This document shows, piece by piece, positions 1 to 64,000 of a stretch of DNA of 64,000 nucleotides. The position numbers were made by a program, and so were the translations under genes. The DNA is from Terriglobus sp. TAA 43 (GTDB lineage Bacteria > Acidobacteriota > Terriglobia > Terriglobales > Acidobacteriaceae). The notes under the pieces were generated by a model. The model was given only the letters and a program-made list of their open reading frames with translations, searched no databases and had not been told where the DNA came from. Numbering within the stretch: the stretch's first letter is position 1; each line of letters begins with the position of its first letter. The stretch lies in assembly GCF_000800015.1 (NCBI RefSeq), contig NZ_JUGR01000001.1:3162001-3226000 (forward strand), in the 5' to 3' direction.

Positions 1-1
1 A

Positions 2-133
2 CTCATCAAGGGAGCAAAGGAAATCTACTATCCCGGACTCCCTCACGGTCTCACAGCCACACATGCAGATCAGGTCAACGTTGACCTGCTGCAGTTCCTG
101 AACTCTGTTCACGGCGCTCGGTTCAGAGCGTAA
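2..133 (+). CDS. C-terminal end of an alpha/beta hydrolase (chloroperoxidase/arylesterase type), cut by the window edge
   Basis: Only the last 43 codons are in the window. They read LIKGAKEIYYPGLPHGLTA and end in a short helix before TAA. The PGLPHGLTATH stretch matches the region around the catalytic histidine in non-haem chloroperoxidase-like alpha/beta hydrolases, where the histidine follows a Pro-Gly-x-Pro turn. I infer the hydrolase family from this motif alone, since the nucleophile and acid lie upstream of the window. The substrate cannot be told. Confidence 0.65.
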   Translation, partial: LIKGAKEIYYPGLPHGLTATHADQVNVDLLQFLNSVHGARFRA

Positions 134-206
134 GACTTCCGAACGGGCAGGCTTCATGTGTGTGGGCCTGCTCGCCCGGCTCCGCAATGTCAGGAACGAC
201 GAACCG

Positions 207-425
207 ATGAGATACCCAAACGAGATAGAGCATTTGACTCAAGCGATTCAACAAGACGAGTCAAGGTATGTCGCATCCAGGCTTATCGAAAACCAGATCA
301 TTGCAACCATTGCGGAAGGCGAGTTTGCATCCGCCATTCAACGGACTCGTCAGTTGGCCAATCAGCAAGCACTGGCGGAGAGAATCCGGAGAAACAAAAT
401 CATGCTGGCATGGGCACAGCTATAG
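207..425 (+). CDS. Small hypothetical protein, 72 residues
   Basis: The ORF starts at ATG 207 (MRYPNEIEHLTQAIQQDES). An upstream in-frame ATG at 156 would add a poorly protein-like leader. The predicted protein is mostly helical and charged, without a signal peptide or membrane segment. It sits between a hydrolase end and an SDR remnant. I recognise no family. The composition (regular Glu/Gln/Arg spacing) makes a real small gene plausible but not certain. Confidence 0.4.
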   Translation: MRYPNEIEHLTQAIQQDESRYVASRLIENQIIATIAEGEFASAIQRTRQLANQQALAERIRRNKIMLAWAQL

Positions 426-485
426 GTTTTCGAAAAGCTGTTACGAAGAGAAAAATGCGGCCTTAATACAAGGACGCGATATCAT

Positions 486-698
486 GAAAAATTTCGAGGC
501 AAGGGCGTTGTCATCACCGGCGGTAGCGCCGGTATTGGACGAGCAGCAGCTCTCCAGCTGCGCGGCCTTGGGCGCGCACGTGTTCTGCTCACAGATTTTG
601 CTAACAGTTCGATCCTCGTACTAGAATTCACAGCGATTCACAGGGACAACTTCCCGACTGGCCACACTCAGGTTTTTGCGGCTATTCGCACGAGCTGA
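486..698 (+). pseudogene. Remnant of a short-chain dehydrogenase/reductase N-terminus
   Basis: In the frame of position 486 the translation begins EKFRGKGVVITGGSAGIGRA and continues AALQL. This is the classical SDR first strand plus the TGxxxGIG NAD(P)-binding loop. About 30 codons later the similarity to SDR proteins is lost, and a stop follows at 696. No Asn-Ser-Tyr-Lys catalytic part is present. It is best read as a truncated, decayed SDR gene. An overlapping ATG-started ORF at 484 in another frame gives an unlikely protein. Confidence 0.6.
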
Positions 699-821
699 CG
701 ACAGTGATTGCGCTTCGTGACACTGGGGATCTAACGTGGATCGCAGTCTGACATGTCATTTACGTCTTCGACCTCGCCCGACGAGTGTTCGCAGAACTGA
801 AAAGGAATCGGAGCCATACCC

Positions 822-1844
822 ATGACGTATACGCGACGGCAGTTCGGCAAGCTGGCAGCCACCACTCTCCCCTTCGCCGCGGCTGCAGCGTCATACCCGG
901 GGTCGCTCTTTGCCCAGGGCAAACCTAATTCCGTATTCGGCGGCGTCCAGGTCGGCATTATCACGGCGTACAGCTATCACAACATGCCGGACGATGCCCG
1001 ATCCCTGGTGAGTTACATGGTCAGGGACGGCATCAGCGCGACCGAGAGCCATGACGAGCCGCTGGCAGAGTTCCTTGGTGCTCCGAAAGCGCCTGTGCGG
1101 CCGCGGCCCGTCGCTGCCCCTGCTGCGGGTGCCGGACGTCCTGCCGCCGTCCCCCCTGCCGGTGAGCCGCGTGCTCCTCGTGCTCCAAGCCCGGAACAAC
1201 TCGCATATCTGGAAGCACTCAACAAGTGGCGTCTTGCAACGCCGCCTGCGAAGTTCGGAGAGGTTCGCAAGTTGTACAACGACGCAGGCATTTGGATTTA
1301 CGGTTTCAAAATGAGCCTGACCAACGCGATGCCGGACGAGCTTTATGACTGGACGTTCGAGGTGGTGAAGGTTCTTGGTGCGAACCAGTTGACCATGGAA
1401 ATGCCGGATGGCGATTCTGCCCTGACAGCGCGGATAGGCAAGTTTGCACTCAAGCACAAAACGAGGGTCGGGTATCACGCCCATCTGCAAGCCACACCAA
1501 CCACTTGGGATGAGGCAATGTCGCAGTCGCCTTACAACTGCATCAATCTCGACATCGGCCACTATACCGCCGCCGGCAATCACGATGCGGTGGCCTTCGT
1601 GCAGAAGAACCATGAGCGCATCACCAGCGTGCACCTCAAGGATCGCAAGTTCAAAGAAAATGGTGGCGCGAACATGCCATGGGGACAGGGCGACACTCCC
1701 ATCAAGGAAGTGCTGGCACTGATGAAGAAGGACAAGTATAAGTTTCCGGCCACGATCGAGCTGGAGTACCAGCCGCCCGAAGGATCAAACAGCGAGAAAG
1801 AAATTGTGAAGTGCCTTGCGTATGCGAAAGCCGCATTAGCATAG
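822..1844 (+). CDS. Tat-exported sugar phosphate isomerase/epimerase-like TIM-barrel protein
   Basis: This 340-residue protein starts with a twin-arginine leader (TRRQFGKLAATTLPF then an alanine-rich hydrophobic core), so it is probably exported folded. The mature part is of the xylose-isomerase-like TIM-barrel family (AP endonuclease 2 fold). Visible putative metal and substrate motifs are EMPDGD, NLDIGHY, VHLKDRK and, near the end, IELEY. An Ala/Pro-rich insertion lies around residues 85-125, longer than is usual. The sugar and exact reaction cannot be read. It is followed within 75 bp by the cytochrome c and PQQ dehydrogenase genes, which suggests a periplasmic polyol/sugar oxidation module. 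The start is supported by a GGAG 11 bases before ATG. Confidence 0.85.
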   Translation: MTYTRRQFGKLAATTLPFAAAAASYPGSLFAQGKPNSVFGGVQVGIITAYSYHNMPDDARSLVSYMVRDGISATESHDEPLAEFLGAPKAPVRPRPVAAPAAGAGRPAAVPPAGEPRAPRAPSPEQLAYLEALNKWRLATPPAKFGEVRKLYNDAGIWIYGFKMSLTNAMPDELYDWTFEVVKVLGANQLTMEMPDGDSALTARIGKFALKHKTRVGYHAHLQATPTTWDEAMSQSPYNCINLDIGHYTAAGNHDAVAFVQKNHERITSVHLKDRKFKENGGANMPWGQGDTPIKEVLALMKKDKYKFPATIELEYQPPEGSNSEKEIVKCLAYAKAALA

Positions 1845-1919
1845 CCAGAAACAGGCTCGCAGCGCGCGAGCACTTCGGGAACAGCCGCGTCGGATCGTAG
1901 TAGTCGAGGGTAGCCTTTA

Positions 1920-2765
1920 ATGAAGCAAAAATCGCAGTGGTGGTGGATGGTGATTGTCCTTGCATCCTTGCCATCCATCCTGAAAGCTCAGCAGCCGGCA
2001 GCAGAGGGCCATGCCGGTGCCAGCCCGGCGGGCCCACAAGGTCGCCTGCAAACCGAACCCTACAACGCACCTCGGCCACCGGTAGCTCCCGCTGTAATAG
2101 CGCACGGCAAAGAAGTGTTCAGCGCCAACTGCAGCTTCTGCCACGGCGACGATGCGCGTGGGGGATCGGTGGGCCCAAACCTGATCCGCAACAAGGTGGT
2201 GCTGGACGATCAGAATGGCGAGCTCATCGAGCCCGTCGTACACGGCAGCCGGCAGGCTGAGGGCATGCCCAAGTTCAACCTGGCCAATGATGACATTGTC
2301 GCCATCGCCGGGTGGTTGCACAGCCAACCGCTCGGCAACAGGGGCGCGCCTTCAACGCTGGACATCGTGGTGGGCAATACTCAGATGGGTCAGGCCTACT
2401 TCAACGGTGCCGGCAAATGCAGCACATGCCACTCCGTCACCGGAGATTTTGCTGGCATCGGCGGCAAGTACACGCCGAAGGATTTGCAGAATGCAATCGT
2501 CTCCGGTCGCGCGGGTCGCGGAGGGGCTGCGAAGACTGTAACCGTGACCTCTGGTGGACGGACAGTTGAGGGCCGCCTGGATCACCTGGATGCATTCAAC
2601 GTCTCGCTAACTCAGAAGGACGGCACGCACATGAGCTTCGAGATCATCAACGGCGCACCACAGGTGGTGGTTCACGATCCTCTGCAGACGCACGTAGACA
2701 TGCTGCGGACCTGGAAAAACAGTGATCTCCGCAACCTGACGGCCTACCTGACAACATTGAAATAG
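1920..2765 (+). CDS. Exported di-haem cytochrome c
   Basis: The 281-residue protein has an N-terminal signal peptide (MKQKSQWWWMVIVLASLPSI, cleavage likely near residue 23). It contains two c-type haem attachment motifs: CSFCH at residues 71-75 and CSTCH at 167-171. Candidate axial methionines follow, for example in the EGMPKF segment near residue 116. The C-terminal part is beta-rich (residues 190-260). The next gene, 11 bp downstream, is a PQQ dehydrogenase. I therefore infer that this cytochrome is its periplasmic electron acceptor, passing electrons to the respiratory chain. That partnership is known for quinohaemoprotein dehydrogenases, but here it rests on context. Confidence 0.9.
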   Translation: MKQKSQWWWMVIVLASLPSILKAQQPAAEGHAGASPAGPQGRLQTEPYNAPRPPVAPAVIAHGKEVFSANCSFCHGDDARGGSVGPNLIRNKVVLDDQNGELIEPVVHGSRQAEGMPKFNLANDDIVAIAGWLHSQPLGNRGAPSTLDIVVGNTQMGQAYFNGAGKCSTCHSVTGDFAGIGGKYTPKDLQNAIVSGRAGRGGAAKTVTVTSGGRTVEGRLDHLDAFNVSLTQKDGTHMSFEIINGAPQVVVHDPLQTHVDMLRTWKNSDLRNLTAYLTTLK

Positions 2766-2776
2766 GAGCTCTGCCC

Positions 2777-4522
2777 GTGACGAACACAATGATGCGGCTC
2801 ATGGCCGGGTTGTCTTTCCTGTTGCCGGTGGTGCTGCAGGGGCAAACAACAGCAGCGGCTGGCATGGGGCTGGACCCGGCCACTTTGACACAGCAGTTGG
2901 CGCAGCCGGCAACCACTTCATGGCCAACCTATGCGGGCGATTACTCACAGCGGCGCTATAGCGTTCTTGACCAGGTAAACCGCACCAACGTCAAGGATCT
3001 GACGCTGGCTTGGAAGAGCGTAGCGCTCACCGCCGGACCGGGCGGTGGAGCAGGGGCACGGCGAGGCTTCGGGTCGCCGGGGTTTGTCGCGCCGACCATC
3101 GTGGGCGGTGTCACCGAGACACCGGTCCCGGTACCGGGTTCCAGCAGTGGCTCTCCGCGCATCACCGGTTCCATCCTTCAGGTGAATGGCGTGCTCTACA
3201 TCTCGTCGCCTGACAATGCCTGGGCCATGGATGCTCGCGATGGCACGGTTCTGTGGCATTACTGTTGGACAACGCGCGGCGGCGATCACATCGGCAATCG
3301 TGGCATGGCCATGTACGGCGATACGTTGTACTTCGAGGTGCCTGAGGACTACCTTGTGGCGCTGGACGCGAAGACGGGTAAGGAGCGGTGGCACAAGGAG
3401 ATTGCACCCTATACTCAGCAGTACTTCTCGACCACTGCGCCGGTGGTGGTGGGCAATCACGTACTCGTAGGGACCAGTAGCAACCTGGATCAGCCGGGCT
3501 TTCTCCAGTCGTTCAATGCCGAAACGGGCGAGCTGCAATGGAAGACCTTTCTGGTGCCGATGAAAAAGGGCGATCCGGGATGGGATACCTGGGGCAGCAT
3601 GGACGCGGCCCAGCACGGCGGTGCTATGCCCTGGCTCTCCGGCTCCTACGATCCGGAAACCAAGCTTTACATCTTCGGCACCGGCAATCCGATCCCTGCC
3701 TACTCGGCTGCTCCGCGCGGTAAGGACGAAAAGGACACCAATCTGTTTACCTGCTCGATCGTTGCGCTCGATGTTGAAACGGGCAAAATGGCCTGGTACT
3801 ACCAGACCTCGCCCGACGATACTCACGATTGGGATTCCGTGCAGGCACCGGTCTTTGTGGATGGCACGTTCGAAGGCAAGCCTCGCAAGCTGGTAATGGA
3901 AGCGACCCGCAACGGCTACTTCTTCGTCCTTGACCGCGTGACAGGGCAGCATCTGCTGACCACCAAGTATTCACCGGCGGCTAATTGGGCGACCGGGCTT
4001 AACGCGAACGGCAACCCAATTCGAGATCCGGACCAGGACTCGACGGTGGCTGGCTCGCTGGTCTCACCCACCAACGGTGGCGCGGTCAACTGGCAACCGC
4101 CCAGCTTTTCCCCGCAAACAGGGCTGTTCTACGTCGGTCTGCATCAGGGGTACGCGATGTACTACCTCACACAGACTGATCCGAAGCAGATCATGGGATT
4201 GGGAGGCAAGGAAGAAGACCCAGTCGGCTCGTACCCCAGCTCGATTGTCGGCATTGACTATCGCACCGGCAAGACCGTGTACAACTACGTCTTTCCGGGT
4301 GACGGCTCTCCCACGGGACTGCTCACCACGGCAGGACACCTGCTGTTCTCCGGTGACGGCTCCGGCAATCTGGTGGCCTATGACACCAGCACGCCGAAAC
4401 CGCTGTGGCACGCCCGCATCGGCAACGTGTCCAACGCTCCAGAGACCTATTTGCTGGATGGGCGTCAGTACATCCTGACGGTAACCGGCGACACGGTCTA
4501 TGCCTTTCGGCTCTCGAAGTGA
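2777..4522 (+). CDS. PQQ-dependent (quinoprotein) dehydrogenase, membrane or periplasmic
   Basis: The 581-residue protein has a hydrophobic N-terminal signal or anchor and then an eight-bladed propeller of the methanol/alcohol dehydrogenase family. The opening YAGDYSQRRYSVLDQVN is typical, as are repeated tryptophan-docking units (ARDGTVLWHY, AKTGKERWHKE). The segment QTSPDDTHDWDSVQAP holds the conserved aspartates of the active site. The vicinal Cys-Cys seen in methanol dehydrogenases is absent: the corresponding stretch reads GGDHIGNRGMA. The GTG start at 2777 is preceded by AGGAG at 2764-2768 with 8-base spacing, better placed than for ATG 2789. The gene is probably co-transcribed with the cytochrome c. 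The substrate (alcohol, polyol or sugar) is not determinable. Confidence 0.9.
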   Translation: MTNTMMRLMAGLSFLLPVVLQGQTTAAAGMGLDPATLTQQLAQPATTSWPTYAGDYSQRRYSVLDQVNRTNVKDLTLAWKSVALTAGPGGGAGARRGFGSPGFVAPTIVGGVTETPVPVPGSSSGSPRITGSILQVNGVLYISSPDNAWAMDARDGTVLWHYCWTTRGGDHIGNRGMAMYGDTLYFEVPEDYLVALDAKTGKERWHKEIAPYTQQYFSTTAPVVVGNHVLVGTSSNLDQPGFLQSFNAETGELQWKTFLVPMKKGDPGWDTWGSMDAAQHGGAMPWLSGSYDPETKLYIFGTGNPIPAYSAAPRGKDEKDTNLFTCSIVALDVETGKMAWYYQTSPDDTHDWDSVQAPVFVDGTFEGKPRKLVMEATRNGYFFVLDRVTGQHLLTTKYSPAANWATGLNANGNPIRDPDQDSTVAGSLVSPTNGGAVNWQPPSFSPQTGLFYVGLHQGYAMYYLTQTDPKQIMGLGGKEEDPVGSYPSSIVGIDYRTGKTVYNYVFPGDGSPTGLLTTAGHLLFSGDGSGNLVAYDTSTPKPLWHARIGNVSNAPETYLLDGRQYILTVTGDTVYAFRLSK

Positions 4523-4554
4523 TCGCAGGCAAACGCGTAGCACATGAACCGCTC

Positions 4555-4581
4555 CCGTCTGGTCTCGGTTTGACCAGACGG
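4555..4581 (+). terminator. Hairpin after the PQQ dehydrogenase gene
   Basis: A perfect 10-bp stem, CCGTCTGGTC (4555-4564) with GACCAGACGG (4572-4581), encloses a 7-base loop 33 bp after the stop codon. There is no strong T-tract after it, so intrinsic termination may be weak or factor-assisted. Confidence 0.6.
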
Positions 4582-4683
4582 ATGACTCCTCAATGATTCG
4601 GCTTGTTTCACCGCATAGTTTGGATCAGTGCTGGCGATAAAGGTAAACGTTCTTCTTCTTTAACGTTCAGCGGACGGCGTACG

Positions 4684-5133
4684 ATGGGCGCCATGAAATA
4701 TCTTGCAGTGGGTTGTTTGCTGATGGGGTGCGGTATGGGTCTTGGGCAAAGTTCTGCAGCGCCTACGATGGGTACAGGAGAGCTGGCAAAGGCGCGGGTG
4801 TTTACGCCGGAACAAGGCAGCGTGCGCACGATGGCGAACGGTGGGCAGAGCCGTGACATCCTGCATGCAGCATTGGCCACCGGAGAGCCGGTCAGCATCC
4901 ATGAGTCCACGCAGCCGGTCGGAGCCAAGCCGAATCCACCGCATGCGATTCAGCACTCGGAATTCATCCTGGTGCGCGAAGGGACGCTGCTCTTTGAACA
5001 TGATGGCGTTTCGGAGAAGGCCGAGCCTGGCAGCGTGATCTATGTGGCCTATGGGACGATGCATACGGTTCGCAATGCGGGCAACACACCCGCGAAGTAT
5101 GTGGTGATCGCGATCGGCGGAGATCAGAAGTAG
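4684..5133 (+). CDS. Exported single-domain cupin protein
   Basis: The 149-residue protein (start at ATG 4684; ATG 4693 is equally possible) has a short signal peptide with a possible lipobox-like Cys (LLMGCGMGLGQS). It is followed by one cupin barrel. Visible cupin motifs are HAIQHSEFILVREG (metal-ligand His/Glu and the following strand) and GTMHTVRN (second motif His). Small exported cupins of this type often bind a metal and a small organic acid or sugar; the ligand here is unknown. It lies 160 bp after the PQQ dehydrogenase, behind that gene's hairpin, so it is probably separately expressed. The longer frame beginning at 4603 lacks a sensible leader. Confidence 0.8.
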   Translation: MGAMKYLAVGCLLMGCGMGLGQSSAAPTMGTGELAKARVFTPEQGSVRTMANGGQSRDILHAALATGEPVSIHESTQPVGAKPNPPHAIQHSEFILVREGTLLFEHDGVSEKAEPGSVIYVAYGTMHTVRNAGNTPAKYVVIAIGGDQK

Positions 5134-5171
5134 TAGGGCGATTGCTTGCAGGACATCACGTCACGAGAGGC

Positions 5172-5196
5172 CTCCCCGCAGAGTGACGTCGGGGAG
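5172..5196. terminator. Bidirectional hairpin between convergent genes
   Basis: CTCCCCG (5172-5178) pairs with CGGGGAG (5190-5196) across an 11-base loop. It lies exactly between the end of the cupin gene and the end of the convergent minus-strand gene, where a shared terminator is expected. Confidence 0.5.
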
Positions 5197-6432
5197 TTAG
5201 GAAGTCGCTGGGATGGTTCCAGCTTTCGGCAGCCAGACTTCTAACTGGCCTTGGGGTGCCGTAAGGCCCACGCGGACGACGCGAGCATCTATGCCGATCG
5301 ACTTGAGATGGTCGCGACATTTGTTTGCGATGTCGAGATCGGCTGCATTGAAGAACCGAACTTGCGCACCACTGGGCATCTTTGCGGAAGGGATCTTTTC
5401 TACCTGCTGGATGACCTGCGCCTTTGGCCAATTGTCTTTGAGGGCCTGCGCAAACTTGGTGCCGAAAGCAGGAGGGTCTGCGGCGTCTTGTTGGAGATAC
5501 ACACGAGCAACAAAGTTTCCTATGGGCGGAGATGCGACCTGTGCTGTCTGCGCTTCACGGATGATGGGGGCAGGCACCTTTACGGGGGGCTGGGCCGGGG
5601 CCGGGCCGGGATGGGCCTGATGATGGTGGCCACGGTCTGAACCCGCCGACGCCGGATTGCGATCCGGCTGAACCGTCTGAGGAGGAGCCTCGATTACAGC
5701 AAGCATTTGGAGAATCTGGGTAGTCTTCTGATCGGCAACCGTGACGGAGGACGAGTCGGCGTTGGTGGAGATGCTGCCTCCACCAACATTCTTGAGTTGT
5801 GCCTGCACTGAACCGGGGTTGTTGGCGCTCATGGTGAAACTGATCCTGCCCATCACGACACCGCGGATGAGCCGGACGCCAGGATGCCCGGCGACGTATG
5901 TGCCGCACTCTCCAGTCGCAGTGAGTTGGCCCAGGGTCTTCATGTCCATAAGCTGCACAGAGACATCATCGATGGAGTACTTCAAGCTGTTGGTATGCGT
6001 CAGGTTGAGACCGGCGCTGGTGACACTTTGTAGAGCGTTGGAGCCGAGGGTGATCTGCGCGGCTGTCTGACTGGAGAGCTGATAGGAAGGAAAGAGATTC
6101 AGAGCATCGCGGATCTGCGGGACAGGCTTGGGAAGACAGTCGCTGTCGTCGGAGGGATAGGCCTGTATGGGATCGAGTAGCGTTCCAACGTCATAAGGAA
6201 CGTCAGCCACGACAACGGAGCCAGGAGCTACGTTGAACTTGGTCTGGATGCGCTGGGCCAAGGCGTTTTGGAATGAGTCGAAATCCATTCCGGGTACGGG
6301 CGGCTTTCTATTATGGACTGTCCAGAAGTACCAGCCTGAGATGACAACGAGAAGCACGACAACAACCGAGATCGCCATCTTCGCGTTCTTCAACTTGTCG
6401 GAATTCGAATTTGATGCCTGATTTTCTGCCAT
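5197..6432 (-). CDS. Membrane-anchored protein of unknown function, 411 residues
   Basis: I start it at the ATG for MAENQASNSNSDKLKNAK (6432); the 23-codon extension upstream is Cys-rich and not convincing. One transmembrane helix (residues about 19-37, AISVVVVLLVVISGWYFW) follows a short polar tail, so the bulk should be periplasmic. Residues 50-255 look like a globular alpha/beta domain with two cysteines (SDCLPK and TGECGTY). A His/Pro/Ala-rich linker follows (around 275-310), then a roughly 90-residue C-terminal domain (FVARVYLQQD to GQLEVWLPKAG) that resembles small ligand- or peptidoglycan-binding alpha/beta domains only in general pattern. I recognise no family. Confidence 0.7.
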   Translation of the reverse strand: MAENQASNSNSDKLKNAKMAISVVVVLLVVISGWYFWTVHNRKPPVPGMDFDSFQNALAQRIQTKFNVAPGSVVVADVPYDVGTLLDPIQAYPSDDSDCLPKPVPQIRDALNLFPSYQLSSQTAAQITLGSNALQSVTSAGLNLTHTNSLKYSIDDVSVQLMDMKTLGQLTATGECGTYVAGHPGVRLIRGVVMGRISFTMSANNPGSVQAQLKNVGGGSISTNADSSSVTVADQKTTQILQMLAVIEAPPQTVQPDRNPASAGSDRGHHHQAHPGPAPAQPPVKVPAPIIREAQTAQVASPPIGNFVARVYLQQDAADPPAFGTKFAQALKDNWPKAQVIQQVEKIPSAKMPSGAQVRFFNAADLDIANKCRDHLKSIGIDARVVRVGLTAPQGQLEVWLPKAGTIPATS

Positions 6433-6960
6433 GGCTCGTCGGCACGATGCTATCGCCGAGTCGCAGAATGCACAACAGATAAGAGAAATCTGATCACGCA
6501 TCCGGTCGTGAAGCTGTCAGATCTAAGGGCATCTGACTGCCAGGATGTTCATAAGCGGCTTTGGACTCGATAGAAGACCCACCGATGGAAGTACATCCAC
6601 CAGAACGTGGTATCCAAAGTTGGCAAGACTTCTTTGTCCATAAGACGACGACCGTTGAGAGCAAACTGCGTACAACAGAAGTCATTCAAGATAGTCTCGA
6701 CGCAGAGTCCGATTTGGGCTCGTGTGAAAGCCAGGAAAAGATGCCACTTAAGAGAACGCTTCTGTGGGCGCAGCTTTTCAAGCTGTCGAACCGCACCTGA
6801 TGCGAACCGCTTGTCCCACATATCGAATAAAGATGCTCCTTCTCGGCGCGCTCGTAGATAAGCGCGTAGAGTCACTAATAGAGTCCTTTCTCGCCTTCAG
6901 CCTTCACGGCTTTGCTCCAGACGAGCGTCTTTCAAGCACGCCACAGTCTCGGAGTTCCAC
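6433..6960. other. Gene-poor stretch with one doubtful minus-strand ORF (6549-6875)
   Basis: The only candidate is a minus-strand ORF at 6549-6875 with a GTG start and an AAAGGA about 8 bases before it. It reads TLRAYLRARREGASLFDMWDK and ends in an aromatic-rich tail (FWWMYFHRW). It is basic, has no recognisable family and may be decayed. Nothing else could be supported here. Confidence 0.3.
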
Positions 6961-7173
6961 ATGAGTATTCCTCGTAACAGCGACGTCTCAAAGCATCTTG
7001 CGCGTATACCCAAGCGCCCCGGAATAGTGCTGCCATTTCCAACATCAGCGGCTCTGAACCAGGACGATCAGATGAGTGAGGCGCTCGTGACGACCGAATC
7101 GCAACTTCTCGTGGGCGATGTTCAATCGATCAAGGGGAAGGAAGACCCCAGGTCTCGGCCAGAGGCGAGTTAA
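6961..7173 (+). CDS. Small hypothetical protein, 70 residues
   Basis: ATG 6961 is preceded by GGAG with 6-base spacing inside the string GGAGTTCCACATG. The same 13 bases precede the small gene at 7614. The protein (MSIPRNSDVSKHLARIPKRP onward) is polar, has no membrane segment and matches no family I know. The run of small ORFs here and the terminase remnant downstream suggest a degraded mobile region. Confidence 0.4.
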   Translation: MSIPRNSDVSKHLARIPKRPGIVLPFPTSAALNQDDQMSEALVTTESQLLVGDVQSIKGKEDPRSRPEAS

Positions 7174-7224
7174 TTGGTTGATAGCTCTTCTTGCGGTCCT
7201 CACAGCGATGGGCAAACGGTGAAC

Positions 7225-7413
7225 ATGATGACTAATAAGACTGACATTGTTAAGAACATTCCAAGCTGGTATCCAACAGCAGGCGAGATTGTGCAGACGC
7301 AGCGGGCGCAGCTTGATAGGTCCAAACGAGAAGCAGCAGCATTCGCATCTGAAATGTTTGGCCGTAATACTCGTCCTTGGTGGAGGCGACTATTCGGAAA
7401 AAGATCTGAGTAG
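7225..7413 (+). CDS. Small hypothetical protein, 62 residues
   Basis: I start it at the double ATG (MMTNKTDIVKNIPSWYPT); the frame is open further upstream but without a convincing start. It is helical and charged in the middle, ending WWRRLFGKRSE, a basic aromatic tail. I do not recognise it. It is probably a passenger gene of the same gene-poor region. Confidence 0.35.
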   Translation: MMTNKTDIVKNIPSWYPTAGEIVQTQRAQLDRSKREAAAFASEMFGRNTRPWWRRLFGKRSE

Positions 7414-7613
7414 ACGTTTACTACCTAATGACAACAGGCTAGGCGTCATCGAATAATTTTCGACCGGAAGAGTCAGGGCCGTTCTGAGGAACGCCAAATA
7501 CTTTCGGTTATTAACCGCTCTGGCCGCATCCACGAAACAGGTCACCTCTCTGTTTTGCGATCTCCAGATTTGGTTCAGCGAATTACTTCACAGCATTTTG
7601 TTTGGAGTTCCAC

Positions 7614-7856
7614 ATGCGTTCAGCTGAAACCTTCCGTTCTCTTGAACAGATTTCAAATCGCTTCATGCTTTGCCAGGTAATTTCGCAGAGTGTGCGCCTT
7701 ATGCACAAAAGCGGCTCTTCTATTGAAGAGAGTGTTTCCGAGGCATTGCGTGGTATTCAGACGGGAAAATTTAGGGGTGAGAGCCGACTCGTTCCAGTAC
7801 CACTCCAGATCGAACCCCACATCACTGTCCTATTCGGTCTGCCTGATCTGTTGTAA
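7614..7856 (+). CDS. Small hypothetical protein, 80 residues
   Basis: ATG 7614 follows GGAGTTCCAC, a good ribosome binding site shared word for word with the gene at 6961. The protein (MRSAETFRSLEQISNRFMLC) is helical up to about residue 50 and then Pro/Val-rich. The mid-part IEESVSEALRGIQTGK looks like a real amphipathic helix. I recognise no family and no partner is evident. Confidence 0.4.
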   Translation: MRSAETFRSLEQISNRFMLCQVISQSVRLMHKSGSSIEESVSEALRGIQTGKFRGESRLVPVPLQIEPHITVLFGLPDLL

Positions 7857-8070
7857 GTTTCGATCCCCACCAAGCTTCCATCCAAAGTCCGATTGCTCCA
7901 CTCCGCAACAGGTAATGTAGGCGGCCTGGAAAACACCTGCGACATGCGCAGGTGTTCTCGATTGTAAGAAACATTTGGGCCAAGGCCTAACCAGGACAGA
8001 ATCGCGCTGCCATTCGCGATGGAAGAATAGCTCGCTCTGCAATTGTCATCTGTTCAGGTCCATTGGCCCA

Positions 8071-8175
8071 TCACCCTTCCGGCGACGGATTGTTTCCAAA
8101 TGGCTGTACGAACAGTTTCCCTTGCCAAGTCACATCTTGCGGCAGCCCAACATTCACAGATAGAACAGACGCCAT
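8071..8175 (-). pseudogene. N-terminal remnant of a MOSC-domain protein
   Basis: On the minus strand a start at 8175 gives MASVLSVNVGLPQDVTWQGK and a stop about 15 codons later. SVNVGLP-DV-WQGK is the characteristic opening of stand-alone MOSC proteins (YiiM-like, molybdenum cofactor/sulfur related). The conserved core that should follow, including the catalytic-type Cys region, is missing. I read this as a truncated remnant. Confidence 0.55.
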
Positions 8176-8202
8176 GCGATGCCTTCCTTCATCTGAGAAA
8201 CC

Positions 8203-8526
8203 GTGTCTCTTGTTGATCCATATCGGGGGACATCCTACCGCAAGGTAGTCCCCGTTCAACCTAATGAGCAAGTGTGCAATGTACTGAGAAAGCAGCTCAA
8301 TTATCCGGGCCTGAAGAAGCTGATTGTTAGTCACATGAGGCAGTACAACGCGACCCGGGTCATCATCGAAAATCGTGCTTCAGGGATTCAACTCTGTCGG
8401 GATCCCAGAGCCGATGGTATCTATCAGGTCAGGCTCTATGACCCTTCTCCTGGCTCTGACAAAATCATGCGGTACATGAGCAGACTCCTGAATTTGAAAG
8501 TCACGCGACAACTATTCAGTCATTAA
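8203..8526 (+). pseudogene. Remnant of a phage terminase large subunit (C-terminal nuclease part)
   Basis: The 107 codons contain LNYPGLKKLIVSHMRQY, then RVIIENRASGIQL, then a loop ending PGSDKIMRYMSRLL. This order matches the C-terminal RNase H-like nuclease of terminase large subunits: strand plus acidic residue and A-SG-QL, then GDKIMR. The N-terminal ATPase and the final Asp-containing motif are absent, and the frame stops soon after. It should be a prophage leftover. The first codon is a GTG with no obvious ribosome binding site. Confidence 0.6.
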
Positions 8527-8533
8527 GACATCA

Positions 8534-10765
8534 CTACTGCGTAGGGCCATGACTCACACTCTTATCGAGGCGGCCCGGCCACCAGTTCCGGTCCCCTGCG
8601 AGGCGAAGGAGCGCCGGGCCGATGACGATGCGCACGATGGTTGCGTCGAGCAAAACCGCCACGGCCAGTGTGAAGCCGATCATCTTGACGACGAGGAAAC
8701 CGCCAAAGGTAAAAGCCGCAAAGACGACAATCATGATGGCGGCAGCGCTCGTGATGAGACCGGCGGTGCGTGCCATGCCCTCCGGGATGGCGTCTTCTTC
8801 GCTGAGACCACTGCGGCGTGCTTCGAGCACGCGTGCGACTAGGAAGACCTCGTAATCCATGCTGAGGCCGAAAACGATGGCGAAGGTGACAATAGGAACC
8901 AGCGGGAAGATGCTGCCGGTCCCTCCCGGCACGCCGAGAAGGCGGCTGCCATAGCCGTCCTGGAAGACGAGAACAAGTGCGCCAAACGCTGCGGCTACGG
9001 ATATCAGATTCAGCACGATGGCCTTGACCGCTGCGAAAATGCCGCGGAAGCCGGCCAGCAGCGCGAGAAACGTGCCCCCGACGACCAGTCCCATGACAAA
9101 TGGGAAGTTGCCGCGGATGATGGTCTCGTAGTCGGCGTTCAGTGCCGGGATGCCGCCCACCAGCAGTGTGGCTCCGGGCACGCCGGTCAGTGCTGGCGCG
9201 CCGGTCTTGCGAAGCTCACGCACCCAGTCGACCTGGTCGCGCAGTGTGACGGAGCCCTTAGGTACCACCTGCAGCAGTGCGGCCCGGCCGTCGCTGCTGA
9301 GGAGGGTGCGCCGCGTCTCGCGTGAGAGCTCGGTCAGTGACGAACGGTTGCCGTCGGCGATGGTGGTGATAGAGATGACGCGGTCGGTGCGTGGGTCGGT
9401 TGCGACGTGCTTGGTGATGGCATCAATTGCGTTCCAGCCGGCATCGGTCTGCGCGATGGAATCCTTGGGTAGCTCGACGATAATGCGGAGCGACTCGACG
9501 ATTCCGCCGCGGTCCATGTGTTCCAGCTGATGCAGCGCGTGGACCGACTCTGCAGACTGCGGCAGCCAGTCGCCCTGCGGCACGCTGGTATCGAGGTGCC
9601 GCACCTGAGCGGCGAGTAGCGCGAGTGGAATGCCTGCGATGACGAGCGCCAGCCACGGGTGCGCGACGATGACCGTTCCCCAGCGCCGCCAGCGCACTCC
9701 GGTGCGTTCAGCGCGGCATGCGTCGAGCTTAGGCGCAAAGGGCAGCCGGCCGAGGTCAATACGTTTGCCGAGGAGCGCCAGTAACGCCGGTACAAGGGTG
9801 TTGGTCAGCAGTACGCTGAGCCCTGCGACAAGGAAGCCGGCGATGCCAATGGACCGAATTTCGCTGATCGGAACCGTGAGCAGCGCAAGGAAGCCGATGC
9901 CGACGGTGGAGGCAGAGATGAGCAGTGTGCGCCCTGCCTGACGGGATGCAATGTGCGCCGCCTCCGATGCGCTGATGCCGGTGGCAATGGCCTCGCGGAA
10001 GCGGCTCACCATCAGCAGTCCGTAGTCGATGCCGAGACCGAGGCCGAGCATCGTCGCCAGGTTTTGCACAAGGATGGACAGGTGCCAGCGATGGGCGAGG
10101 AAGCCCGTGATAGCGAGCGTGGTCGCAATGGCGAGTTGGCCAACGGCCAAGGGGATGAATGCCGCAACGAGGCTGCCGAAAGCCACCAGCAGAAGCGCGA
10201 GCGTTGCGGGAATGACCAGGCTTTCGCCGCGGCGAACATCGTCGGCGCTGGCCTTTCGGATGTCGAAATTGAGTGGGATCTCGCCGGTGAGCTCCAGCTT
10301 GATCCCGGGATAGCGGCTCCTGAGCTGGCCTTCGAGTGACGTTGCCAACGTATGTAGGCCCGGCACGAGCGATTCGACGGGAACGTCGGTCGAAGCCAGG
10401 CCAACGAGAACGTAGGTGCCCCCGCTGCGGCCAAGGAAGATGGGGTCATGCAGGTCAAGATACGAGACCACACCGGAGACTCCGGTCTGCGCCTTCAGGC
10501 CATCGACAATCGTCCCTAATGCCTGTGCACCTTCGTCAGAGTTTGCTGGGGGAATGTTCTCGACGACGAAGACGACCTGGTCCACAAACGGCGAGTGAAA
10601 GCGATTGGCAAGCTCGTCGCGAACAGTCTCCGCCTGGCTGCCTTCGACGCGAGTGGCGGTCTCCAGGGAGCGCTCCGCGTGGAAGGAAAAAGGCAGCAGT
10701 GCGAGTGCCGCTGCAAGGACGATTCCAGCCACTAAGAACCGGCGAAAGAACATAGCTTTCATCAT
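8534..10765 (-). CDS. MMPL/RND-family transporter
   Basis: The 743-residue inner-membrane protein has the duplicated RND layout. TM1 (about 8-25) is followed by a periplasmic loop of about 155 residues, TM2-6 (183-335), TM7 (about 370-390), a second periplasmic loop (about 390-545) and TM8-12 (550-725). The Asp-Tyr pairs known from MmpL3 proton relay are both present: GIDYGLL (D247/Y248) and SMDYEVF (D637/Y638). MMPL proteins export lipids, and here the FAAL-reductase, desaturase and P450 genes are 1-9 kb away. I infer that it exports their product. It is transcribed divergently from the small exported protein at 10.9 kb. Confidence 0.85.
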   Translation of the reverse strand: MMKAMFFRRFLVAGIVLAAALALLPFSFHAERSLETATRVEGSQAETVRDELANRFHSPFVDQVVFVVENIPPANSDEGAQALGTIVDGLKAQTGVSGVVSYLDLHDPIFLGRSGGTYVLVGLASTDVPVESLVPGLHTLATSLEGQLRSRYPGIKLELTGEIPLNFDIRKASADDVRRGESLVIPATLALLLVAFGSLVAAFIPLAVGQLAIATTLAITGFLAHRWHLSILVQNLATMLGLGLGIDYGLLMVSRFREAIATGISASEAAHIASRQAGRTLLISASTVGIGFLALLTVPISEIRSIGIAGFLVAGLSVLLTNTLVPALLALLGKRIDLGRLPFAPKLDACRAERTGVRWRRWGTVIVAHPWLALVIAGIPLALLAAQVRHLDTSVPQGDWLPQSAESVHALHQLEHMDRGGIVESLRIIVELPKDSIAQTDAGWNAIDAITKHVATDPRTDRVISITTIADGNRSSLTELSRETRRTLLSSDGRAALLQVVPKGSVTLRDQVDWVRELRKTGAPALTGVPGATLLVGGIPALNADYETIIRGNFPFVMGLVVGGTFLALLAGFRGIFAAVKAIVLNLISVAAAFGALVLVFQDGYGSRLLGVPGGTGSIFPLVPIVTFAIVFGLSMDYEVFLVARVLEARRSGLSEEDAIPEGMARTAGLITSAAAIMIVVFAAFTFGGFLVVKMIGFTLAVAVLLDATIVRIVIGPALLRLAGDRNWWPGRLDKSVSHGPTQ

Positions 10766-10897
10766 GTCATAGACGCTGTTGGACGCCGATCAATCTCCTG
10801 AGAGGGCTGCGCGGGAGCATTTCCCGACCGGGCACGCGGCATACGTGCGCAAACATTTCGCATCCTATGGCGGGTATACACTCGCTGAGGTTACCGC

Positions 10898-11719
10898 GTG
10901 GTTCCGTCTGGGTACACACGTGTTGGCGAGGTAGGAGGACACATTCGTACCGTATTGCTTTTCGCGTTCTTTGCCTTTCAGGCGGGCGTTGCGGACCCAC
11001 GCATTGGGTCGTGGACGCTGGTCTCCGCGCAGTCCAGCATGGACCCTGCCAATAAGCTTTCCATCATGACTGTCCCGGATGGCTCGCACGTGGTGATGTC
11101 GGGCGAGACGCGTCTCGACTTCACGGCGAACACGCACGGCAAGCAGGCCCCCGCGCCGGGCAATCTCGGGTTCAATCAGATCGAGCTGCACCGGATCAGC
11201 AAGAAAGAAGTTGAGGTGCGCGAGAAGAAGGATGGCGCGCCGGTGGCGACCGTTCGCGAAAAGCTGTCGAACGATGGCATGGTGTTAACGAGCACCACGA
11301 CGTCCACAGGCCATACCCCGGTGATCACGGTGTGGACGCGCAGTGGTGGTACGAAGGACCCCAAAGACCCATTTGTGGGCGATTGGACGCAGGATATGGG
11401 AAAGACCCGGATGCAGCAGGGTTCAGTCCTTAAGATCGATGCGGACGGCAGCGGTGGTGTGCGCTTTTCAGGCGGTTACACCTACACCGCAAAATTCGAC
11501 GGCAAATCGTACGACGTGAAGAACTCGCGAAACGACACAGTGGCGTTAGCGCTGGTTGATCCGCACACGGTGGATGCTACCTTCAAGCGCGACAACCAGG
11601 TCTCGCAGAAGGATAAGTGGCAGGTCTCTGCGGATGGCTCGCAGATGACGCTGACCAGCACCGCGACGCTGGAGACTGGTCAGCACATCACTGAGAAGCT
11701 TGTGTTTAAGAAGCAGTAA
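10898..11719 (+). CDS. Exported lipocalin-like protein with an internal duplication (start uncertain)
   Basis: The frame is open from GTG 10898, but AGGAGG at 10933-10938 suggests a start just after it (TTG 10955 or a rare codon near 10943), giving a short signal peptide (LLFAFFAFQAGVA). The mature protein holds two similar beta-rich halves. Each begins with a GxW motif (IGSWTLVSA and VGDWTQDMG) and ends in an S-DG--LTSTTT or S-DGS-MTLTST strand, like two lipocalin-type sandwiches. The function is unknown. Its last bases overlap by 14 nt the end of the convergent FAAL gene. Position inside the lipid locus makes a lipid-binding role conceivable, as inference only. Confidence 0.7.
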   Translation: MVPSGYTRVGEVGGHIRTVLLFAFFAFQAGVADPRIGSWTLVSAQSSMDPANKLSIMTVPDGSHVVMSGETRLDFTANTHGKQAPAPGNLGFNQIELHRISKKEVEVREKKDGAPVATVREKLSNDGMVLTSTTTSTGHTPVITVWTRSGGTKDPKDPFVGDWTQDMGKTRMQQGSVLKIDADGSGGVRFSGGYTYTAKFDGKSYDVKNSRNDTVALALVDPHTVDATFKRDNQVSQKDKWQVSADGSQMTLTSTATLETGQHITEKLVFKKQ

Positions 11720-14700
11720 CCGAGAGTGCGGTGGAGTCAGCGGACAACTCGTTCGTTGACTCCTCGCCATATTCGCGCACCGCGACCGAGATGATGCCCT
11801 TGCGGTTCATGAACTTGAGGATGCCATTGACCGTGTCTTCGAGCGACGGGTCTGGACGTCCCCATGCTGAGGCATCGCGCGCTGTCTGGTACGTCGTACT
11901 CTCGTAGCGCTTAAACTCCATCGACGAGATGTTGTCAACCGAGCCCACAAGGAAGTCGAGCAGCGGGAAAAGCAGGTCTTCCTTACGGCAGCGGCGGATG
12001 AGCTCCGGCACGAAGTCCGGCAGCAGGAAGTGATCGAACTGGCGGCCGGTGGACTCGGTGATGAGCCGCGTGATGTCCGTCATGTTCGAGTACTCATCGC
12101 GGACAACGTGGTAGGTCAGGTTGGCTGTGCCCGGGGTCATGGAGATTGCGACGATGTTGTTCGCGACGATATCTGCCGGAACAAAGCTGACCTGGTTAAG
12201 CGTGTCCACCCCAATGCCGTGGTTCACCATGAAGGCGACGAGCCGGACGGCGATATCGAAATTGTTGCCGCCACCATCGACCGACGGACTGACGAGCGCC
12301 GGGCGGAAGACGCGAACGGACAGGCCCTTGCGCTGTGCGGCAAAGACGACCTGTTCGGCGACCCACTTGGTCTGGCTGTAGCCAAAGTCCAGCAGCGCCA
12401 TCTCGGCGTTGCAATCGGTCTCAAACAGGCTGGGTTTATGGGCCCAGCCGTGGATGAACGTCGTCGAAACGTAGTTGAATTCCTTCGCCTGACCTTCAAA
12501 GGCCATGCGCAGGATTTCGTTCGTTCCGAGCACGTTGGCGTCGCGCATCATGTCGTAGTTGAAGAGATAGTTGACGGTTGCGCCGTTGTGGAAGATGGTG
12601 TCAATCCTGGTGGTCAGGTCGTCCCATGTCTCCTGCATCAGGCCGAGCGCGGGCTGACCGAGATCGCCGCAGACGGGCACAACACGCGCATGGAACATCT
12701 CCATCACGTGAGCCTGGACGTGTCCCATGGAGTGCATGGCGGCTGTCAAACGCTGCTTGCCCTGCAGTTTGTCCGAGGCGCGGACGAGCACATGGATCGT
12801 TGCCTCGGTCTGCTCGAGCAGGCTCTGCATCAGGAACGGCCCGATGAAGCCGGTGCCGCCGGTCAGCAGAATCTGGCGCGGCGACGGAATCGTCGGTACG
12901 GGAGCAGGAGCTGGCGGATCGAAGAGGAGTTTGCAGTCGTCGCGCATCATCTGCGCTTCCAGTTCGTTCTGCTCCTGTCGGAAGGCTGCGAGGAATTCGC
13001 GCAGGTGCAGGATAGCTTCTTCTGGAGCAGCATCGAGTTGGTCTGCGAGATTGAACAGTTCCGCCACGCTAACGCGCTGGACCAGGCCAATATCTACCTG
13101 GCGCGCGAGCAGTTCCGCACCCTTGTCTTTCAACAGCTCTTTCAGCTCGTGCATGAAGCAGACGAGGTCTAGCGAGTCGAGACCTGCTTCTACCAGATTG
13201 TAGGTTTCTTGCCCGGTCAGGTTATAGCGCGCCTTCAGCTCGGCAAACGGCGAGTGCATGTTGGCTGCCGTTTCAGCCGAGCCAGGATCGCTGTCGCGTG
13301 AGAAGTCGGAGAGCACGTTGAACTCTCCGGCCGTCCACATCTGCTTGGTCTTGTGGCGCATGATCTTGCCGGAGCTGGTGCGGGGTACGGCGCGCGGCGC
13401 GATGAGCGCGATCATGGCGACTTCAACGTTCAGGTAGTTGCGCACGGCCGTGGCGATTTTGCGTGCGTCCGGGAGAACCTTCGGATTCTTGATCTCGGCA
13501 ACGATCGCGAGCGCGGGTTCGTTGTCTTCGTGGATCTGAAACGCAGCAACGCAGTTGTGGCGGATGAGGCTGGAGGACTTCTCGACGACGTTTTCAATGT
13601 CGTGCGGGTAGTAGTTTTGCCCGCGGAGGATGATCATGTCTTTAATCCGGCCGCAGACGTAGAGCTCGCCATCGTGCATGAAGCCGAGATCGCCGGTGCG
13701 CAGGTAGCCGTCGTCGTAGGGGCTGTCGTCGACAAGCCGCGCGCGAAACTGCTTCAGGGTGAGTTCGGGGTTGTTCCAGTAGCCCTGACACTTGCCATGG
13801 CCGGCCAGCCAAATTTCGCCGATGCGGCCGGCCTCGAGTGCGAAGTGGCCTTCGGGATCGACGATCTTGAGGTCAAGACCGGGGAGCGGCGCACCGCAGC
13901 TCACGATCTGCTTGGACGTGTCTATCTCAGAGACATCTGTCGTCATGCGCGCCTTGCCCTGTGCGAGAGCGCGCTTATTGACGGATACGATGTTGCGGCC
14001 GTGCAGCGTGACGGCGAGCGTGTTCTCCGCGAGGCCGTATGCGACGTAGAAGGCTTCCGCGTTCAGTCCGTATGCCTGGAAGGCTTCGAGGAAGCGGATG
14101 TAGGTGTCTGGCTTGACGGGTTCCGCGGCGCACATCAGCACCAATAGCGAACTCAGATCGCAGGACTCGAGCGTTTCTTTCGGCAGACGGCCAGTGCGGA
14201 GGCAATAGTCATACGCAAAGTTCGGCGCAGCGGTCGAGGTCGCGCGGTACTTCGAGATCGTCTCAAACCACAGGACCGGACGTTGGATAAAGTCGATCGG
14301 CGAGAAGCCGTAGGTGGTGCCACCGCGCATGGCGGGGTACAGGTAACAGCCGATCAATCCCATATCGTGGTACTGCGGCAGCCACGAGACGACGACGGGC
14401 GACTCGTTCTCGACGACGAGCGCGGCGGTGCTCAGAATGTTTTCGTGGGAGACGATGACGCCCTTGGGCTCCATCGTTGAACCCGAGGTGTACTGAAGGA
14501 ACAGGACCTTCGACGGTGCGACTACAGGGACCACGCCTCGCGGGGCAATGAAGTCTTCTGTCGCGATCCACGGCAGCCCGGAGATGTAGTCGATATCGAC
14601 GCCAGACGTCGCAACGCCGCTTCGCGTGAGATTGGTCTTGAGCGAGGCGTGATAATCGCGGCTGGTCAGGATGCCGGCGGCGCCGCAGTCCTTTGCGATG

Positions 14701-15023
14701 TGCACCATCTTGTACACGGCGCTTTGAAAGCCCCGCGAACTCGGAGGATAGACCGGGACAGGGATTAGCCCGGCACGCACACAGCCGAAGAACGCGCAGA
14801 TCATCTCCAGCCCGGCAGGATAGGCAAGCAGCAGCCGGTCTCCCGCAGCGAATCGGCCATCGGTCAGTAAATGCCCTGCAATCGCCTCTGCACGGAGCAG
14901 AAACGAGGCGTACGTGTAGCTTTCGATCGGATCGCCGTCCACGTCGAGATACGAATACAGAAGTTTGTCAGGGTGCTTATCTGTCAGTATCTGCAGCTGG
15001 TTCAAAATCGACGGCGTACTCAA
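11706..15023 (-). CDS. Fatty acyl-AMP ligase - ACP - thioester reductase fusion
   Basis: A 1105-residue three-domain enzyme. Residues 1-575 form an acyl-AMP ligase, with the P-loop YTSGST (178-183), YLRTGDLGF (440-448) and the catalytic lysine in SSGKIMR (K553). Residues about 590-665 form an acyl carrier domain with GLDSLD, the serine for phosphopantetheine being S617. Residues 716-1080 form an SDR-type thioester reductase, with TGGTGFIG (721-728) and YSQTK (Y882/K886). The expected chemistry is fatty acid activation as the adenylate, loading on the ACP and NAD(P)H reductive release as aldehyde or alcohol. No condensation or ketosynthase domain is present. It is divergent from the desaturase/P450 pair, sharing a 370-bp promoter region. 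Confidence 0.9.
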   Translation of the reverse strand: MSTPSILNQLQILTDKHPDKLLYSYLDVDGDPIESYTYASFLLRAEAIAGHLLTDGRFAAGDRLLLAYPAGLEMICAFFGCVRAGLIPVPVYPPSSRGFQSAVYKMVHIAKDCGAAGILTSRDYHASLKTNLTRSGVATSGVDIDYISGLPWIATEDFIAPRGVVPVVAPSKVLFLQYTSGSTMEPKGVIVSHENILSTAALVVENESPVVVSWLPQYHDMGLIGCYLYPAMRGGTTYGFSPIDFIQRPVLWFETISKYRATSTAAPNFAYDYCLRTGRLPKETLESCDLSSLLVLMCAAEPVKPDTYIRFLEAFQAYGLNAEAFYVAYGLAENTLAVTLHGRNIVSVNKRALAQGKARMTTDVSEIDTSKQIVSCGAPLPGLDLKIVDPEGHFALEAGRIGEIWLAGHGKCQGYWNNPELTLKQFRARLVDDSPYDDGYLRTGDLGFMHDGELYVCGRIKDMIILRGQNYYPHDIENVVEKSSSLIRHNCVAAFQIHEDNEPALAIVAEIKNPKVLPDARKIATAVRNYLNVEVAMIALIAPRAVPRTSSGKIMRHKTKQMWTAGEFNVLSDFSRDSDPGSAETAANMHSPFAELKARYNLTGQETYNLVEAGLDSLDLVCFMHELKELLKDKGAELLARQVDIGLVQRVSVAELFNLADQLDAAPEEAILHLREFLAAFRQEQNELEAQMMRDDCKLLFDPPAPAPVPTIPSPRQILLTGGTGFIGPFLMQSLLEQTEATIHVLVRASDKLQGKQRLTAAMHSMGHVQAHVMEMFHARVVPVCGDLGQPALGLMQETWDDLTTRIDTIFHNGATVNYLFNYDMMRDANVLGTNEILRMAFEGQAKEFNYVSTTFIHGWAHKPSLFETDCNAEMALLDFGYSQTKWVAEQVVFAAQRKGLSVRVFRPALVSPSVDGGGNNFDIAVRLVAFMVNHGIGVDTLNQVSFVPADIVANNIVAISMTPGTANLTYHVVRDEYSNMTDITRLITESTGRQFDHFLLPDFVPELIRRCRKEDLLFPLLDFLVGSVDNISSMEFKRYESTTYQTARDASAWGRPDPSLEDTVNGILKFMNRKGIISVAVREYGEESTNELSADSTALSVTAS

Positions 15024-15393
15024 TCAGCGATCCTCCAAAGCGGATTAATGAGGCAACTGTCTTCCGACAATCGCGCGGGGGTAAAAATGCGACGTTCAAC
15101 GAGTAGACGGGAATTGATGACTTATGGTGACTATACGCGCTCGTATTTTGCCACTCCCTCGCAATTTTTGCGGATGTTAACTTATGTTTCATCTTGGCAG
15201 AGGCGCGTAGAAAACCGAATGCTTTAGGCCACACAATATGTGGCCGCAGTTCTGCAGCGCCACGAACAGTTGCATAATGGCAAATGCATTTTTGATAAGG
15301 TACGCCTCGGGCTTCATAAAGGCGTCATGTGTTCGTTCTACAATCGTTATGAGGGCTGCGGTCAAGGCCGCGACCCTATTTGCGGAGGTCCCG
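15024..15393. promoter_or_regulatory. Divergent promoter region between FAAL and desaturase genes, with a 19-bp dyad
   Basis: The 370-bp gap contains the dyad GGCCACA-CAATA-TGTGGCC at 15227-15245. It has 7-bp perfect arms and looks like a repressor or activator site. An ATG inside it (15238) opens a long frame into the desaturase, but the true start is downstream. I could not fix a promoter with confidence. Confidence 0.45.
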
Positions 15394-16527
15394 ATGTTTG
15401 CAACGCAAGGGGCGATTGCTGCGGGGCCGGACGCAGAAGATCTTGTGCCGCCCGAAGACGCCGCATCGTCGGCGATTGAGGCAGCAAGCGCGTCTTCCTT
15501 CCCAAAAGTCCTGCGCCGAAGGCTGGAAAGATTCTTTGCGGACGCGGATCTTTCTCCTAAAGCGAACCCAGCGATGTGGGGAAAGATCGCCATTGGAATG
15601 GCCGTCCTCGCAGGCAGTTGGATCGCTCTCTACGTGCTCCATCCAGCTGCTTGGGCGTTTTTTGCTCTCTACGTTTTGGGCGGTCTGGCGCAGACCTTTC
15701 TTTTGTTGAATATCGCCCATGACAGCAACCACAATGCGATTTCATCACGCCCGGCGATCAACAAGAGCCTGAACTACGTCTTCGATCTCTGCGGCATCAG
15801 CTCGTATATGTGGCGTATCCTGCACCATCGGGGCCACCACTCCTGCATCAATCTGCACGGCGAAGACGATGCGATCGAGGGACGCGGTCTGTTTCGTTTT
15901 ACGCCGCATACCCCTCGCACTCCCTTACACCGCTTTCAGCATATCTACGCGCTGTTTCTGTATGCGTTGTTCTCTCTGGAGTACGTGTTCGTCCGCGACT
16001 TCCAAAGCTTCTTCGCCCCGGCTCACGATTACTTGACGCGGACGAAGCACCCTCTGCGTGAGTACGTCATACTCTTCGCGGGTAAGGCTTTTTACCTTAC
16101 GTACATGCTCGTGCTGCCCATCGTGGTGATGCACGAGTCGCCGTGGCTGGTGTTTGCGTCGTTCTTCGCCGTCCACCTTGTCGTTGGCATCAGCGTCGTG
16201 CTCGTCTTCCAAACGACGCACGTCATAGAAGATACGTATTTTCCATTGCATCGCGATGAGTTCGAAAACGGTGTGTATCACGTGTTCGCGACAACCGCGG
16301 ATTATGCGACGGAGAACCCGCTTGTGGGCTGGCTTGTGGGCGGCCTGAATCATCATGTTGTCCACCATTTGTGCCCATACGTATGTCACACCCACTATGC
16401 TCCGCTAACGCGGATTGTGAAGGAAACCGCCGAGGAATTCGGTGTGCCATACCGTCAACACCGGACCATGACCACTGCGGTCTGGCACCACCTGATGCTG
16501 CTGAAGCAGTTGGGCAACGAAAACTGA
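15394..16527 (+). CDS. Membrane fatty acid desaturase/hydroxylase family protein
   Basis: I start it at ATG 15394, preceded by GGAGG with 5-base spacing, giving 377 residues. The three histidine clusters of the membrane di-iron desaturase family are present: HDSNH (109-113), HHRGHH (144-149) and HVVHH (321-325). Hydrophobic helix pairs lie around 65-105 and 200-250. The family uses O2 and reduced ferredoxin or cytochrome b5 to desaturate or hydroxylate acyl chains at the membrane. It probably acts on a fatty acyl group made or used by the neighbouring FAAL-ACP-reductase. The P450 gene follows 64 bp downstream in the same direction, so the two are likely co-transcribed. Confidence 0.85.
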   Translation: MFATQGAIAAGPDAEDLVPPEDAASSAIEAASASSFPKVLRRRLERFFADADLSPKANPAMWGKIAIGMAVLAGSWIALYVLHPAAWAFFALYVLGGLAQTFLLLNIAHDSNHNAISSRPAINKSLNYVFDLCGISSYMWRILHHRGHHSCINLHGEDDAIEGRGLFRFTPHTPRTPLHRFQHIYALFLYALFSLEYVFVRDFQSFFAPAHDYLTRTKHPLREYVILFAGKAFYLTYMLVLPIVVMHESPWLVFASFFAVHLVVGISVVLVFQTTHVIEDTYFPLHRDEFENGVYHVFATTADYATENPLVGWLVGGLNHHVVHHLCPYVCHTHYAPLTRIVKETAEEFGVPYRQHRTMTTAVWHHLMLLKQLGNEN

Positions 16528-16591
16528 TGCAGCTCCGCCGATCCCACGTGGCAGCATGCGTTCATACAAAGCACGTCCAGAAAGGCTGGGC

Positions 16592-17974
16592 ATGACCACG
16601 TCCACGCTCATTCCGGCAGTTTCGCGTATGCGTTCGCTCGCGGACTCGCGCGCCATGGCCAACAATCCTACGCAGGTTCTAACGAAGTACAGCGAAGAGT
16701 TCGGCGATACCTTTCGCTTCTATCTCGGCGGCATCAAGGAAGCGATTGTCACGACCGATCCAGCCGTGATCGAGCACGTCCTGAAGGTCAACGCCGGGAA
16801 CTATCGCAAGTCAGAGATTCAGGTGAAGCGGATGGGGCACTTCCTTGGTAAGGGTCTGCTCACGACCGAAGGTGAAGCATGGAAGACGCAGCGCCGCCTC
16901 ATCCAGAAGGGCTTTGACCGCAAGCAGCTTGATGCGCTATCCGTCATCATGCAGGACTCGCTGGCTGAATCCCTGCGAGAGTTCGACACGCAGATCGACA
17001 ACGGTCCCGTCGATATCTATCCACACCTGATGAAGATTACCTTTGCGATGGTCGCTCGTTCGCTCTTCGGAGCACGCCTCAAGGACGAGGACATCGAACT
17101 CGTCAGCCACACCATCTGCACGGTGCAGGAATTCATCGTGAAGCAGACGCTTCAGCCGTATCTGAACCCGTGGTTCGAAGTGTCTGGCGAACTGACGAAG
17201 CATGAAGAGATGCGCAAGAGCGCTGATGCGGTCCTGATGGCGTACATCAAGAAGCGGCGCAACGAACCGCCCGCGCTGGACCTGCTGCAGACCCTGATGG
17301 ATGCGCGCTACTCCGACGGTGAGGGTATGAGCGATGAGCTCATCCTGAGCGAGAGCATGCAGTTGCTTGTTGCGGGACATGAGACCTCATCCAATGGGCT
17401 CTCATGGCTGCTTTACCTCCTGAGCTCGCGGCCAGATTGCCTGGAACAAGTTCGACGGGAGTTTGATGACGTGCTAGGCGACTCTCCTTTGAGTCACGCC
17501 GACGTCCCTAAGTTCCCATTCACAACACAGGTCATCCAGGAAGCACTTCGTCTCTACCCGCCGTTCTGGATGGTCGACCGCGAGGCGATCGCAGACGACC
17601 GCATCGGCGACATAGCAATCCCAGCTGGTTCAATGGTCATTGTGCATGTTTACGGCGCTCACCACGCGCCAAAGCACTGGGCAGCCCCTGAGTCATTTGA
17701 TACGGACCGCTTCATCAAAGGAAAAGAAAAGCTGCGTGCGCCCTTTACCTACCTGCCGTTCGGAGGTGGGCCTCGAGGCTGTATCGGCAACAACTACGCG
17801 ATGCTGCAGATGCTCATGATCCTGAGCGACTTGCTAAGGCGCTATGATTTTCAAGTTTCACCGGGACAAACGATCGAAGCTCAGGCGATGGTCATTCTGC
17901 GGCCGAAGAATGGCATCCGTATGACCTTCACGAAGATATCCCCCGATTCCAGCCAGCAGCTAGGAATTCTCTAA
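16592..17974 (+). CDS. Cytochrome P450 monooxygenase
   Basis: The protein has 460 residues from ATG 16592; the frame is open to an ATG at 16556, but the shorter start fits the family. P450 signatures are the I-helix oxygen-binding AGHETS (261-266), the K-helix EALR (E317/R320) and the haem loop FGGGPRGCIG with the thiolate ligand C397. The sequence type resembles fatty-acid hydroxylating P450s (CYP102/CYP4-like general pattern), but no reductase is fused, so a separate redox partner is needed. With the upstream desaturase it forms a two-gene oxidative unit, opposite the FAAL-reductase gene. The substrate is inferred to be a fatty acyl chain. Confidence 0.9.
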   Translation: MTTSTLIPAVSRMRSLADSRAMANNPTQVLTKYSEEFGDTFRFYLGGIKEAIVTTDPAVIEHVLKVNAGNYRKSEIQVKRMGHFLGKGLLTTEGEAWKTQRRLIQKGFDRKQLDALSVIMQDSLAESLREFDTQIDNGPVDIYPHLMKITFAMVARSLFGARLKDEDIELVSHTICTVQEFIVKQTLQPYLNPWFEVSGELTKHEEMRKSADAVLMAYIKKRRNEPPALDLLQTLMDARYSDGEGMSDELILSESMQLLVAGHETSSNGLSWLLYLLSSRPDCLEQVRREFDDVLGDSPLSHADVPKFPFTTQVIQEALRLYPPFWMVDREAIADDRIGDIAIPAGSMVIVHVYGAHHAPKHWAAPESFDTDRFIKGKEKLRAPFTYLPFGGGPRGCIGNNYAMLQMLMILSDLLRRYDFQVSPGQTIEAQAMVILRPKNGIRMTFTKISPDSSQQLGIL

Positions 17975-18698
17975 CTGACACTTCGACCCGCTCTACGAAA
18001 AGGAAGCTGCGTTACCCGATGCTTGGAAGGCAATAAGAAATGAGAGCTAGGAGCTAGCAGTGCGGACGAGTCGCTCTGCCTTTGCTAATCACTGCGTAAT
18101 TTCAAGGCGGAATATGCAGTTTTCAAGAAGAGAAACCAAACTAAGACTGAGTGGCGGTGGGCGCAGTCTCGGCCAAACTCATCTCCCATTGCGAACGTTT
18201 GATCAGGGATTTTACAGGGGATACGCGAATTATCGAGGGGGAGCGTAGCGCCGGGCCGCGCCCTTCGGAGGCGAGCATGAAGGCGGACGTTCATGGAGAC
18301 AGGGCTTAGCGGGGAAATGGGAGCTCGTAAAGCCTCAATCTCTACAACTACGTTGGGAATAGTTCGCTCACGCCCGCAGATCTCGATGGACTTTGCTGGA
18401 AGTGTTCCCAATGGGCCTGCAATGCTGTGTTACTTGTTGACGCTTCAACGGTTGTTTTGATCTTCCAAAGCACGCAGTTCTGCTTCCCGTATCAATCACA
18501 CGGAATGGAGAGACAGAGCGCTCCCTTTGTCAGAATCCTACTAGTAACGCGCAATATTGTTTCTTGACTTTAAATGGCGCTTACGGTTTCAATGATGCGC
18601 ATCGGATAGTCCCCTATTGTTCCCGGTTTTGCATTCGCATAGCAGATTCGAAGTATAGCTCCCAGTTCCTAGCTGACCGTATCTTGTGAGATCGACCT
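17975..18698. other. 724-bp gap upstream of the giant-gene block, holding repeat copy A
   Basis: No convincing coding frame is seen. The left copy of a roughly 140-bp imperfect repeat lies at 18129-18269. Farther down, TTGACT at 18564-18569 could be a -35 box for the giant operon, but no good -10 follows. Confidence 0.5.
18129..18269 (+). repeat. Imperfect direct repeat, copy A (left flank of giant-gene block)
   Basis: This segment shares long identical words with 33455-33597, in the same order and orientation: AGAGAAACCAA, AGTGGCGGTGGG, GCCAAACT, GAACGTTTGATCAGGGATTT with ACAGGG, and farther on GGCCGCGCCCTT. The two copies bracket the three giant genes. No ORF in it is convincing. It may be an old insertion target duplication, a recombination scar or a dispersed genomic repeat. 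Confidence 0.7.
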
Positions 18699-21600
18699 AT
18701 GCCGATGCGCCGAGGTATCACTCTGCTCGAGCTTCTTCCTCTCCCCGCTGGGGCTGAGAGTCTCGTGCCGGACGAAATTGCCAGCCAGTTGAATCTCCTT
18801 ACGGTGCTGGATTATCGGTCCATGACCACGGCAACTGCGTTTGTGCATACGGGCACAGCGCAGGCAATGCTGGATGCGCTGAATGTGAATACACGCGGTT
18901 ATGTATTCCGTGCACCGGGTATTACGGATGGTCTTAAATTTCGCCTGGCAGTCGCCCGTCCTAATCCTTTGGCAGCAAACAGCACGACGATTGAAAGTGT
19001 TGGGCAGCAGTGGCAGCTCGACCTGTTTCTTGATCCGGTGGAGTTGCAGCTTCCGTTCCGTGCCGGTGACCTTTTCACCAACGAAGAAGGCCTGGTTACG
19101 GTGCAGCCTGATCCCGGGCGGCAGAATGTCTGGCTTGTGGGCAGCGCCGTGCTGCGCGTGGCGGGTGACCCAACGGGGCACGTCACGGTTGAATTTGTCG
19201 ATCAGCCCGATCCGTTTGACATGAACCGTCCGACAGGGCCGGTGGTCGATCTCACGGTTTCTCCGCCTACTTTCGTCTTTGGATCGACGCAGTACGGCAT
19301 GACGCTCGACCGGTTTGAGATTGATGCATCGTCGAGCTACACGCCGCCCGATGTGATGGCGCGCGGCCAGGACGAAGCCTGGCAAGGCGTCGCATTCCGT
19401 GAAGCGACCTTCTATGCACCGCCAACGACGCCAATCGTTGGAGCACTGTCGATAGGGTTACGCGATGTCATCATTGGCACGCCGTTTGGCATGCAGGGTG
19501 AGATGGCGATTCAGCTTGGACAGGATCCGTCTGGCGCGAACTTTGCCACGGTGACTGCGGTGCGTGAAACGGCGACAGGCCAAACGAATGTACCGATTCC
19601 TGCCGGTACGAACGGAACCGTGCAGCTTCCGGTGGATGAAACTTCTGGCACGGCGAGTTACCACATTGAATTTGTCCTACCAGCGGGACCAGTACCGCCT
19701 CCGGGTGGCAATCCTCCGGGAACACCGGACAATACGCCGCGCGGTATCTGGTGGCAGCTTCCAAATGGTGTACAGGGAACCTCGCTTACGACACCGGCAT
19801 TTGCCGTGCCGAATCCCGGCGATCCCAGCGCCCCACTGAAATACCGTATTCGCGTGGGTGAGGATGCCCCAACAACTCCGGGCACTGTAACGACAGTTCC
19901 TGACGGACAGGTAGAACTATCCGAAGTCGACATCGTATTCCAGGGGCCGACGGTTACGGTTGGGCCTGCCGCGAATCCTCCTGCAAAGGTCACAGTTACG
20001 CAGGGAGGGACGACGTGGGCAAATGTAGCAAGCATTGCCGGGCCGCATGACAGGATTGCGGCACTCGCGTTCGGTACGAACCCCTCTGATGATGGTGCAC
20101 GCTGGCAGTTCGATAACGGCTCGTCAGGCACGGGATCTACACCGCAGCTCACGATCCCGACCGAGGTCGGCACACACAACCTGGTGATGACCTCCAACCA
20201 GGCAACACGCAATGTACGTGTTGAAATCACCAGCAGTGGAGCGCTGTTTGTCGGTCACGGTCATGGACCAAGCGGCAACGCGGATGTTGCGATCGATCCT
20301 GATCCTCTGGCCTATACCGTTCAGCCGCTGAACAAACCGAACCCACCGAATCCGCCGAACACGCCCGATCCGGGCCACACCTTCGATCTGCGCACTTACA
20401 ACTCTTCGGGTTCACTGGTTCCCTCGGCTGCTGATGCGACGTACGCAGGGTCGGGCGATCCTCTGACTGTGCCGGATGGTACAGTCGCGCAACTCACTAT
20501 TACGTGGACCGACGATGGAACGCAGGCAAACCAGAGTACCGGCTCAACGGTGCCGTCATCACCGAGCGCTCCACCTGCAACGCAGCCGAATCCGCATTTT
20601 GCTGTTTACAACTACAACGTCAACGATCCTACGCCGCCGCCGGGTTCGCATCAGGATCTGATCGACTGGGCTACGAGTGCGTTGCCGACAGGTTCGGGCG
20701 CACCGGCGCGCGTCTTCTACGTTGTGGGTCGCACGGACGATCTGTGGCTTGACGCCAAGTTGCCCAGCAACACCAGCAACAACGCGCTGCTTGCCACGAA
20801 ACGCGCTACCGGGATTGCGAGCTTTCTTACCAGCAATCTTCCGGCGGGTGCTGCGTTTTCCGTGCTTTCGCGCGGCGAGCAGGATGGGGCTACAGGCTTG
20901 GGCTGGCCTATCGATCTGGATGGTGTTGATTCGCTGGCGCGGTCTGGTACGCGAAACGCAGTACCTTCGGTGACGCCATCCGGCTCGGATCATCCTGTGT
21001 GGAAGTCCGGCTGGTCTGCTGATTCGTCGGATGTGCAGGCACACGCCACGGCAGAGTCTGCTTCGGAGCGCGGCAATGCACGGCGTGTTGATGTGTATAT
21101 TTCGCCGACCACGGCGCCGGGTGTGAATGTGCCTGCCAATCCGGGCGGAAGTCACAGCGGAAGCACACCGCAACCAAGGTCGCGCACCATGCTGGTACCG
21201 GGTGAAGATACGCCCAACCCTCCTACCGTCAAGCGCACGCTTGACCAGGCATCCACGCATCGTCCGTGGATGATGCGGCTTGCGGCAAAGTGGGACAGCC
21301 CGGTCGTGGCCACGCTGGCGGATGCAATTCCCACGGATTGCGAACTCACTGTTGCGTGGACTGCAACCGACACAACGCTTCCACGTTCGGCGGGCACAGT
21401 ACCGCCACCTGCACCGCAGAGCTCCGGCTCGAATATCTGGCTGCTGCAAGGGAAGTGGACCTACGATGCACGCTCCGGCGAAAACGCGTTCACACTTGCG
21501 CTGACGTTGCCCGACTCTGTTCTTACTTTCAATAGCGACTTTTTGGCCTGGGCTCTGGCGCTTGCACCCGCGCTATCGGGGCTGTTGCCTGCATCGGATG

Positions 21601-24600
21601 CGGCGGGAGAACTGGTCAGCTTCGTCGGATTGATGGTGGTTGGCGGCGTGGTTGGTTCGCTGATCAACGGCTCCAGCGGGAAGAACGCGGATGGCAGTGC
21701 TCATCCGCATGTAGACAGCAAGCTGCATATCCATCGCCTTGAGCTTGACTATCACGGCCAGTCGGACAATCGCGTTCGTTTCGCTCTGGATTACACAACC
21801 GAGCTGAATGTGAACTTCTCCATGTTTGGCCAGTCGCTGGTGGGCGATGGGTTGAAGATGAAGTTCAAGAACGTAGTGCTTGAGGTGGACTTCACTTCGA
21901 CAACGCTGGAGAGCGTGCGGCTGGATTACACGCAGTTCTCAGTGGAAGTAGAGAACCCGGGCACATGGGCGCTTGGCGGCACGCTTGGCAACCTGCTCAA
22001 CATCAGCAATCCTCGCTCGGGCAGTTCGTCCACGTGGATTCAGTTTGATCTGAAATTCGCGATTGACCTTGGAGTGATTCAACTCAACGGCGCGACGATC
22101 CGCCTTACCATGAACGGTCCGAATATCGGTTTTGAGATTCGCGGCCTGAATATTGGCGTGGACATTCCAGGCACGCTTTCGGGACAGGGCGCGTTGTCAG
22201 TGGGCGATGATGGCAGCCTGCGCGGCATGATTTCGGTCACCATCATTCCCACCAAGTTGAGCGCCTATGCTTCGCTTGCCATCGATCCGCCGATGGTTGC
22301 GCTAGAGATGGGGGTACAACTTCCGGTCGGTATTCCGCTGGCATCTTCCGGACTTGCGATCTATGGCTTTATTGGCCGCTTTGTTGCGAACGGTCAGCGC
22401 AATCTTCTTGGGCTTCCTACGTCCGATCCAACGCAGCCGACTTTCGATCCTGTGCAGCGCGAACTGGATTGGTACTGCCGAGCGCCGCAGGACAAGTACA
22501 GCAAACTCTCCGGTGAATTTGCGCTGGGCGTCGGCGTGATTATTGGCACCATGCCCGACGGCGGCACGACATTCAATGCACAGGGCATGATCGCTGTGTC
22601 CTTCCCTGATGTTTCAGTGGACCTTGGCATTGATGCTATGCTCATGAGCCAGCGCAAGTCCGCAGCGACAGAGCAGGGCGATTCGAGCGAAACCGGCTCG
22701 TCTTCCAACCGTTCGTTCCGCATTCTCGGCGTGGTTGTTGTGAATCCGGATTCGTTGATCCTGGGCGTGCGCGGCAGTTACAAGATTGAACGCGTTCTCG
22801 AACTTGAGATTCCCATCAATGGCTACTTCCCCTTCCACTCCAACGGACCGGGTGGCGACTGCTATTTCCGCGTTGGATCGGACGGTGTTACCAGCGAAGG
22901 ACGCACCGGCACACCGGTACAGATCAAGCTCTTTCCGGGCACGCTCGATGTAAGTGCGTGGTCGTTCCTGATGATTGAGGAGCGCAAGCTGCATAAGCTG
23001 GGCAACGATCCCACCTTGAACTTCGACGGCTTCTCGATTGGCTTTGGTGCAGGCTTCAACCTGGACTGGGGTTCGCACACCATTGGCTTGCACGCAGGCG
23101 CGAAGATGTTGCTTGGCGTCGGCACAAATCCGCTCACGTTTGCCGGAATGATCGGCGTGAACGGCGAGATTGATCTGGTCATCATCACGCTCTCGTTTGA
23201 AGGCGATATTCACTTCATCATTGCCGACCAGGCGAGTGGCTTGATGTGGCACCTGCACGGACACTTCTGTGCCTCGATTGATTGCTTCTTCTTCTCGATC
23301 AGCGGTTGTGTGGATATCGACTTCGGTAGCGATGGCGGCAACCCGATTCCTACGCCCAAGAGCCCGATCCTGGGCGTCGATCTTACCGATCATCTGGGAG
23401 CAGTGAAGGGCAAAGCCATTCCGAGCGGAGCAGGACAACTGCCGACCGTGTGGCCAGACACAATTCCGGTGGCACACTTCGCCCATTATGCGGTGGACAC
23501 AGCAGCTTCTGCGGGAGTCTTCAATCGCTTGATTGACGAGCCTGCGACGGACAATCCGTGGAGCGGTACGAACGATCTGAAATATGCCTTCCAGCTCGTC
23601 AGCGTTGAGCTTTGGAAGTATCCCGATGCCTCGTTCACGGGCGGAACGCAGATCACCGATGCGGGGCTTTATGACTCGGCGTGGTGGCTGCCGACGCATC
23701 GGCCCGGAGTGGCTACGCCGGATAATTCTGCTTCACCGCTGGAAGGTCGCGAGTTGGGTTTCATGTGGTGGAATCCTGCGCCCTGGTCGCGCTGGTTGAG
23801 TGACGGCAGCGAAAGCGTTCCCGGAGACCCATCGCAGACATGGGGCAACGTCTGCGATCCTCCACCTGCGCCAAAGCCAGTCTGCGCGCTTGGCCAGAAC
23901 GCGGTGCAGCTCGATCACAACACGGCACAGTTCGTGCCGCTTGCTCCCAGCCCTGGGCCTTTCAGCAGCTTCTTTACGGTGAGCGGTGGCCTGCCTGCCG
24001 ATGTGCTGGCTACGTTGCAGGCCCTGGTTGCGGCGTATGGACTCAGCATCACGCCCGCCGGTGTGCGTAATCTTGCGGCTCCGTTGAACCTGCCCAACGG
24101 AGTGAACGTTACGGCTGGCTACATGTTGCAGTTGCTCATGCGGCAGGGACGCTTGCTCGGCTCCGCGCCATTCGCAGGGCGCTTCTCTGCGACGATCACA
24201 CGCTGCTCGCTGGTGCTGCTGGTCTGTCCTCACAGCAAGTACGATGTTTCCGGATGTGACGACTTCACCGATCAATCGACGAACACGCAGCTTCCCAATC
24301 CGTATAACCACAACGGGCTGGTTTACGAATCGCTCGATTCCAAGCCGCTTACCGTCAATGCACAGCACGGAGCGTTGTTCAGCACAGGAGTCAAAGTCAC
24401 TCTGCCACAGGCAGTGAGTTCCGTTACCGTGACGGTTGCCGGGCTGAAGTCGCCAGCCTTTGTTGTGACCGCATTGAACAGCAGTGGCAAGATTGTCGCG
24501 AAGAACACCGGCGCACCCACGGGCGATGCTGGCCCGGTCGATATCACGGTCAGTGGCGACGGTATTGTGGTGGTTATGGTGAGGGGTGGTGCCCGCGCGT

Positions 24601-26348
24601 CACTCATTCGCGTCTGCTGGACGCTCTCTGGCACCAGCATGCTGCAAACGATCTACGGCCGTACTGCTGCCGTATGGCCATCCGTGCCGACGGTCTTTGG
24701 AACAGGAGCAGACAATAAGCAGATCGCCTGGAATGCCAAGGTGATCGGGACGCCGCCTTTATCCGGTGCGACCGTTCCCACGAACCTGTCAGCGGTTTAC
24801 ATTCCGCCGAAGTGTCAGCTCGTTGTGTATACGCCGCCGGATACAAACGCTGTCTGGAACGGATTCGAGATTGAGCCAATCGCAGCGGCCACGGTGGAGA
24901 TTCTCTCTGTCTGCGGCATTACGGTTGCGGCGCTACAGGCGCAGCAGCAGGATGCCGCCGTGCGGAACTCGTTGCAGAATGCATGGAACAATGCTGCGAA
25001 TCTCGCGTCGGGCAATGCGGGGGCAGGAACTTCTTCGGGAACGCCGAACAACGCAGGCGACAACGGTCCCAACTCGACACGCACAAACCTCTTCGACAAG
25101 GACAGCTATTACGAACTGCGGCTTACATGGCAGTGGCAAGGATGGCGCTCTGATCCGAGCAACTCTGCTGCGCAGAATCCACCGTTGCCGTTGCCGGGCA
25201 CGTGGACTAACGGCACGACCGACCTCTATCGCTTCCACACCGCGAAGGAGCAGGTATCGACACCGAACCCGCATACGCTGGGTGACCACTTCATCACCGA
25301 TCCCACGCAGGCCGGTGCTGTGTATGACGAGAGCGTGTTTGACGCGCATGGCATTGCGCGTTATCTCATCGGCTTCAGCCCGGCGCCGAACGATCCGCCG
25401 CATTACCTTGACGACGACATTCTCGCCAGCTTCAACGCGGATCACATTCAGACGCTGCTCGACATCTATGCGCGCACGCTGCGGATCAAAGTACGCCGCA
25501 CCGATCCACCTCCGGGAACATTTAGCGCTGCCAAGCCGGACCCGAATGGGCCCATTGTGCCGGTGATCATACCGAAGCCAAAGCACGCGCTTGATGTGCA
25601 TAGCTCTGCTTCGTGGGGACCCCTGCCGAAGGAGATGATGTACGCTGCCGATGCAAGAGCAGAGGCCGCGGCCAGCGCTGCCCCGTGCCTCAATGGCAAC
25701 GGTGCTTTCGGTGGCACACAGGCCACGATCAAGGCCGATCTGTTGCCGGATGCCGAGTATGACATCCTGCTGGTTGCTGCGCCGAACAACGATCTTGAGT
25801 TGGATGAAGTGCTGGTCGAACGCAGCCATTTCATCACCTCCAGCTACCGGAATCCGCAGGAGCAGTTTGAGGCGATGGGCTTCGCGCTCGGAACTCCTGT
25901 GCCGTGGGCACCGCACGACTTTGAAGTGACAGCAATCGCGCCAACGGCAACGCTGTATTCGGATGCTTCGCTTGTGGCCACGCTTGCGGCGATGGGCTTT
26001 ACTTCTGAGCCAGTGCCACCCCTGCCGCAGGCGACAGCACTATGGCGCGCACCGGTGGGCGCAGGGCCGTGGCAGTTGGCGGGTCTACTGCTTGAATCGG
26101 ATGAGCCGCTGCTGCGTGACGGTCGACTCTCTATCGTTAATGCGAGCCTTGCCGGTGCAGGAAGTCTTTCGCTCTGGGCATGCAATCAGAGCGCCACGCG
26201 AGTGCTGCTGGCAACGGCAAGTCCATTCAATGTGCCTGCTGGCTCTAACGTGCTCAACGTCACGTTCCAGAAACCGTCGGCGGCAACGCAAACTGTCAGC
26301 CGTGTTCTCTTTGAACGGCCGCTCACTCGTCTACAGGAGGGCGCCTAA
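18699..26348 (+). CDS. Giant multidomain protein with OmpA-like segment and beta-rich core, 2549 residues
   Basis: First gene of the giant trio. There is no signal peptide (MPMRRGITLLELLPLP). Residues 1-600 are Pro/Gly/Thr-rich beta domains. Residues about 630-800 resemble an OmpA-like domain: VFYVVGRTDD, then NNALLATKRATGIASFL, SVLSRGEQDG and NARRVDVYI, the order of peptidoglycan-binding OmpA C-domains. Two hydrophobic helices follow near 945-990 (ALALAPALSGLLPAS, VGLMVVGGVVGSLI). A long amphipathic beta-strand region covers about 1010-1550, rich in LDLG, VDIP and LGV patterns and ending in a Cys-rich FCASIDCFFFSISGC. The last 1000 residues are mixed beta domains. I recognise no named family for the whole. 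The stop overlaps the next start (TAATG). Confidence 0.8.
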   Translation: MPMRRGITLLELLPLPAGAESLVPDEIASQLNLLTVLDYRSMTTATAFVHTGTAQAMLDALNVNTRGYVFRAPGITDGLKFRLAVARPNPLAANSTTIESVGQQWQLDLFLDPVELQLPFRAGDLFTNEEGLVTVQPDPGRQNVWLVGSAVLRVAGDPTGHVTVEFVDQPDPFDMNRPTGPVVDLTVSPPTFVFGSTQYGMTLDRFEIDASSSYTPPDVMARGQDEAWQGVAFREATFYAPPTTPIVGALSIGLRDVIIGTPFGMQGEMAIQLGQDPSGANFATVTAVRETATGQTNVPIPAGTNGTVQLPVDETSGTASYHIEFVLPAGPVPPPGGNPPGTPDNTPRGIWWQLPNGVQGTSLTTPAFAVPNPGDPSAPLKYRIRVGEDAPTTPGTVTTVPDGQVELSEVDIVFQGPTVTVGPAANPPAKVTVTQGGTTWANVASIAGPHDRIAALAFGTNPSDDGARWQFDNGSSGTGSTPQLTIPTEVGTHNLVMTSNQATRNVRVEITSSGALFVGHGHGPSGNADVAIDPDPLAYTVQPLNKPNPPNPPNTPDPGHTFDLRTYNSSGSLVPSAADATYAGSGDPLTVPDGTVAQLTITWTDDGTQANQSTGSTVPSSPSAPPATQPNPHFAVYNYNVNDPTPPPGSHQDLIDWATSALPTGSGAPARVFYVVGRTDDLWLDAKLPSNTSNNALLATKRATGIASFLTSNLPAGAAFSVLSRGEQDGATGLGWPIDLDGVDSLARSGTRNAVPSVTPSGSDHPVWKSGWSADSSDVQAHATAESASERGNARRVDVYISPTTAPGVNVPANPGGSHSGSTPQPRSRTMLVPGEDTPNPPTVKRTLDQASTHRPWMMRLAAKWDSPVVATLADAIPTDCELTVAWTATDTTLPRSAGTVPPPAPQSSGSNIWLLQGKWTYDARSGENAFTLALTLPDSVLTFNSDFLAWALALAPALSGLLPASDAAGELVSFVGLMVVGGVVGSLINGSSGKNADGSAHPHVDSKLHIHRLELDYHGQSDNRVRFALDYTTELNVNFSMFGQSLVGDGLKMKFKNVVLEVDFTSTTLESVRLDYTQFSVEVENPGTWALGGTLGNLLNISNPRSGSSSTWIQFDLKFAIDLGVIQLNGATIRLTMNGPNIGFEIRGLNIGVDIPGTLSGQGALSVGDDGSLRGMISVTIIPTKLSAYASLAIDPPMVALEMGVQLPVGIPLASSGLAIYGFIGRFVANGQRNLLGLPTSDPTQPTFDPVQRELDWYCRAPQDKYSKLSGEFALGVGVIIGTMPDGGTTFNAQGMIAVSFPDVSVDLGIDAMLMSQRKSAATEQGDSSETGSSSNRSFRILGVVVVNPDSLILGVRGSYKIERVLELEIPINGYFPFHSNGPGGDCYFRVGSDGVTSEGRTGTPVQIKLFPGTLDVSAWSFLMIEERKLHKLGNDPTLNFDGFSIGFGAGFNLDWGSHTIGLHAGAKMLLGVGTNPLTFAGMIGVNGEIDLVIITLSFEGDIHFIIADQASGLMWHLHGHFCASIDCFFFSISGCVDIDFGSDGGNPIPTPKSPILGVDLTDHLGAVKGKAIPSGAGQLPTVWPDTIPVAHFAHYAVDTAASAGVFNRLIDEPATDNPWSGTNDLKYAFQLVSVELWKYPDASFTGGTQITDAGLYDSAWWLPTHRPGVATPDNSASPLEGRELGFMWWNPAPWSRWLSDGSESVPGDPSQTWGNVCDPPPAPKPVCALGQNAVQLDHNTAQFVPLAPSPGPFSSFFTVSGGLPADVLATLQALVAAYGLSITPAGVRNLAAPLNLPNGVNVTAGYMLQLLMRQGRLLGSAPFAGRFSATITRCSLVLLVCPHSKYDVSGCDDFTDQSTNTQLPNPYNHNGLVYESLDSKPLTVNAQHGALFSTGVKVTLPQAVSSVTVTVAGLKSPAFVVTALNSSGKIVAKNTGAPTGDAGPVDITVSGDGIVVVMVRGGARASLIRVCWTLSGTSMLQTIYGRTAAVWPSVPTVFGTGADNKQIAWNAKVIGTPPLSGATVPTNLSAVYIPPKCQLVVYTPPDTNAVWNGFEIEPIAAATVEILSVCGITVAALQAQQQDAAVRNSLQNAWNNAANLASGNAGAGTSSGTPNNAGDNGPNSTRTNLFDKDSYYELRLTWQWQGWRSDPSNSAAQNPPLPLPGTWTNGTTDLYRFHTAKEQVSTPNPHTLGDHFITDPTQAGAVYDESVFDAHGIARYLIGFSPAPNDPPHYLDDDILASFNADHIQTLLDIYARTLRIKVRRTDPPPGTFSAAKPDPNGPIVPVIIPKPKHALDVHSSASWGPLPKEMMYAADARAEAAASAAPCLNGNGAFGGTQATIKADLLPDAEYDILLVAAPNNDLELDEVLVERSHFITSSYRNPQEQFEAMGFALGTPVPWAPHDFEVTAIAPTATLYSDASLVATLAAMGFTSEPVPPLPQATALWRAPVGAGPWQLAGLLLESDEPLLRDGRLSIVNASLAGAGSLSLWACNQSATRVLLATASPFNVPAGSNVLNVTFQKPSAATQTVSRVLFERPLTRLQEGA

Positions 26349-29300
26349 TGTATCTAGCACCGCGTTGGGCCTTCAGCGCCCAGGCCATTGACGCCACCGG
26401 CGATGCACGACTGGCCAAGGGCATTCATGTGCGCGCACTGCTCTCTGATGTGCTTGGGCTGCCTTCCGCACCGCTGCTCGTCTACCGTCTCCCCGTTGAT
26501 TTTGGTGAGAAGCTATGGCGCAGAGATGTGGTCTGGGTAGACAGCCACGGAGCTGTACTCAGTTATCCATTCACGGTAACGCCGGATAATCCTGTCACGG
26601 GATGGTTGCCTGTCGGCTCTACCTGCTGCTGGTTTTCCATGGAAGGCACGGCGGCTCCCATCATCATTCGTCCACCGTTTCCGCTTCCCATTGGCGTTGT
26701 GGATGCCACAGTCAATAAGACCGTGGCGCATCCTGCGCTCACTCCATCGGCGGTTACTTCATCGGCGGCGGCTGCTGCCCAGGCGCAAACGGCACGTCCG
26801 GTTGCAGGGCCAGTGATCACCGCAACCACAGTTACGACAGCTCCTGTTGCTACAACACCGATTAACAAAGTACCAATCGTTGTTCCGCCGACGATCTTCA
26901 CTCGACTGGCTGCCTTTCAACTGGACGCAGTCGTATCCACTGCACGCGGACCTGCTGTGGTTGCAACCCGCACCGGGCAGCCGTACATCGTGACGGCTTC
27001 GCATATCGAACAGGTGGTGGTGCATGGCAGCGGCACGGTCACCGGGGCGGAATGGGTGGATGCAGGCAGGCTCGGCACGTTAGGTGACCGTCTGCAATTG
27101 TGGAAGCAGTGGAGCCTGCCGGTGCAATCCGGGCCGCGCTATCTTGCCGAGGTCAATCCCACCACGAATTCCAAGTTGCGCACGCAGTCAGGCGCCCCCA
27201 CGCGCCATGCGCTCTACCAGGAACCGACAGCTGCGGATGTTGCCTCTGCAAGTGCAGCCACACCGAACGATGAGCTCAATCGTGTCACAGCACTGGCACC
27301 GGATCTGGATAACTGGCTCCAGAGGCTCGTCTCTGACACCAGCGCTGACCCGTGGTCGCTGGTACAGAACTTTACCGTGCAGGCAGGGGAGGATGCTTCC
27401 AATCCTGATACGCAGGGAGCGGCTTCCATGCCGCTGCTGCGCATGGCACTGCAATCCATTATGGATCCCGGTCTCGCGCGCTGGTCCGGCTTCTATGAGG
27501 TGGACACGGCACCGGCAGTCAGTGCTTCGGCAGGGGCTGCGAGGACCACTGCGTATTACGCCATTGCCGGTATCTGGCCGCTCGACCGCAAGCGCATTCC
27601 ACAAGCACTGATCGATACTCTGCCGCCGGGCAGCATCTTCGACTCTTCACAGATTCCTGTGAACAAGCGCCTGCCGTTGAAGGTGCAGGGTGAATTGCCG
27701 AAGGGAGAATACGTTGAGTTGTGGGTGGTAGCCGCGGCGGCAATAGGTGCGCCCGGCAATCCACCTTTGGCACCGGCTCTTGCACCGGAGCCAGGCACGT
27801 GGATGCCGAGTCCGCCAACAGCTCCCATTCGGCAGATACCCATTGATATCAGCGGACTCTTCCCTGGCGCGTTGCTGGCTTTCGCGCGGCAGGATACCTC
27901 GGGCATTGTGCCGCTTAACCCGGTCGACAAAAACAACGCACCGATGCCGATTGTTTCGTCCCCGACAAAGGCCAGCATGGTGAGTGGTGTTGCGCAGATT
28001 ACAGACCGCAAAGCGCCGCCGGGAGTGCTGACGTACCGTCTCTCGCAGAGTGACTGGTTCGGACGGTTCAGTCCGTGGGCTAAGGTGAATGCGCCGGACC
28101 AGACGAGAACCGCGCCGCCTAAACCTACACCGGAGGTCTTCTATACACCGCCAGCCCCTGTTGGCAGTACGCCGCTTGCCGGTACATTGCTGGTGCGCGT
28201 GCCGATTCCTGGGGATGCTGCCTTGCCGCCCGGATGCGGGCCTCTTACAGGCTTGATCGTTGAAGCCACGGCGGCTGACGTTGGATTCAACGTGAACGCG
28301 ACCTATTCGTTGAGTGGTGGCAGCGGCGTGACGATTACGCCTGCGGTTGTAGGGCCACCACCCAAGCCCGCAACGCTGAACATCCAGTTCAACGGCCCAG
28401 CTTTGAATGTGGCTGCTTCCACAACGGTTTCGATTACAGCGCAGTGGCAGACAGCGACGGCGGTTTCACTTGTTTCAGAACCAGTGCAGCGATTTATCGG
28501 CGATCCTCGGCCTGCGCCGCCGCCTGTCATTCCTTCAAGTCTGCGCTACACCGCCAAACCCGATGCGATGAATCGTGCGCGCTTTGAAATCGATTTGCCT
28601 ACGGTTGCCGGTGCGCAATACCGCGTCTATTTTGCGGACGAGAACCAGCTTCTGAAGGGCGTGCAAAATCTCATTGCCAGCACTGACCCGCAGGTGACCT
28701 CTGCGCTTAAAAGCCAGGCGAATGCGGCATTGCCGGACTTGACTGCCGCACTGGCGATGAATGCCACTGACCGCGCTGCTGCTTTCATGGCGCACTCCGC
28801 GCTCTACACCTACGACATGTTCCAGAACCTGACGCAGACAGCCGTTGCGCCGGGAACGTTTGCGCATTCGCTGCCGGGTGATCTCAAGACGCTCTCGTTC
28901 TATCGCGTCCTCACATGGAACGCGGCGAATGTGGGGAGCGATTTCCTTACCTCCCCACTGGTTCCGGTGGCTGTTCCGAACGATCCACCGCCGGCGCGTC
29001 CAGCCATCTCGGTGAAGCCAGCCCAGGATGTTTCTGGCGCAATCATCGGTGCGGCTGTGACGGTACGCGTGGCCAGAACAGCGGTTGATCCGGTGCAGTA
29101 TCGTGTGCGTCGGTCGTTTGCCGGTGCCACGCCTGATCCCCGCCGCATGCTCGTGATCTACGAAGGTGTTTTACCAGCCAGTGGAACCGATGCGGCTCCG
29201 GTAAGCGGCTTGAAGAGCGGGCCAAACGGTGTCACTTTTATTCACACGGATGCGACTGGCATCAAGCCGTGGCATCGCTATGCGTGGTGTGTGGAACTAC

Positions 29301-29713
29301 GCGGTGGCGCACCCGTCGGCTCACCTTCTGGCACCTCGATCCACGGAGATTACGGGCCGCCAAGCAAGCCTGCTTCGACGATGATTGTGCCTCCGAACCC
29401 GCCTGATCCTGTTGCAACATTGACCGGTGTTCGTAACGGCTCCGGCAAGGCCGACCTCGCATGGACTGTTACCGGCAATCCGGTCGAAATGATGTCAACG
29501 GATATGGGGCCGCACAGATTTGAGTTGTATCGCATTCCTGCAGGGGCGCGGCCTGTCCTTGTGGCTATGACAACGGTTCCGCAGGCCGATGCCAGCAATG
29601 TTTTCCGCTTTACCGATCCGGATACACCTGCGGGCAGCGTCAGCTACCGCGTTGTTGTTGTGGACCCGCTGGGCCGTGCCAGTCAGCCCAGCCTAACCGT
29701 GAAACTCACATAA
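26348..29713 (+). CDS. Large unknown protein with FN3-like C-terminus, 1121 residues
   Basis: Second gene of the trio, translationally coupled to the first (its ATG uses the last base of the preceding TAA; AGGAGG lies 8 bases upstream). There is no signal peptide. It is rich in Pro, Ala and Thr, with low-complexity Ala/Thr/Val around residues 115-180. Beta-sandwich units appear near 720-800 and at the end, where PVATLTGVRNGSGKADLAW to VSYRVVVVDPLGRAS looks like a fibronectin type III domain. No catalytic motif is visible. Such a composition fits a structural or scaffolding partner of the first and third proteins. I do not recognise a family. Confidence 0.75.
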   Translation: MYLAPRWAFSAQAIDATGDARLAKGIHVRALLSDVLGLPSAPLLVYRLPVDFGEKLWRRDVVWVDSHGAVLSYPFTVTPDNPVTGWLPVGSTCCWFSMEGTAAPIIIRPPFPLPIGVVDATVNKTVAHPALTPSAVTSSAAAAAQAQTARPVAGPVITATTVTTAPVATTPINKVPIVVPPTIFTRLAAFQLDAVVSTARGPAVVATRTGQPYIVTASHIEQVVVHGSGTVTGAEWVDAGRLGTLGDRLQLWKQWSLPVQSGPRYLAEVNPTTNSKLRTQSGAPTRHALYQEPTAADVASASAATPNDELNRVTALAPDLDNWLQRLVSDTSADPWSLVQNFTVQAGEDASNPDTQGAASMPLLRMALQSIMDPGLARWSGFYEVDTAPAVSASAGAARTTAYYAIAGIWPLDRKRIPQALIDTLPPGSIFDSSQIPVNKRLPLKVQGELPKGEYVELWVVAAAAIGAPGNPPLAPALAPEPGTWMPSPPTAPIRQIPIDISGLFPGALLAFARQDTSGIVPLNPVDKNNAPMPIVSSPTKASMVSGVAQITDRKAPPGVLTYRLSQSDWFGRFSPWAKVNAPDQTRTAPPKPTPEVFYTPPAPVGSTPLAGTLLVRVPIPGDAALPPGCGPLTGLIVEATAADVGFNVNATYSLSGGSGVTITPAVVGPPPKPATLNIQFNGPALNVAASTTVSITAQWQTATAVSLVSEPVQRFIGDPRPAPPPVIPSSLRYTAKPDAMNRARFEIDLPTVAGAQYRVYFADENQLLKGVQNLIASTDPQVTSALKSQANAALPDLTAALAMNATDRAAAFMAHSALYTYDMFQNLTQTAVAPGTFAHSLPGDLKTLSFYRVLTWNAANVGSDFLTSPLVPVAVPNDPPPARPAISVKPAQDVSGAIIGAAVTVRVARTAVDPVQYRVRRSFAGATPDPRRMLVIYEGVLPASGTDAAPVSGLKSGPNGVTFIHTDATGIKPWHRYAWCVELRGGAPVGSPSGTSIHGDYGPPSKPASTMIVPPNPPDPVATLTGVRNGSGKADLAWTVTGNPVEMMSTDMGPHRFELYRIPAGARPVLVAMTTVPQADASNVFRFTDPDTPAGSVSYRVVVVDPLGRASQPSLTVKLT

Positions 29714-29720
29714 GATCGCC

Positions 29721-32700
29721 ATGCCTACTGCACTCGTCCCCGCGAACCTCGCCGACCTGAACCTCTCGTCGCCTGCGCTGGGTCCATGGTTCTCCACCAG
29801 CGTTACGATTGCCGCGCCCGGCGATTCACTTTCTGCCAGCTTCACACTGTCCGCGAGCACAGATTGGCTGCCGCCAGCAACGGGCGTGCTCAGCCTTTAC
29901 ATTGGCGGATCGCAGTTGCCGATATCGATTGCCACCTTGCGCAATGCACAGGGGGCTGCGCCCTTCGGCACCAATCACCTAGTGGCGGTTTACCAGCTTC
30001 TGCCCGAAGTGGAAGAGCGGCTTGATGCTCTCATGCTCTTCGTGCCGCCGGTGGATGCGAACCCTCCGGTAACTGTTCCCACAACGGCTGGAACTGCCGC
30101 GACACGTGCCCGTGTGCGCTGGTTTGCCATTGAGTTTCCTGATTCGTTTCTGGGTGCTTCGCCGCTCGACCAGATCGTATCGGTCATTCCATCGCCTGAT
30201 GCTTCCATTACCGGCGATGATCGCGCGGAGTATCTCGGCTTTAAATTGCAGGGCGGTCAACTTACGAATGGCGATTCGCCCATGGCCGATCTGCGTCGTG
30301 CGGGTGAGTACACCTTGCCGCTCGGTGGAGGAACAGGGCAGGACAAGGTACTGCAAAACCTGCCTGCGGGCACGTATACGCTCTGGGCCTTCGATGCCCG
30401 AGGCCATGCGATTGATCCCGGCGCCGTGGCTGCATGGTGGACTTATCTTGGGCAAATTGTCTTCTCCAACCTGTGGGCTCCGAATGTGTGGCCAGCGGCG
30501 ACGCCGCTCGATCAGCAGGTGGTCTGCGCAGCGGACGCAAAGCTCACCGTACACCTGGTCAATCCGCATGAAGGCGCATTGGCTGCGCCTTTGCTAAACG
30601 GACGGCTTAACGTTACGGGTGCAGTGGACGGTACGGTTGCGATTTGCAGCGCGTCCAACGCGAGTAGCGGGATGAGTTTTGCCTTTGGCACAGCCAGCGA
30701 TTCGAACGTGGATGACGCGCCGGTTCCTCGCGTGGCGCTGTTGCCATCCGGTAAGTACGGAAGCACGCTCGCCATCTGGCCGGGTGGGCCGGTGGGAACC
30801 ACAACAACATCCACGAAGCTTCTTCAGCGCGATTTTGTGCGTGTTGCGGCAGTGGATGTGGAGCAGTTTCTGGTGGGGCAAGAGCGCGGAACAACGTCCG
30901 TCACCGATTCTTCGACTCCGATGGAAAAACGCGCAGCCGATCAGAACCGCGCCTCGACACGCGTGAATGTTGCACGTGCCACGAATGCCGATGCGGTACT
31001 GCAACCCACGATCGAAGCGGCTACGAGTGCGTTGCTCGGCGTTTTTACTGCCGCTGCTGCACCGCGTCGACTCGTTACCTCGACCGTTTCGCGTGGACTG
31101 GGCGCGCTGCCGTTCAAGCCTGGCAGCGAAACCGATCCCGATGCATTTCACACAGCCTCAGCGCTGCCCACGTTGCCGGGAGGAACAAAAATTCCACTCG
31201 ACATCAACTCGGATGGGTCGACTGTACCGTTTTACGTTGTACATGCGCTGACGGGAGGACATCTGCAGTCAGCCGGTGTTACGACAAAGCAGCGCGTACT
31301 CTTTGAATTCAATCTGGGCACGGCCTTTGCCAATGCGTGGGTTCGCGTGTGGCCCGAGGGCTTTGACGATGTCGTCGGTGTACATGTGCGCATGGATGGT
31401 GGTTCAGGCCGCGTGGGTGCCGATGGCAAGGCACACGTTGTAGCCACGCTGCCGGACGTGGGCACGATCAGTCCTGCGGCACCCGCTGCCTTCACTGCGA
31501 TGCTGGTTACGGCCAATGGTTCACGCACGTATGCCGACAAACGTTTCAACCGTCCTTCGCCACCCGCGAGCAACACACCTGCAACTCTTGCAGCTTCGTC
31601 CAACTGGATTCTCTGCGAAACGGCGGACAGCGGAACAGGCGCAACGCTTGGCGGAAAATTCTTCGCTGGTATGAACGTGGTGGTGGATCAGGGCAGTGGA
31701 AACTTCGCCATCGTCGATCCATCGACACTTGCCACCGCCGATTTCGCTACATCGACGCTTGTGGCGAACCTTGCCGCAGGCGACGCAATTGAATTGACGC
31801 AGCCTGCCTTCAAATCCATTCCTGACCGCTTCTCTCCCAACGGTGAACCGGCTCCGAGCAACAGTACCACCGGCGATTCGTTGGATCACCTGGGCAGCAT
31901 CTGCACGGTAGACGTCTGCCCACGCGTGGGAGCAGCAAGCCTCGTTGCTCCAGGTGGTCCTTCAGCCACAATGGAGCGGCTTGAAGTGGCATGCAGCAAC
32001 CTGAGCGGAGCTACTGTCTCCGGCGCAATCGCCAGCGCACCGGGACTCGGCATCCACCACGAATTGCTCACGCACGATGCAGCGCATCCCAACGCTCCGG
32101 CAACGGCAGAGACACATGGCACGGGTGCACGTCTCGATGGCGATGCTGCTATCGGCATTGTTGAAGCTGTGCGTGATCGCACGGCTGGTCTTGGCTTCTC
32201 ATTTTTCCCAGGGTTAAACGCGGATGAAAAGACTTTGGTGGCCCGCTCAACACCGTTGCTGCTGGCGGAAGCAGCCACCACTCTACTGCCAACGATTTCT
32301 TCAACGCCGCCCGCGGACAACGGTGTCTGGGCTGCTGTCCTGCGCACGATTGCACCCGGAGTAGAAGGGGAAGGAGCCGGCTTTGCTGCAAAGGGAGCCA
32401 TTGCTGCTGGGCTGTATCCGCTGAGCGGAACCGTTTCAACCCAACTGCAAAATTGGCTCAATCAGGCTGTGAATTCTCTGCCTTCCGCAGCGCAGAGTCC
32501 GGTGAACAACGCGCTCAATGGACTCCAGCCAAACGAAGTCAGCGTGCAGCGTGCGTTCGACCGCCGCATCAAGGCCAGCGCGTTCGGTTTGCGCGAAGCT
32601 GCTTTCTCGATCAATGCAGCATTCTCTCGCGCCGAAAACTTTGTCTACATCGAAACACCAGCGCTGGACAACCGAGAATCCGGGCCAACTGGCACCGGTG

Positions 32701-33413
32701 CCGACCCAATCAACATCTGGTCAACGTTGGTTGCACAGGCAACGATTCGGAGTGGCTTGCGCATCATCGTCTGCGCGCCGTTGCACATGGTCTCCGGAAC
32801 ACCGCAGCCGATCGAAGATGTGCGCACGGCCATGATGCTGGACGCGCTCGACGCGCTGCGTCGTTCCGTGGGAGACGACCGGTTGGCCGTCTTCTATCCA
32901 TCGGCCGCAACCGGTCGTTCGCTGCGTATCTGTTCCACAACAGTCGTTGTGGATGATGCCTATGCGCTTACCGGTACAACACACCTGTGGCGGCGCGGAC
33001 TCAGCTTCGATTCATCGCTGGCAGTCTCTGTCTTTGACGACAGGCTCGAAGATGGAAGGCCGAAAGAGGTGCGTACTTTCCGGCGTCGTCTCATGGCTGG
33101 CAGGCTCGGCATCCCGCTTTCGCAGCTTCCCGACGATCCCGGGGAAATGGTGAAGGCAATCAACCTGCTGGTGCAACGCGGATCAAGCCGCGTGACCGCA
33201 ACCCTGCCAGGACAACCGGGTCCCTTCACTCCCACGGGAGAAGCCACGGTACTCACCTATCCGACAAGCGCGGACAATGGCCCGAGTGCTTCCGATCGCG
33301 ATACATGGAACCCCAACGGCTTCGACTCCGCACTCACCTTCGACAATCTCTGGAGTAAGCTGCGCCGCACAACCGCCAAGAACAGCGTGGACGCAACGCT
33401 GAACGGAACATAG
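29721..33413 (+). CDS. Large unknown protein with phospholipase D-like C-terminal region lacking the HKD motif, 1230 residues
   Basis: Third gene of the trio, 7 bp after the second. The N-terminal 600 residues are beta-rich with several Gly/Pro turns and no signal peptide. The C-terminal 300 residues follow the layout of a PLD half: a helix with FVYIETPALDN, then IIVCAPLHM, and TTVVVDDAYALTGTTHLWRRGL-FDSSLAVSVFDD (broken here by a short gap). In active PLD enzymes the last part carries HxKxxxxD; here the His/Lys are replaced (TTVVVDD). I infer a catalytically altered PLD fold. It probably works with the two upstream proteins. Confidence 0.75.
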   Translation: MPTALVPANLADLNLSSPALGPWFSTSVTIAAPGDSLSASFTLSASTDWLPPATGVLSLYIGGSQLPISIATLRNAQGAAPFGTNHLVAVYQLLPEVEERLDALMLFVPPVDANPPVTVPTTAGTAATRARVRWFAIEFPDSFLGASPLDQIVSVIPSPDASITGDDRAEYLGFKLQGGQLTNGDSPMADLRRAGEYTLPLGGGTGQDKVLQNLPAGTYTLWAFDARGHAIDPGAVAAWWTYLGQIVFSNLWAPNVWPAATPLDQQVVCAADAKLTVHLVNPHEGALAAPLLNGRLNVTGAVDGTVAICSASNASSGMSFAFGTASDSNVDDAPVPRVALLPSGKYGSTLAIWPGGPVGTTTTSTKLLQRDFVRVAAVDVEQFLVGQERGTTSVTDSSTPMEKRAADQNRASTRVNVARATNADAVLQPTIEAATSALLGVFTAAAAPRRLVTSTVSRGLGALPFKPGSETDPDAFHTASALPTLPGGTKIPLDINSDGSTVPFYVVHALTGGHLQSAGVTTKQRVLFEFNLGTAFANAWVRVWPEGFDDVVGVHVRMDGGSGRVGADGKAHVVATLPDVGTISPAAPAAFTAMLVTANGSRTYADKRFNRPSPPASNTPATLAASSNWILCETADSGTGATLGGKFFAGMNVVVDQGSGNFAIVDPSTLATADFATSTLVANLAAGDAIELTQPAFKSIPDRFSPNGEPAPSNSTTGDSLDHLGSICTVDVCPRVGAASLVAPGGPSATMERLEVACSNLSGATVSGAIASAPGLGIHHELLTHDAAHPNAPATAETHGTGARLDGDAAIGIVEAVRDRTAGLGFSFFPGLNADEKTLVARSTPLLLAEAATTLLPTISSTPPADNGVWAAVLRTIAPGVEGEGAGFAAKGAIAAGLYPLSGTVSTQLQNWLNQAVNSLPSAAQSPVNNALNGLQPNEVSVQRAFDRRIKASAFGLREAAFSINAAFSRAENFVYIETPALDNRESGPTGTGADPINIWSTLVAQATIRSGLRIIVCAPLHMVSGTPQPIEDVRTAMMLDALDALRRSVGDDRLAVFYPSAATGRSLRICSTTVVVDDAYALTGTTHLWRRGLSFDSSLAVSVFDDRLEDGRPKEVRTFRRRLMAGRLGIPLSQLPDDPGEMVKAINLLVQRGSSRVTATLPGQPGPFTPTGEATVLTYPTSADNGPSASDRDTWNPNGFDSALTFDNLWSKLRRTTAKNSVDATLNGT

Positions 33414-34040
33414 CTTTGGTTTCGTTCGGTGAGCCTTGGTCACGGACGCTGGAGAGAGAAACCAACTCAGACTAAGTGGCGGTGGGAAGAGTCCTAGCCA
33501 AACTTGTCTCTGGTTTGGAACGTTTGATCAGGGATTTTTACAGGGTATATGGGACGTTTAGCCAGTCAGAGTGGGCCTACGGCCGCGCCCTTAGGCAATA
33601 ACCGGATTTCGCCAGTCACTGAACAGGGAATAACAGGGATTGCTGGGCGTAGCCAGTCGCTCTGCACATCATTCTTGATGCCCGGTCCCGTCCTGTCTCG
33701 GCAATTCACTAGATAGGGAGGTCGGTGAGAATGAAGCCCGCGACATCGGCAGGCAGTTCGTTCAACACCTGAATGCAATCGCCAGATGGATCGAGCCGAT
33801 CGTCGTTAGGTGAGGCGCATTCATTTTCATGATGATTACTCCGCATTCGTGGGTCTCCCTAAGAATCGGGCACACTGCGCGAAGCGACGTGAACGATCAG
33901 GCTTCCAAGGTATAGGTGGCAGTGGCGGCACTCGCAAACGGCCGGTTCTGTCCGACGGCCCGATTGGCCATACATAAATAGATAGAACGGGACTGTTGCC
34001 TCTGGCTACAGCCCCTTACTTTGTCCTATAGGCGCGAATG
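33414..34040. other. 627-bp gap after the giant-gene block, holding repeat copy B
   Basis: Repeat copy B starts 42 bp after the last stop codon. The rest (about 33600-34040) has short frames only, none supported by a start signal or a family pattern. Confidence 0.5.
33455..33597 (+). repeat. Imperfect direct repeat, copy B (right flank of giant-gene block)
   Basis: Same orientation and word order as copy A. The best-kept part reads GAACGTTTGATCAGGGATTT then ACAGGG in both copies. The copies are 15.3 kb apart and separated only by the three giant genes. Divergence of roughly a quarter of positions suggests the event is old. Confidence 0.7.
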
Positions 34041-34892
34041 CTACAAGTATAGTTTGGCTCTGATCAGAGAGATGCGATCTAGCTGTGCTACACGCAGAGA
34101 CGAGTAATCGAAGAGAGCGTTGCTCTTCAGAGTCGAAGATGTTCGGCTTGCCCGGTTGATCTTTCGCGAGGACTCAACACTATCGATCCATTCGCGCAGG
34201 CTTTTAGCCTGATCGGCAGGGCCGATATCCATAATTGTGGGAGGCTCGTCGGGATTGACATAGAGGAGTTGCTGCCACTCGTTCGTCTCCGGGTTCACCC
34301 ACGAAATATAACCACCGGGGAGGATCTGACGAGGACTCGTTAGTGATCCAGTGAAACTGTAGCGTGTCCCAAGAGTGGCAACTGGATCGTAAAAGCGAGG
34401 GGTGATGAAATCAGACACTGCTATACCGTTGATCGTGTAAGCGTGGTCGTTATCCTCGCACGGATCGCACGCCTCGACGAGATAGCCAAACTGGCCGGTT
34501 CCATCTCGAATCTGTCCATCTACGACCTCGATCGCTACTGAAGACTGAATCCGATTCCCATATGGGTCGATGAGCATTTCTAGAATTTCGTGACTAGCAT
34601 CGATGGTCCAGCTTGGATCGTTCTTCGAGGCGACGACCTGCGCGTAGGGTTGCTTATGCATATCCGCATGAAAGCCGCCTTCGCCTGGAGGGAGCGACTT
34701 CACCAGTCGGACGGGCCAAATTCCTACCGGAAGCTTGCTTGGGTCCGGAAGATAAATGACGGTGGCCGTGACCGGCCAGAACTGAGGAAGATCGCGTGTG
34801 ACCTGCAGATTGAATGCGATGGAGGCTGCTTGCATAAGGTCTTTGTCTATCTGGCCGGACACGTCGATGAGACCGATTTGTATCAATGACAT
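34041..34892 (-). CDS. Unknown protein with an HEILE metallopeptidase-like motif, 283 residues
   Basis: The start at 34892 has AAGGAGAG 6 bases upstream. There is no signal peptide. Residues 98-112 read DASHEILEMLIDPYG: an HExxE core followed by MxxDP, which I know from uncharacterised bacterial proteins with the same downstream pattern (YLVEACDPCED, then NGIAVSDFITPRFYDP). The first His-Glu could bind a metal, but the usual second His of HExxH is a Glu here, so protease activity is doubtful. It lies at the end of a minus-strand run beginning with the sigma factor and kinase. The function is unknown. Confidence 0.7.
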   Translation of the reverse strand: MSLIQIGLIDVSGQIDKDLMQAASIAFNLQVTRDLPQFWPVTATVIYLPDPSKLPVGIWPVRLVKSLPPGEGGFHADMHKQPYAQVVASKNDPSWTIDASHEILEMLIDPYGNRIQSSVAIEVVDGQIRDGTGQFGYLVEACDPCEDNDHAYTINGIAVSDFITPRFYDPVATLGTRYSFTGSLTSPRQILPGGYISWVNPETNEWQQLLYVNPDEPPTIMDIGPADQAKSLREWIDSVESSRKINRASRTSSTLKSNALFDYSSLRVAQLDRISLIRAKLYL

Positions 34893-35366
34893 GAATCTCT
34901 CCTTGCAACAACGAATGATCTATGGAAGTGCTCTAGTACGGCAGGAAACTTGGCAGCGATGTAAGCGAATTCATTACTTCCTAGATCGAGCGGATTGCGC
35001 TCCTCGGGTGCAATTGATTCGCCCACCAAGCATTCGACAAAGTCCCCCGCAGATCTATCCAGTGAACGTTCTCGGAACTGCGTCACGTACAAGACTCTGA
35101 AGCATCGCATTGGAGCGATCAATCAGAACCGTGAGAGCGGCAACGCGGGCCAGATGGGCAGTTCGTCGACGAGCCAATATCTCATCAGCATGTTAATTTG
35201 TGGCCTGTTGAATGGAAGGCTGATTGTTGGCGAAGGTTCCCACTCAAGCCTCCTAAATGCTTGGGAGTAAAACCACACTGGCCTCAACTCCTACTGGACT
35301 CGCGGTTTATAGAAGAAGGCGGCAATTCGTCGAAAGACGAGACATGCGTCGTCCACTTACTTGCAT
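34893..35366. other. 474-bp stretch without a firm gene
   Basis: A minus-strand ORF at 34883-35122 (MRCFRVLYVTQFRERSLDRS in part) would overlap the start of the next gene by 10 bases, compatible with coupling. It has no recognisable family, and the region may be non-coding or a remnant. Confidence 0.3.
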
Positions 35367-36680
35367 TCATTTTGCAGAGCTAGGCAAATGAGCCGATGTC
35401 ACTGCTGCTCCGGCCAAACGCGGCTTCACCTTCACCGAGAATGTTCCAGTATTTAATTTGATGGGGTCTTGCGCGTTTGCCAAGCTCCACAACATGTGGG
35501 TCGGCACAGAACTACCCGACACCGTAGCCTGTGCCGTGCTGTGACACACTACGCAGTTGCTCGTTAAACCACCGGACTGTATACCTTCAAGATAGGGATT
35601 GAAGGCAACAGCTGGATCGGGAACGCCCGACGCGGTCATAGAGGTGATATCCATCGCGTAGTGGTCCCAAGGGGAGTCTAGCTCCACGTGTTCTGCCCCG
35701 GAGCCCCTATTGTCCTTCGAGGGGGACAGAGTCCAATAGAAGGTCGACCAAGTCCAAGTGGGACGATCCGCTGTGATGACGTGCATGCCCGAAAGTACGA
35801 GCGTGGTTATCTCGCCCTGATCGCAGGCCGTGGCAGGCTGCGCGACTCTCATATCGCTGCACCTTACGTCCTTATGATAAAAGCAGCTAATGCTGACCGT
35901 CCCAGCGGTTCCGCCGTTCTTGTCACAAGGAGAATCGTTGATAGCCACTTTGAGCGCGGTCCAAAACCCCGCACCGGACGTAGGAGGCAACTGGCCGAGT
36001 GTTCCTCCTCGAAGGTAATCAGCGAGCTTTTCCGAGTCATAAACCCAAACCTGTGAGTGCAACACAGGCTGCCAAATTAGCTTTACGATGATGGCGTCCG
36101 GAGGAAAGTCCGATGAACAGTCGGCAGTTCGGACTCCATGCGCGAGCAGGGACAGCCCCTGAGGTGTCTGCAGTTGTCTTGCTGAGATAAAGGAGGCCGC
36201 TGCCTTGTTGTACAGAATCGTCGCAAGGGTTCGCGTCCCACTGTGTGCTCCTTCCAACTGCGCCGGTTGCGTGATGACCATGCCAGTCCCCCCTCCAGGG
36301 TTCCCGGCCGCATCACCTGCTTTTACACATGGGTTGCTCGATGAGGGTGCCACAGGTTGGGGACTTCGGATATCAAGGTTCTTGCACTGCCTGTTACCCA
36401 GCAGACCAAGGTCGCATTTGTTAAACCAGAGTTCTGGACTCTGTTCCCACGCTGGCGGATGCATCCCATCAGCATTGACGGAGCTCCCCGTTTCGAGGAC
36501 TCTTTGGAGAATATCCCAGCCTTGTTTTCGGAGTGACACTTGAGGATCATCGCCGCGCGATGAGGCGGCGACAACCCGGTTGAGAGAAGCATGATAAGCA
36601 GAACGGGAGCCCACCCAGCCGACGAGGATTACGGCAGAGACGACGGGGAAAACAATGGCACATGGCGTTGGCAAGCGCAT
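35367..36680 (-). CDS. Exported or membrane-anchored protein with one CxxCH haem motif, 437 residues
   Basis: I start it at ATG 36680 (GGGAG 6 bases upstream), giving an N-terminal hydrophobic helix (CAIVFPVVSAVILVGWVG) as signal or anchor. Most of the protein is an unassigned periplasmic domain with several cysteines. Near the C-terminus SNCVVCHSTA is a c-type haem attachment motif, so one covalent haem is expected. The pattern (WDHYAMDIT, YLEGI near the motif) resembles uncharacterised proteobacterial and acidobacterial cytochrome-like proteins. It is likely part of the same transcription unit as the 120-residue gene upstream. The redox partner is unknown. Confidence 0.65.
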   Translation of the reverse strand: MRLPTPCAIVFPVVSAVILVGWVGSRSAYHASLNRVVAASSRGDDPQVSLRKQGWDILQRVLETGSSVNADGMHPPAWEQSPELWFNKCDLGLLGNRQCKNLDIRSPQPVAPSSSNPCVKAGDAAGNPGGGTGMVITQPAQLEGAHSGTRTLATILYNKAAASFISARQLQTPQGLSLLAHGVRTADCSSDFPPDAIIVKLIWQPVLHSQVWVYDSEKLADYLRGGTLGQLPPTSGAGFWTALKVAINDSPCDKNGGTAGTVSISCFYHKDVRCSDMRVAQPATACDQGEITTLVLSGMHVITADRPTWTWSTFYWTLSPSKDNRGSGAEHVELDSPWDHYAMDITSMTASGVPDPAVAFNPYLEGIQSGGLTSNCVVCHSTAQATVSGSSVPTHMLWSLANAQDPIKLNTGTFSVKVKPRLAGAAVTSAHLPSSAK

Positions 36681-36758
36681 GAATGCTCCCTGTAGGTAAG
36701 TAGAAATGATTTTCGCTTTATTAAGTAAAAACTCTGCCCGCATTTGTCGCAGGGGACG

Positions 36759-37121
36759 CTATTGCCTGATCGCTTTCAGTAGCTGGTCGACCGAGCTCAG
36801 GCAGGCTTGATCTGGATATCCGCTACCGCGGGTCAGCTCCAACCATTGCTGGTTTATGTCCTGATAGCTTCCCGGAGAGCTTTGAGCCATAGCAAGCACC
36901 TTATCGACAACTATTCGGTCGACACCGATGCCGTTCGCAAAGCGATTGAGATCGTCATCGGAAGCGGGCCCATTCAAGACGGGCCGCCAGAGCGCAGGAT
37001 TTGTGATGACCAGCAGCCATGCCTTCATCAAGTAGCCTGCGCTGTCATCGTCGAGTCGGATCGATGTTGTTCCAGGTCGTGGGGCAGCGCCCTTGAGCAT
37101 GTCTTCGTAAACGATCGCCAT
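36759..37121 (-). CDS. Small unknown cytoplasmic protein, 120 residues
   Basis: The ATG at 37121 is preceded by AGGAGG with 7-base spacing, which favours it over the longer frame. The protein (MAIVYEDMLKGAAPRPGTTS) has no signal peptide, is mostly helical and ends SSVDQLLKAIRQ. It lies 69 bp after the kinase gene and 78 bp before the cytochrome-like gene, so it is probably part of their operon. I recognise no family. Confidence 0.6.
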   Translation of the reverse strand: MAIVYEDMLKGAAPRPGTTSIRLDDDSAGYLMKAWLLVITNPALWRPVLNGPASDDDLNRFANGIGVDRIVVDKVLAMAQSSPGSYQDINQQWLELTRGSGYPDQACLSSVDQLLKAIRQ

Positions 37122-37190
37122 TTTGTTTCCTCCTATTTCTTGATCTGTTTCACTCTGGATGGGCGCTCTTTCGGCAACGCCCACCAAACT

Positions 37191-40100
37191 TTAACGGGGT
37201 CGGAAAGTTGCCAGTCTAGTTCGTGCCTCGGCTTTGCGCCGATCGCCATCAGACGCGAGCTTTATCCAACGCTCTAATTGGTCTGTATATGCACCGGGCG
37301 GCAACAGACTTGCATGGAACCATACCGACGTCGGATGAAACGCAACGCGTGCATAACTCTCTGCTGCTTCCTTTCGGAAAGAGGCGGCACGCACCGGATC
37401 CTTCTCCCATGTGGCACATGCTTCCGCTGCTTGGCCGCGATAAACTCGAGACTCCAGCACATCGCCCATTCTGTCCTCATTGCGAAAATCATCGAGCGCT
37501 ATCGCGCAGTGGTGTTTTAGTAGAGCGAGAGTGCCATCTATCTGCAGCCGTGCCATGACGAATAAAGGGCCAGGTTGGTCGAGCGGGAGATCGCGACGCA
37601 TTCTGCGCAGCAGCCTTTCGGCTGCAGTCACGTCCGCACCTGCTGAGCGAGTGCCGTATTGAGCCAAAGCGATGCTCGCGATCCGGAGCGGTTCCGGCGA
37701 ATGATCCTGCCCCAGTGCTTTGGCCAAGTCTGATACACACCCGTGTCCCTCTGTATGCATGCAGACCAAGGCCGCGCGCTGCAATTGAAGCCGAGCTCTA
37801 TTGCCCCCGTCCCCCCCCAACATCTCGCTTTCACCTTTCGTGAGTACTTCCGCGGCTAAACCAAATCTGCCATGTTCAGCCTCGAGATGGCTCAACAGAA
37901 GCGTGCTCCAATAAGTTTGTTCCGCACCTCCGAGCTGACGTACCGCGGCAAAGTGCGTTCGTGCGCCTAGCTCGTTGCCTTCGATCGCGTCGATTTGCCC
38001 TAGGAGTTGATGCGACAGAAGGTTGCTCTCACTCTTCTGCATGGCCTTGGCCCAGATTCGTGCCTGATTTGCATCCCCAGCGATTAGCATGTCGAATCCG
38101 AGATGAAAGGCGATGGATGCGTCACCCGGACGGAGTGCCCATGCTCTCTTCATGCAATCGATTGCTTCGGCGGTCCGACCCAGCCTTAACAGGGGACCTT
38201 CGCGATAGAACCACGCGCGCCAATCGTTCGGATAAAAGGCCGTTAGATCTCGGAACTGCTCTTCTGCCGCGAGGTGATCAAGGGTATCCAGCGCATACAT
38301 GCCACGCACCCGATCCATTTCTCGCCGCGTCAAACGTTCCCGATCTGTCGTGCTAATAGCTTGGCTATAAGCAGCAAGGCCTTCGGTAAGTTGGCCGGCT
38401 GCAATTCGTTGATCACCTAGTCGCGCAAAGGCCAGCGCGAAATGCGGGTCGATCTTTGTCGCTCGCTCCAGCGCGTGGATTCCATCCTCTCGTTGTCGAG
38501 CATCCAAAGCCCGGTCTGCGCGCGTGTACTCCTCCAACGCAGCCCAATCAGAAGTGGTGGCATCCTCCGGCGGCACATCGAGACGCGCAATATCTTCGGA
38601 CGACTCTCCTGATTTCGCTCGAATCCAATCGCCAGCCGAGCGAACCGCTTCGAGCACCCCGGGACTGATTTTCTCCCCAACTACGGAGGGTGACCATGGA
38701 AAACTGCGGCTCCAAGCACTCCGGGCTCGATGCGGAGACTGGTCCGGCTGTTCAATCCGTATCTCGAGCATCTCTCCATGACTGTCGCTGCGAAGCGAAG
38801 GAAAGATGATCCGGACCGCGCCTGCACGCATCGCAATCTCGCGTGCCGTAGGAGTGTCGATCTGCTCGTCGTCCCTCTTATTCATGGTGCGCAATACACC
38901 CAACAGTCGGTCTCTGTCGAGCAACCGAATTTGGGTCGATTGCGTGAGTGCTGCATGAAGTAGTTCGTCGAAAGCACCACCCCGCTGGGAAACTCGATCG
39001 TCTTGAGTTGGTGCCACGTACACAAGTGCCCCCTGAGCGACTGAGGATGGTCTCTCTGTCTTTACAAGGCGTCCCAGCCAGATGAAAAGGGCCATCGATA
39101 TGAATGCAATAGCAATGAATCCCATTGCTATCGCGCGTCGACGACTCGGCGGCGTTTGCATCGCGAGCGTCATGTCTTGACTAGACCCTGCTGCCACACC
39201 TGCATGTGGAACGATCGAAGCAGCTTCCAGCGACTTCACAAGCTGCCTAGGCAACATCGTCCGCTCCGCCGGATTGGGTCGAAGCGCTTCTGTGAATACC
39301 TCCACCCAATGAGCCGGTGCATCCTCAGGAAGGAGCGTGGCCAACGGAACGTGGCCTCGAAGCCTGTCGCCGATTCCACTGAGAGGATTCGCGCTTCCGA
39401 AAACTCGTTTCCCAGAAACCATCTCTAGCATGATGATCGCCAGCGCGTATGTATCTGTGGCGGGACAAGCAGCCAACCCTTCAATCTGTTCCGGTGCCAT
39501 ATACGGCAACGTTCCGATGGGAAGAAGTGACCGGGAGAGTTCGGGAAGCAAACGCGAGTTGCTGGAGTCTAACGCTGGCCGCTGCGTCCTCGCCAAACCG
39601 AAATCCATGACCACGGCCCGCCTGCCGCCGTCACATTTCCGCATGATCATGATGTTCGCGGGTTTGAGATCGCGGTGCACAATACCAAGCTGATGTGCCC
39701 ACTCGATTCCGGCGGCTACCTCTCCAGCGATCACGAGCGCTTCTTCAACGGGTATTGGCTTTCCATTGCCGAGGCGTTCACGCAATGTAATCCCGTCCAG
39801 CAGCTCCATCGTGAAGAAGATGATGTCCAGCCCCCGGCTGCGCGCACGCCCGACATCATACGTTCGACAGACATTTGGGTGCGTGATACGCCGCGCCAGG
39901 GTGACTTCGCGACGGAAACGATCCAGCGCTTCCGCAGACAGGTCGAACTGGTCACGAATGAGTTTGAGCGCAATTGCAATGCCGAGCTCGAGATCGAAAG
40001 CTTCATACACCTGGCCCATGCCGCCTTCGGCGATGAAGCGGCGTATCTCGAAGCGATCTGCAAACACCGCCCCAGGAGGAACTCTATCGTGAAACTCTGC

Positions 40101-40304
40101 GACAGCCTCGACGAACGGAGCAAATGCTGGCTCCTTTAAAAAGGAACTCGCCTCCTCATCGGCGCGCAGCATTGCCTCCACCTCTTCGAGTAGCGAAATA
40201 TCTGCATGGGTAATCGACGCCAGATAATCTCTACGCAGTTCGGGAGAAAGCCCGACCGCTTCGTCGAAGATCCGATTTACGATTTCCCAACGACTGCTCT
40301 GCAT
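37191..40304 (-). CDS. Ser/Thr protein kinase with transmembrane helix and C-terminal TPR-like region
   Basis: A 1037-residue Hanks-type kinase. The glycine loop IAEGGMGQVY (91-100), the ATP lysine in IALKLIR (K114), the catalytic loop HRDLKPANIM (210-219, D212) and DFG (234-236) are all intact. A transmembrane helix follows at about 390-410 (AMGFIAIAFISMALFIWLG). The outer part has an alpha/beta domain (420-590) and then helical repeats of TPR type (about 600-900; ALERATKIDPHFALAFARLG). Such kinases sense outside signals and phosphorylate cytoplasmic targets. The sigma factor gene 35 bp upstream is the obvious candidate target; phosphorylation-controlled ECF sigma factors next to kinases are known in other bacteria. 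The pairing here is inferred. Confidence 0.9.
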   Translation of the reverse strand: MQSSRWEIVNRIFDEAVGLSPELRRDYLASITHADISLLEEVEAMLRADEEASSFLKEPAFAPFVEAVAEFHDRVPPGAVFADRFEIRRFIAEGGMGQVYEAFDLELGIAIALKLIRDQFDLSAEALDRFRREVTLARRITHPNVCRTYDVGRARSRGLDIIFFTMELLDGITLRERLGNGKPIPVEEALVIAGEVAAGIEWAHQLGIVHRDLKPANIMIMRKCDGGRRAVVMDFGLARTQRPALDSSNSRLLPELSRSLLPIGTLPYMAPEQIEGLAACPATDTYALAIIMLEMVSGKRVFGSANPLSGIGDRLRGHVPLATLLPEDAPAHWVEVFTEALRPNPAERTMLPRQLVKSLEAASIVPHAGVAAGSSQDMTLAMQTPPSRRRAIAMGFIAIAFISMALFIWLGRLVKTERPSSVAQGALVYVAPTQDDRVSQRGGAFDELLHAALTQSTQIRLLDRDRLLGVLRTMNKRDDEQIDTPTAREIAMRAGAVRIIFPSLRSDSHGEMLEIRIEQPDQSPHRARSAWSRSFPWSPSVVGEKISPGVLEAVRSAGDWIRAKSGESSEDIARLDVPPEDATTSDWAALEEYTRADRALDARQREDGIHALERATKIDPHFALAFARLGDQRIAAGQLTEGLAAYSQAISTTDRERLTRREMDRVRGMYALDTLDHLAAEEQFRDLTAFYPNDWRAWFYREGPLLRLGRTAEAIDCMKRAWALRPGDASIAFHLGFDMLIAGDANQARIWAKAMQKSESNLLSHQLLGQIDAIEGNELGARTHFAAVRQLGGAEQTYWSTLLLSHLEAEHGRFGLAAEVLTKGESEMLGGDGGNRARLQLQRAALVCMHTEGHGCVSDLAKALGQDHSPEPLRIASIALAQYGTRSAGADVTAAERLLRRMRRDLPLDQPGPLFVMARLQIDGTLALLKHHCAIALDDFRNEDRMGDVLESRVYRGQAAEACATWEKDPVRAASFRKEAAESYARVAFHPTSVWFHASLLPPGAYTDQLERWIKLASDGDRRKAEARTRLATFRPR

Positions 40305-40339
40305 CGCCAGTTAACGCTCCGGAGTTGCAATTGCTATTC

Positions 40340-40906
40340 CTATGAATGGGCCAACGCGTTATAAAGCCACGCGCGTGCCGCTCTCCAATCACGCTTCACT
40401 GTGCGGGAAGAAATCTGGAGTACGCACCCTATTTCTTCCTCAGAAAGGCCACCGAAAAAGCGCATCTCGACGATCTTCGCCTTTCGCTCGTCCAATTTCA
40501 CAAGGTCGAGCAAGGCATCGTCGAGCGCGATCAAATCAACCGGGCGTTGCTTCGCAGCCAACATGTCGTCGTCAGCCAAGATCAGTGTGAGACCTCGGTC
40601 GCGTTTGTCTGCACGGTCGCGCCGTGCCTTATCGAGCAAAATTTGCCGCATTAACCGTGAAGACACCGCGAAGAAATGAGCTCGGTCGCTGTAGTGGATC
40701 CGTTCCATCCCCACGAGCTTGAGGTACGCCTCATGTACCAGGGCGGTCGGCTGCAAAGAATTATCGGCCCGTTCCCGCCGCATGTGGGCTGCTGCGATTC
40801 GGCGTAGTTCCACATAAACGAGCGGCATGAGCCGCTCGTGAGCACGGTCATCCCCCTTCGACAGACAACGAAGCACTTGAGTGATTTCCGACTGCCCGCT
40901 GTCCAT
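40340..40906 (-). CDS. ECF-type RNA polymerase sigma factor (TIGR02999-like)
   Basis: The 188-residue protein has sigma region 2 (ALVHEAYLKLVGM and the following helix FFAVSSRLMRQILLDKARRD) and region 4 (FFGGLSEEEIGCVLQISSRT with VKRDWRAARAWL). The opening QVLRCLSKGDDRAHERL is typical of the TIGR02999 sigma group common in Acidobacteriota and Planctomycetota. No anti-sigma gene is adjacent; instead a transmembrane Ser/Thr kinase follows directly. I therefore infer control by phosphorylation. The targets probably include the downstream genes, but no promoter motif could be confirmed. Confidence 0.88.
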   Translation of the reverse strand: MDSGQSEITQVLRCLSKGDDRAHERLMPLVYVELRRIAAAHMRRERADNSLQPTALVHEAYLKLVGMERIHYSDRAHFFAVSSRLMRQILLDKARRDRADKRDRGLTLILADDDMLAAKQRPVDLIALDDALLDLVKLDERKAKIVEMRFFGGLSEEEIGCVLQISSRTVKRDWRAARAWLYNALAHS

Positions 40907-41185
40907 GCAGCATGCCCTTGAGCGTTGTATTTTTCCGGGAAATCATAACACCGAGTCGTCGATCTTGGGTCCGCAATAGCCGACAGGTTTGTTCCTCAGG
41001 CGCAGGGGCTCCATGTCCTTTATCGCTTCGTGCCTGCGCCTTCATGAACAAACAGTTATCTCGCAGTGGCACTCAGATCGGAACGCTCCGTGCCAAGGGT
41101 AGAGAAATTCGGTCCAAGCTTCTCGCTCATTGGTACAGACAGATTTGGTAGTCGATCGCGAGAACGTTATGTATCAGGAGGAAGA

Positions 41186-42724
41186 ATGAAACAGAGATTG
41201 TTCCCAGTCGCAACGTTCATCTTGGCTACATCGTTGTGCGCCCGAGCCCAGAAAGCCTATTGGACTGTGAGCGGGCCACCTGCAGCGAGTGCCTCTCTCG
41301 TTGGCTCACCAGGCATCGAGATACCGTATTACAACTTCTTTCGGTTCGACCCGAACGTGAAAACATCCACGTCTCCCATCGCAGCAGCAACCCCGCCGAG
41401 CCAGCTCGCATTCACGCCTTCGTCCCAGCCGACGGTAGGCGCCTCTAACTCGGCCCCAACGACCGAAGAATCTGGAAAAGATGGTAATAAACCCCTGACA
41501 GAGGCCAAGATACCCGCTGCGCAGCCAAACTGTCCGTCCGACCCCGGCGCTGCAATTAGATCCGAGGATGCCTTTGCCTGCTGGCGACTCTATAGAGGTC
41601 ATATCGAAACGCATCGCGTGGCTGTCAACCGGACACGTGATCTGGTGAATGAGATCATTCGTATGGTTGCAGATGAACAGTCATGCTATGGGAACAAGCT
41701 CGCCTTGTTTTCTCATGCCATTCTCACCGAAAGGGAGGCGACCGTGCTCGTAGCCTTCGCGTCGGGTAACAACACGGTCTACGCATCAGACGTCATCCTC
41801 CCGCCAACTTCTTGTCACCGAGAAGGAGCAGAAGCATGGCCCTTTCAAGCAGCACAGAATGAGATGGCACAGCTCAATTCGGATAAGGACGACCTAGGCC
41901 GGCTTAGGAGCTCGCAGGGCTTCCTCACCTGGCTGAAGAATCCCGACAACAAAGCGGTCGATACCACACTCTCCGCGCAGTTGGACGCCTTGATCTCTGA
42001 GGCGACAGGCTATGCCACCGGGAACGTCGGAAACGGTGCTGGAGCTGTCGTGACACAGACTTATTCCGACCTCTTGAAAGTCGATCAGTCCAATCGACGC
42101 TGGCGTGATCGACTATCGATGATTACCGGGTCTGCGTCTCTCCTGTACAGGATCCCTATCGATGGCTGCCGTGAGTGGTATGGCAAGGGACGCAAGGATA
42201 CGATCACTCTCACTTCTATCGACCTTTCCTCAGCGACAGGTGCAAGTTCTGATCTTCAGCTAGCGACCAATACCTGCAACCCATTGTCCATTGCAAGCAC
42301 GGGCATCGGTATATCTTTCCTCGCCAATCCAACGTACTCTTTTGTCCCCACGGACAACGCCAACAATCAAGTCGTTGGGATGAGCAGCAAGAATGATCGC
42401 CTACCTCTTTACGCCTTGATGTACAACGTCAGCATTTCAGGCTCTCGGTGGGATAAACCCGTGGAGTTCTTTGCCACCGCCGGAGTTGGTTTGACCTCCA
42501 CTTCGAGTACGACTACTGGCGATTTTCTCGGAGGTCTTTCGGTTTCTCTCGCCCGACGGACCCTGTTTCTCACCCCGGCTCTTGATTTCGGCCAACGTAC
42601 CACCCTCGCACCTGGCTTCACGCTCAACACGACGCCTCAGGGATCGCTCACGGCAGTTCCTACGGTGACGACGTGGAAGCCAGGCTTCATGCTCGCCATT
42701 AGTTTCGGAGTCGGCCCGTCATAG
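41186..42724 (+). CDS. Exported protein of unknown function, 512 residues
   Basis: ATG 41186 has AGGAGG 6 bases upstream and opens a clear signal peptide (MKQRLFPVATFILATSLCAR, cut after ARA). The middle part (about 110-330) is helical with conserved-looking cysteines. The last 120 residues contain alternating beta-strands (LSVSLARRTLFLTPALDFG, TTWKPGFMLAISFGVG) of the kind found in small outer-membrane barrels. I infer an envelope location. The gene is divergent from the ECF sigma factor, 279 bp away, so it may belong to that regulon. No family was recognised. Confidence 0.7.
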   Translation: MKQRLFPVATFILATSLCARAQKAYWTVSGPPAASASLVGSPGIEIPYYNFFRFDPNVKTSTSPIAAATPPSQLAFTPSSQPTVGASNSAPTTEESGKDGNKPLTEAKIPAAQPNCPSDPGAAIRSEDAFACWRLYRGHIETHRVAVNRTRDLVNEIIRMVADEQSCYGNKLALFSHAILTEREATVLVAFASGNNTVYASDVILPPTSCHREGAEAWPFQAAQNEMAQLNSDKDDLGRLRSSQGFLTWLKNPDNKAVDTTLSAQLDALISEATGYATGNVGNGAGAVVTQTYSDLLKVDQSNRRWRDRLSMITGSASLLYRIPIDGCREWYGKGRKDTITLTSIDLSSATGASSDLQLATNTCNPLSIASTGIGISFLANPTYSFVPTDNANNQVVGMSSKNDRLPLYALMYNVSISGSRWDKPVEFFATAGVGLTSTSSTTTGDFLGGLSVSLARRTLFLTPALDFGQRTTLAPGFTLNTTPQGSLTAVPTVTTWKPGFMLAISFGVGPS

Positions 42725-43100
42725 GTGCTGCCACGGGCTATCTGCGTGCAAAGGTAATACCGTCGTCATCGGTGGTAGCAGAAACTAATGCTTCTGCTGC
42801 CACTTCCGCGGAGCGGATTATTCAGTTCTTGTGGATGTCGTGATTTAAGCAAAGCCGAAGAACTTCCCGAAGTGTGATGAGACCATTCAATCTTCCACTC
42901 GTTCTGAAGCTTGCGTCTTTATCTATCCAACTAAACGATTATCAATCGATAATTCGGAGCCTTAATAAATTCCCAATACGGGACTAGTTAGAGCCTGTGG
43001 AAAAGTAGAGCTTGAGGTTTTTGGGTGAGCATGTTTTGCTTGTGTCGTTTCCGAAAAGCAATTGAGGAGCTTCCCGACAATCCTAATTGGTTGCCGGTTC
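42725..43100. other. 376-bp gap with a short AT-rich dyad
   Basis: No gene was found. A palindrome ATTATC-AATC-GATAAT lies at 42938-42953 and could be an operator for the following genes. Otherwise I see nothing in it. Confidence 0.4.
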
Positions 43101-43874
43101 ATGCCTATGAAATTAGTCAGTGCGTTTGTCTCTGTCCTCTTATTTTCCTGCCCATCCTATATTCAACATATTTCTGCGCAACAGCTTCGCCCAAACGTTA
43201 GAGACCCGCGAGCGCTAGAGCTACTGGCGGCAGGAGTGGATGCTATGGGCGGGCGTTCTTCGTGGCGAAACATTCAGAAAACTTCGATCAATGCAGCTAT
43301 CTCCACCAACGGGAAAACCGACTCCTTCTATTGGGAGGACGATTGGTCGAATGGTTTAAAGATGCGGCGGGATCCACTGGATGGAAACGGTATCAAGTCG
43401 TCTTCTATCGCGAGCGCGAACGCAGCTTCTGATGAAAAAAACTCCACCTCGAGATTTCATCCTAAGTTCGATGTGTTCAATGCATTGATTGCGCAGGCGC
43501 CGGCCGCCGCAATGGAATCGGTTCTCGACAATGAGCAGTACGCTGTATCACTCTCTTCGTCCGATAGCGAAAATAAAGAGAACTGCATACAGGTTTCACT
43601 TGCGACCAAGCGACTTGAAGACGGGGGCGTATACACCGAGCTATGTCTTTCTGCTGAATCCCATCTTCCATCCAAAGCGAGGATGGCCTTGGCAACCCGC
43701 GGAAATGATGGACGGCTTGCACTGGAAAAAATCACCTATAACTCCTTTGAAAACCGCCAGGGATTACTCTTCCCGGCGACAGTTTCGATGGACCTTCCAG
43801 GAGTGAAACGAGATTTCACCTTCACATCTGCGAAGCAAATCCCTGCGGTTTCGGAAACGGCGGTCACACGATGA
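43101..43874 (+). CDS. Exported protein of unknown function upstream of split Rhs genes
   Basis: About 257 residues from ATG 43101 (43107 is equally possible); the TTG at 43062 is a less likely start. A signal peptide is clear (KLVSAFVSVLLFSCPSY). The mature N-terminus reads ALELLAAGVDAMGGRSSW, a helix seen at the start of LolA-like or outer-membrane sorting proteins in Acidobacteriota, and is followed by beta strands with two cysteines. The stop overlaps the next start (ATGA), so it is translationally coupled to the Rhs gene. It could help deliver or anchor the Rhs protein; this is inferred from context. Confidence 0.65.
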   Translation: MPMKLVSAFVSVLLFSCPSYIQHISAQQLRPNVRDPRALELLAAGVDAMGGRSSWRNIQKTSINAAISTNGKTDSFYWEDDWSNGLKMRRDPLDGNGIKSSSIASANAASDEKNSTSRFHPKFDVFNALIAQAPAAAMESVLDNEQYAVSLSSSDSENKENCIQVSLATKRLEDGGVYTELCLSAESHLPSKARMALATRGNDGRLALEKITYNSFENRQGLLFPATVSMDLPGVKRDFTFTSAKQIPAVSETAVTR

Positions 43875-46800
43875 AACGAATTTGTGTTGCTGTTTTTATG
43901 TTGCTCTTTTACTCATGCCCGGTTCTCAGCAATGCACAAATGGCTGCAACTACAGATACGGGGCCTCTACCGTTTCACGCGTATTCGGGAGGGAAGTTCG
44001 ACCATGTTCAGATGCAGAATGGTAGCCTTTTCTTCAGTATCCCTATACTCTCATTCCCGCAGTTAGGAAAAGCCGAGCTTACGTTCTCGCTAACGGGACA
44101 TTCATCTTCCGCTTCGCCATCTGAAGTGTGTGACGCTTGGGGATGCGTACATGCGTATGGAGGCGAAGATTCTGTTCTGGTCGACGATTCCCAGTGGGGA
44201 GAGTACTACACGGGAAATTTGAGGATTCAACATGATCAAGCTGTCTCACTGGGGAGTAAGCTGGTCGAATCTCAAGTTGGCAATAGTGTCTACGACATAC
44301 GCAAACATTGGTCCTTGCGGGAGGGGTCAGGGTTAACCCATCAACTGGGCTATGATTCGACGGATTACTCGCTGCTACATGCCACTGATGGTTCTGGCTG
44401 GACGGTCAAGCTCCCCATCGCTAATTCTCCGTCCGCCGTATTCGCTGCCCCTTCTGGTGCTGACATCTATGCCTACGACGGGGATGGCAGGAAATACACA
44501 CTGAATATTGGCGTCTCAACGGTGCAGGATTCCAATGGAAACGCAATTTCGGCTGTTCCTGACCTTTCGCATGGTTCCCTCTATGCAAACGGGTTTTTGT
44601 CGCTGACTGATTCAATTAACCGCCCAATTCCTCTAATCAATAACGCCTCGCGCGGTGGCTCAACAAGCATCGCAACCTGTCCCGATCTTGGAATATCGGA
44701 TCAACCTTTAACGGCGAGTTACCTGTGGAACGTGCCAGGACCGAACGGAGGCACTCAAACTTATCAGCTCTGTTACGCAACTCTTAATCTCGCGACAAAC
44801 TATTGGGGGTATGGTGGGACAACTACCGACACATTCTCCGTCTACGATGAGAATGGAACCTTCATAGGAACCGGCGTCGATAGATGGATTGAATCAACCG
44901 CCGCCACTACCGTATTGCAATCTGTGTTGTTACCGGACCACCATCTAAAGAGCGGTTACTCATCGTTTTGGGGCTTCATATATGATTCACCGGCCGCGGG
45001 CTCCGCGGACACTTATGGTGATATCGTCGAGATCCGAACTCCAGAAGGCGGCAGTCTTCACTATGACTACACTCTGACAACGGCTTGCGGTCCCTCGGTT
45101 CCCTCTCCGTCTGCAGCTCCGATGTATCCTCGGGTCCGCAGCGTTGCAAAGCGAGTCGCCTCGTCAGGGAGTGGTCCCTCTATTTCAACAACCTATTCGT
45201 ACAGCCCCACTCAAACAACCGAAACCACTGCTGGTAACGATACAGTCCACATGTTCACTCTGGACAATCCACCCAACTACTGCGGCGCCAACGAAACGGA
45301 GACGAAGTTTTTCCAAGGTAGCTCAACTGCAACGACTCCAGAGGTTCTCAAAGACGTCTCGACGACCTATCTGAGCGTACCCAGTCCACAGGACATTGTC
45401 CCTTTTGCATCGCCTGCTCCGTTCGTTAATGTTCGACCTTATCAAGTGATTACTCAGGTCACGGGGCAGGACACAAATACTACGCTGTATTCTTACGAAT
45501 CGTTATTTACCGATGTCGATCCGATTTGGAATGGAAGCAGCGGTTACACTCAGGCGTCGCAACAGCCTACGATCTACTTCACGAGACCCAAGACGATCAA
45601 CGATGGTCTAAAGACGGAGAGCATGCCTTTTTATTGGGTGGGTCACCCCACCTATAAGGCAGCTAACCTTCTGAATCTCCCCGCTTCCGACGAAATTCTT
45701 GATGGGACGTCCGCCAGGCAGGCCTACAAGTCCTTTGGATATGACGAGAGCAATGGAAGCCCATCTGGCGCTCTTGGAAATTTGACATCGACGTCGTATT
45801 GGGTTGGAGCAGGACGTCCGACGATTTCAAATGGCTCGGTTTATGACTCAACAGGTCAAGTTATCCAGAGCATTGATGCTATGGGCGTTGTGACCCATGT
45901 AGACAGCACCGGATGCTATGGACTATTTCCTGCGTCAATCACTGCGGCGTTCGACACTCCTCTTGCAAGAACAAGCACTGAGAGTCATGACTGCGTGACC
46001 GGGGCGATTCTCGGTAGAAATGATGTAAACGGTGTAGTCACTGCAATCGATCGCAGCGATCCCCTTGGCCGTGTCACGAAAATCCGGACTGCGGTTAATA
46101 GGGCGGACGAAAGCCATAGTGCATATTCCTATCCTCAGAGGGTGCAAGTGAGCGTTGCTCAGGATAAGAATGCTGTGGACGACGGAGTCTTGACGAGTTC
46201 GCAAATATACGATGGCTTCGGTCGTTTGAGTGTCCAGGTTTCGCCCGGGAATATTGCAACAAACACGAGCTATGACAACGAAGGCAATGTTGCTTCAATC
46301 TCTAATCCGAACGCTCCTGGTTCAGGACTCGCAGATCAGCACACAACCTTTCTCTATGACGCTCTTGGTCGTAGAACCGTGCAATGCAATCAGGATAATG
46401 GAACTGGTACGACTTGCAGTCCATCTTTGAGTTATAAGCGATGGACCTATTCGGGAAATCAGGTCACTGTCCGGGATGAGGACGGAAACCAGACGGTTCA
46501 GACATTCGATAGTCTCGGCAGGCTTGTTCAAGTCAACGAGGCCTCAGGGGGAAGCGCCGCAAGCTATACCTACAACGTACTTGGTAACCTGACGGATGTA
46601 GTACAAACAGATCCATCAACCTCCTCGGTTCGTACCCGCCACTTTACCTACGATGGGTTATCTCGGCTACTCACCTCATCCAATCCCGAGACGGGACCTG
46701 TTTGTTACGGTCAATGGTCGGGCAGCGACTGTGTAAACGGCTATGACGCGAACGGCAATCTCCTTGCGAAGACGGATGCTCGCGGAGTGGTGGTCAGTAA

Positions 46801-47350
46801 TTCGTATGACGCCTTGAATCGTATAACGAGCCATAAGGTCTATGGCGGCGGAACTGCGACATCGTCTTCCTGCTATATCTATGACTTTCTGCCAGGTGTA
46901 ACAAATGGGATCGGTCATCTCCTGGGGGAGTGGACTCAGTCCGCAGATTGCCCTTCTACACCGGCCGCAATTCCGTCAAGCGGGGTGCTCACGTCCAGGC
47001 AGATTACTTCCTACGACTCACTGGGACGGATCAAGGGCGAGATTCGTTGTGCTCTCGGTCATTGCAATACGTCGACGCCTCAAAGCTATGTTTACGACCT
47101 GGCTGGTAATCTCGGCTCGTACAACGACGGCCGTGGAGTGTCTTCCTTCCTCCAGTCGTTTGATACTTCGGGCAGACTTCAGGCCGTCCAGAGTTCAAAC
47201 GGAAATGTGCAGTCTTCGATCCTAAATATCCTGCAATACGATCCCGTAGGTTGGAGCAAAGCCGTCCTCGGCAACACGATGACACAAGAGCGCACATTTG
47301 ATAACCGGATGCGGCTGCTTACGAACACGGTGAAGGCGGGTGTCCAGTGA
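43871..47350 (+). CDS. Rhs/YD-repeat protein, N-terminal half
   Basis: The 1159-residue protein has a signal peptide (MKRICVAVFMLLFYSCPVLS). Residues 20-480 are the N-terminal beta region typical of Rhs wrapping domains (FHAYSGGKFDHVQMQNG). From about 600 onward many YD repeats are present, for example SYDNEGNVASISNP, LYDALGRRTVQCNQ and SYDALNRITSHKVYGG. The protein stops at 1159 (DNRMRLLTNTVKAG) without an Rhs core or the DPxG autoproteolysis motif. Both appear at the end of the next protein. It is therefore the first half of a split Rhs. The last bases overlap the GTG of the next gene. Confidence 0.88.
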   Translation: MKRICVAVFMLLFYSCPVLSNAQMAATTDTGPLPFHAYSGGKFDHVQMQNGSLFFSIPILSFPQLGKAELTFSLTGHSSSASPSEVCDAWGCVHAYGGEDSVLVDDSQWGEYYTGNLRIQHDQAVSLGSKLVESQVGNSVYDIRKHWSLREGSGLTHQLGYDSTDYSLLHATDGSGWTVKLPIANSPSAVFAAPSGADIYAYDGDGRKYTLNIGVSTVQDSNGNAISAVPDLSHGSLYANGFLSLTDSINRPIPLINNASRGGSTSIATCPDLGISDQPLTASYLWNVPGPNGGTQTYQLCYATLNLATNYWGYGGTTTDTFSVYDENGTFIGTGVDRWIESTAATTVLQSVLLPDHHLKSGYSSFWGFIYDSPAAGSADTYGDIVEIRTPEGGSLHYDYTLTTACGPSVPSPSAAPMYPRVRSVAKRVASSGSGPSISTTYSYSPTQTTETTAGNDTVHMFTLDNPPNYCGANETETKFFQGSSTATTPEVLKDVSTTYLSVPSPQDIVPFASPAPFVNVRPYQVITQVTGQDTNTTLYSYESLFTDVDPIWNGSSGYTQASQQPTIYFTRPKTINDGLKTESMPFYWVGHPTYKAANLLNLPASDEILDGTSARQAYKSFGYDESNGSPSGALGNLTSTSYWVGAGRPTISNGSVYDSTGQVIQSIDAMGVVTHVDSTGCYGLFPASITAAFDTPLARTSTESHDCVTGAILGRNDVNGVVTAIDRSDPLGRVTKIRTAVNRADESHSAYSYPQRVQVSVAQDKNAVDDGVLTSSQIYDGFGRLSVQVSPGNIATNTSYDNEGNVASISNPNAPGSGLADQHTTFLYDALGRRTVQCNQDNGTGTTCSPSLSYKRWTYSGNQVTVRDEDGNQTVQTFDSLGRLVQVNEASGGSAASYTYNVLGNLTDVVQTDPSTSSVRTRHFTYDGLSRLLTSSNPETGPVCYGQWSGSDCVNGYDANGNLLAKTDARGVVVSNSYDALNRITSHKVYGGGTATSSSCYIYDFLPGVTNGIGHLLGEWTQSADCPSTPAAIPSSGVLTSRQITSYDSLGRIKGEIRCALGHCNTSTPQSYVYDLAGNLGSYNDGRGVSSFLQSFDTSGRLQAVQSSNGNVQSSILNILQYDPVGWSKAVLGNTMTQERTFDNRMRLLTNTVKAGVQ

Positions 47351-50300
47351 ACAAGTTTCTTTACCGCCTGCCGTATCTTTTTCTCGGCGTTGAACGTCGC
47401 CGCTCAATCCAATCCGGTTTTGCACTCATTCCAATAGCTGTTTGCATACTCGCTATGATTGGGGCTACAGGTCGAAGTCAGGGCCAGACCAGCACGACTG
47501 TTACGATTACCCCACCTTCACCTGCGTATACGAATTCGATCCTGACATACAGTGTCCATGTTTCGTGCAATTCAGCGTGCGGGACTGTGAGCGGAACATT
47601 TGGTCCAACTAACCTGGGTACTCAAACTCTCGACGGTAGCGGCAATGCCACCTTTGTCACCTGGACGGGATTGAACTCCACCGCAGGAACATACGTCTCG
47701 AATTTTTCCTACAGTGGAAATTCCAGTTATCAGAGCTCAACAGGCACGACGAGCGTGAATGTCGTCAATAACCCTAACCCGGCGACGACAGTCACCATCA
47801 CTCCACCTTCGCCTGCGTACACGAATTCGATCCTCACGTACATCGTCCATGTTTCCTGCAACTCAGCGTGTGGGACTGTAAGCGGAACGTTTGGCCCAAC
47901 GAACTTAGGAACCCAAACTCTTGACAGCAGCGGCAACGCGACGTTCGTTACTTGGCAAGGACTAAACTCAACCCCTGGAACCTACGTCTCGAATTTTTCG
48001 TACAACGGCAGTTCGAGCTATCAGACCTCAATCGGCACGACAAGCGTTAACGTTGTAAACAGTCCGAATCCAGCGACAACAATTACGATCACACCTCCTT
48101 CGCCTGCATACACGAATTCGTATCTGACGTACGTGGTGCATGTGTCTTGTAATTCTGCTTGCGGAACGGTAATCGGTACGTTTGGTGTATCGAACTGGGG
48201 TGCGCACGCGCTTGATAGCAGCGGCAACGCAACCTTCGTGACGTCGCCAGGATGGGACACGTCTACCCCTGGAACTTACGTTTCGACGTTTAATTACAGT
48301 GGCAGTTCGAGTTATCAGGGCTCAACGGGCACGATGAGCGTGAATGTCGTTAATAATCCGAATCCGGCGACGACCATCACCGTTACCCCACCTTCGCCCG
48401 CATATCCGAATTCGCCACTGACATTCACTGTCCATGTTTCTTGCAATTCTGCTTGCGGGACGGTGAGCGGTGCTTTCGGCTCAGCCAACTGGGGTGCTCA
48501 TCCTCTCGACAGTAGTGGTAACGCCACCTTAGTTACTTCGGCAACGTGGAGTCCAACTGCCGGAACCTACCCCGTGAAGTTCTACTACAACGGTAGCTCG
48601 AGCTATCAGACCTCCATTGCCACGACGACTATCAGTGTTGCTGTTCCCTCGACAACGATCACCGTTACACCGCCTTCGCCTGCGTATACCAATTCGATCT
48701 TGACGTACGGTGTCCATGTCTCGTGCAATTCGGCGTGCGGGACTGTGAGCGGAACATTTGGTCCAACGAATCTAGGTACTTATACTCTCGACAATAGCGG
48801 CAATGCCACGTTCGTGACCTGGACCGGATTAAATCCCACAGCCGGCACGTATGCCTCGACGTTTACCTATAGTGGTAATTCGAACTATCAGAGCTCAACC
48901 GCCACGACGAGCGTGAATGTCGTGAACAATCCAAATCCCCCCACGACCGTTACCATCACTCCGCCTTCGCCTGCGTATACGAACTCGATCCTGACATACA
49001 TGGTGCATGTTTCGTGCAACTCAGCTTGTGGAACGGTAAGCGGAACGTTTGGCGTATCGAACTTCGGTACTCACACGCTTGATAGCGGCGGCAATACTAC
49101 CTTCGTTACCTGGCAAGGATTAAATTCAACCCCCGGAACTTACGTCTCGACGTTTTCGTATAACGGCAGTTCGAGCTATCAGACCTCAATTGGAACGACA
49201 AGCGTGAATGTCGTGAACAATCCGAATCCAGCGACGACCGTTACAATCACCCCCCCTTCGCCTGCGTATACCAATTCGATCTTGACGTACGGTGTCCATG
49301 TTTCGTGCAATTCGGCGTGCGGGACTGTGAGCGGGACATTTGGAGTAATGAACTGGGGTGCTAAGACTCTTGATAGCAGCGGGAACGCTACCTTCGTTGC
49401 TTCGCCACCATGGGACCTTTCTATCCCCGGAACCTACGCTTCGACTTTCACATACAGTGGCAGTGCGAGCTATCAAGGTTCAAGCGCCACGACGAGCGTG
49501 AATCTCCTGAATAATCCCAACACGGCAACGACCGTTACCATCACCCCACCTTCGCCTGCATATACGAATTCGGCCCTCACATTCACTGTTCATGTTTCCT
49601 GCAATTCTGCCTGTGGAACCGTGAGCGGTGCGTTCGGCTCATCCAACTGGGATGCTCACCCTCTCGACAGTAGCGGCAATGCTACGCTCATAACGTCGGC
49701 AACGTGGAGCCCCACTGCCGGAACGTATCCCGCGAAGTTCTACTACAACGGTAGTTCGAGCTATCAGACCTCCATCGCCACAACGTCCATCAGTGTTGTT
49801 GATAAGTCGGGAACGATCTATAGCTATAGCATTACGCAGTCGGATGGCAGTAGCAGCGGCTATGACGGCGTTGGTAACGTCATCGCTTACGACGATCTTG
49901 TAAACCAACGTTGGAGCGTGACATATGATTCGTTGAACCGAATCAAGGGCGCATCTCAAGGCATTCTTCTTGGAGGAAGGCCTTTCCAAACTCCAACGTC
50001 TCCTACTGGTGGCACACAGCAATATTTTTGCTGGAGCTACGACTCCTTCGGGAACCGGACAGCACAGGTTGCATCTAGCGTCACGTTTGCTGATCCAAGT
50101 ACGTGTCAATTGCAGCCTTCAGCAGATCACAACGAAACAACGGCCACCTACGATCCAAACAACCGTTTCACGGGAATGCTGAATATCGCCTACGATCCCG
50201 CTGGTAACTTGGTCCAGGATAGCGTCAACGACTACTTCTACGATGGCGATGGACGCCTGTGTGCAACCTCAAAGCGTGTCATCGGTTTGCTCACGGTGTA

Positions 50301-51483
50301 CATCTATGACGCAGACGGGAATCGTGTCGGAAAAGGAACATTTCAAGGCGCTGCCGATGGAAGCATGCCATCCAACCCATGTGACATCTCTCCTGCGAAC
50401 CAGACGACCTATCACTTCGCTCTAACCAACCAGTACATCCCCGGTCCAGATGGGCAGCAGATGACGGAGTTGGACGGTGCCGGGAACTGGATGCACACCA
50501 ACATCTTCTCTGGTGGTTCTCTCATCGCGACCGACGACAGCATAGGTCGCCACTACCAATTTAACGATTGGCTCGGCAACCGCCGCATGCAAGTCGATCT
50601 CAACGGTAACGTCGAAGCCTACTATCAGGGCGCCCCGTATGGGGATCAACTCAACCCATCGTCTCTTGTAACGACAGAGCACTACTTCACCGGCAAAGAG
50701 AGAGACACGGAAAGCGGATTAGATAACTTCGGCGCGCGCTACTACGGAAGTACGACGGGTCGCTTCATGTCGCCCGATCCTCTGGGTGGACATCTTGAAC
50801 TGCCGCAGAGCTTGAACAAGTACGCATATGTGATGAACAATCCGCTAAGATATACCGACCCGACGGGCATGGATATATGGCTCAAGGGCTGCGGAGATAG
50901 CAGTGCAACCTGCAAAGACAACTACGTTGGAACGACCGACAAAGACGGGAACTTTACTCGAACCCATCTGACGGGCGATCAAACAAAAAATGCGACGCTT
51001 GGGGAGCACGGCCTCACCGTCAAAGAAGGTGACAAGACATACGAGGGAGTGTGGGATACCAACAAGGGCGAGAACGGCACAGTAACCGTTGCTGGGACCG
51101 GTGCGCTGAAGGGGTATAACGCAGATGTGACTGGCAACTGCGGAGGCTCATGCGTAGCTGACGGTATAGTGAAGTCGCCGGGAAACGGCTCTGCTGATGT
51201 TGCTCAAGCAATCTTCAAAGTTCTCGACAAAAACAGCAGTGGCTACATGAAAGAAGCCGGTACAGATGGCATCAACTTCTTCCATCCGGGAGCTGTCAAC
51301 TTCCGGGGTCATCGCGAGGGCGATCCAACCGGCATCCCATCGACTCATATCCCAATCGACCCGAAAGCAAGCACGCCGAGGCTGGGCTTCCACGTCGACA
51401 GCGTCTACCCGTACGACGGCGTGGGCGACTGGCTAGAACATGCAGGGTGCGCGACTCACACGATCTGCAATCCAACGAAGTGA
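47347..51483 (+). CDS. Ig-like repeat protein with Rhs core and C-terminal tip, second half of split Rhs
   Basis: The 1378-residue protein starts at GTG 47347, overlapping the previous stop (GTGA). It has its own signal-like helix (ALIPIAVCILAMIGATG, residues 25-41). Residues about 48-817 are eight Ig-like repeats of about 97 residues, each with PPSPAYTNS and HVSCNSACGTV. YD repeats resume at about 830 (DGVGNVIAYDDL). The Rhs core follows: YFTGKERDTESGLDNFGARY, then GRFMSPDPLGG and NKYAYVMNNPLRYTDPTG near residue 1170. The last 200 residues after DPTG are a unique tip (NFFHPGAVNFRGHREGD, then DSVYPYDGVGDWLE), in the place of a polymorphic toxin domain. Confidence 0.88.
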   Translation: MNKFLYRLPYLFLGVERRRSIQSGFALIPIAVCILAMIGATGRSQGQTSTTVTITPPSPAYTNSILTYSVHVSCNSACGTVSGTFGPTNLGTQTLDGSGNATFVTWTGLNSTAGTYVSNFSYSGNSSYQSSTGTTSVNVVNNPNPATTVTITPPSPAYTNSILTYIVHVSCNSACGTVSGTFGPTNLGTQTLDSSGNATFVTWQGLNSTPGTYVSNFSYNGSSSYQTSIGTTSVNVVNSPNPATTITITPPSPAYTNSYLTYVVHVSCNSACGTVIGTFGVSNWGAHALDSSGNATFVTSPGWDTSTPGTYVSTFNYSGSSSYQGSTGTMSVNVVNNPNPATTITVTPPSPAYPNSPLTFTVHVSCNSACGTVSGAFGSANWGAHPLDSSGNATLVTSATWSPTAGTYPVKFYYNGSSSYQTSIATTTISVAVPSTTITVTPPSPAYTNSILTYGVHVSCNSACGTVSGTFGPTNLGTYTLDNSGNATFVTWTGLNPTAGTYASTFTYSGNSNYQSSTATTSVNVVNNPNPPTTVTITPPSPAYTNSILTYMVHVSCNSACGTVSGTFGVSNFGTHTLDSGGNTTFVTWQGLNSTPGTYVSTFSYNGSSSYQTSIGTTSVNVVNNPNPATTVTITPPSPAYTNSILTYGVHVSCNSACGTVSGTFGVMNWGAKTLDSSGNATFVASPPWDLSIPGTYASTFTYSGSASYQGSSATTSVNLLNNPNTATTVTITPPSPAYTNSALTFTVHVSCNSACGTVSGAFGSSNWDAHPLDSSGNATLITSATWSPTAGTYPAKFYYNGSSSYQTSIATTSISVVDKSGTIYSYSITQSDGSSSGYDGVGNVIAYDDLVNQRWSVTYDSLNRIKGASQGILLGGRPFQTPTSPTGGTQQYFCWSYDSFGNRTAQVASSVTFADPSTCQLQPSADHNETTATYDPNNRFTGMLNIAYDPAGNLVQDSVNDYFYDGDGRLCATSKRVIGLLTVYIYDADGNRVGKGTFQGAADGSMPSNPCDISPANQTTYHFALTNQYIPGPDGQQMTELDGAGNWMHTNIFSGGSLIATDDSIGRHYQFNDWLGNRRMQVDLNGNVEAYYQGAPYGDQLNPSSLVTTEHYFTGKERDTESGLDNFGARYYGSTTGRFMSPDPLGGHLELPQSLNKYAYVMNNPLRYTDPTGMDIWLKGCGDSSATCKDNYVGTTDKDGNFTRTHLTGDQTKNATLGEHGLTVKEGDKTYEGVWDTNKGENGTVTVAGTGALKGYNADVTGNCGGSCVADGIVKSPGNGSADVAQAIFKVLDKNSSGYMKEAGTDGINFFHPGAVNFRGHREGDPTGIPSTHIPIDPKASTPRLGFHVDSVYPYDGVGDWLEHAGCATHTICNPTK
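47512..49800 (+). repeat. Eight tandem Ig-repeat coding units, arranged as a duplicated block of four
   Basis: PPSPAY-coding starts lie near 47512, 47802, 48094, 48390, 48670, 48961, 49249 and 49546. Units 1-4 resemble units 5-8 in order, each pair about 1155-1159 bp apart. The fourth and eighth share a variant ending (KFYYNGSSSYQTSIATT). Confidence 0.85.
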
Positions 51484-51502
51484 CCGACAGGAGACGTTTT
51501 AC

Positions 51503-51886
51503 ATGAGTAAAGCTATTCCGATTATCTTCGCTCTTGTGGTGTATGTGATCTTGCCAGTGGTTATCATCGCGGGCTGGGTTCGTTGGGCACAGCGTCGGCA
51601 GGCTGGCGAGACTGGGGGCGCATGGCCGTCTGTGGCAGGGCTAGCGCTGGGCACAGCGTCGACCCTGCTAGCCATCGGAGCGATGCTGTACGCCCGGTCG
51701 GTTGTAGGCTTCCCGTTCTATGACCCGGTTCTCTTGAGAATCTATCGGTGTGGGCTTCTGCTCTCGCTTGCTGGGCTGGTCTTCGGAGCGGTAGGTCTTC
51801 GGTGGTCTGGCCCGGTTCGCTGGTACGCTCCTGTCGCGGCTGTCGGAACCCTATTGTTCTGGCTGGCGTCGGTTGCCGGGGAGTAA
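51503..51886 (+). CDS. Small membrane protein, possible immunity protein for the Rhs tip
   Basis: The 127-residue protein starts at ATG 51503, 20 bp after the Rhs stop, with AGGAG 10 bases upstream. Four hydrophobic helices are visible (IPIIFALVVYVILPVVIIAG; VAGLALGTASTLLAIGAMLY; YRCGLLLSLAGLVFGAVGL; YAPVAAVGTLLFWLASVAG), joined by short basic loops. Rhs toxins are normally followed by a gene for their immunity protein, and membrane immunity proteins are known. The role is inferred only from position. It could also be an unrelated membrane protein. Confidence 0.6.
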   Translation: MSKAIPIIFALVVYVILPVVIIAGWVRWAQRRQAGETGGAWPSVAGLALGTASTLLAIGAMLYARSVVGFPFYDPVLLRIYRCGLLLSLAGLVFGAVGLRWSGPVRWYAPVAAVGTLLFWLASVAGE

Positions 51887-52299
51887 CCCTTCCAAACTTA
51901 GGGGCCGTCGCAGGCCGCCGCTAGGCGGCTTGTAACGGGGCCTAAGACGCAATGTTGGCGAGCTCAACAACCGGTGGGTCCGCATATCACGTCGACGATA
52001 TACCCCAACGCTGGCGTAACGGTGTTGAACCTTGGTAATTGAGGACGCAGCGGATGAACTCGCAGCGTTCTTCTTCATCTTCCACGAGAGCGTTGGGAAG
52101 CGTAGTTTCTGCAAAAGAAGACGCCATCCAGAATTTTCGGAGAGAGCTTCTACTAACATGTGAACAGAATTTTGCGTCCCAGCGTTATGGTGGCGATAGT
52201 GCGCAAGGGCTTGCACTACTTTCAACATTCGACCTTGAACATTTCAAGGCTTGTGTCCGCGTTTACGTACCTGTTCTTAGAGACTACTTAAGAGGTTCA
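51887..52299. other. 413-bp gap between Rhs locus and recombinases, with a 50-bp nested palindrome
   Basis: A structured element at 51897-51946 has an outer CTTAGG/CCTAAG pair, a weaker CCGT/ACGG pair and an inner GCCGCC-GCTA-GGCGGC stem. It may be the terminator of the Rhs operon or a recombination-related structure. A plus-strand ORF at 52054-52347 (MNSQRSSSSSTRALGS onward) overlaps the recombinase end and is not convincing. Confidence 0.5.
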
Positions 52300-53247
52300 T
52301 TAGGTCAGTTTCTTCGCGCCCAGGTCGACAAGGCTTGCAAGGGCTGAGTATTTGAGCGGCTTGATGAATCGTTCCGGGGTCAACCTCATATATTTGTCCA
52401 TCGATTGCATGCATGACAGTCCCAGATAGGCACTAAGAGCCGGAAGCATAGCATTTAGGTTTGTTCCACGCTTGAGCCAGTCGGCGATTCGTAGAACCGC
52501 GAAGCTGGCGCGAAAATCAGTCATCCTAGGCCAATCAGAGATGCCGTCTCGACGACGCACTCCACATTGCTTTACAAGCCTGCGGAAACTCCGTCTGAGC
52601 GAATCTGGCTGTATGGCTTCTCCGGATCTGGTGACAAACAAAAGGCCACTTTCATATGCGCGATTGAATCGCGAAGAGCAGAACTCTCGTATGACTGTGC
52701 GGAATTGCAGACTTACGGGAATGATCCGGCCCCGATGAAGAGGGGAAGCAGAGATTTTGATGATCCGCCTCCGCATATCGAGATCTTGATGTTTTAGTCG
52801 CAAGACCTCGCCGACAGTCATACCGGTAGCGAAGAGGACAAAGAGAATAGCCCGAAAGCATTTGGCGTCGAATTCACAAGCTTTGCTCGATTGGCTCTTT
52901 CCCGTGCCTTCCAGGAGCCGGCGTACTTCTGCAACGGAATAGACATATGGCAGGTATACCGAGCGCACACGGACTCTTTTCTCAGGCATCAGCATAGGCT
53001 CTATCTCGGCGGCTTGCGCCCAATGCTCTAAGAAACGCTTCAGTAGGTTGTAATGTGCATGCCAGACGTAAGGTCGACGAATGCTCAGTCTGAGAAAACT
53101 GGCAATGTCTTCCACTGTGACCTCACTAAGAGCGACGTCACCAACGTGACGTTTAAATCGATTTAGCATATGCGCAGATTGGACGAAGGCGACTCCTGCT
53201 GCTCGCTTCGACATAACAAATCGGGTAATCCCTTCATCGAGTCTCAA
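52300..53247 (-). CDS. Tyrosine recombinase-like protein lacking several catalytic residues
   Basis: The 315-residue protein has the phage-integrase fold: an N-terminal SAM-like domain (1-85), then a catalytic-type domain. Around LFATGMTVGEVLRL the usual first arginine is Thr (T144). The H-x-x-R box reads TDFR (T243, with R246 kept) and is followed by Ala in place of His. The LGH box reads YLGL (L277). The tyrosine position is kept (MDKYMRL, Y286). So it is probably inactive alone or acts with its partner. Its start overlaps the upstream recombinase stop by 4 bases, so the two are coupled. This resembles multi-recombinase elements of the recombinase-in-trio type, with one member missing. Confidence 0.8.
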   Translation of the reverse strand: MRLDEGITRFVMSKRAAGVAFVQSAHMLNRFKRHVGDVALSEVTVEDIASFLRLSIRRPYVWHAHYNLLKRFLEHWAQAAEIEPMLMPEKRVRVRSVYLPYVYSVAEVRRLLEGTGKSQSSKACEFDAKCFRAILFVLFATGMTVGEVLRLKHQDLDMRRRIIKISASPLHRGRIIPVSLQFRTVIREFCSSRFNRAYESGLLFVTRSGEAIQPDSLRRSFRRLVKQCGVRRRDGISDWPRMTDFRASFAVLRIADWLKRGTNLNAMLPALSAYLGLSCMQSMDKYMRLTPERFIKPLKYSALASLVDLGAKKLT

Positions 53248-54506
53248 GCGAGTCCTCCCAAATCAAATGTGGAAACCCGTCGAAGTGAAGAAGCTGAAGG
53301 CTTCGCATAAACACTCACGGAACCGGTGCTGCGGTGGCCAAGAAAGTCTGCGATCTCCGATAGAGAGTGCCCTTTGCGTAACAACTCCGTCGCGCATGCG
53401 TGCCGAAGACCTCTCGGGCCTCCTTGTGGGCTGCGAATCGATAGACCCTTGAGTCTCAAATTCACAACACCGAGCAGAGAGCCGACTGGGACCGGTCGGT
53501 AGGGCGGATGCAACGTAACAAGAAGGTTGCGGCTGCGGCACCCCACCGGCCTCGCTCTTTTGAGATATTCCAAGATAGCTTCCCCAACTTCATACTGCAG
53601 CGGGAAACGCTGCGCGCCTCCGTGCTTTGCTCGTCTTACAACGAATGTGCCGTTAAACCAGTTGAAGTCATCCAACGACAGTCGGGAAACCTCTGAGCTA
53701 CGGAGACCATAGATAGCAAAGAGCATCAGGATGGCACGCCCACGAAGATCGCTTGCTTTACATCCGACGCGTGAATCAATGAGCCGACGAATATCAGCCC
53801 AACGAGGACCTTGGGGATCGGGGTCGTATCGCGGAACAGACGGTCCTTGTATGCGACTCGCTATGTTGTCGTGTGTCAGATGCTTTTCTTCGGCATACCG
53901 GAAGAACGATCGGAGAACTTGACTTGATGTTGCGATGGAGCGCGGCTTGTGCCCGATCGATTCGCGATGTGCGAGATACGCTTGCACATCACTACTTGAA
54001 ATTTCAGAAAGGCTTTCGCGCCTGTCGTTAGCCCACCGTAGGAACCAGAGTGCCTGTAGTCGTGACTTCTTCACCGTCTCATCCGCCATCCCCATGACAT
54101 CGCGCAAATGCTCAACGAAGCGCGGAAGAATGTCGCCGTATGGGTAGACGGGAATAGGTTCGGGAGCCAAAAGATCGCAGAACTTGAGCCAGTGCAGAGC
54201 TATTCTTCGAAATTCGTCCCTGGACTCCTCGTTCACTGGCCGTCTGTGGCGACTGTTGAAACTCTCCATCCAAAGCCTTTGCGCGTTTTCAACGGCACAC
54301 AGCGTGACGTCGGGGCTGGTCTCCAGGTCTAAGAATCGGAGCAGGGTCACCAGGATGCTGGCGATTGTTCGAATCCGTCTCGGGCTGGAGCCATTCTGCG
54401 CTAGATGCTTGAGATATCGATTGCGCTCTTCCAAGAAAGGCGAATTTTCGTGCCGTGTTCGCACATCCCGTCGGAACAAAGTGATAAGTGGTGTGTGTGT
54501 CTTCAT
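53244..54506 (-). CDS. Tyrosine recombinase (site-specific integrase)
   Basis: The 420-residue integrase has an N-terminal core-binding domain (about 125-215, SSSDVQAYLAHRESIGHKPR) and a catalytic domain. Catalytic residues seen are R269 in IYGLRSSEVSRL, K294, R368/H369 in RGLRHACATELL (the usual His before LR is Gly), H391 in FLGHRS and the nucleophile Y400 in VSVYAK. It should be able to cut and rejoin DNA. The 4-base overlap with the second recombinase suggests joint action. Element ends could not be established. The left neighbour is the Rhs locus. Confidence 0.88.
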   Translation of the reverse strand: MKTHTPLITLFRRDVRTRHENSPFLEERNRYLKHLAQNGSSPRRIRTIASILVTLLRFLDLETSPDVTLCAVENAQRLWMESFNSRHRRPVNEESRDEFRRIALHWLKFCDLLAPEPIPVYPYGDILPRFVEHLRDVMGMADETVKKSRLQALWFLRWANDRRESLSEISSSDVQAYLAHRESIGHKPRSIATSSQVLRSFFRYAEEKHLTHDNIASRIQGPSVPRYDPDPQGPRWADIRRLIDSRVGCKASDLRGRAILMLFAIYGLRSSEVSRLSLDDFNWFNGTFVVRRAKHGGAQRFPLQYEVGEAILEYLKRARPVGCRSRNLLVTLHPPYRPVPVGSLLGVVNLRLKGLSIRSPQGGPRGLRHACATELLRKGHSLSEIADFLGHRSTGSVSVYAKPSASSLRRVSTFDLGGLA

Positions 54507-54630
54507 TTGGTAGAAGACGCATCACGGTAGTAGGTTAGGCCAGTTTTCGCCATCTGCCCTAACATGGTTGCTGAATTGAGGGTCCACGCCGGTCTGTAAT
54601 TTGAACTGTGAAAATCTTGGAGGTGTCTGT

Positions 54631-54837
54631 ATGACGGTGCCGTTACATGCAGAGCTGCAGGCCTTGTGCGCGCTTTTTTACGAAGGAAGTATTTCGGAAG
54701 AGGAGTGGGCTCTCTTGCAAATTCATATGGCGTATTGCGAAGAATGCAATCGCCTTTTCATTCAATACGGACGTCAGAGCATAACAACGGGAAGTCGGGA
54801 AGTAACGGGTGCAGCCGACGGCTCACATTATGACTGA
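54631..54837 (+). CDS. Small putative zinc-finger (anti-sigma-like) protein, 68 residues
   Basis: ATG 54631 follows GGAGG with 7-base spacing. The protein has the pattern H-x3-C-x2-C in IHMAYCEECNRLF, preceded by an acidic helix (EGSISEEEWALLQ). This matches the zinc-binding HC2 box found in anti-sigma factors and related small regulators. No membrane helix or sigma gene is beside it, so the partner is unknown. A 41-codon ORF at 54830-54955 overlaps its stop. Confidence 0.55.
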   Translation: MTVPLHAELQALCALFYEGSISEEEWALLQIHMAYCEECNRLFIQYGRQSITTGSREVTGAADGSHYD

Positions 54838-54955
54838 ACGGTATGCGCCACTGGAGTGCTTTCCCGGTCAAATCCAGTCGTCCTTCACTCGAGAGGTGGC
54901 ATGGCTGCTGGGCCGTGCTCCCCTCGAGACGATCGCGCTTAGTTCTCCTCAGTAA
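54830..54955 (+). CDS. Possible coupled micro-ORF, 41 residues
   Basis: The ATG overlaps the end of the zinc-finger gene (ATGACTGA), a coupling arrangement. The peptide starts MTERYAPLECFPGQI and has no known family. It may be a gene remnant. Weak evidence. Confidence 0.25.
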   Translation: MTERYAPLECFPGQIQSSFTREVAWLLGRAPLETIALSSPQ

Positions 54956-55039
54956 CGGTTGATGGTCAGAAGCCGGCTGGTCGTCACGATCGTCTGCCTC
55001 GGCTTGCCTCGCATCGGATCCAGATCACAAATTTCTCCC

Positions 55040-55104
55040 TTGACGATGATTCCATTTGTGGACTAGTGTCGCTGACAAATGTCGTAAATAAAAAGACGAG
55101 GGTC
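55040..55104 (+). promoter_or_regulatory. Promoter and operator-like repeats of the first BlaI unit
   Basis: A possible -35 TTGACG (55040-55045) and -10 TAGTGT (55064-55069) are followed by GACAAATGTC (55074-55083) and GACGAGGGTC (55095-55104). Each is followed by GTAAATA, a direct repeat with 21-bp pitch. It lies right before ATG 55111 of a BlaI-type gene, where an autoregulatory site is expected. Confidence 0.45.
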
Positions 55105-55110
55105 GTAAAT

Positions 55111-55497
55111 ATGGCCGCGGCGAAGCTAACGAAGCTGGAGTTTCAGATCATGGATGCCCTCTGGAATCGAGGGGAAGCGTCGATCCGAGAGATTCAGGAG
55201 GCCTTCCCTGAGAAGAAGAGACCTGGTTATACGACTGTCCAAAAGACCATCTATCGCATGGAAGAGAAGAAGATCGTTCGTCGTGTGCGTAAGGTGGGGA
55301 ACTTTCACATCTTCGCGGCTACAACGACTCGCGATGCAGCGCAACGCAGGCTTGTTGATGAACTACTCGCGTTCTTTGGTGGAAAGTCTCGTCCAGTGGT
55401 GGCTCATCTGATTGGTGCTGGGAAGCTAACGCTTGAAGACGTTGAGTTCGCCGAAAAGACACTCAAGGAGATGAGGAACGGAGGCGATCCTAAATGA
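55111..55497 (+). CDS. BlaI/MecI-family transcriptional repressor (first copy)
   Basis: 128 residues from ATG 55111; the 15-codon upstream extension would run through the operator-like repeats. The winged-helix N-terminus is typical: LTKLEFQIMDALWNRGEASI, then GYTTVQKTIYRMEEKKIVRR as recognition helix and wing. The C-terminal dimerisation helix follows (LVDELLAFFGGKSRPVVAHL). In the classical system BlaI is cleaved when the BlaR1 peptidase is activated. Here the next gene, overlapping by 4 bases (ATGA), is an M56 peptidase, so the pair is conserved. It probably represses its own operon. Confidence 0.9.
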   Translation: MAAAKLTKLEFQIMDALWNRGEASIREIQEAFPEKKRPGYTTVQKTIYRMEEKKIVRRVRKVGNFHIFAATTTRDAAQRRLVDELLAFFGGKSRPVVAHLIGAGKLTLEDVEFAEKTLKEMRNGGDPK

Positions 55498-57320
55498 TGA
55501 GAGAACTGATCATCCAATTAAAGAACTCAGAGCCGACGCTGGCGAATCACCTTCTTCAGTCCACCGTGTTCGCGGGATTGATAGGATTATTGACACTCTT
55601 GCTGAGGAAGAATCGTGCCCGTGTTAGGCACTGCCTCTGGTTCTCAGCCTCAGTTAAGTTCCTGCTTCCTTTTTCGTTGTTGTTTGCACTCGGCAGCCTT
55701 CTCCCCAAACAACATTCCCCGTTCAATAATCGCGCTCTGTCCAACACCCTTGAGTCCGTCGGGCAGCCGTTTTCTGGTTCGGCCATTGCGCCAGCAGTAC
55801 CTCTACAAGATCTCCCGAGTGAACCTACAGGCTATCTTGCGCTAGCGTTGCTGTGCGTATGGAGCTGCGGCACCCTGTCTGTATTTGCGGTCTGGGGCAC
55901 GCGATGGAGACGAGTCTCGGCATTGCTGAAGCATGCCGCGCCGCTGACTCATGGCCGAGAGATAGAGATATTACAACGCATTGAATCGCTCGTCTGGGCA
56001 CCTAGCCAGGTCGTCGTATTGGGAGTATCCGACCGGATGGAGCCAGGTGTCTTTGGTATCGTCCGACCGGTGATATTTTGGCCACTACAACTTACCGAGA
56101 GGCTGGAAGATGAACATATCGAATCCATTCTCGTGCATGAACTTATGCACATACGACGCCACGACAATCTAATTGCCGCAATCCACATGACAGTGGAGGC
56201 CTTATTTTGGTTTCATCCGCTGGTCTGGTGGATGGGCTCCCGGATGGTCGTGGAGCGTGAGCGTGCCTGCGATGAAGCGACGATACAACTGATCGGAAAA
56301 CCAGACGTCTACGCTGAGAGCCTCCTGAAAGCGTCCAGATTCTGTGTCGAGTCCCCCGCGATGTGCGTATCAGGCATGGCTAGTGCTGACCTCAAGAATC
56401 GAATCGTCAGAATCATGACCGGGAACATTGTGCAGGACTTGACTCCGTTGTGGCGGCTCCTGCTTGGAACGGTCGTGTTTCTATCGTTGAGCATTCCGGT
56501 ATTCTTCGGTGTCGTTCGCGCGGCCAGTATTCAAGACAATCGCAGGGTGGCAGATAAACACCTGAAGTTCTCTGTTGTTTCCATACGACCGAGCAAAGCA
56601 GGTGGTCCGCAGACTGCGGGCGTACCAACACAAGATGGCTACGAAATGAAGAACATGTTTCTGGCACTGCCGATCCTGTCAGCGTATGTTCCACAAACCG
56701 GTGGGGCATCGGCCTATTCGGATAGACAGGTCATCGGACTCCCTAGCTGGGCATACAGCGATGACGACCGGTACAACATCAGCGCGAAAGTTGATGAGGC
56801 GGATCTCGCCGATTGGCACGATCCACTCAAACAGCCTGAAATGCTACGAGCCATGCTGCAATCTATGCTGGCTGACAGACTGAAATTAGTCGTGCATCGC
56901 GATACGAAGGATGCCCAGGTGTATTTGCTTACTGTGGGTAAGGACGGACCTAAATTCAAAGAGTCAAATCCAGCCGAGGCACATGCAGGTGCTCATCCAT
57001 TTCCTGGGGGCGGATTACTCTCGATGGAACGCAGCGAGGGAGAGATCACAATGCACTTTTTCGGGATCTCAATAGCCCAATTAACCCATTCGCTTTCGCC
57101 CGACTGGCAGGTTCAAGACCAAACTGGTCTCTTTGGGAAATACGACATCACACTGCGAGAGCCAATTGCTTCGTCGGTTTCTCCAGACGGCTCACAGCAA
57201 GCTCCAGCCGAAGCTTCTCCTGGCTCTCTGGCACAGCAGGTCGGTTTGAAGCTGGTACCTGCAAAAGGAAAAGTGGAAACACTCGTGATCGACCACATCG
57301 AGAGACCTTCAGAAAACTGA
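55494..57320 (+). CDS. M56 (BlaR1-like) membrane metallopeptidase fused to a TIGR03435 domain
   Basis: The 608-residue protein has membrane helices near 22-38, 48-70, 115-135 and 318-340. The zinc-peptidase motif is HELMH (215-219), with the later ERERACDEA as likely third-ligand region (E255 area). After the last helix (about 345) comes the TIGR03435 domain: KFSVVSIRPSKAG, MLRAMLQSMLADRLKLVVHR, DQTGLFGKYDITL and the end LVIDHIERPSEN. In classical BlaR1 this place holds a penicillin-binding sensor, so the sensing part has been exchanged. The ligand is unknown. It is coupled to the upstream BlaI gene, whose cleavage it may trigger. Confidence 0.9.
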   Translation: MMRELIIQLKNSEPTLANHLLQSTVFAGLIGLLTLLLRKNRARVRHCLWFSASVKFLLPFSLLFALGSLLPKQHSPFNNRALSNTLESVGQPFSGSAIAPAVPLQDLPSEPTGYLALALLCVWSCGTLSVFAVWGTRWRRVSALLKHAAPLTHGREIEILQRIESLVWAPSQVVVLGVSDRMEPGVFGIVRPVIFWPLQLTERLEDEHIESILVHELMHIRRHDNLIAAIHMTVEALFWFHPLVWWMGSRMVVERERACDEATIQLIGKPDVYAESLLKASRFCVESPAMCVSGMASADLKNRIVRIMTGNIVQDLTPLWRLLLGTVVFLSLSIPVFFGVVRAASIQDNRRVADKHLKFSVVSIRPSKAGGPQTAGVPTQDGYEMKNMFLALPILSAYVPQTGGASAYSDRQVIGLPSWAYSDDDRYNISAKVDEADLADWHDPLKQPEMLRAMLQSMLADRLKLVVHRDTKDAQVYLLTVGKDGPKFKESNPAEAHAGAHPFPGGGLLSMERSEGEITMHFFGISIAQLTHSLSPDWQVQDQTGLFGKYDITLREPIASSVSPDGSQQAPAEASPGSLAQQVGLKLVPAKGKVETLVIDHIERPSEN

Positions 57321-57496
57321 AGCTCCCTAGGAATCTTGCTCTATTGACTCGATGCATTACGTCGAGACAAGGGCTCCAAGACAAGTATCGACAAGCCCAC
57401 TTAGTGTCACCGATCGATTTAGATCCCCCGGTGTTTCAGAGGGGACATCCAGGTTGCAGAAACAACATTAAAGAGCCTCAAGAACGGAGAAGCGCA

Positions 57497-59272
57497 ATGA
57501 GCGAGTCGCATCTGTCCCTTCTTCTACCCGCAATTGGCAATCACCTCTGGCAGTCCACGTTTTGTGTCTGTGCCATCTGGCTAATCACACTTGCGCTCCG
57601 CCATAACTCTGCACGCCTGCGCTATGGGCTTTGGATAGCCGCCTCGCTCAAGTTTCTGCTGCCACTTTCACTACTGCTTGACCTTGGCACTCTTGTCGCA
57701 GGTCCGCGGAAGGTCGCAGTTTCACAGCATCAGTTTGCATACTCCATCGCAACAACCGCGATGCATCCGCTGGAACCTGCTGGCAGTCTGCAGATGAGAG
57801 ACATGCCCGGCAGAGGATCTGGACGCACACCACTCTATGCAGCCGTAGCAATGTTCTGGTTCTGCGGATGCGCATGCGTGCTTTCGGTATGGTTGATGCG
57901 CTGGCGTCAACTGCGAGAAACATTTAACGACGGAGTTCATGTCGAAGAAGGGCGTGAATACCAGTCTCTTCGAGACGTTGGTGGTGACATCTCTCTTCAT
58001 CGTTCCCGGGCAGTGAGAGAGCCGGGTGTCTACGGTATTTTCCGCTCCGTACTCTTGTGGCCGGATGGCCTGTCAAGCCGCCTTGATGACGAACATCTCA
58101 CCGCGATCATGCTTCATGAAGTGACACACGCGCGGCACCGCGACAACCTAATCGCGGCGCTCCATCTGGTTGTCGAAGCTGTCTTCTGGTTCCATCCATT
58201 CGTCTGGTGGATTGAGCGGAAGCTTTTGATCGAGCGGGAAAATGTCTGTGACGAGACCGTCGTTCACAGGCTTGGCAATGCGGAAGCGTATGCGCTCAGC
58301 CTTCTCAAGGTGGGCCGTTTCCGTATTGAACACGAGCAATCTCTGGTTGCTCCGGCAGGAGGCGCTGATCTTGGCGAGCGTGTCGTACGTATCGTGACGC
58401 ATCGGGTTGCGAAGCTCTCTCCCGTTCGGTCTTTGATGTTGATCGTGTTTGGAATCGTGACGCTTGTCATCCCGCTTGCGCTCGGCGTGCTGCATCCGTT
58501 GCCGGTGTATGGGCAGGTGCTGTACCGCGAAGGCGCGCTCCCGTCTTTTGAAGTGGTAAGCGTGAAGCTCAGACCCGATGGTCCGCCGCTCGCGCCTGCC
58601 CCACAGAGTGGCAGCTCTGTACATCTCTTCTTCACGACCAAGATGCTGATTATGTACGCCTATAACCTGCCCGACTTCTCCGAGGCGCAGATCGCGAAAG
58701 GTCCCGGCTGGACGGATGATACCTACGATATCGAGGGAAAGTTCAGCGATTCGGACTATGCGGCAATACAGAAAATGTCTGTCGCTGAAAGACAGGAGCA
58801 GATTCAACTGCGGTTGCAATCGGTCCTGAAAGAACGATTTCACCTGGCGGTACATTTGGAGAAGCGCGAGCAGACAATCTATGCGCTCGAAGTTGCAAAA
58901 AGCGGTCCGAAGCTATCTGCAGCCAGACACCAGGAACCGGATCGGTTCGGCATCACGCATAGCGGCATGGACTACGAACTGAAGGTCACCGGCACGGACC
59001 TGGATAGACTCGCCAGTCTGCTTGGCCGCGAACCTGAGGTTGGAGGCCGCAGCATTGTTAACAGAACGGGATTGAGCGGCAGCTACGATCTGACATTGCA
59101 TTGGACACGGATGGCGTCATCTGCTCCAGATCCAGAATCAACCGCAGCGGAAGGAAGTGCTCCCTCCTATTTTACGGCAATCCAGGAGCAACTCGGCTTA
59201 CGTCTGGTTCCAGCGAAGGGGCAGGTCGCTTCCATCGTCGTCGACCATATTGAAAAGCCTTCGATGAACTGA
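57497..59272 (+). CDS. Second M56 membrane metallopeptidase fused to a TIGR03435 domain
   Basis: 591 residues from ATG 57497; the 51-codon upstream open frame is unlikely. Helices span about 22-36, 46-64, 114-132 and 320-340. The zinc motif is HEVTH (207-211), followed by the conserved HRDNLIAALHLVVEAVFWFH and ERENVCDE. The TIGR03435 domain starts at about 366 (SFEVVSVKLRPDG) and ends VVDHIEKPSMN. It is 177 bp after the first M56 gene and has no BlaI of its own, so it may share that repressor or act in tandem. The substrate and signal are unknown. Confidence 0.88.
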   Translation: MSESHLSLLLPAIGNHLWQSTFCVCAIWLITLALRHNSARLRYGLWIAASLKFLLPLSLLLDLGTLVAGPRKVAVSQHQFAYSIATTAMHPLEPAGSLQMRDMPGRGSGRTPLYAAVAMFWFCGCACVLSVWLMRWRQLRETFNDGVHVEEGREYQSLRDVGGDISLHRSRAVREPGVYGIFRSVLLWPDGLSSRLDDEHLTAIMLHEVTHARHRDNLIAALHLVVEAVFWFHPFVWWIERKLLIERENVCDETVVHRLGNAEAYALSLLKVGRFRIEHEQSLVAPAGGADLGERVVRIVTHRVAKLSPVRSLMLIVFGIVTLVIPLALGVLHPLPVYGQVLYREGALPSFEVVSVKLRPDGPPLAPAPQSGSSVHLFFTTKMLIMYAYNLPDFSEAQIAKGPGWTDDTYDIEGKFSDSDYAAIQKMSVAERQEQIQLRLQSVLKERFHLAVHLEKREQTIYALEVAKSGPKLSAARHQEPDRFGITHSGMDYELKVTGTDLDRLASLLGREPEVGGRSIVNRTGLSGSYDLTLHWTRMASSAPDPESTAAEGSAPSYFTAIQEQLGLRLVPAKGQVASIVVDHIEKPSMN

Positions 59273-59378
59273 GGGGCGAAAGCCCAGTAAATAACGACAG
59301 ACGGCGTTCCCGTCAGCGATTCACAAGTTCTTGAAACTGCGCGGAAGATTGGGGCCGAGACTGTATTCGAGATAACCA

Positions 59379-60430
59379 TCAGTTCTCTGATGGTTCCTCG
59401 AGATGATCGATTACGAGAATCCTTACCGGTCCCTTACCAGGCTCAAGTCGCAGTCCGAGTTGCTCTCTTAGTGCGTCTGCAGAGAGGGGGCATCCGGTTG
59501 GAACGGCCCATCGGGTTGAATCTCATCGAACTGCGGTGCCCACCGAAGTTTGACGTCATACTTCCCAGTCAGCCCGGTACGGTCGATGATCGTCTTTTGT
59601 GCAAACCAAGAGAGACTGTCGGCGAGGTCACCCGTTGTCAATGAATATCCTTTTGTATTTCCTGGATCGCTGTTCAACCCTCCACAACTGGCGTCAGTTG
59701 GTGGTCCGGGACGAGGAGCACCCGGGATGAAGGGGCCTTTCGGGCAGTCTCCATACTTAGCCGGTTGTAGCTTTCCTGGCTTGTCCAGAACGAGGTACAT
59801 GACAGGTGCTTTTCGTGTCTCCCAGTGGGCACGTAAGGAAAATCTCTCTTCGAGAAGCCGCTGAACCATGCCGGCATATTGATCGAGGGGCCTCGCTCCA
59901 TCTGCCTTGGCATTGATATCAAAATGTTGTGAACGGAGTTTCTGGGGAATACCTTCGATCACATACCACTGCGCGTGAAACGCGTAGCCAATGAGTACCT
60001 TCAGCGCACAGTTCGTCGCGACGAACCGACCACCTGGCAACCGACTGAAGATATCGACGTGGTCTCCACGCAGGTCCTCCGAATGGTTCACCCTCACCGA
60101 AGCGATTTCAAAGGAAGGCGTGAGTGTTTGCTCTGGATCAACTCGTTGCGGAGCACTAGAGGATGATGAGGTCTGACCTTGCATATAGAGGCCACCATCT
60201 AATGCGGCCAGTACCGAAGCTAGCCCTATCGCGGTGAATGCTATTGACTGGAAAATCATCCCAGCGAATTGCAGCGACTTCGCTGGTACATCGCGCAGAA
60301 TCCGCGGCCTCAATGACTTTTTAAGTTCGATCAAAACCAAACCTTTCCACGATGTATAGACTATGTTGCCGGAAGCGAGGTGCTCCACTTCTATCGAGTT
60401 CGCTCTTCGAAGGAGGTGGCGGAGCCTCAC
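59379..60430 (-). pseudogene. TIGR03435-family protein with a C-terminal frameshift
   Basis: The frame from 60430 gives a membrane helix (about residues 56-77) and a TIGR03435 domain (SFEIASVRVNHSED, then MVQRLLEERFSLRAHWETRK and DRTGLTGKYDVKLRW). It stops at 59468 after PSLQTH. In the next frame the sequence continues ALREQLGLRLEPGKGPVRIL and ends VIDHLEEPSEN at 59379, the standard end of this family. One frameshift near 59470 thus separates the last 35 or so residues. There is no M56 part, unlike its three neighbours. It is either a recent pseudogene or a sequencing error. The start is uncertain. Confidence 0.75.
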
Positions 60431-60464
60431 CGGTAACGAGCCATGGTGAATATTTTCGTCGTTA

Positions 60465-62315
60465 CTAATTTTCCGATGGTCTCTCTAAATGGTCCACAAC
60501 CAAGATCTGCATCGGAGATTTGGTAGGTTTCAATTTCATTCCGAGCTGGTCTTTCAAAGCTTCAGTAAATGTAGTTCCTTCCGCATCGGGCGAAAGAGTT
60601 GTACCCGGCGGAAGGATGGGGCTTGATGGCGACGGTGTCCATCTCAGAATGAAGTCGAATCTTCCAGTGAGCCCGGTTCCGTCGATCATAGGTCGCTCTA
60701 GTTGTCCAAGACTGGAAAGGGAGCTTGCCACCAAATCCATGGTCGTATCTCTCGATCCAACTTCAAAGATCTGGCCTGAGGTCATATGAGCCACATAGAG
60801 ACCGCAGGAAGGCGGCCAGGCTTTAACAGGGACTGACGTCGAGCCGTCCACAGGCAACGATGGAGCATCGCAAGGTGGTCCTTCTGCATGGTCTATGAGA
60901 TTCGGACCAATCTTTCCCGGCTCGATCTCGGTAAGGGCAAACACGGAAAGCTGCCGGGTTTCTTGATGAAATGTCAGTTTGAAGCGATCCGCAAGCAAAG
61001 ACTGCATCATCAAACGCAACTGATCTTTGGTGGGATGAGCAAGTTCAGATCGCGCATGAATCTCGAAGTTTTCGGTAGCGGCCCATGTCGGTAAGGAGGC
61101 GTACATCTGCTTCCGTTGATCGGCATTCAACTTGTACGCGAAGCTGATGTAATCCCCCACATGAAAGTCAGCCGTAAAAAGTCCCGCAGCAACAGGGCCA
61201 TCTTTTCCCAAACTATTGTCCGGGCCGATGGGTATGCTGGGAGGCTTGAATACGCCCGATTTATCCAAGCGAATGGATGCCACCGCAAACTCCATCTTGC
61301 TTCCTGCTGCCTCTTCCCAAGTCGGCGTCGCTTTCGTTGCTTGCACCAAGCCAAATGCGAGCGGCATCGCGATCGCCATCGTAGCCAGTACAAACAGCGC
61401 CAGTTTCGTGCCGAAGGGTAGCTTGGCCCCCGTGTTGTGTGCAGCAATACGCAGAATGCGTTCTTTCAGATCGGAACCTGTAACGCCGGATGCACACTTC
61501 AGTGGCAATTCGACATAGAACCTGCATACATTCAGAATCGCGGCGGCATAATCCTGAGCATCATTACCAGCTTCGAGAACAGCCTCGTCGCAGGCGCGTT
61601 CGCGCTCGTCGATGAGCTGTGCCCCGATCCACCACACTACAGGATGAAACCAAAGCAGCGCCTCCACAATCATGTGTACGGCAAAGGTTAGATTGTCGCG
61701 CCGACGAACATGGCACATCTCATGCGCAATAACCGCCTTCAACTGCTGAGGAGTGAGCTGTCTCAAAATTCCTTCCGGTAATAGGAGGACTGGTCGGAAG
61801 ATTCCATAGATTCCCGGCTCAATCGTCGTCGTCGAACACAGCACTGGCACGTTTGCTGAAATGTTGAGAGGGAATCCCGAGCGCTTCGCAACTCGTATGT
61901 GTCGCCATCCGCTTACCCAACGGAGAACGATGATCGTCACCCCGCAAATCCAAACTGCCAATGCTAGAACCAACATCCAGTGACCGTGCGACGATACAGC
62001 GGCGTGTTCACTCGCTTCGAAAAACTGGGTCTGCTGGAATGGCCGCGCCATATGTTCCACGACATTCGTAACAAGAGGTTTTGTGGCGATAGGCATCGGC
62101 GCTAGCGAGCGTAGCCATCGCCCTGCAGCCATCAGCAGCGACAACGGAAGAAGGAACTTCAGCGAAGCGATCATCCACACCCAATAGCGGGTCCTCGCGG
62201 GGCTCTTCCTAAGCGTCAACACCACCACCCACGCAATGCTCGCAAAAATCGTCGACTGCAATAGGTGATTGATGACGTTTGCGAGTGAGCTTTCGTTCCA
62301 GATTGGCGAAATCAT
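60465..62315 (-). CDS. Third M56 membrane metallopeptidase fused to a TIGR03435 domain
   Basis: The 616-residue protein has helices near 23-36, 46-64, 113-132 and 305-325. The zinc motif is HEMCH (198-202), followed by RRRDNLTFAVHMIVEALLWFH and ERERACDEAVLE. The TIGR03435 domain begins near 345 (KMEFAVASIRLDKSG) and ends LVVDHLERPSEN. The start codon touches the stop of the second BlaI gene (position 62315), so the pair is coupled. It is convergent with the other BlaI-M56 unit, with the frameshifted TIGR03435 gene between them. The sensed ligand is unknown. Confidence 0.9.
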   Translation of the reverse strand: MISPIWNESSLANVINHLLQSTIFASIAWVVVLTLRKSPARTRYWVWMIASLKFLLPLSLLMAAGRWLRSLAPMPIATKPLVTNVVEHMARPFQQTQFFEASEHAAVSSHGHWMLVLALAVWICGVTIIVLRWVSGWRHIRVAKRSGFPLNISANVPVLCSTTTIEPGIYGIFRPVLLLPEGILRQLTPQQLKAVIAHEMCHVRRRDNLTFAVHMIVEALLWFHPVVWWIGAQLIDERERACDEAVLEAGNDAQDYAAAILNVCRFYVELPLKCASGVTGSDLKERILRIAAHNTGAKLPFGTKLALFVLATMAIAMPLAFGLVQATKATPTWEEAAGSKMEFAVASIRLDKSGVFKPPSIPIGPDNSLGKDGPVAAGLFTADFHVGDYISFAYKLNADQRKQMYASLPTWAATENFEIHARSELAHPTKDQLRLMMQSLLADRFKLTFHQETRQLSVFALTEIEPGKIGPNLIDHAEGPPCDAPSLPVDGSTSVPVKAWPPSCGLYVAHMTSGQIFEVGSRDTTMDLVASSLSSLGQLERPMIDGTGLTGRFDFILRWTPSPSSPILPPGTTLSPDAEGTTFTEALKDQLGMKLKPTKSPMQILVVDHLERPSEN

Positions 62316-62698
62316 CAGCGCTTCTCCTTCTCACTTGGTTCGCGCAAGACCCGTTCTGCCTCCTTCACGTCATCGAGAGACAATTTACCTATCTCAACAA
62401 GGCGTGCTACCACAGGCTGAGACCGTCCTCCAAAGAGAGCCAGCAATTCGTCGATCAGACGTCGCTGTGCAGCGTCGCGCGAGATGGAAGCGGCGTAAAT
62501 ATGGAAGTTTCCTACCTTCTTGAGGCGCCGGGCTATTCCCTTCGCTTCCATCCTGTAAACCATCGTCTGAATTGTGTTGTAGGCTGGTCGTCCCTTCACG
62601 GGGAGTGAATCTAAAATCTCTCGGATGGAGGATTCGCCTCGCGCCCACAGCACCTCCATGATTTGAAATTCGAGCTTTGAAAGTTTGGGTGTAGCCAT
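62315..62698 (-). CDS. BlaI/MecI-family transcriptional repressor (second copy)
   Basis: 127 residues from the ATG at 62698, which has AGGAG 6 bases upstream. The frame is open to 62749, but the extension would only translate the operator dyads. The winged helix reads LSKLEFQIMEVLWARGESSI and AYNTIQTMVYRMEAKGIARR, followed by a dimerisation helix (LIDELLALFGGRSQPVVARL). It is close to the first BlaI copy. It is coupled to the M56-TIGR03435 gene downstream. Its promoter carries two operator-like dyads, which supports autorepression. Confidence 0.9.
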   Translation of the reverse strand: MATPKLSKLEFQIMEVLWARGESSIREILDSLPVKGRPAYNTIQTMVYRMEAKGIARRLKKVGNFHIYAASISRDAAQRRLIDELLALFGGRSQPVVARLVEIGKLSLDDVKEAERVLREPSEKEKR

Positions 62699-62705
62699 CA
62701 GATCT

Positions 62706-62740
62706 CCTACTTGCGTAGGACTATCCCCTACATCAGTAGG
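62706..62740 (-). promoter_or_regulatory. Two BlaI operator-like dyads
   Basis: On the plus strand, CCTAC-TTGC-GTAGG (62706-62719) and CCTAC-ATCA-GTAGG (62727-62740) have identical 5-bp arms and centres 21 bp apart, two helical turns. One lies in the promoter spacer and one directly after the -10 box, so binding should block RNA polymerase. BlaI-family operators of the type TACA-N2-TGTA are known; these are similar but not identical. Confidence 0.75.
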
Positions 62741-62749
62741 AGATGTCAA
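62720..62749 (-). promoter_or_regulatory. Sigma-70-like promoter of the second BlaI gene
   Basis: Reading the minus strand, TTGACA (62749-62744) and GATAGT (62725-62720) are separated by 18 bases. The -35 box is a perfect consensus. The transcript would start just before the ribosome binding site of the BlaI gene. Confidence 0.65.
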
Positions 62750-62995
62750 GAATTTTCCCCGACCTAACTACAAGGGCAGTAGTGACACGGTGCGCCGGTC
62801 GTATTACCGCTCATCCTGGATATCGAAGCATCGGTCTCAGTTGGGAATCGCGATCGGCAAATTCATTCGAGTGGCATCGACCTTAGTCGGACTTTGACCC
62901 TTGTGTTGCCGAAGCCAAATCCGTCGGGCGACTCGTGGATGATGAGGACATGCTGAAGCCTGCGAGCGCAAGACCCGACAGCTGTCTCGCCCGGC

Positions 62996-63025
62996 AGGAT
63001 GGCCATCTCATCACGCGGCCATCCT
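62996..63025 (-). terminator. Hairpin after the ABC permease gene
   Basis: AGGATGGCC (62996-63004) and GGCCATCCT (63017-63025) form a 9-bp perfect stem with a 12-base loop, just downstream of the permease stop on the minus strand. No T-tract follows. The rest of 62750-63033 shows no gene. Confidence 0.5.
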
Positions 63026-63033
63026 GATTATCA

Positions 63034-64000
63034 CTAGTCGGTGCGTAAGGTCGTTGCTGGCTCGACCCGTGCCCCAGCGTGGGCCGGAATAAGGATTGCA
63101 ACAAAAGCTACGAGCGACAAAAGCATAGGGATAAGGATGAACGTCAGCGGATCAAATACGCTCACTTGGAACAGCATCGCCCTCAACATTTGCGATGTTC
63201 CGAAGGAAATACCGATCCCGACCACCGATCCCACCAACACCATACGTAGACCATCATTTGCGATGAGACGCAGAATATCGGATCGTGTGGCACCGAGTGC
63301 CATGCGCACCCCGATTTCTTGTGCCCGCTGCGTTGTCATGAACGCGAGCAATCCATAAAGGCCGACAATCGCCAGTACCAAACCCGTCAGCGCGAAGAAT
63401 CCAAGCAACAGTGTTTCAAAGCGTGGACGGTCCGCCAGGCGATTGAGAGATGTATTGAGTGATTCCATCTTTACTGGAATGGTGCGATCAATTGAAGCGA
63501 CCTGAGATCTTATCCAAGGTTCAATTACAACCATCGGCATGTCGCTATCCACGATCACGATCAAGTGGTTTCCTCTCCAATCGATAGCTACGTTTCGACG
63601 GAGTGTGTACATTTCAGGATTGCTTTGTTCTGTAAGCCCGTTATTTTTTACGTTGTCTGCGATTCCAATGACGATTGCTCCGGCCCCGCTCACAGCATTC
63701 GGCAAGAAGCGTTTACCTATGGGGTCATCACCTGGGAACAGGCGTTCGGCCAACGATCGGCTCAGGATTACTTCGCTCTCACCCTCTGTGCGATCCTGAT
63801 CTGCAAAATTGCGTCCGCGGATAATTGGGACGTTGAGTACGCGAAAATAGTCCGGCGTCACAGATCGGCCCACAACGGTACCGCCTGTTCCTGGAGGGAT
63901 CGGTGGTTTTCCCTGTACGTGCAGATCAGAGAGTCGAAATCCATCTTGCCATCCTCCCGGGGGAACCGAGTCCGTTGTCGCCACGGCTCGTGTGCCGGGC
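63034..64000 (-). CDS. MacB/ADOP-type ABC transporter permease, C-terminal part (cut by window edge)
   Basis: The frame runs off the window; a GTG at 63984 is internal (upstream codons read PGTRA). What is seen is the end of the periplasmic domain (YFRVLNVPIIRGRNFADQD, then VILSRSLAERLFPG) and the last FtsX-like membrane region. Helix FFALTGLVLAIVGLYGLLAF is followed by QRAQEIGVRMALGATRSDIL (the coupling helix) and two more helices, ending VEPATTLRTD. This is the ADOP (acidobacterial duplicated orphan permease) type common in this phylum. The protein would move or shear substrates across the envelope with a MacB-like ATPase not in view. Confidence 0.9.
   Translation of the reverse strand, partial: PGTRAVATTDSVPPGGWQDGFRLSDLHVQGKPPIPPGTGGTVVGRSVTPDYFRVLNVPIIRGRNFADQDRTEGESEVILSRSLAERLFPGDDPIGKRFLPNAVSGAGAIVIGIADNVKNNGLTEQSNPEMYTLRRNVAIDWRGNHLIVIVDSDMPMVVIEPWIRSQVASIDRTIPVKMESLNTSLNRLADRPRFETLLLGFFALTGLVLAIVGLYGLLAFMTTQRAQEIGVRMALGATRSDILRLIANDGLRMVLVGSVVGIGISFGTSQMLRAMLFQVSVFDPLTFILIPMLLSLVAFVAILIPAHAGARVEPATTLRTD

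What the first reader, a model, noticed from the sequence alone, without database searches (positions are those of the whole stretch)
18129..33597. Three giant coupled genes bracketed by direct repeats: a candidate undescribed system
Genes of 2549, 1121 and 1230 residues overlap or sit 7 bp apart in one direction, fill 14.7 kb and are bounded on both sides by the same 140-bp repeat. None has a signal peptide. The domain signs (OmpA-like segment, long beta-rich core, FN3-like end, PLD-like end) suggest a large structural or delivery assembly. The system-level idea is inference; the coupling and flanking are visible.
Basis: partly seen in the sequence, partly recalled or inferred. Interest (0 to 1): 0.75.

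Follow-up and report, generated by a model that had tools for sequence, protein, structure and literature searches.

The report
Three giant genes that travel together
Three very large neighbouring bacterial genes of unknown function turn out to be one inherited unit that has moved between distant groups of bacteria, and they probably build one large cell-surface or envelope machine that has not been described.

Summary
The genes are as described: 2549, 1121 and 1230 aa (18699-33413, +), overlapping by 1 bp or 7 bp apart, without an N-terminal signal. The flanking repeat is real but shorter (95 bp, 81%) and not tied to the trio. The trio is a real unit: 8 genomes carry all three genes, adjacent and in the same order (two of the window's genus, three of the order of Leptothrix, a cyanobacterium, a Bacteroidia MAG, a Rhizobium plasmid). 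The g1 and g2 trees agree, g3 shares 4 of 5 splits; they contradict taxonomy, so the unit moves laterally. In five relatives the upstream gene block ends just before the place of the trio. Gene 1 has an OmpA-like domain and a DUF6603-related core of amphipathic beta-strands; gene 2 an LRW (FN3-like) module; gene 3 ends in a PLD-like domain without the catalytic HxK in 9 of 9. Sister loci combine LRW and DUF6603-like giants with separate PLDs that keep HxK (3 of 3). Best reading: a laterally transferred envelope-associated complex whose PLD module became non-catalytic. Function is inferred. No held paper mentions DUF6603; no known system matched.

The parts
18699..26348 (+). gene 1 (2549 aa): giant protein with OmpA-like domain and DUF6603-related beta-strand core
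   Evidence: homologues of 2371-2563 aa head the 7 other trios
20628..21152 (+). OmpA-like domain of gene 1 (residues 644-818)
   Evidence: profile of 9 homologous segments hits OmpA/Pal/OprF/MotB chains in PDB, best E 6.6e-7
21222..23318 (+). DUF6603-related core of gene 1 (residues 842-1540)
   Evidence: relative P0004 hits PF20248 at 7.3e-11; profile-profile with three DUF6603 proteins E 8.8e-10, probability 96.5; predicted antiparallel amphipathic strands
26348..29713 (+). gene 2 (1121 aa): beta-sandwich/FN3-like giant with N-terminal LRW-type module
   Evidence: second gene of the trio; remote match of the family profile to the LRW giant of Mycetohabitans
26420..26491 (+). LRW-type motif region of gene 2 (GIHVRALLSDVLGLPSAPLLVYRL, residues 25-48)
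   Evidence: like motifs in partner giants of sister loci
29721..33413 (+). gene 3 (1230 aa): unknown N-terminal 900 aa plus C-terminal PLD-like domain
32532..33128 (+). PLD-like domain of gene 3 (residues 938-1136), catalytic HxK absent
   Evidence: BLAST of P0003 to the PLDc/PLDc_2 protein of L028, E 3.6e-8; motif scan
18129..18223 (+). upstream copy of 95-bp direct repeat
33455..33549 (+). downstream copy of direct repeat
8534..17974 (.). conserved block (MMPL, AMP-binding/reductase, desaturase, P450) that ends 0.7 kb before gene 1; beyond it the region is specific to this genome
   Evidence: similarity in 5 of 18 other genomes of the genus, breaking at 17928-17983

Best explanation
Shown: the three genes form one operon-like unit that is inherited together and has moved laterally. 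Inferred: they encode one large multi-protein assembly at the cell envelope or outside it. Gene 1 is the backbone: its OmpA-like domain may hold peptidoglycan, and its amphipathic beta-meander core makes a large sheet or barrel facing membrane, lipid or a partner. Gene 2 is a scaffold or adhesive arm of FN3-like beta-sandwiches. Gene 3 ends in a phospholipase-D fold that has no catalytic HxK in any member seen, so it probably binds a phosphodiester-bearing ligand (phospholipid or nucleic acid) or a partner rather than cutting it. Sister loci combine related giants with PLD proteins that keep the HxK motif as separate genes, which suggests that PLD was the working part and became a fused, non-catalytic module in the trio lineage; this direction of change is not tested. 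With no signal peptide, export must be by an unknown route or by cell lysis.
For: Unit: adjacent, same strand and order in 8 of 8 genomes where all three genes were found (window; G006; Leptothrix, Nodosilinea, Bacteroidia MAG; R. tropici plasmid; G856 and G748). Trees: g1 and g2 (9 taxa) have the same topology, g3 (8 taxa) shares 4 of 5 splits; the window groups with G748, not with its congener G006. Gain: in five relatives the upstream block ends just before the place of the trio, and nothing from own 18-124 kb follows in the stretches compared (0.5 to 27 kb); those five have no gene-1 match. OmpA-like domain: 59 distinct PDB sequences at E<=1, nearly all OmpA/Pal/MotB/YfiB types, best 6.6e-7; one Arg is invariant in 9 of 9. 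A hydrophobic stretch (19-residue mean above 1.6) stands near the start of the core in 6 of the 7 gene 1s compared there (all but Nodosilinea). Beta core: 18 of the 21 predicted strands tested; mean side alternation 3.28 against 1.34 shuffled, 0 of 2000 shuffles reach it. PLD fold: the five Foldseek hits at E<=0.001 are all PLDs, best 3.9e-4. HxKx4D: 0 of 9 gene-3 proteins, i.e. 8 trios plus the Dehalococcoidia remnant; 3 of 3 separate PLDs of sister loci; 4 of 4 control PLDs. Sister loci: LRW giant - PLD - DUF6603-like giant in Mycetohabitans and G1305.
Against: No signal peptide, so envelope location is not shown. AlphaFold models are poor (mean pLDDT 47 and 53); for the core no solved structure matches at E<=0.001 and the porin-like matches are weak (best E 4.7e-3, rmsd 17). 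Any sheet with one buried face alternates, the strands were picked by the model itself, and 2 of the 18 show no alternation. The Asp of the OmpA peptidoglycan site (recalled) stands only in the window, Paracoccus and G748 (3 of 9). A photosystem I chain also matches the OmpA-like profile (E 0.0032). No physical interaction is shown. Paracoccus keeps g1-g2 with no gene 3 found, G014 has a gene-1 relative alone, the Dehalococcoidia MAG has g1 broken by a stop and no g2. FN3 nature of gene 2 is not confirmed by any family or PDB hit. The sister PLDs show one HxKx4D each where the four control PLDs show two, so activity of the sister PLDs is not shown.
Confidence: 0.5

Rival explanations
1. The trio is a structural part of a phage-tail-like or contractile apparatus (tail fibre, spike or baseplate-like giants) released by lysis, which would explain the missing signal peptides.
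For: No signal peptides; in two Bacteroidota-group loci a gene-1-like giant sits beside a giant with LRW motif, and in the one scanned (L076) a nearby gene has tail-fibre repeats and the LRW giant a vWA-like start, both Pfam matches below cut-off; one weak viral fold match to a named tail-fibre protein (E 3.9e-3).
Against: No sheath, tube, tape-measure or baseplate family among the flanking genes scanned in the window and G006, though several of these have no Pfam hit at all; no PHROG family below E 0.09 for the trio; relatives gave no match in phage records (P0004) or viral contigs (G006 gene 3).
Confidence: 0.17
2. A toxin-like or antagonism system: gene 1 as pore or carrier, gene 2 as shell, a PLD-type effector; the trio form is a decayed or immunity-side version.
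For: Three consecutive giants without signal peptides; one sister locus with a PLD that keeps HxK lies on a plasmid among IS and toxin-antitoxin genes; lateral spread.
Against: No Pfam family over its cut-off and no NCBIfam family in the three proteins; no conserved immunity-like gene was noticed (not searched for); HxK absent in 9 of 9 gene-3 proteins.
Confidence: 0.13
3. An intracellular anti-phage defence system with a PLD-family nuclease.
For: PLD domains serve as nucleases in some defence systems (recalled; DrmC models hit the Mycetohabitans PLD at 3.7e-6); patchy distribution and genome-specific region.
Against: No PADLOC hit for P0001, P0002, P0003 or P0006; no helicase or methylase within the unit; catalytic residues missing; the OmpA-like domain fits the envelope better.
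Confidence: 0.08
4. The trio is a composite mobile element defined by the 95-bp flanking repeats.
For: Two direct copies flank the trio; the region is absent at the same place in relatives.
Against: No transposase or integrase between the copies; an unlinked copy in G003; no flanking repeat in 5 of 6 other trios tested, a weak 40-bp one in Leptothrix (flanks of 0.6-1.5 kb, G748 not tested).
Confidence: 0.05

Closest known systems
Pfam DUF6603 (PF20248)
   Same: Gene 1 core is homologous: relative P0004 scores 41.8 bits over a 27-bit cut-off; profile-profile E 8.8e-10
   Different: The window protein itself gives no PF20248 hit. The five strong DUF6603 loci found in the phylum lie in other gene settings; of one (G133) two neighbours were compared with gene 2 and one of them with gene 3, without a match
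OmpA/Pal family
   Same: OmpA-like domain joined to a domain of long amphipathic beta strands
   Different: No signal peptide seen; domain order reversed and protein about 7 times larger than OmpA (recalled); part of a three-gene unit
Phospholipase D superfamily
   Same: C-terminal fold of gene 3
   Different: HxKx4D absent in 9 of 9; the domain is only the last fifth of a 1048-1230 aa protein
Sister loci (LRW giant - PLD - DUF6603-like giant) in Mycetohabitans plasmids and in G1305 (phylum of the Dehalococcoidia MAG)
   Same: The same three kinds of component in one gene run
   Different: Other gene order, PLD separate and with the HxK motif
Giant1-5 surface-protein gene cluster of Apilactobacillus kunkeei (PMC12863079; listing and start of abstract seen only)
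   Same: Consecutive genes for giant proteins
   Different: Five extracellular proteins of 3,000-8,000 aa in a lactic acid bacterium; no sequence comparison was made
Tc toxin complexes (recalled, by architecture only)
   Same: Consecutive giant genes of roughly similar size without signal peptides
   Different: No Pfam family over its cut-off in any of the three; no other evidence

Membership tests
DUF6603 (PF20248) | score over the curated cut-off | tested here: inconclusive
   G006 gene 1 over the cut-off; window gene 1 no hit up to E 1; profile-profile supports homology
OmpA family outer-membrane protein | OmpA-like periplasmic domain | tested here: met
   best E 6.6e-7
OmpA family outer-membrane protein | Sec signal peptide | tested here: not met
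   no hydrophobic N-terminal segment in the window protein or in the other gene 1s scanned (hydropathy scan only; G856 and G748 not scanned)
OmpA family outer-membrane protein | beta-barrel | tested here: inconclusive
   amphipathic strand meander, but weak model and weak porin matches
Phospholipase D superfamily enzyme | PLD fold | tested here: met
   (model of the Nodosilinea homologue, mean pLDDT 47)
Phospholipase D superfamily enzyme | HxKx4D catalytic motif | tested here: not met
   0 of 9 gene-3 proteins; 4 of 4 control PLDs have it
Phage-tail-like or contractile injection system | sheath, tube and baseplate genes alongside | tested here: not met
   Pfam scans of flanking genes in the window and G006 (several genes without any hit); phage and viral searches with relatives negative
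Tc toxin complex | Tc/SpvB/RHS domains | tested here: not met
   no Pfam family over cut-off in P0001-P0003; the domain list is recalled
Known anti-phage defence system | PADLOC model hits | tested here: not met
   none for P0001, P0002, P0003, P0006
Repeat-bounded mobile element | flanking repeats specific to the unit, with transposase or recombinase inside | tested here: not met
   no such family in the three genes between the copies

The most novel reading that the evidence does not exclude
DUF6603-like giants and LRW giants form the conserved core of an undescribed class of very large bacterial machines. The class occurs in several phyla, with interchangeable modules (separate PLD with HxK, fused inactive PLD, vWA-like plus fibre repeats), and works as an envelope-anchored or released apparatus that binds or delivers to membranes. 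The window holds its fused, PLD-inactive subtype.
Probability: 0.35. Interest if true: 0.85.

Novelty: categorically new. Interest (0 to 1): 0.64.

Why it matters
About 15 kb of coding capacity for three proteins is a heavy investment, and it has stayed together while moving between phyla, yet none of the searches made here found a described system that covers it. The recognisable parts (OmpA-like domain, pseudo-PLD, DUF6603-related core) make it testable: named strains (Rhizobium tropici CIAT 899, Leptothrix discophora CCM 2812) carry full trios. It would also give a first functional context for relatives of DUF6603.

Tried and rejected
Repeat-bounded transposon: rejected. Empty site marked by the repeat in G003: the single copy there is not syntenic. 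G006 gene 3 seemed to keep an H-x-K (HIKTTTVVVDD), but it is two residues out of register with the PLD motif and does not match HxKx4D. Rfam on the window at gathering thresholds: nothing. Relatedness of trio partners to one canonical DUF6603 locus (G133): two neighbours tested against gene 2, one of them also against gene 3, no match. A scan of genome contigs with P0003 alone found no relative; the PLD-domain alignment did. PDB profile search with the gene-1 core: nothing below E 0.98; with gene 3: only a plant PLD at E 0.067. Five literature searches: DUF6603 0 papers, PF20248 0 papers, two term combinations 0 papers, giant-gene phrases 22 papers of which 10 were listed; I saw only that listing with the starts of abstracts, and none of the ten is on this system by title. 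Structure models are of low confidence and are used only for strand pattern and PLD fold; the Dehalococcoidia row in their alignments seems out of frame in places. Left out of the trees: the gene-1 relatives of G014, Mycetohabitans, G1305, G1289, G1080, G1014, G1211, G1003, G1044, and Dehalococcoidia because its g1 is broken. In the LRW motif scan the pattern itself missed the gene 2 of Rhizobium and Paracoccus and all five canonical DUF6603 loci; one of its hits in L082 (a 257-aa ORF) looks like chance. Motif-pattern counts are therefore lower bounds and not a test on their own.
Full report
OBSERVATION. The repeat is a 95-bp direct repeat at 81% identity, shorter than stated. No hydrophobic N-terminal signal was seen. 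The genes have 59-60% G+C against 56% for the window. Pfam, PHROGs, NCBIfam and PADLOC gave no significant hit for the three window proteins, nor did PDB sequence searches for P0001 and P0003.

THE TRIO IS A UNIT. Among 61 related genomes (own included) gene 1 had a match in 3: the own genome, G006 and G014. G006 has the same trio (2393, 1198, 1119 aa) in the same order; in a named collection its contig is Acidobacteria isolate SZAS-4. The PLD-domain alignment found 9 loci, one of them G006. Three more hold full trios: Leptothrix discophora CCM 2812, Nodosilinea sp. FACHB-131 and a Bacteroidia MAG; a Dehalococcoidia MAG holds a broken version with g1 split by a stop and no g2. The other four (L028-L031) show no hit to genes 1 or 2; L028 and L030 are ordinary PLD proteins by Pfam. 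Plasmid searches added Rhizobium tropici CIAT 899 plasmid c (full trio) and Paracoccus aminophilus pAMI4 (g1-g2; no g3 found). Group searches with the gene-1 core profile added G856 and G748, both in the order of Leptothrix. So 8 genomes carry all three, adjacent and in the same order; where measured, gaps run from -4 to 97 bp. The unit is rare: the PLD-domain profile hit 2 of 396 genomes of the own phylum, the window's and G006; the gene-1 core profile hit 2 of 244, 3 of 300, 6 of 247 and 3 of 201 genomes of four other groups, the centre genome of each group included, one of them marginal (3.5e-4), and several being distant gene-1 relatives without a trio.

CO-INHERITANCE AND TRANSFER. Maximum-likelihood trees of g1 and g2 (9 taxa) have the same topology, and g3 (8 taxa) shares 4 of 5 splits. 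The difference, the place of the Bacteroidia and Rhizobium members, is weakly supported in g1 and g3 (39 and 45; 89 in g2). The window groups with G748 (95-100), and with Paracoccus where present (100), while its congener G006 groups with G856 and Leptothrix with Nodosilinea (100 in all three trees). This contradicts taxonomy and indicates transfer of the whole unit. In the window's genus the block 8534-17974 (transporter, reductase, desaturase, P450) or its last part is present in 5 of 18 other genomes, and similarity stops at 17928-17983; nothing from own 18-124 kb follows in the stretches compared (about 27, 27, 19, 8 and 0.5 kb). The 6.3 kb downstream of the trio has no relative in the genus but one 130-bp match.

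DOMAINS. Gene 1 residues 644-818 form an OmpA-like domain: a 9-sequence profile hits OmpA, Pal, OprF, MotB and YfiB chains, 59 distinct sequences at E<=1, best 6.6e-7, with a photosystem I and a PAN3 chain as outsiders at 0.0032 and 0.95. A hydrophobic stretch stands near the start of the core in 6 of 7 gene 1s (window 967-991). The core (842-1540) is related to DUF6603. Its model (mean pLDDT 53) is a run of long antiparallel strands whose residues alternate sides more than shuffled ones (18 of 21 strands tested). The best solved-structure matches are porins, but none reaches E 0.001; the viral library gave one match below E 0.001, unnamed. Gene 2 has an N-terminal motif, GIHVRALLSDVLGLPSAPLLVYRL in the window and LRW...GLPTEPFxVWRR in relatives; it was seen in 7 of 9 gene 2s, not in Rhizobium and Paracoccus. 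Gene 3 ends in a PLD-like domain: P0003 matches a PLDc/PLDc_2 protein at 3.6e-8 and the model of a homologue finds PLD structures first. HxKx4D is absent in 9 of 9.

SISTER SYSTEMS. In a Mycetohabitans plasmid the order is LRW giant (1322 aa), PLD (HSKLMIVD), DUF6603 giant (2496 aa). The LRW giant matches the gene-2 profile (E 1.1e-5, probability 82). G1305, a genome of the Dehalococcoidia MAG's phylum, has LRW giant, two PLDs with HxK, gene-1-like giant in one run. G1080, G1014, G1211 and G1289 have an LRW giant next to the gene-1-like giant. Of 20 gene-1-family loci examined, 15 have a gene-2 or LRW partner in the same gene run and 11 a PLD-like gene. The 20 are the eight trios, Paracoccus, Dehalococcoidia, Mycetohabitans, G1305 (two loci), G1289, G1080, G1014, G1211, G1003, G1044 and G014; the five canonical DUF6603 loci are not counted and have no LRW motif and no gene-2, gene-3 or PLD profile hit. 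The LRW pattern occurs in 1 of 795 shuffled ORF starts.

INTERPRETATION. Established: a conserved, co-inherited, laterally moving three-gene unit. Supported: OmpA-like domain, amphipathic beta core, PLD fold without catalytic motif. Inferred: one complex at the envelope or outside the cell; the PLD module as a former working part, now a binding or structural one. The direction of change (active to inactive) is not tested. Function stays open; rivals and tests are given.

KNOWN OR NEW. No paper in the held library mentions DUF6603 or PF20248, and three further searches showed nothing on this arrangement (listing only). Pfam records a family that overlaps one part, so single genes are in databases, but I found no described counterpart of the system. 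I rate it categorically new as an arrangement, with low certainty about mechanism.

Noticed in passing
L018 3256-18627, L019 1468-14963, L020 204-13010: Canonical DUF6603 genes lie in other runs of large genes (a 628-976 aa protein with FLxWxRxG in all three, a 1526-1723 aa protein in all three, a 581-595 aa protein with a TSW/TTWxRL start in two); the three partners of G133 downstream of DUF6603 have no Pfam hit: a second uncharacterised system.
   Followed up: partly
L055 7201-20222: Mycetohabitans plasmids: LRW giant and DUF6603 giant in 4 records; in L055 they flank a PLD gene and lie among IS elements and toxin-antitoxin genes.
   Followed up: partly
L076 and L077: Two Bacteroidota-group loci with a gene-1-like giant next to a giant of 1.8 kaa with LRW motif; in L076 it has a vWA-like start and a nearby gene has phage tail-fibre repeats (both Pfam matches below cut-off).
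   Followed up: no
window 43871-51483 and 53244-54506: RHS-repeat protein followed by a protein with eight Big_3_5 stretches (291-bp tandem repeat, 7.5 copies) and a phage-type integrase nearby.
   Followed up: no
window 8534-17974: Conserved lipid-type cluster (MMPL transporter, AMP-binding/reductase, desaturase, P450) in 5 of 18 other genomes of the genus, in whole or part.
   Followed up: partly
L043 16173-17309; L045 7947-8528: A metallo-beta-lactamase-fold gene lies about 1 kb upstream of the Leptothrix trio and an ECF sigma factor 0.2 kb upstream of the Bacteroidia trio.
   Followed up: no
L048; G003 C1 3740385-3740528: Single unlinked copy of the flanking repeat, about 180 bp at 80%, before an unrelated gene: a low-copy dispersed intergenic repeat of unknown role.
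   Followed up: partly
L009 9444-16220: G014 carries a lone 1579-aa gene-1 relative with two unnamed genes (166 and 490 aa) directly upstream.
   Followed up: no
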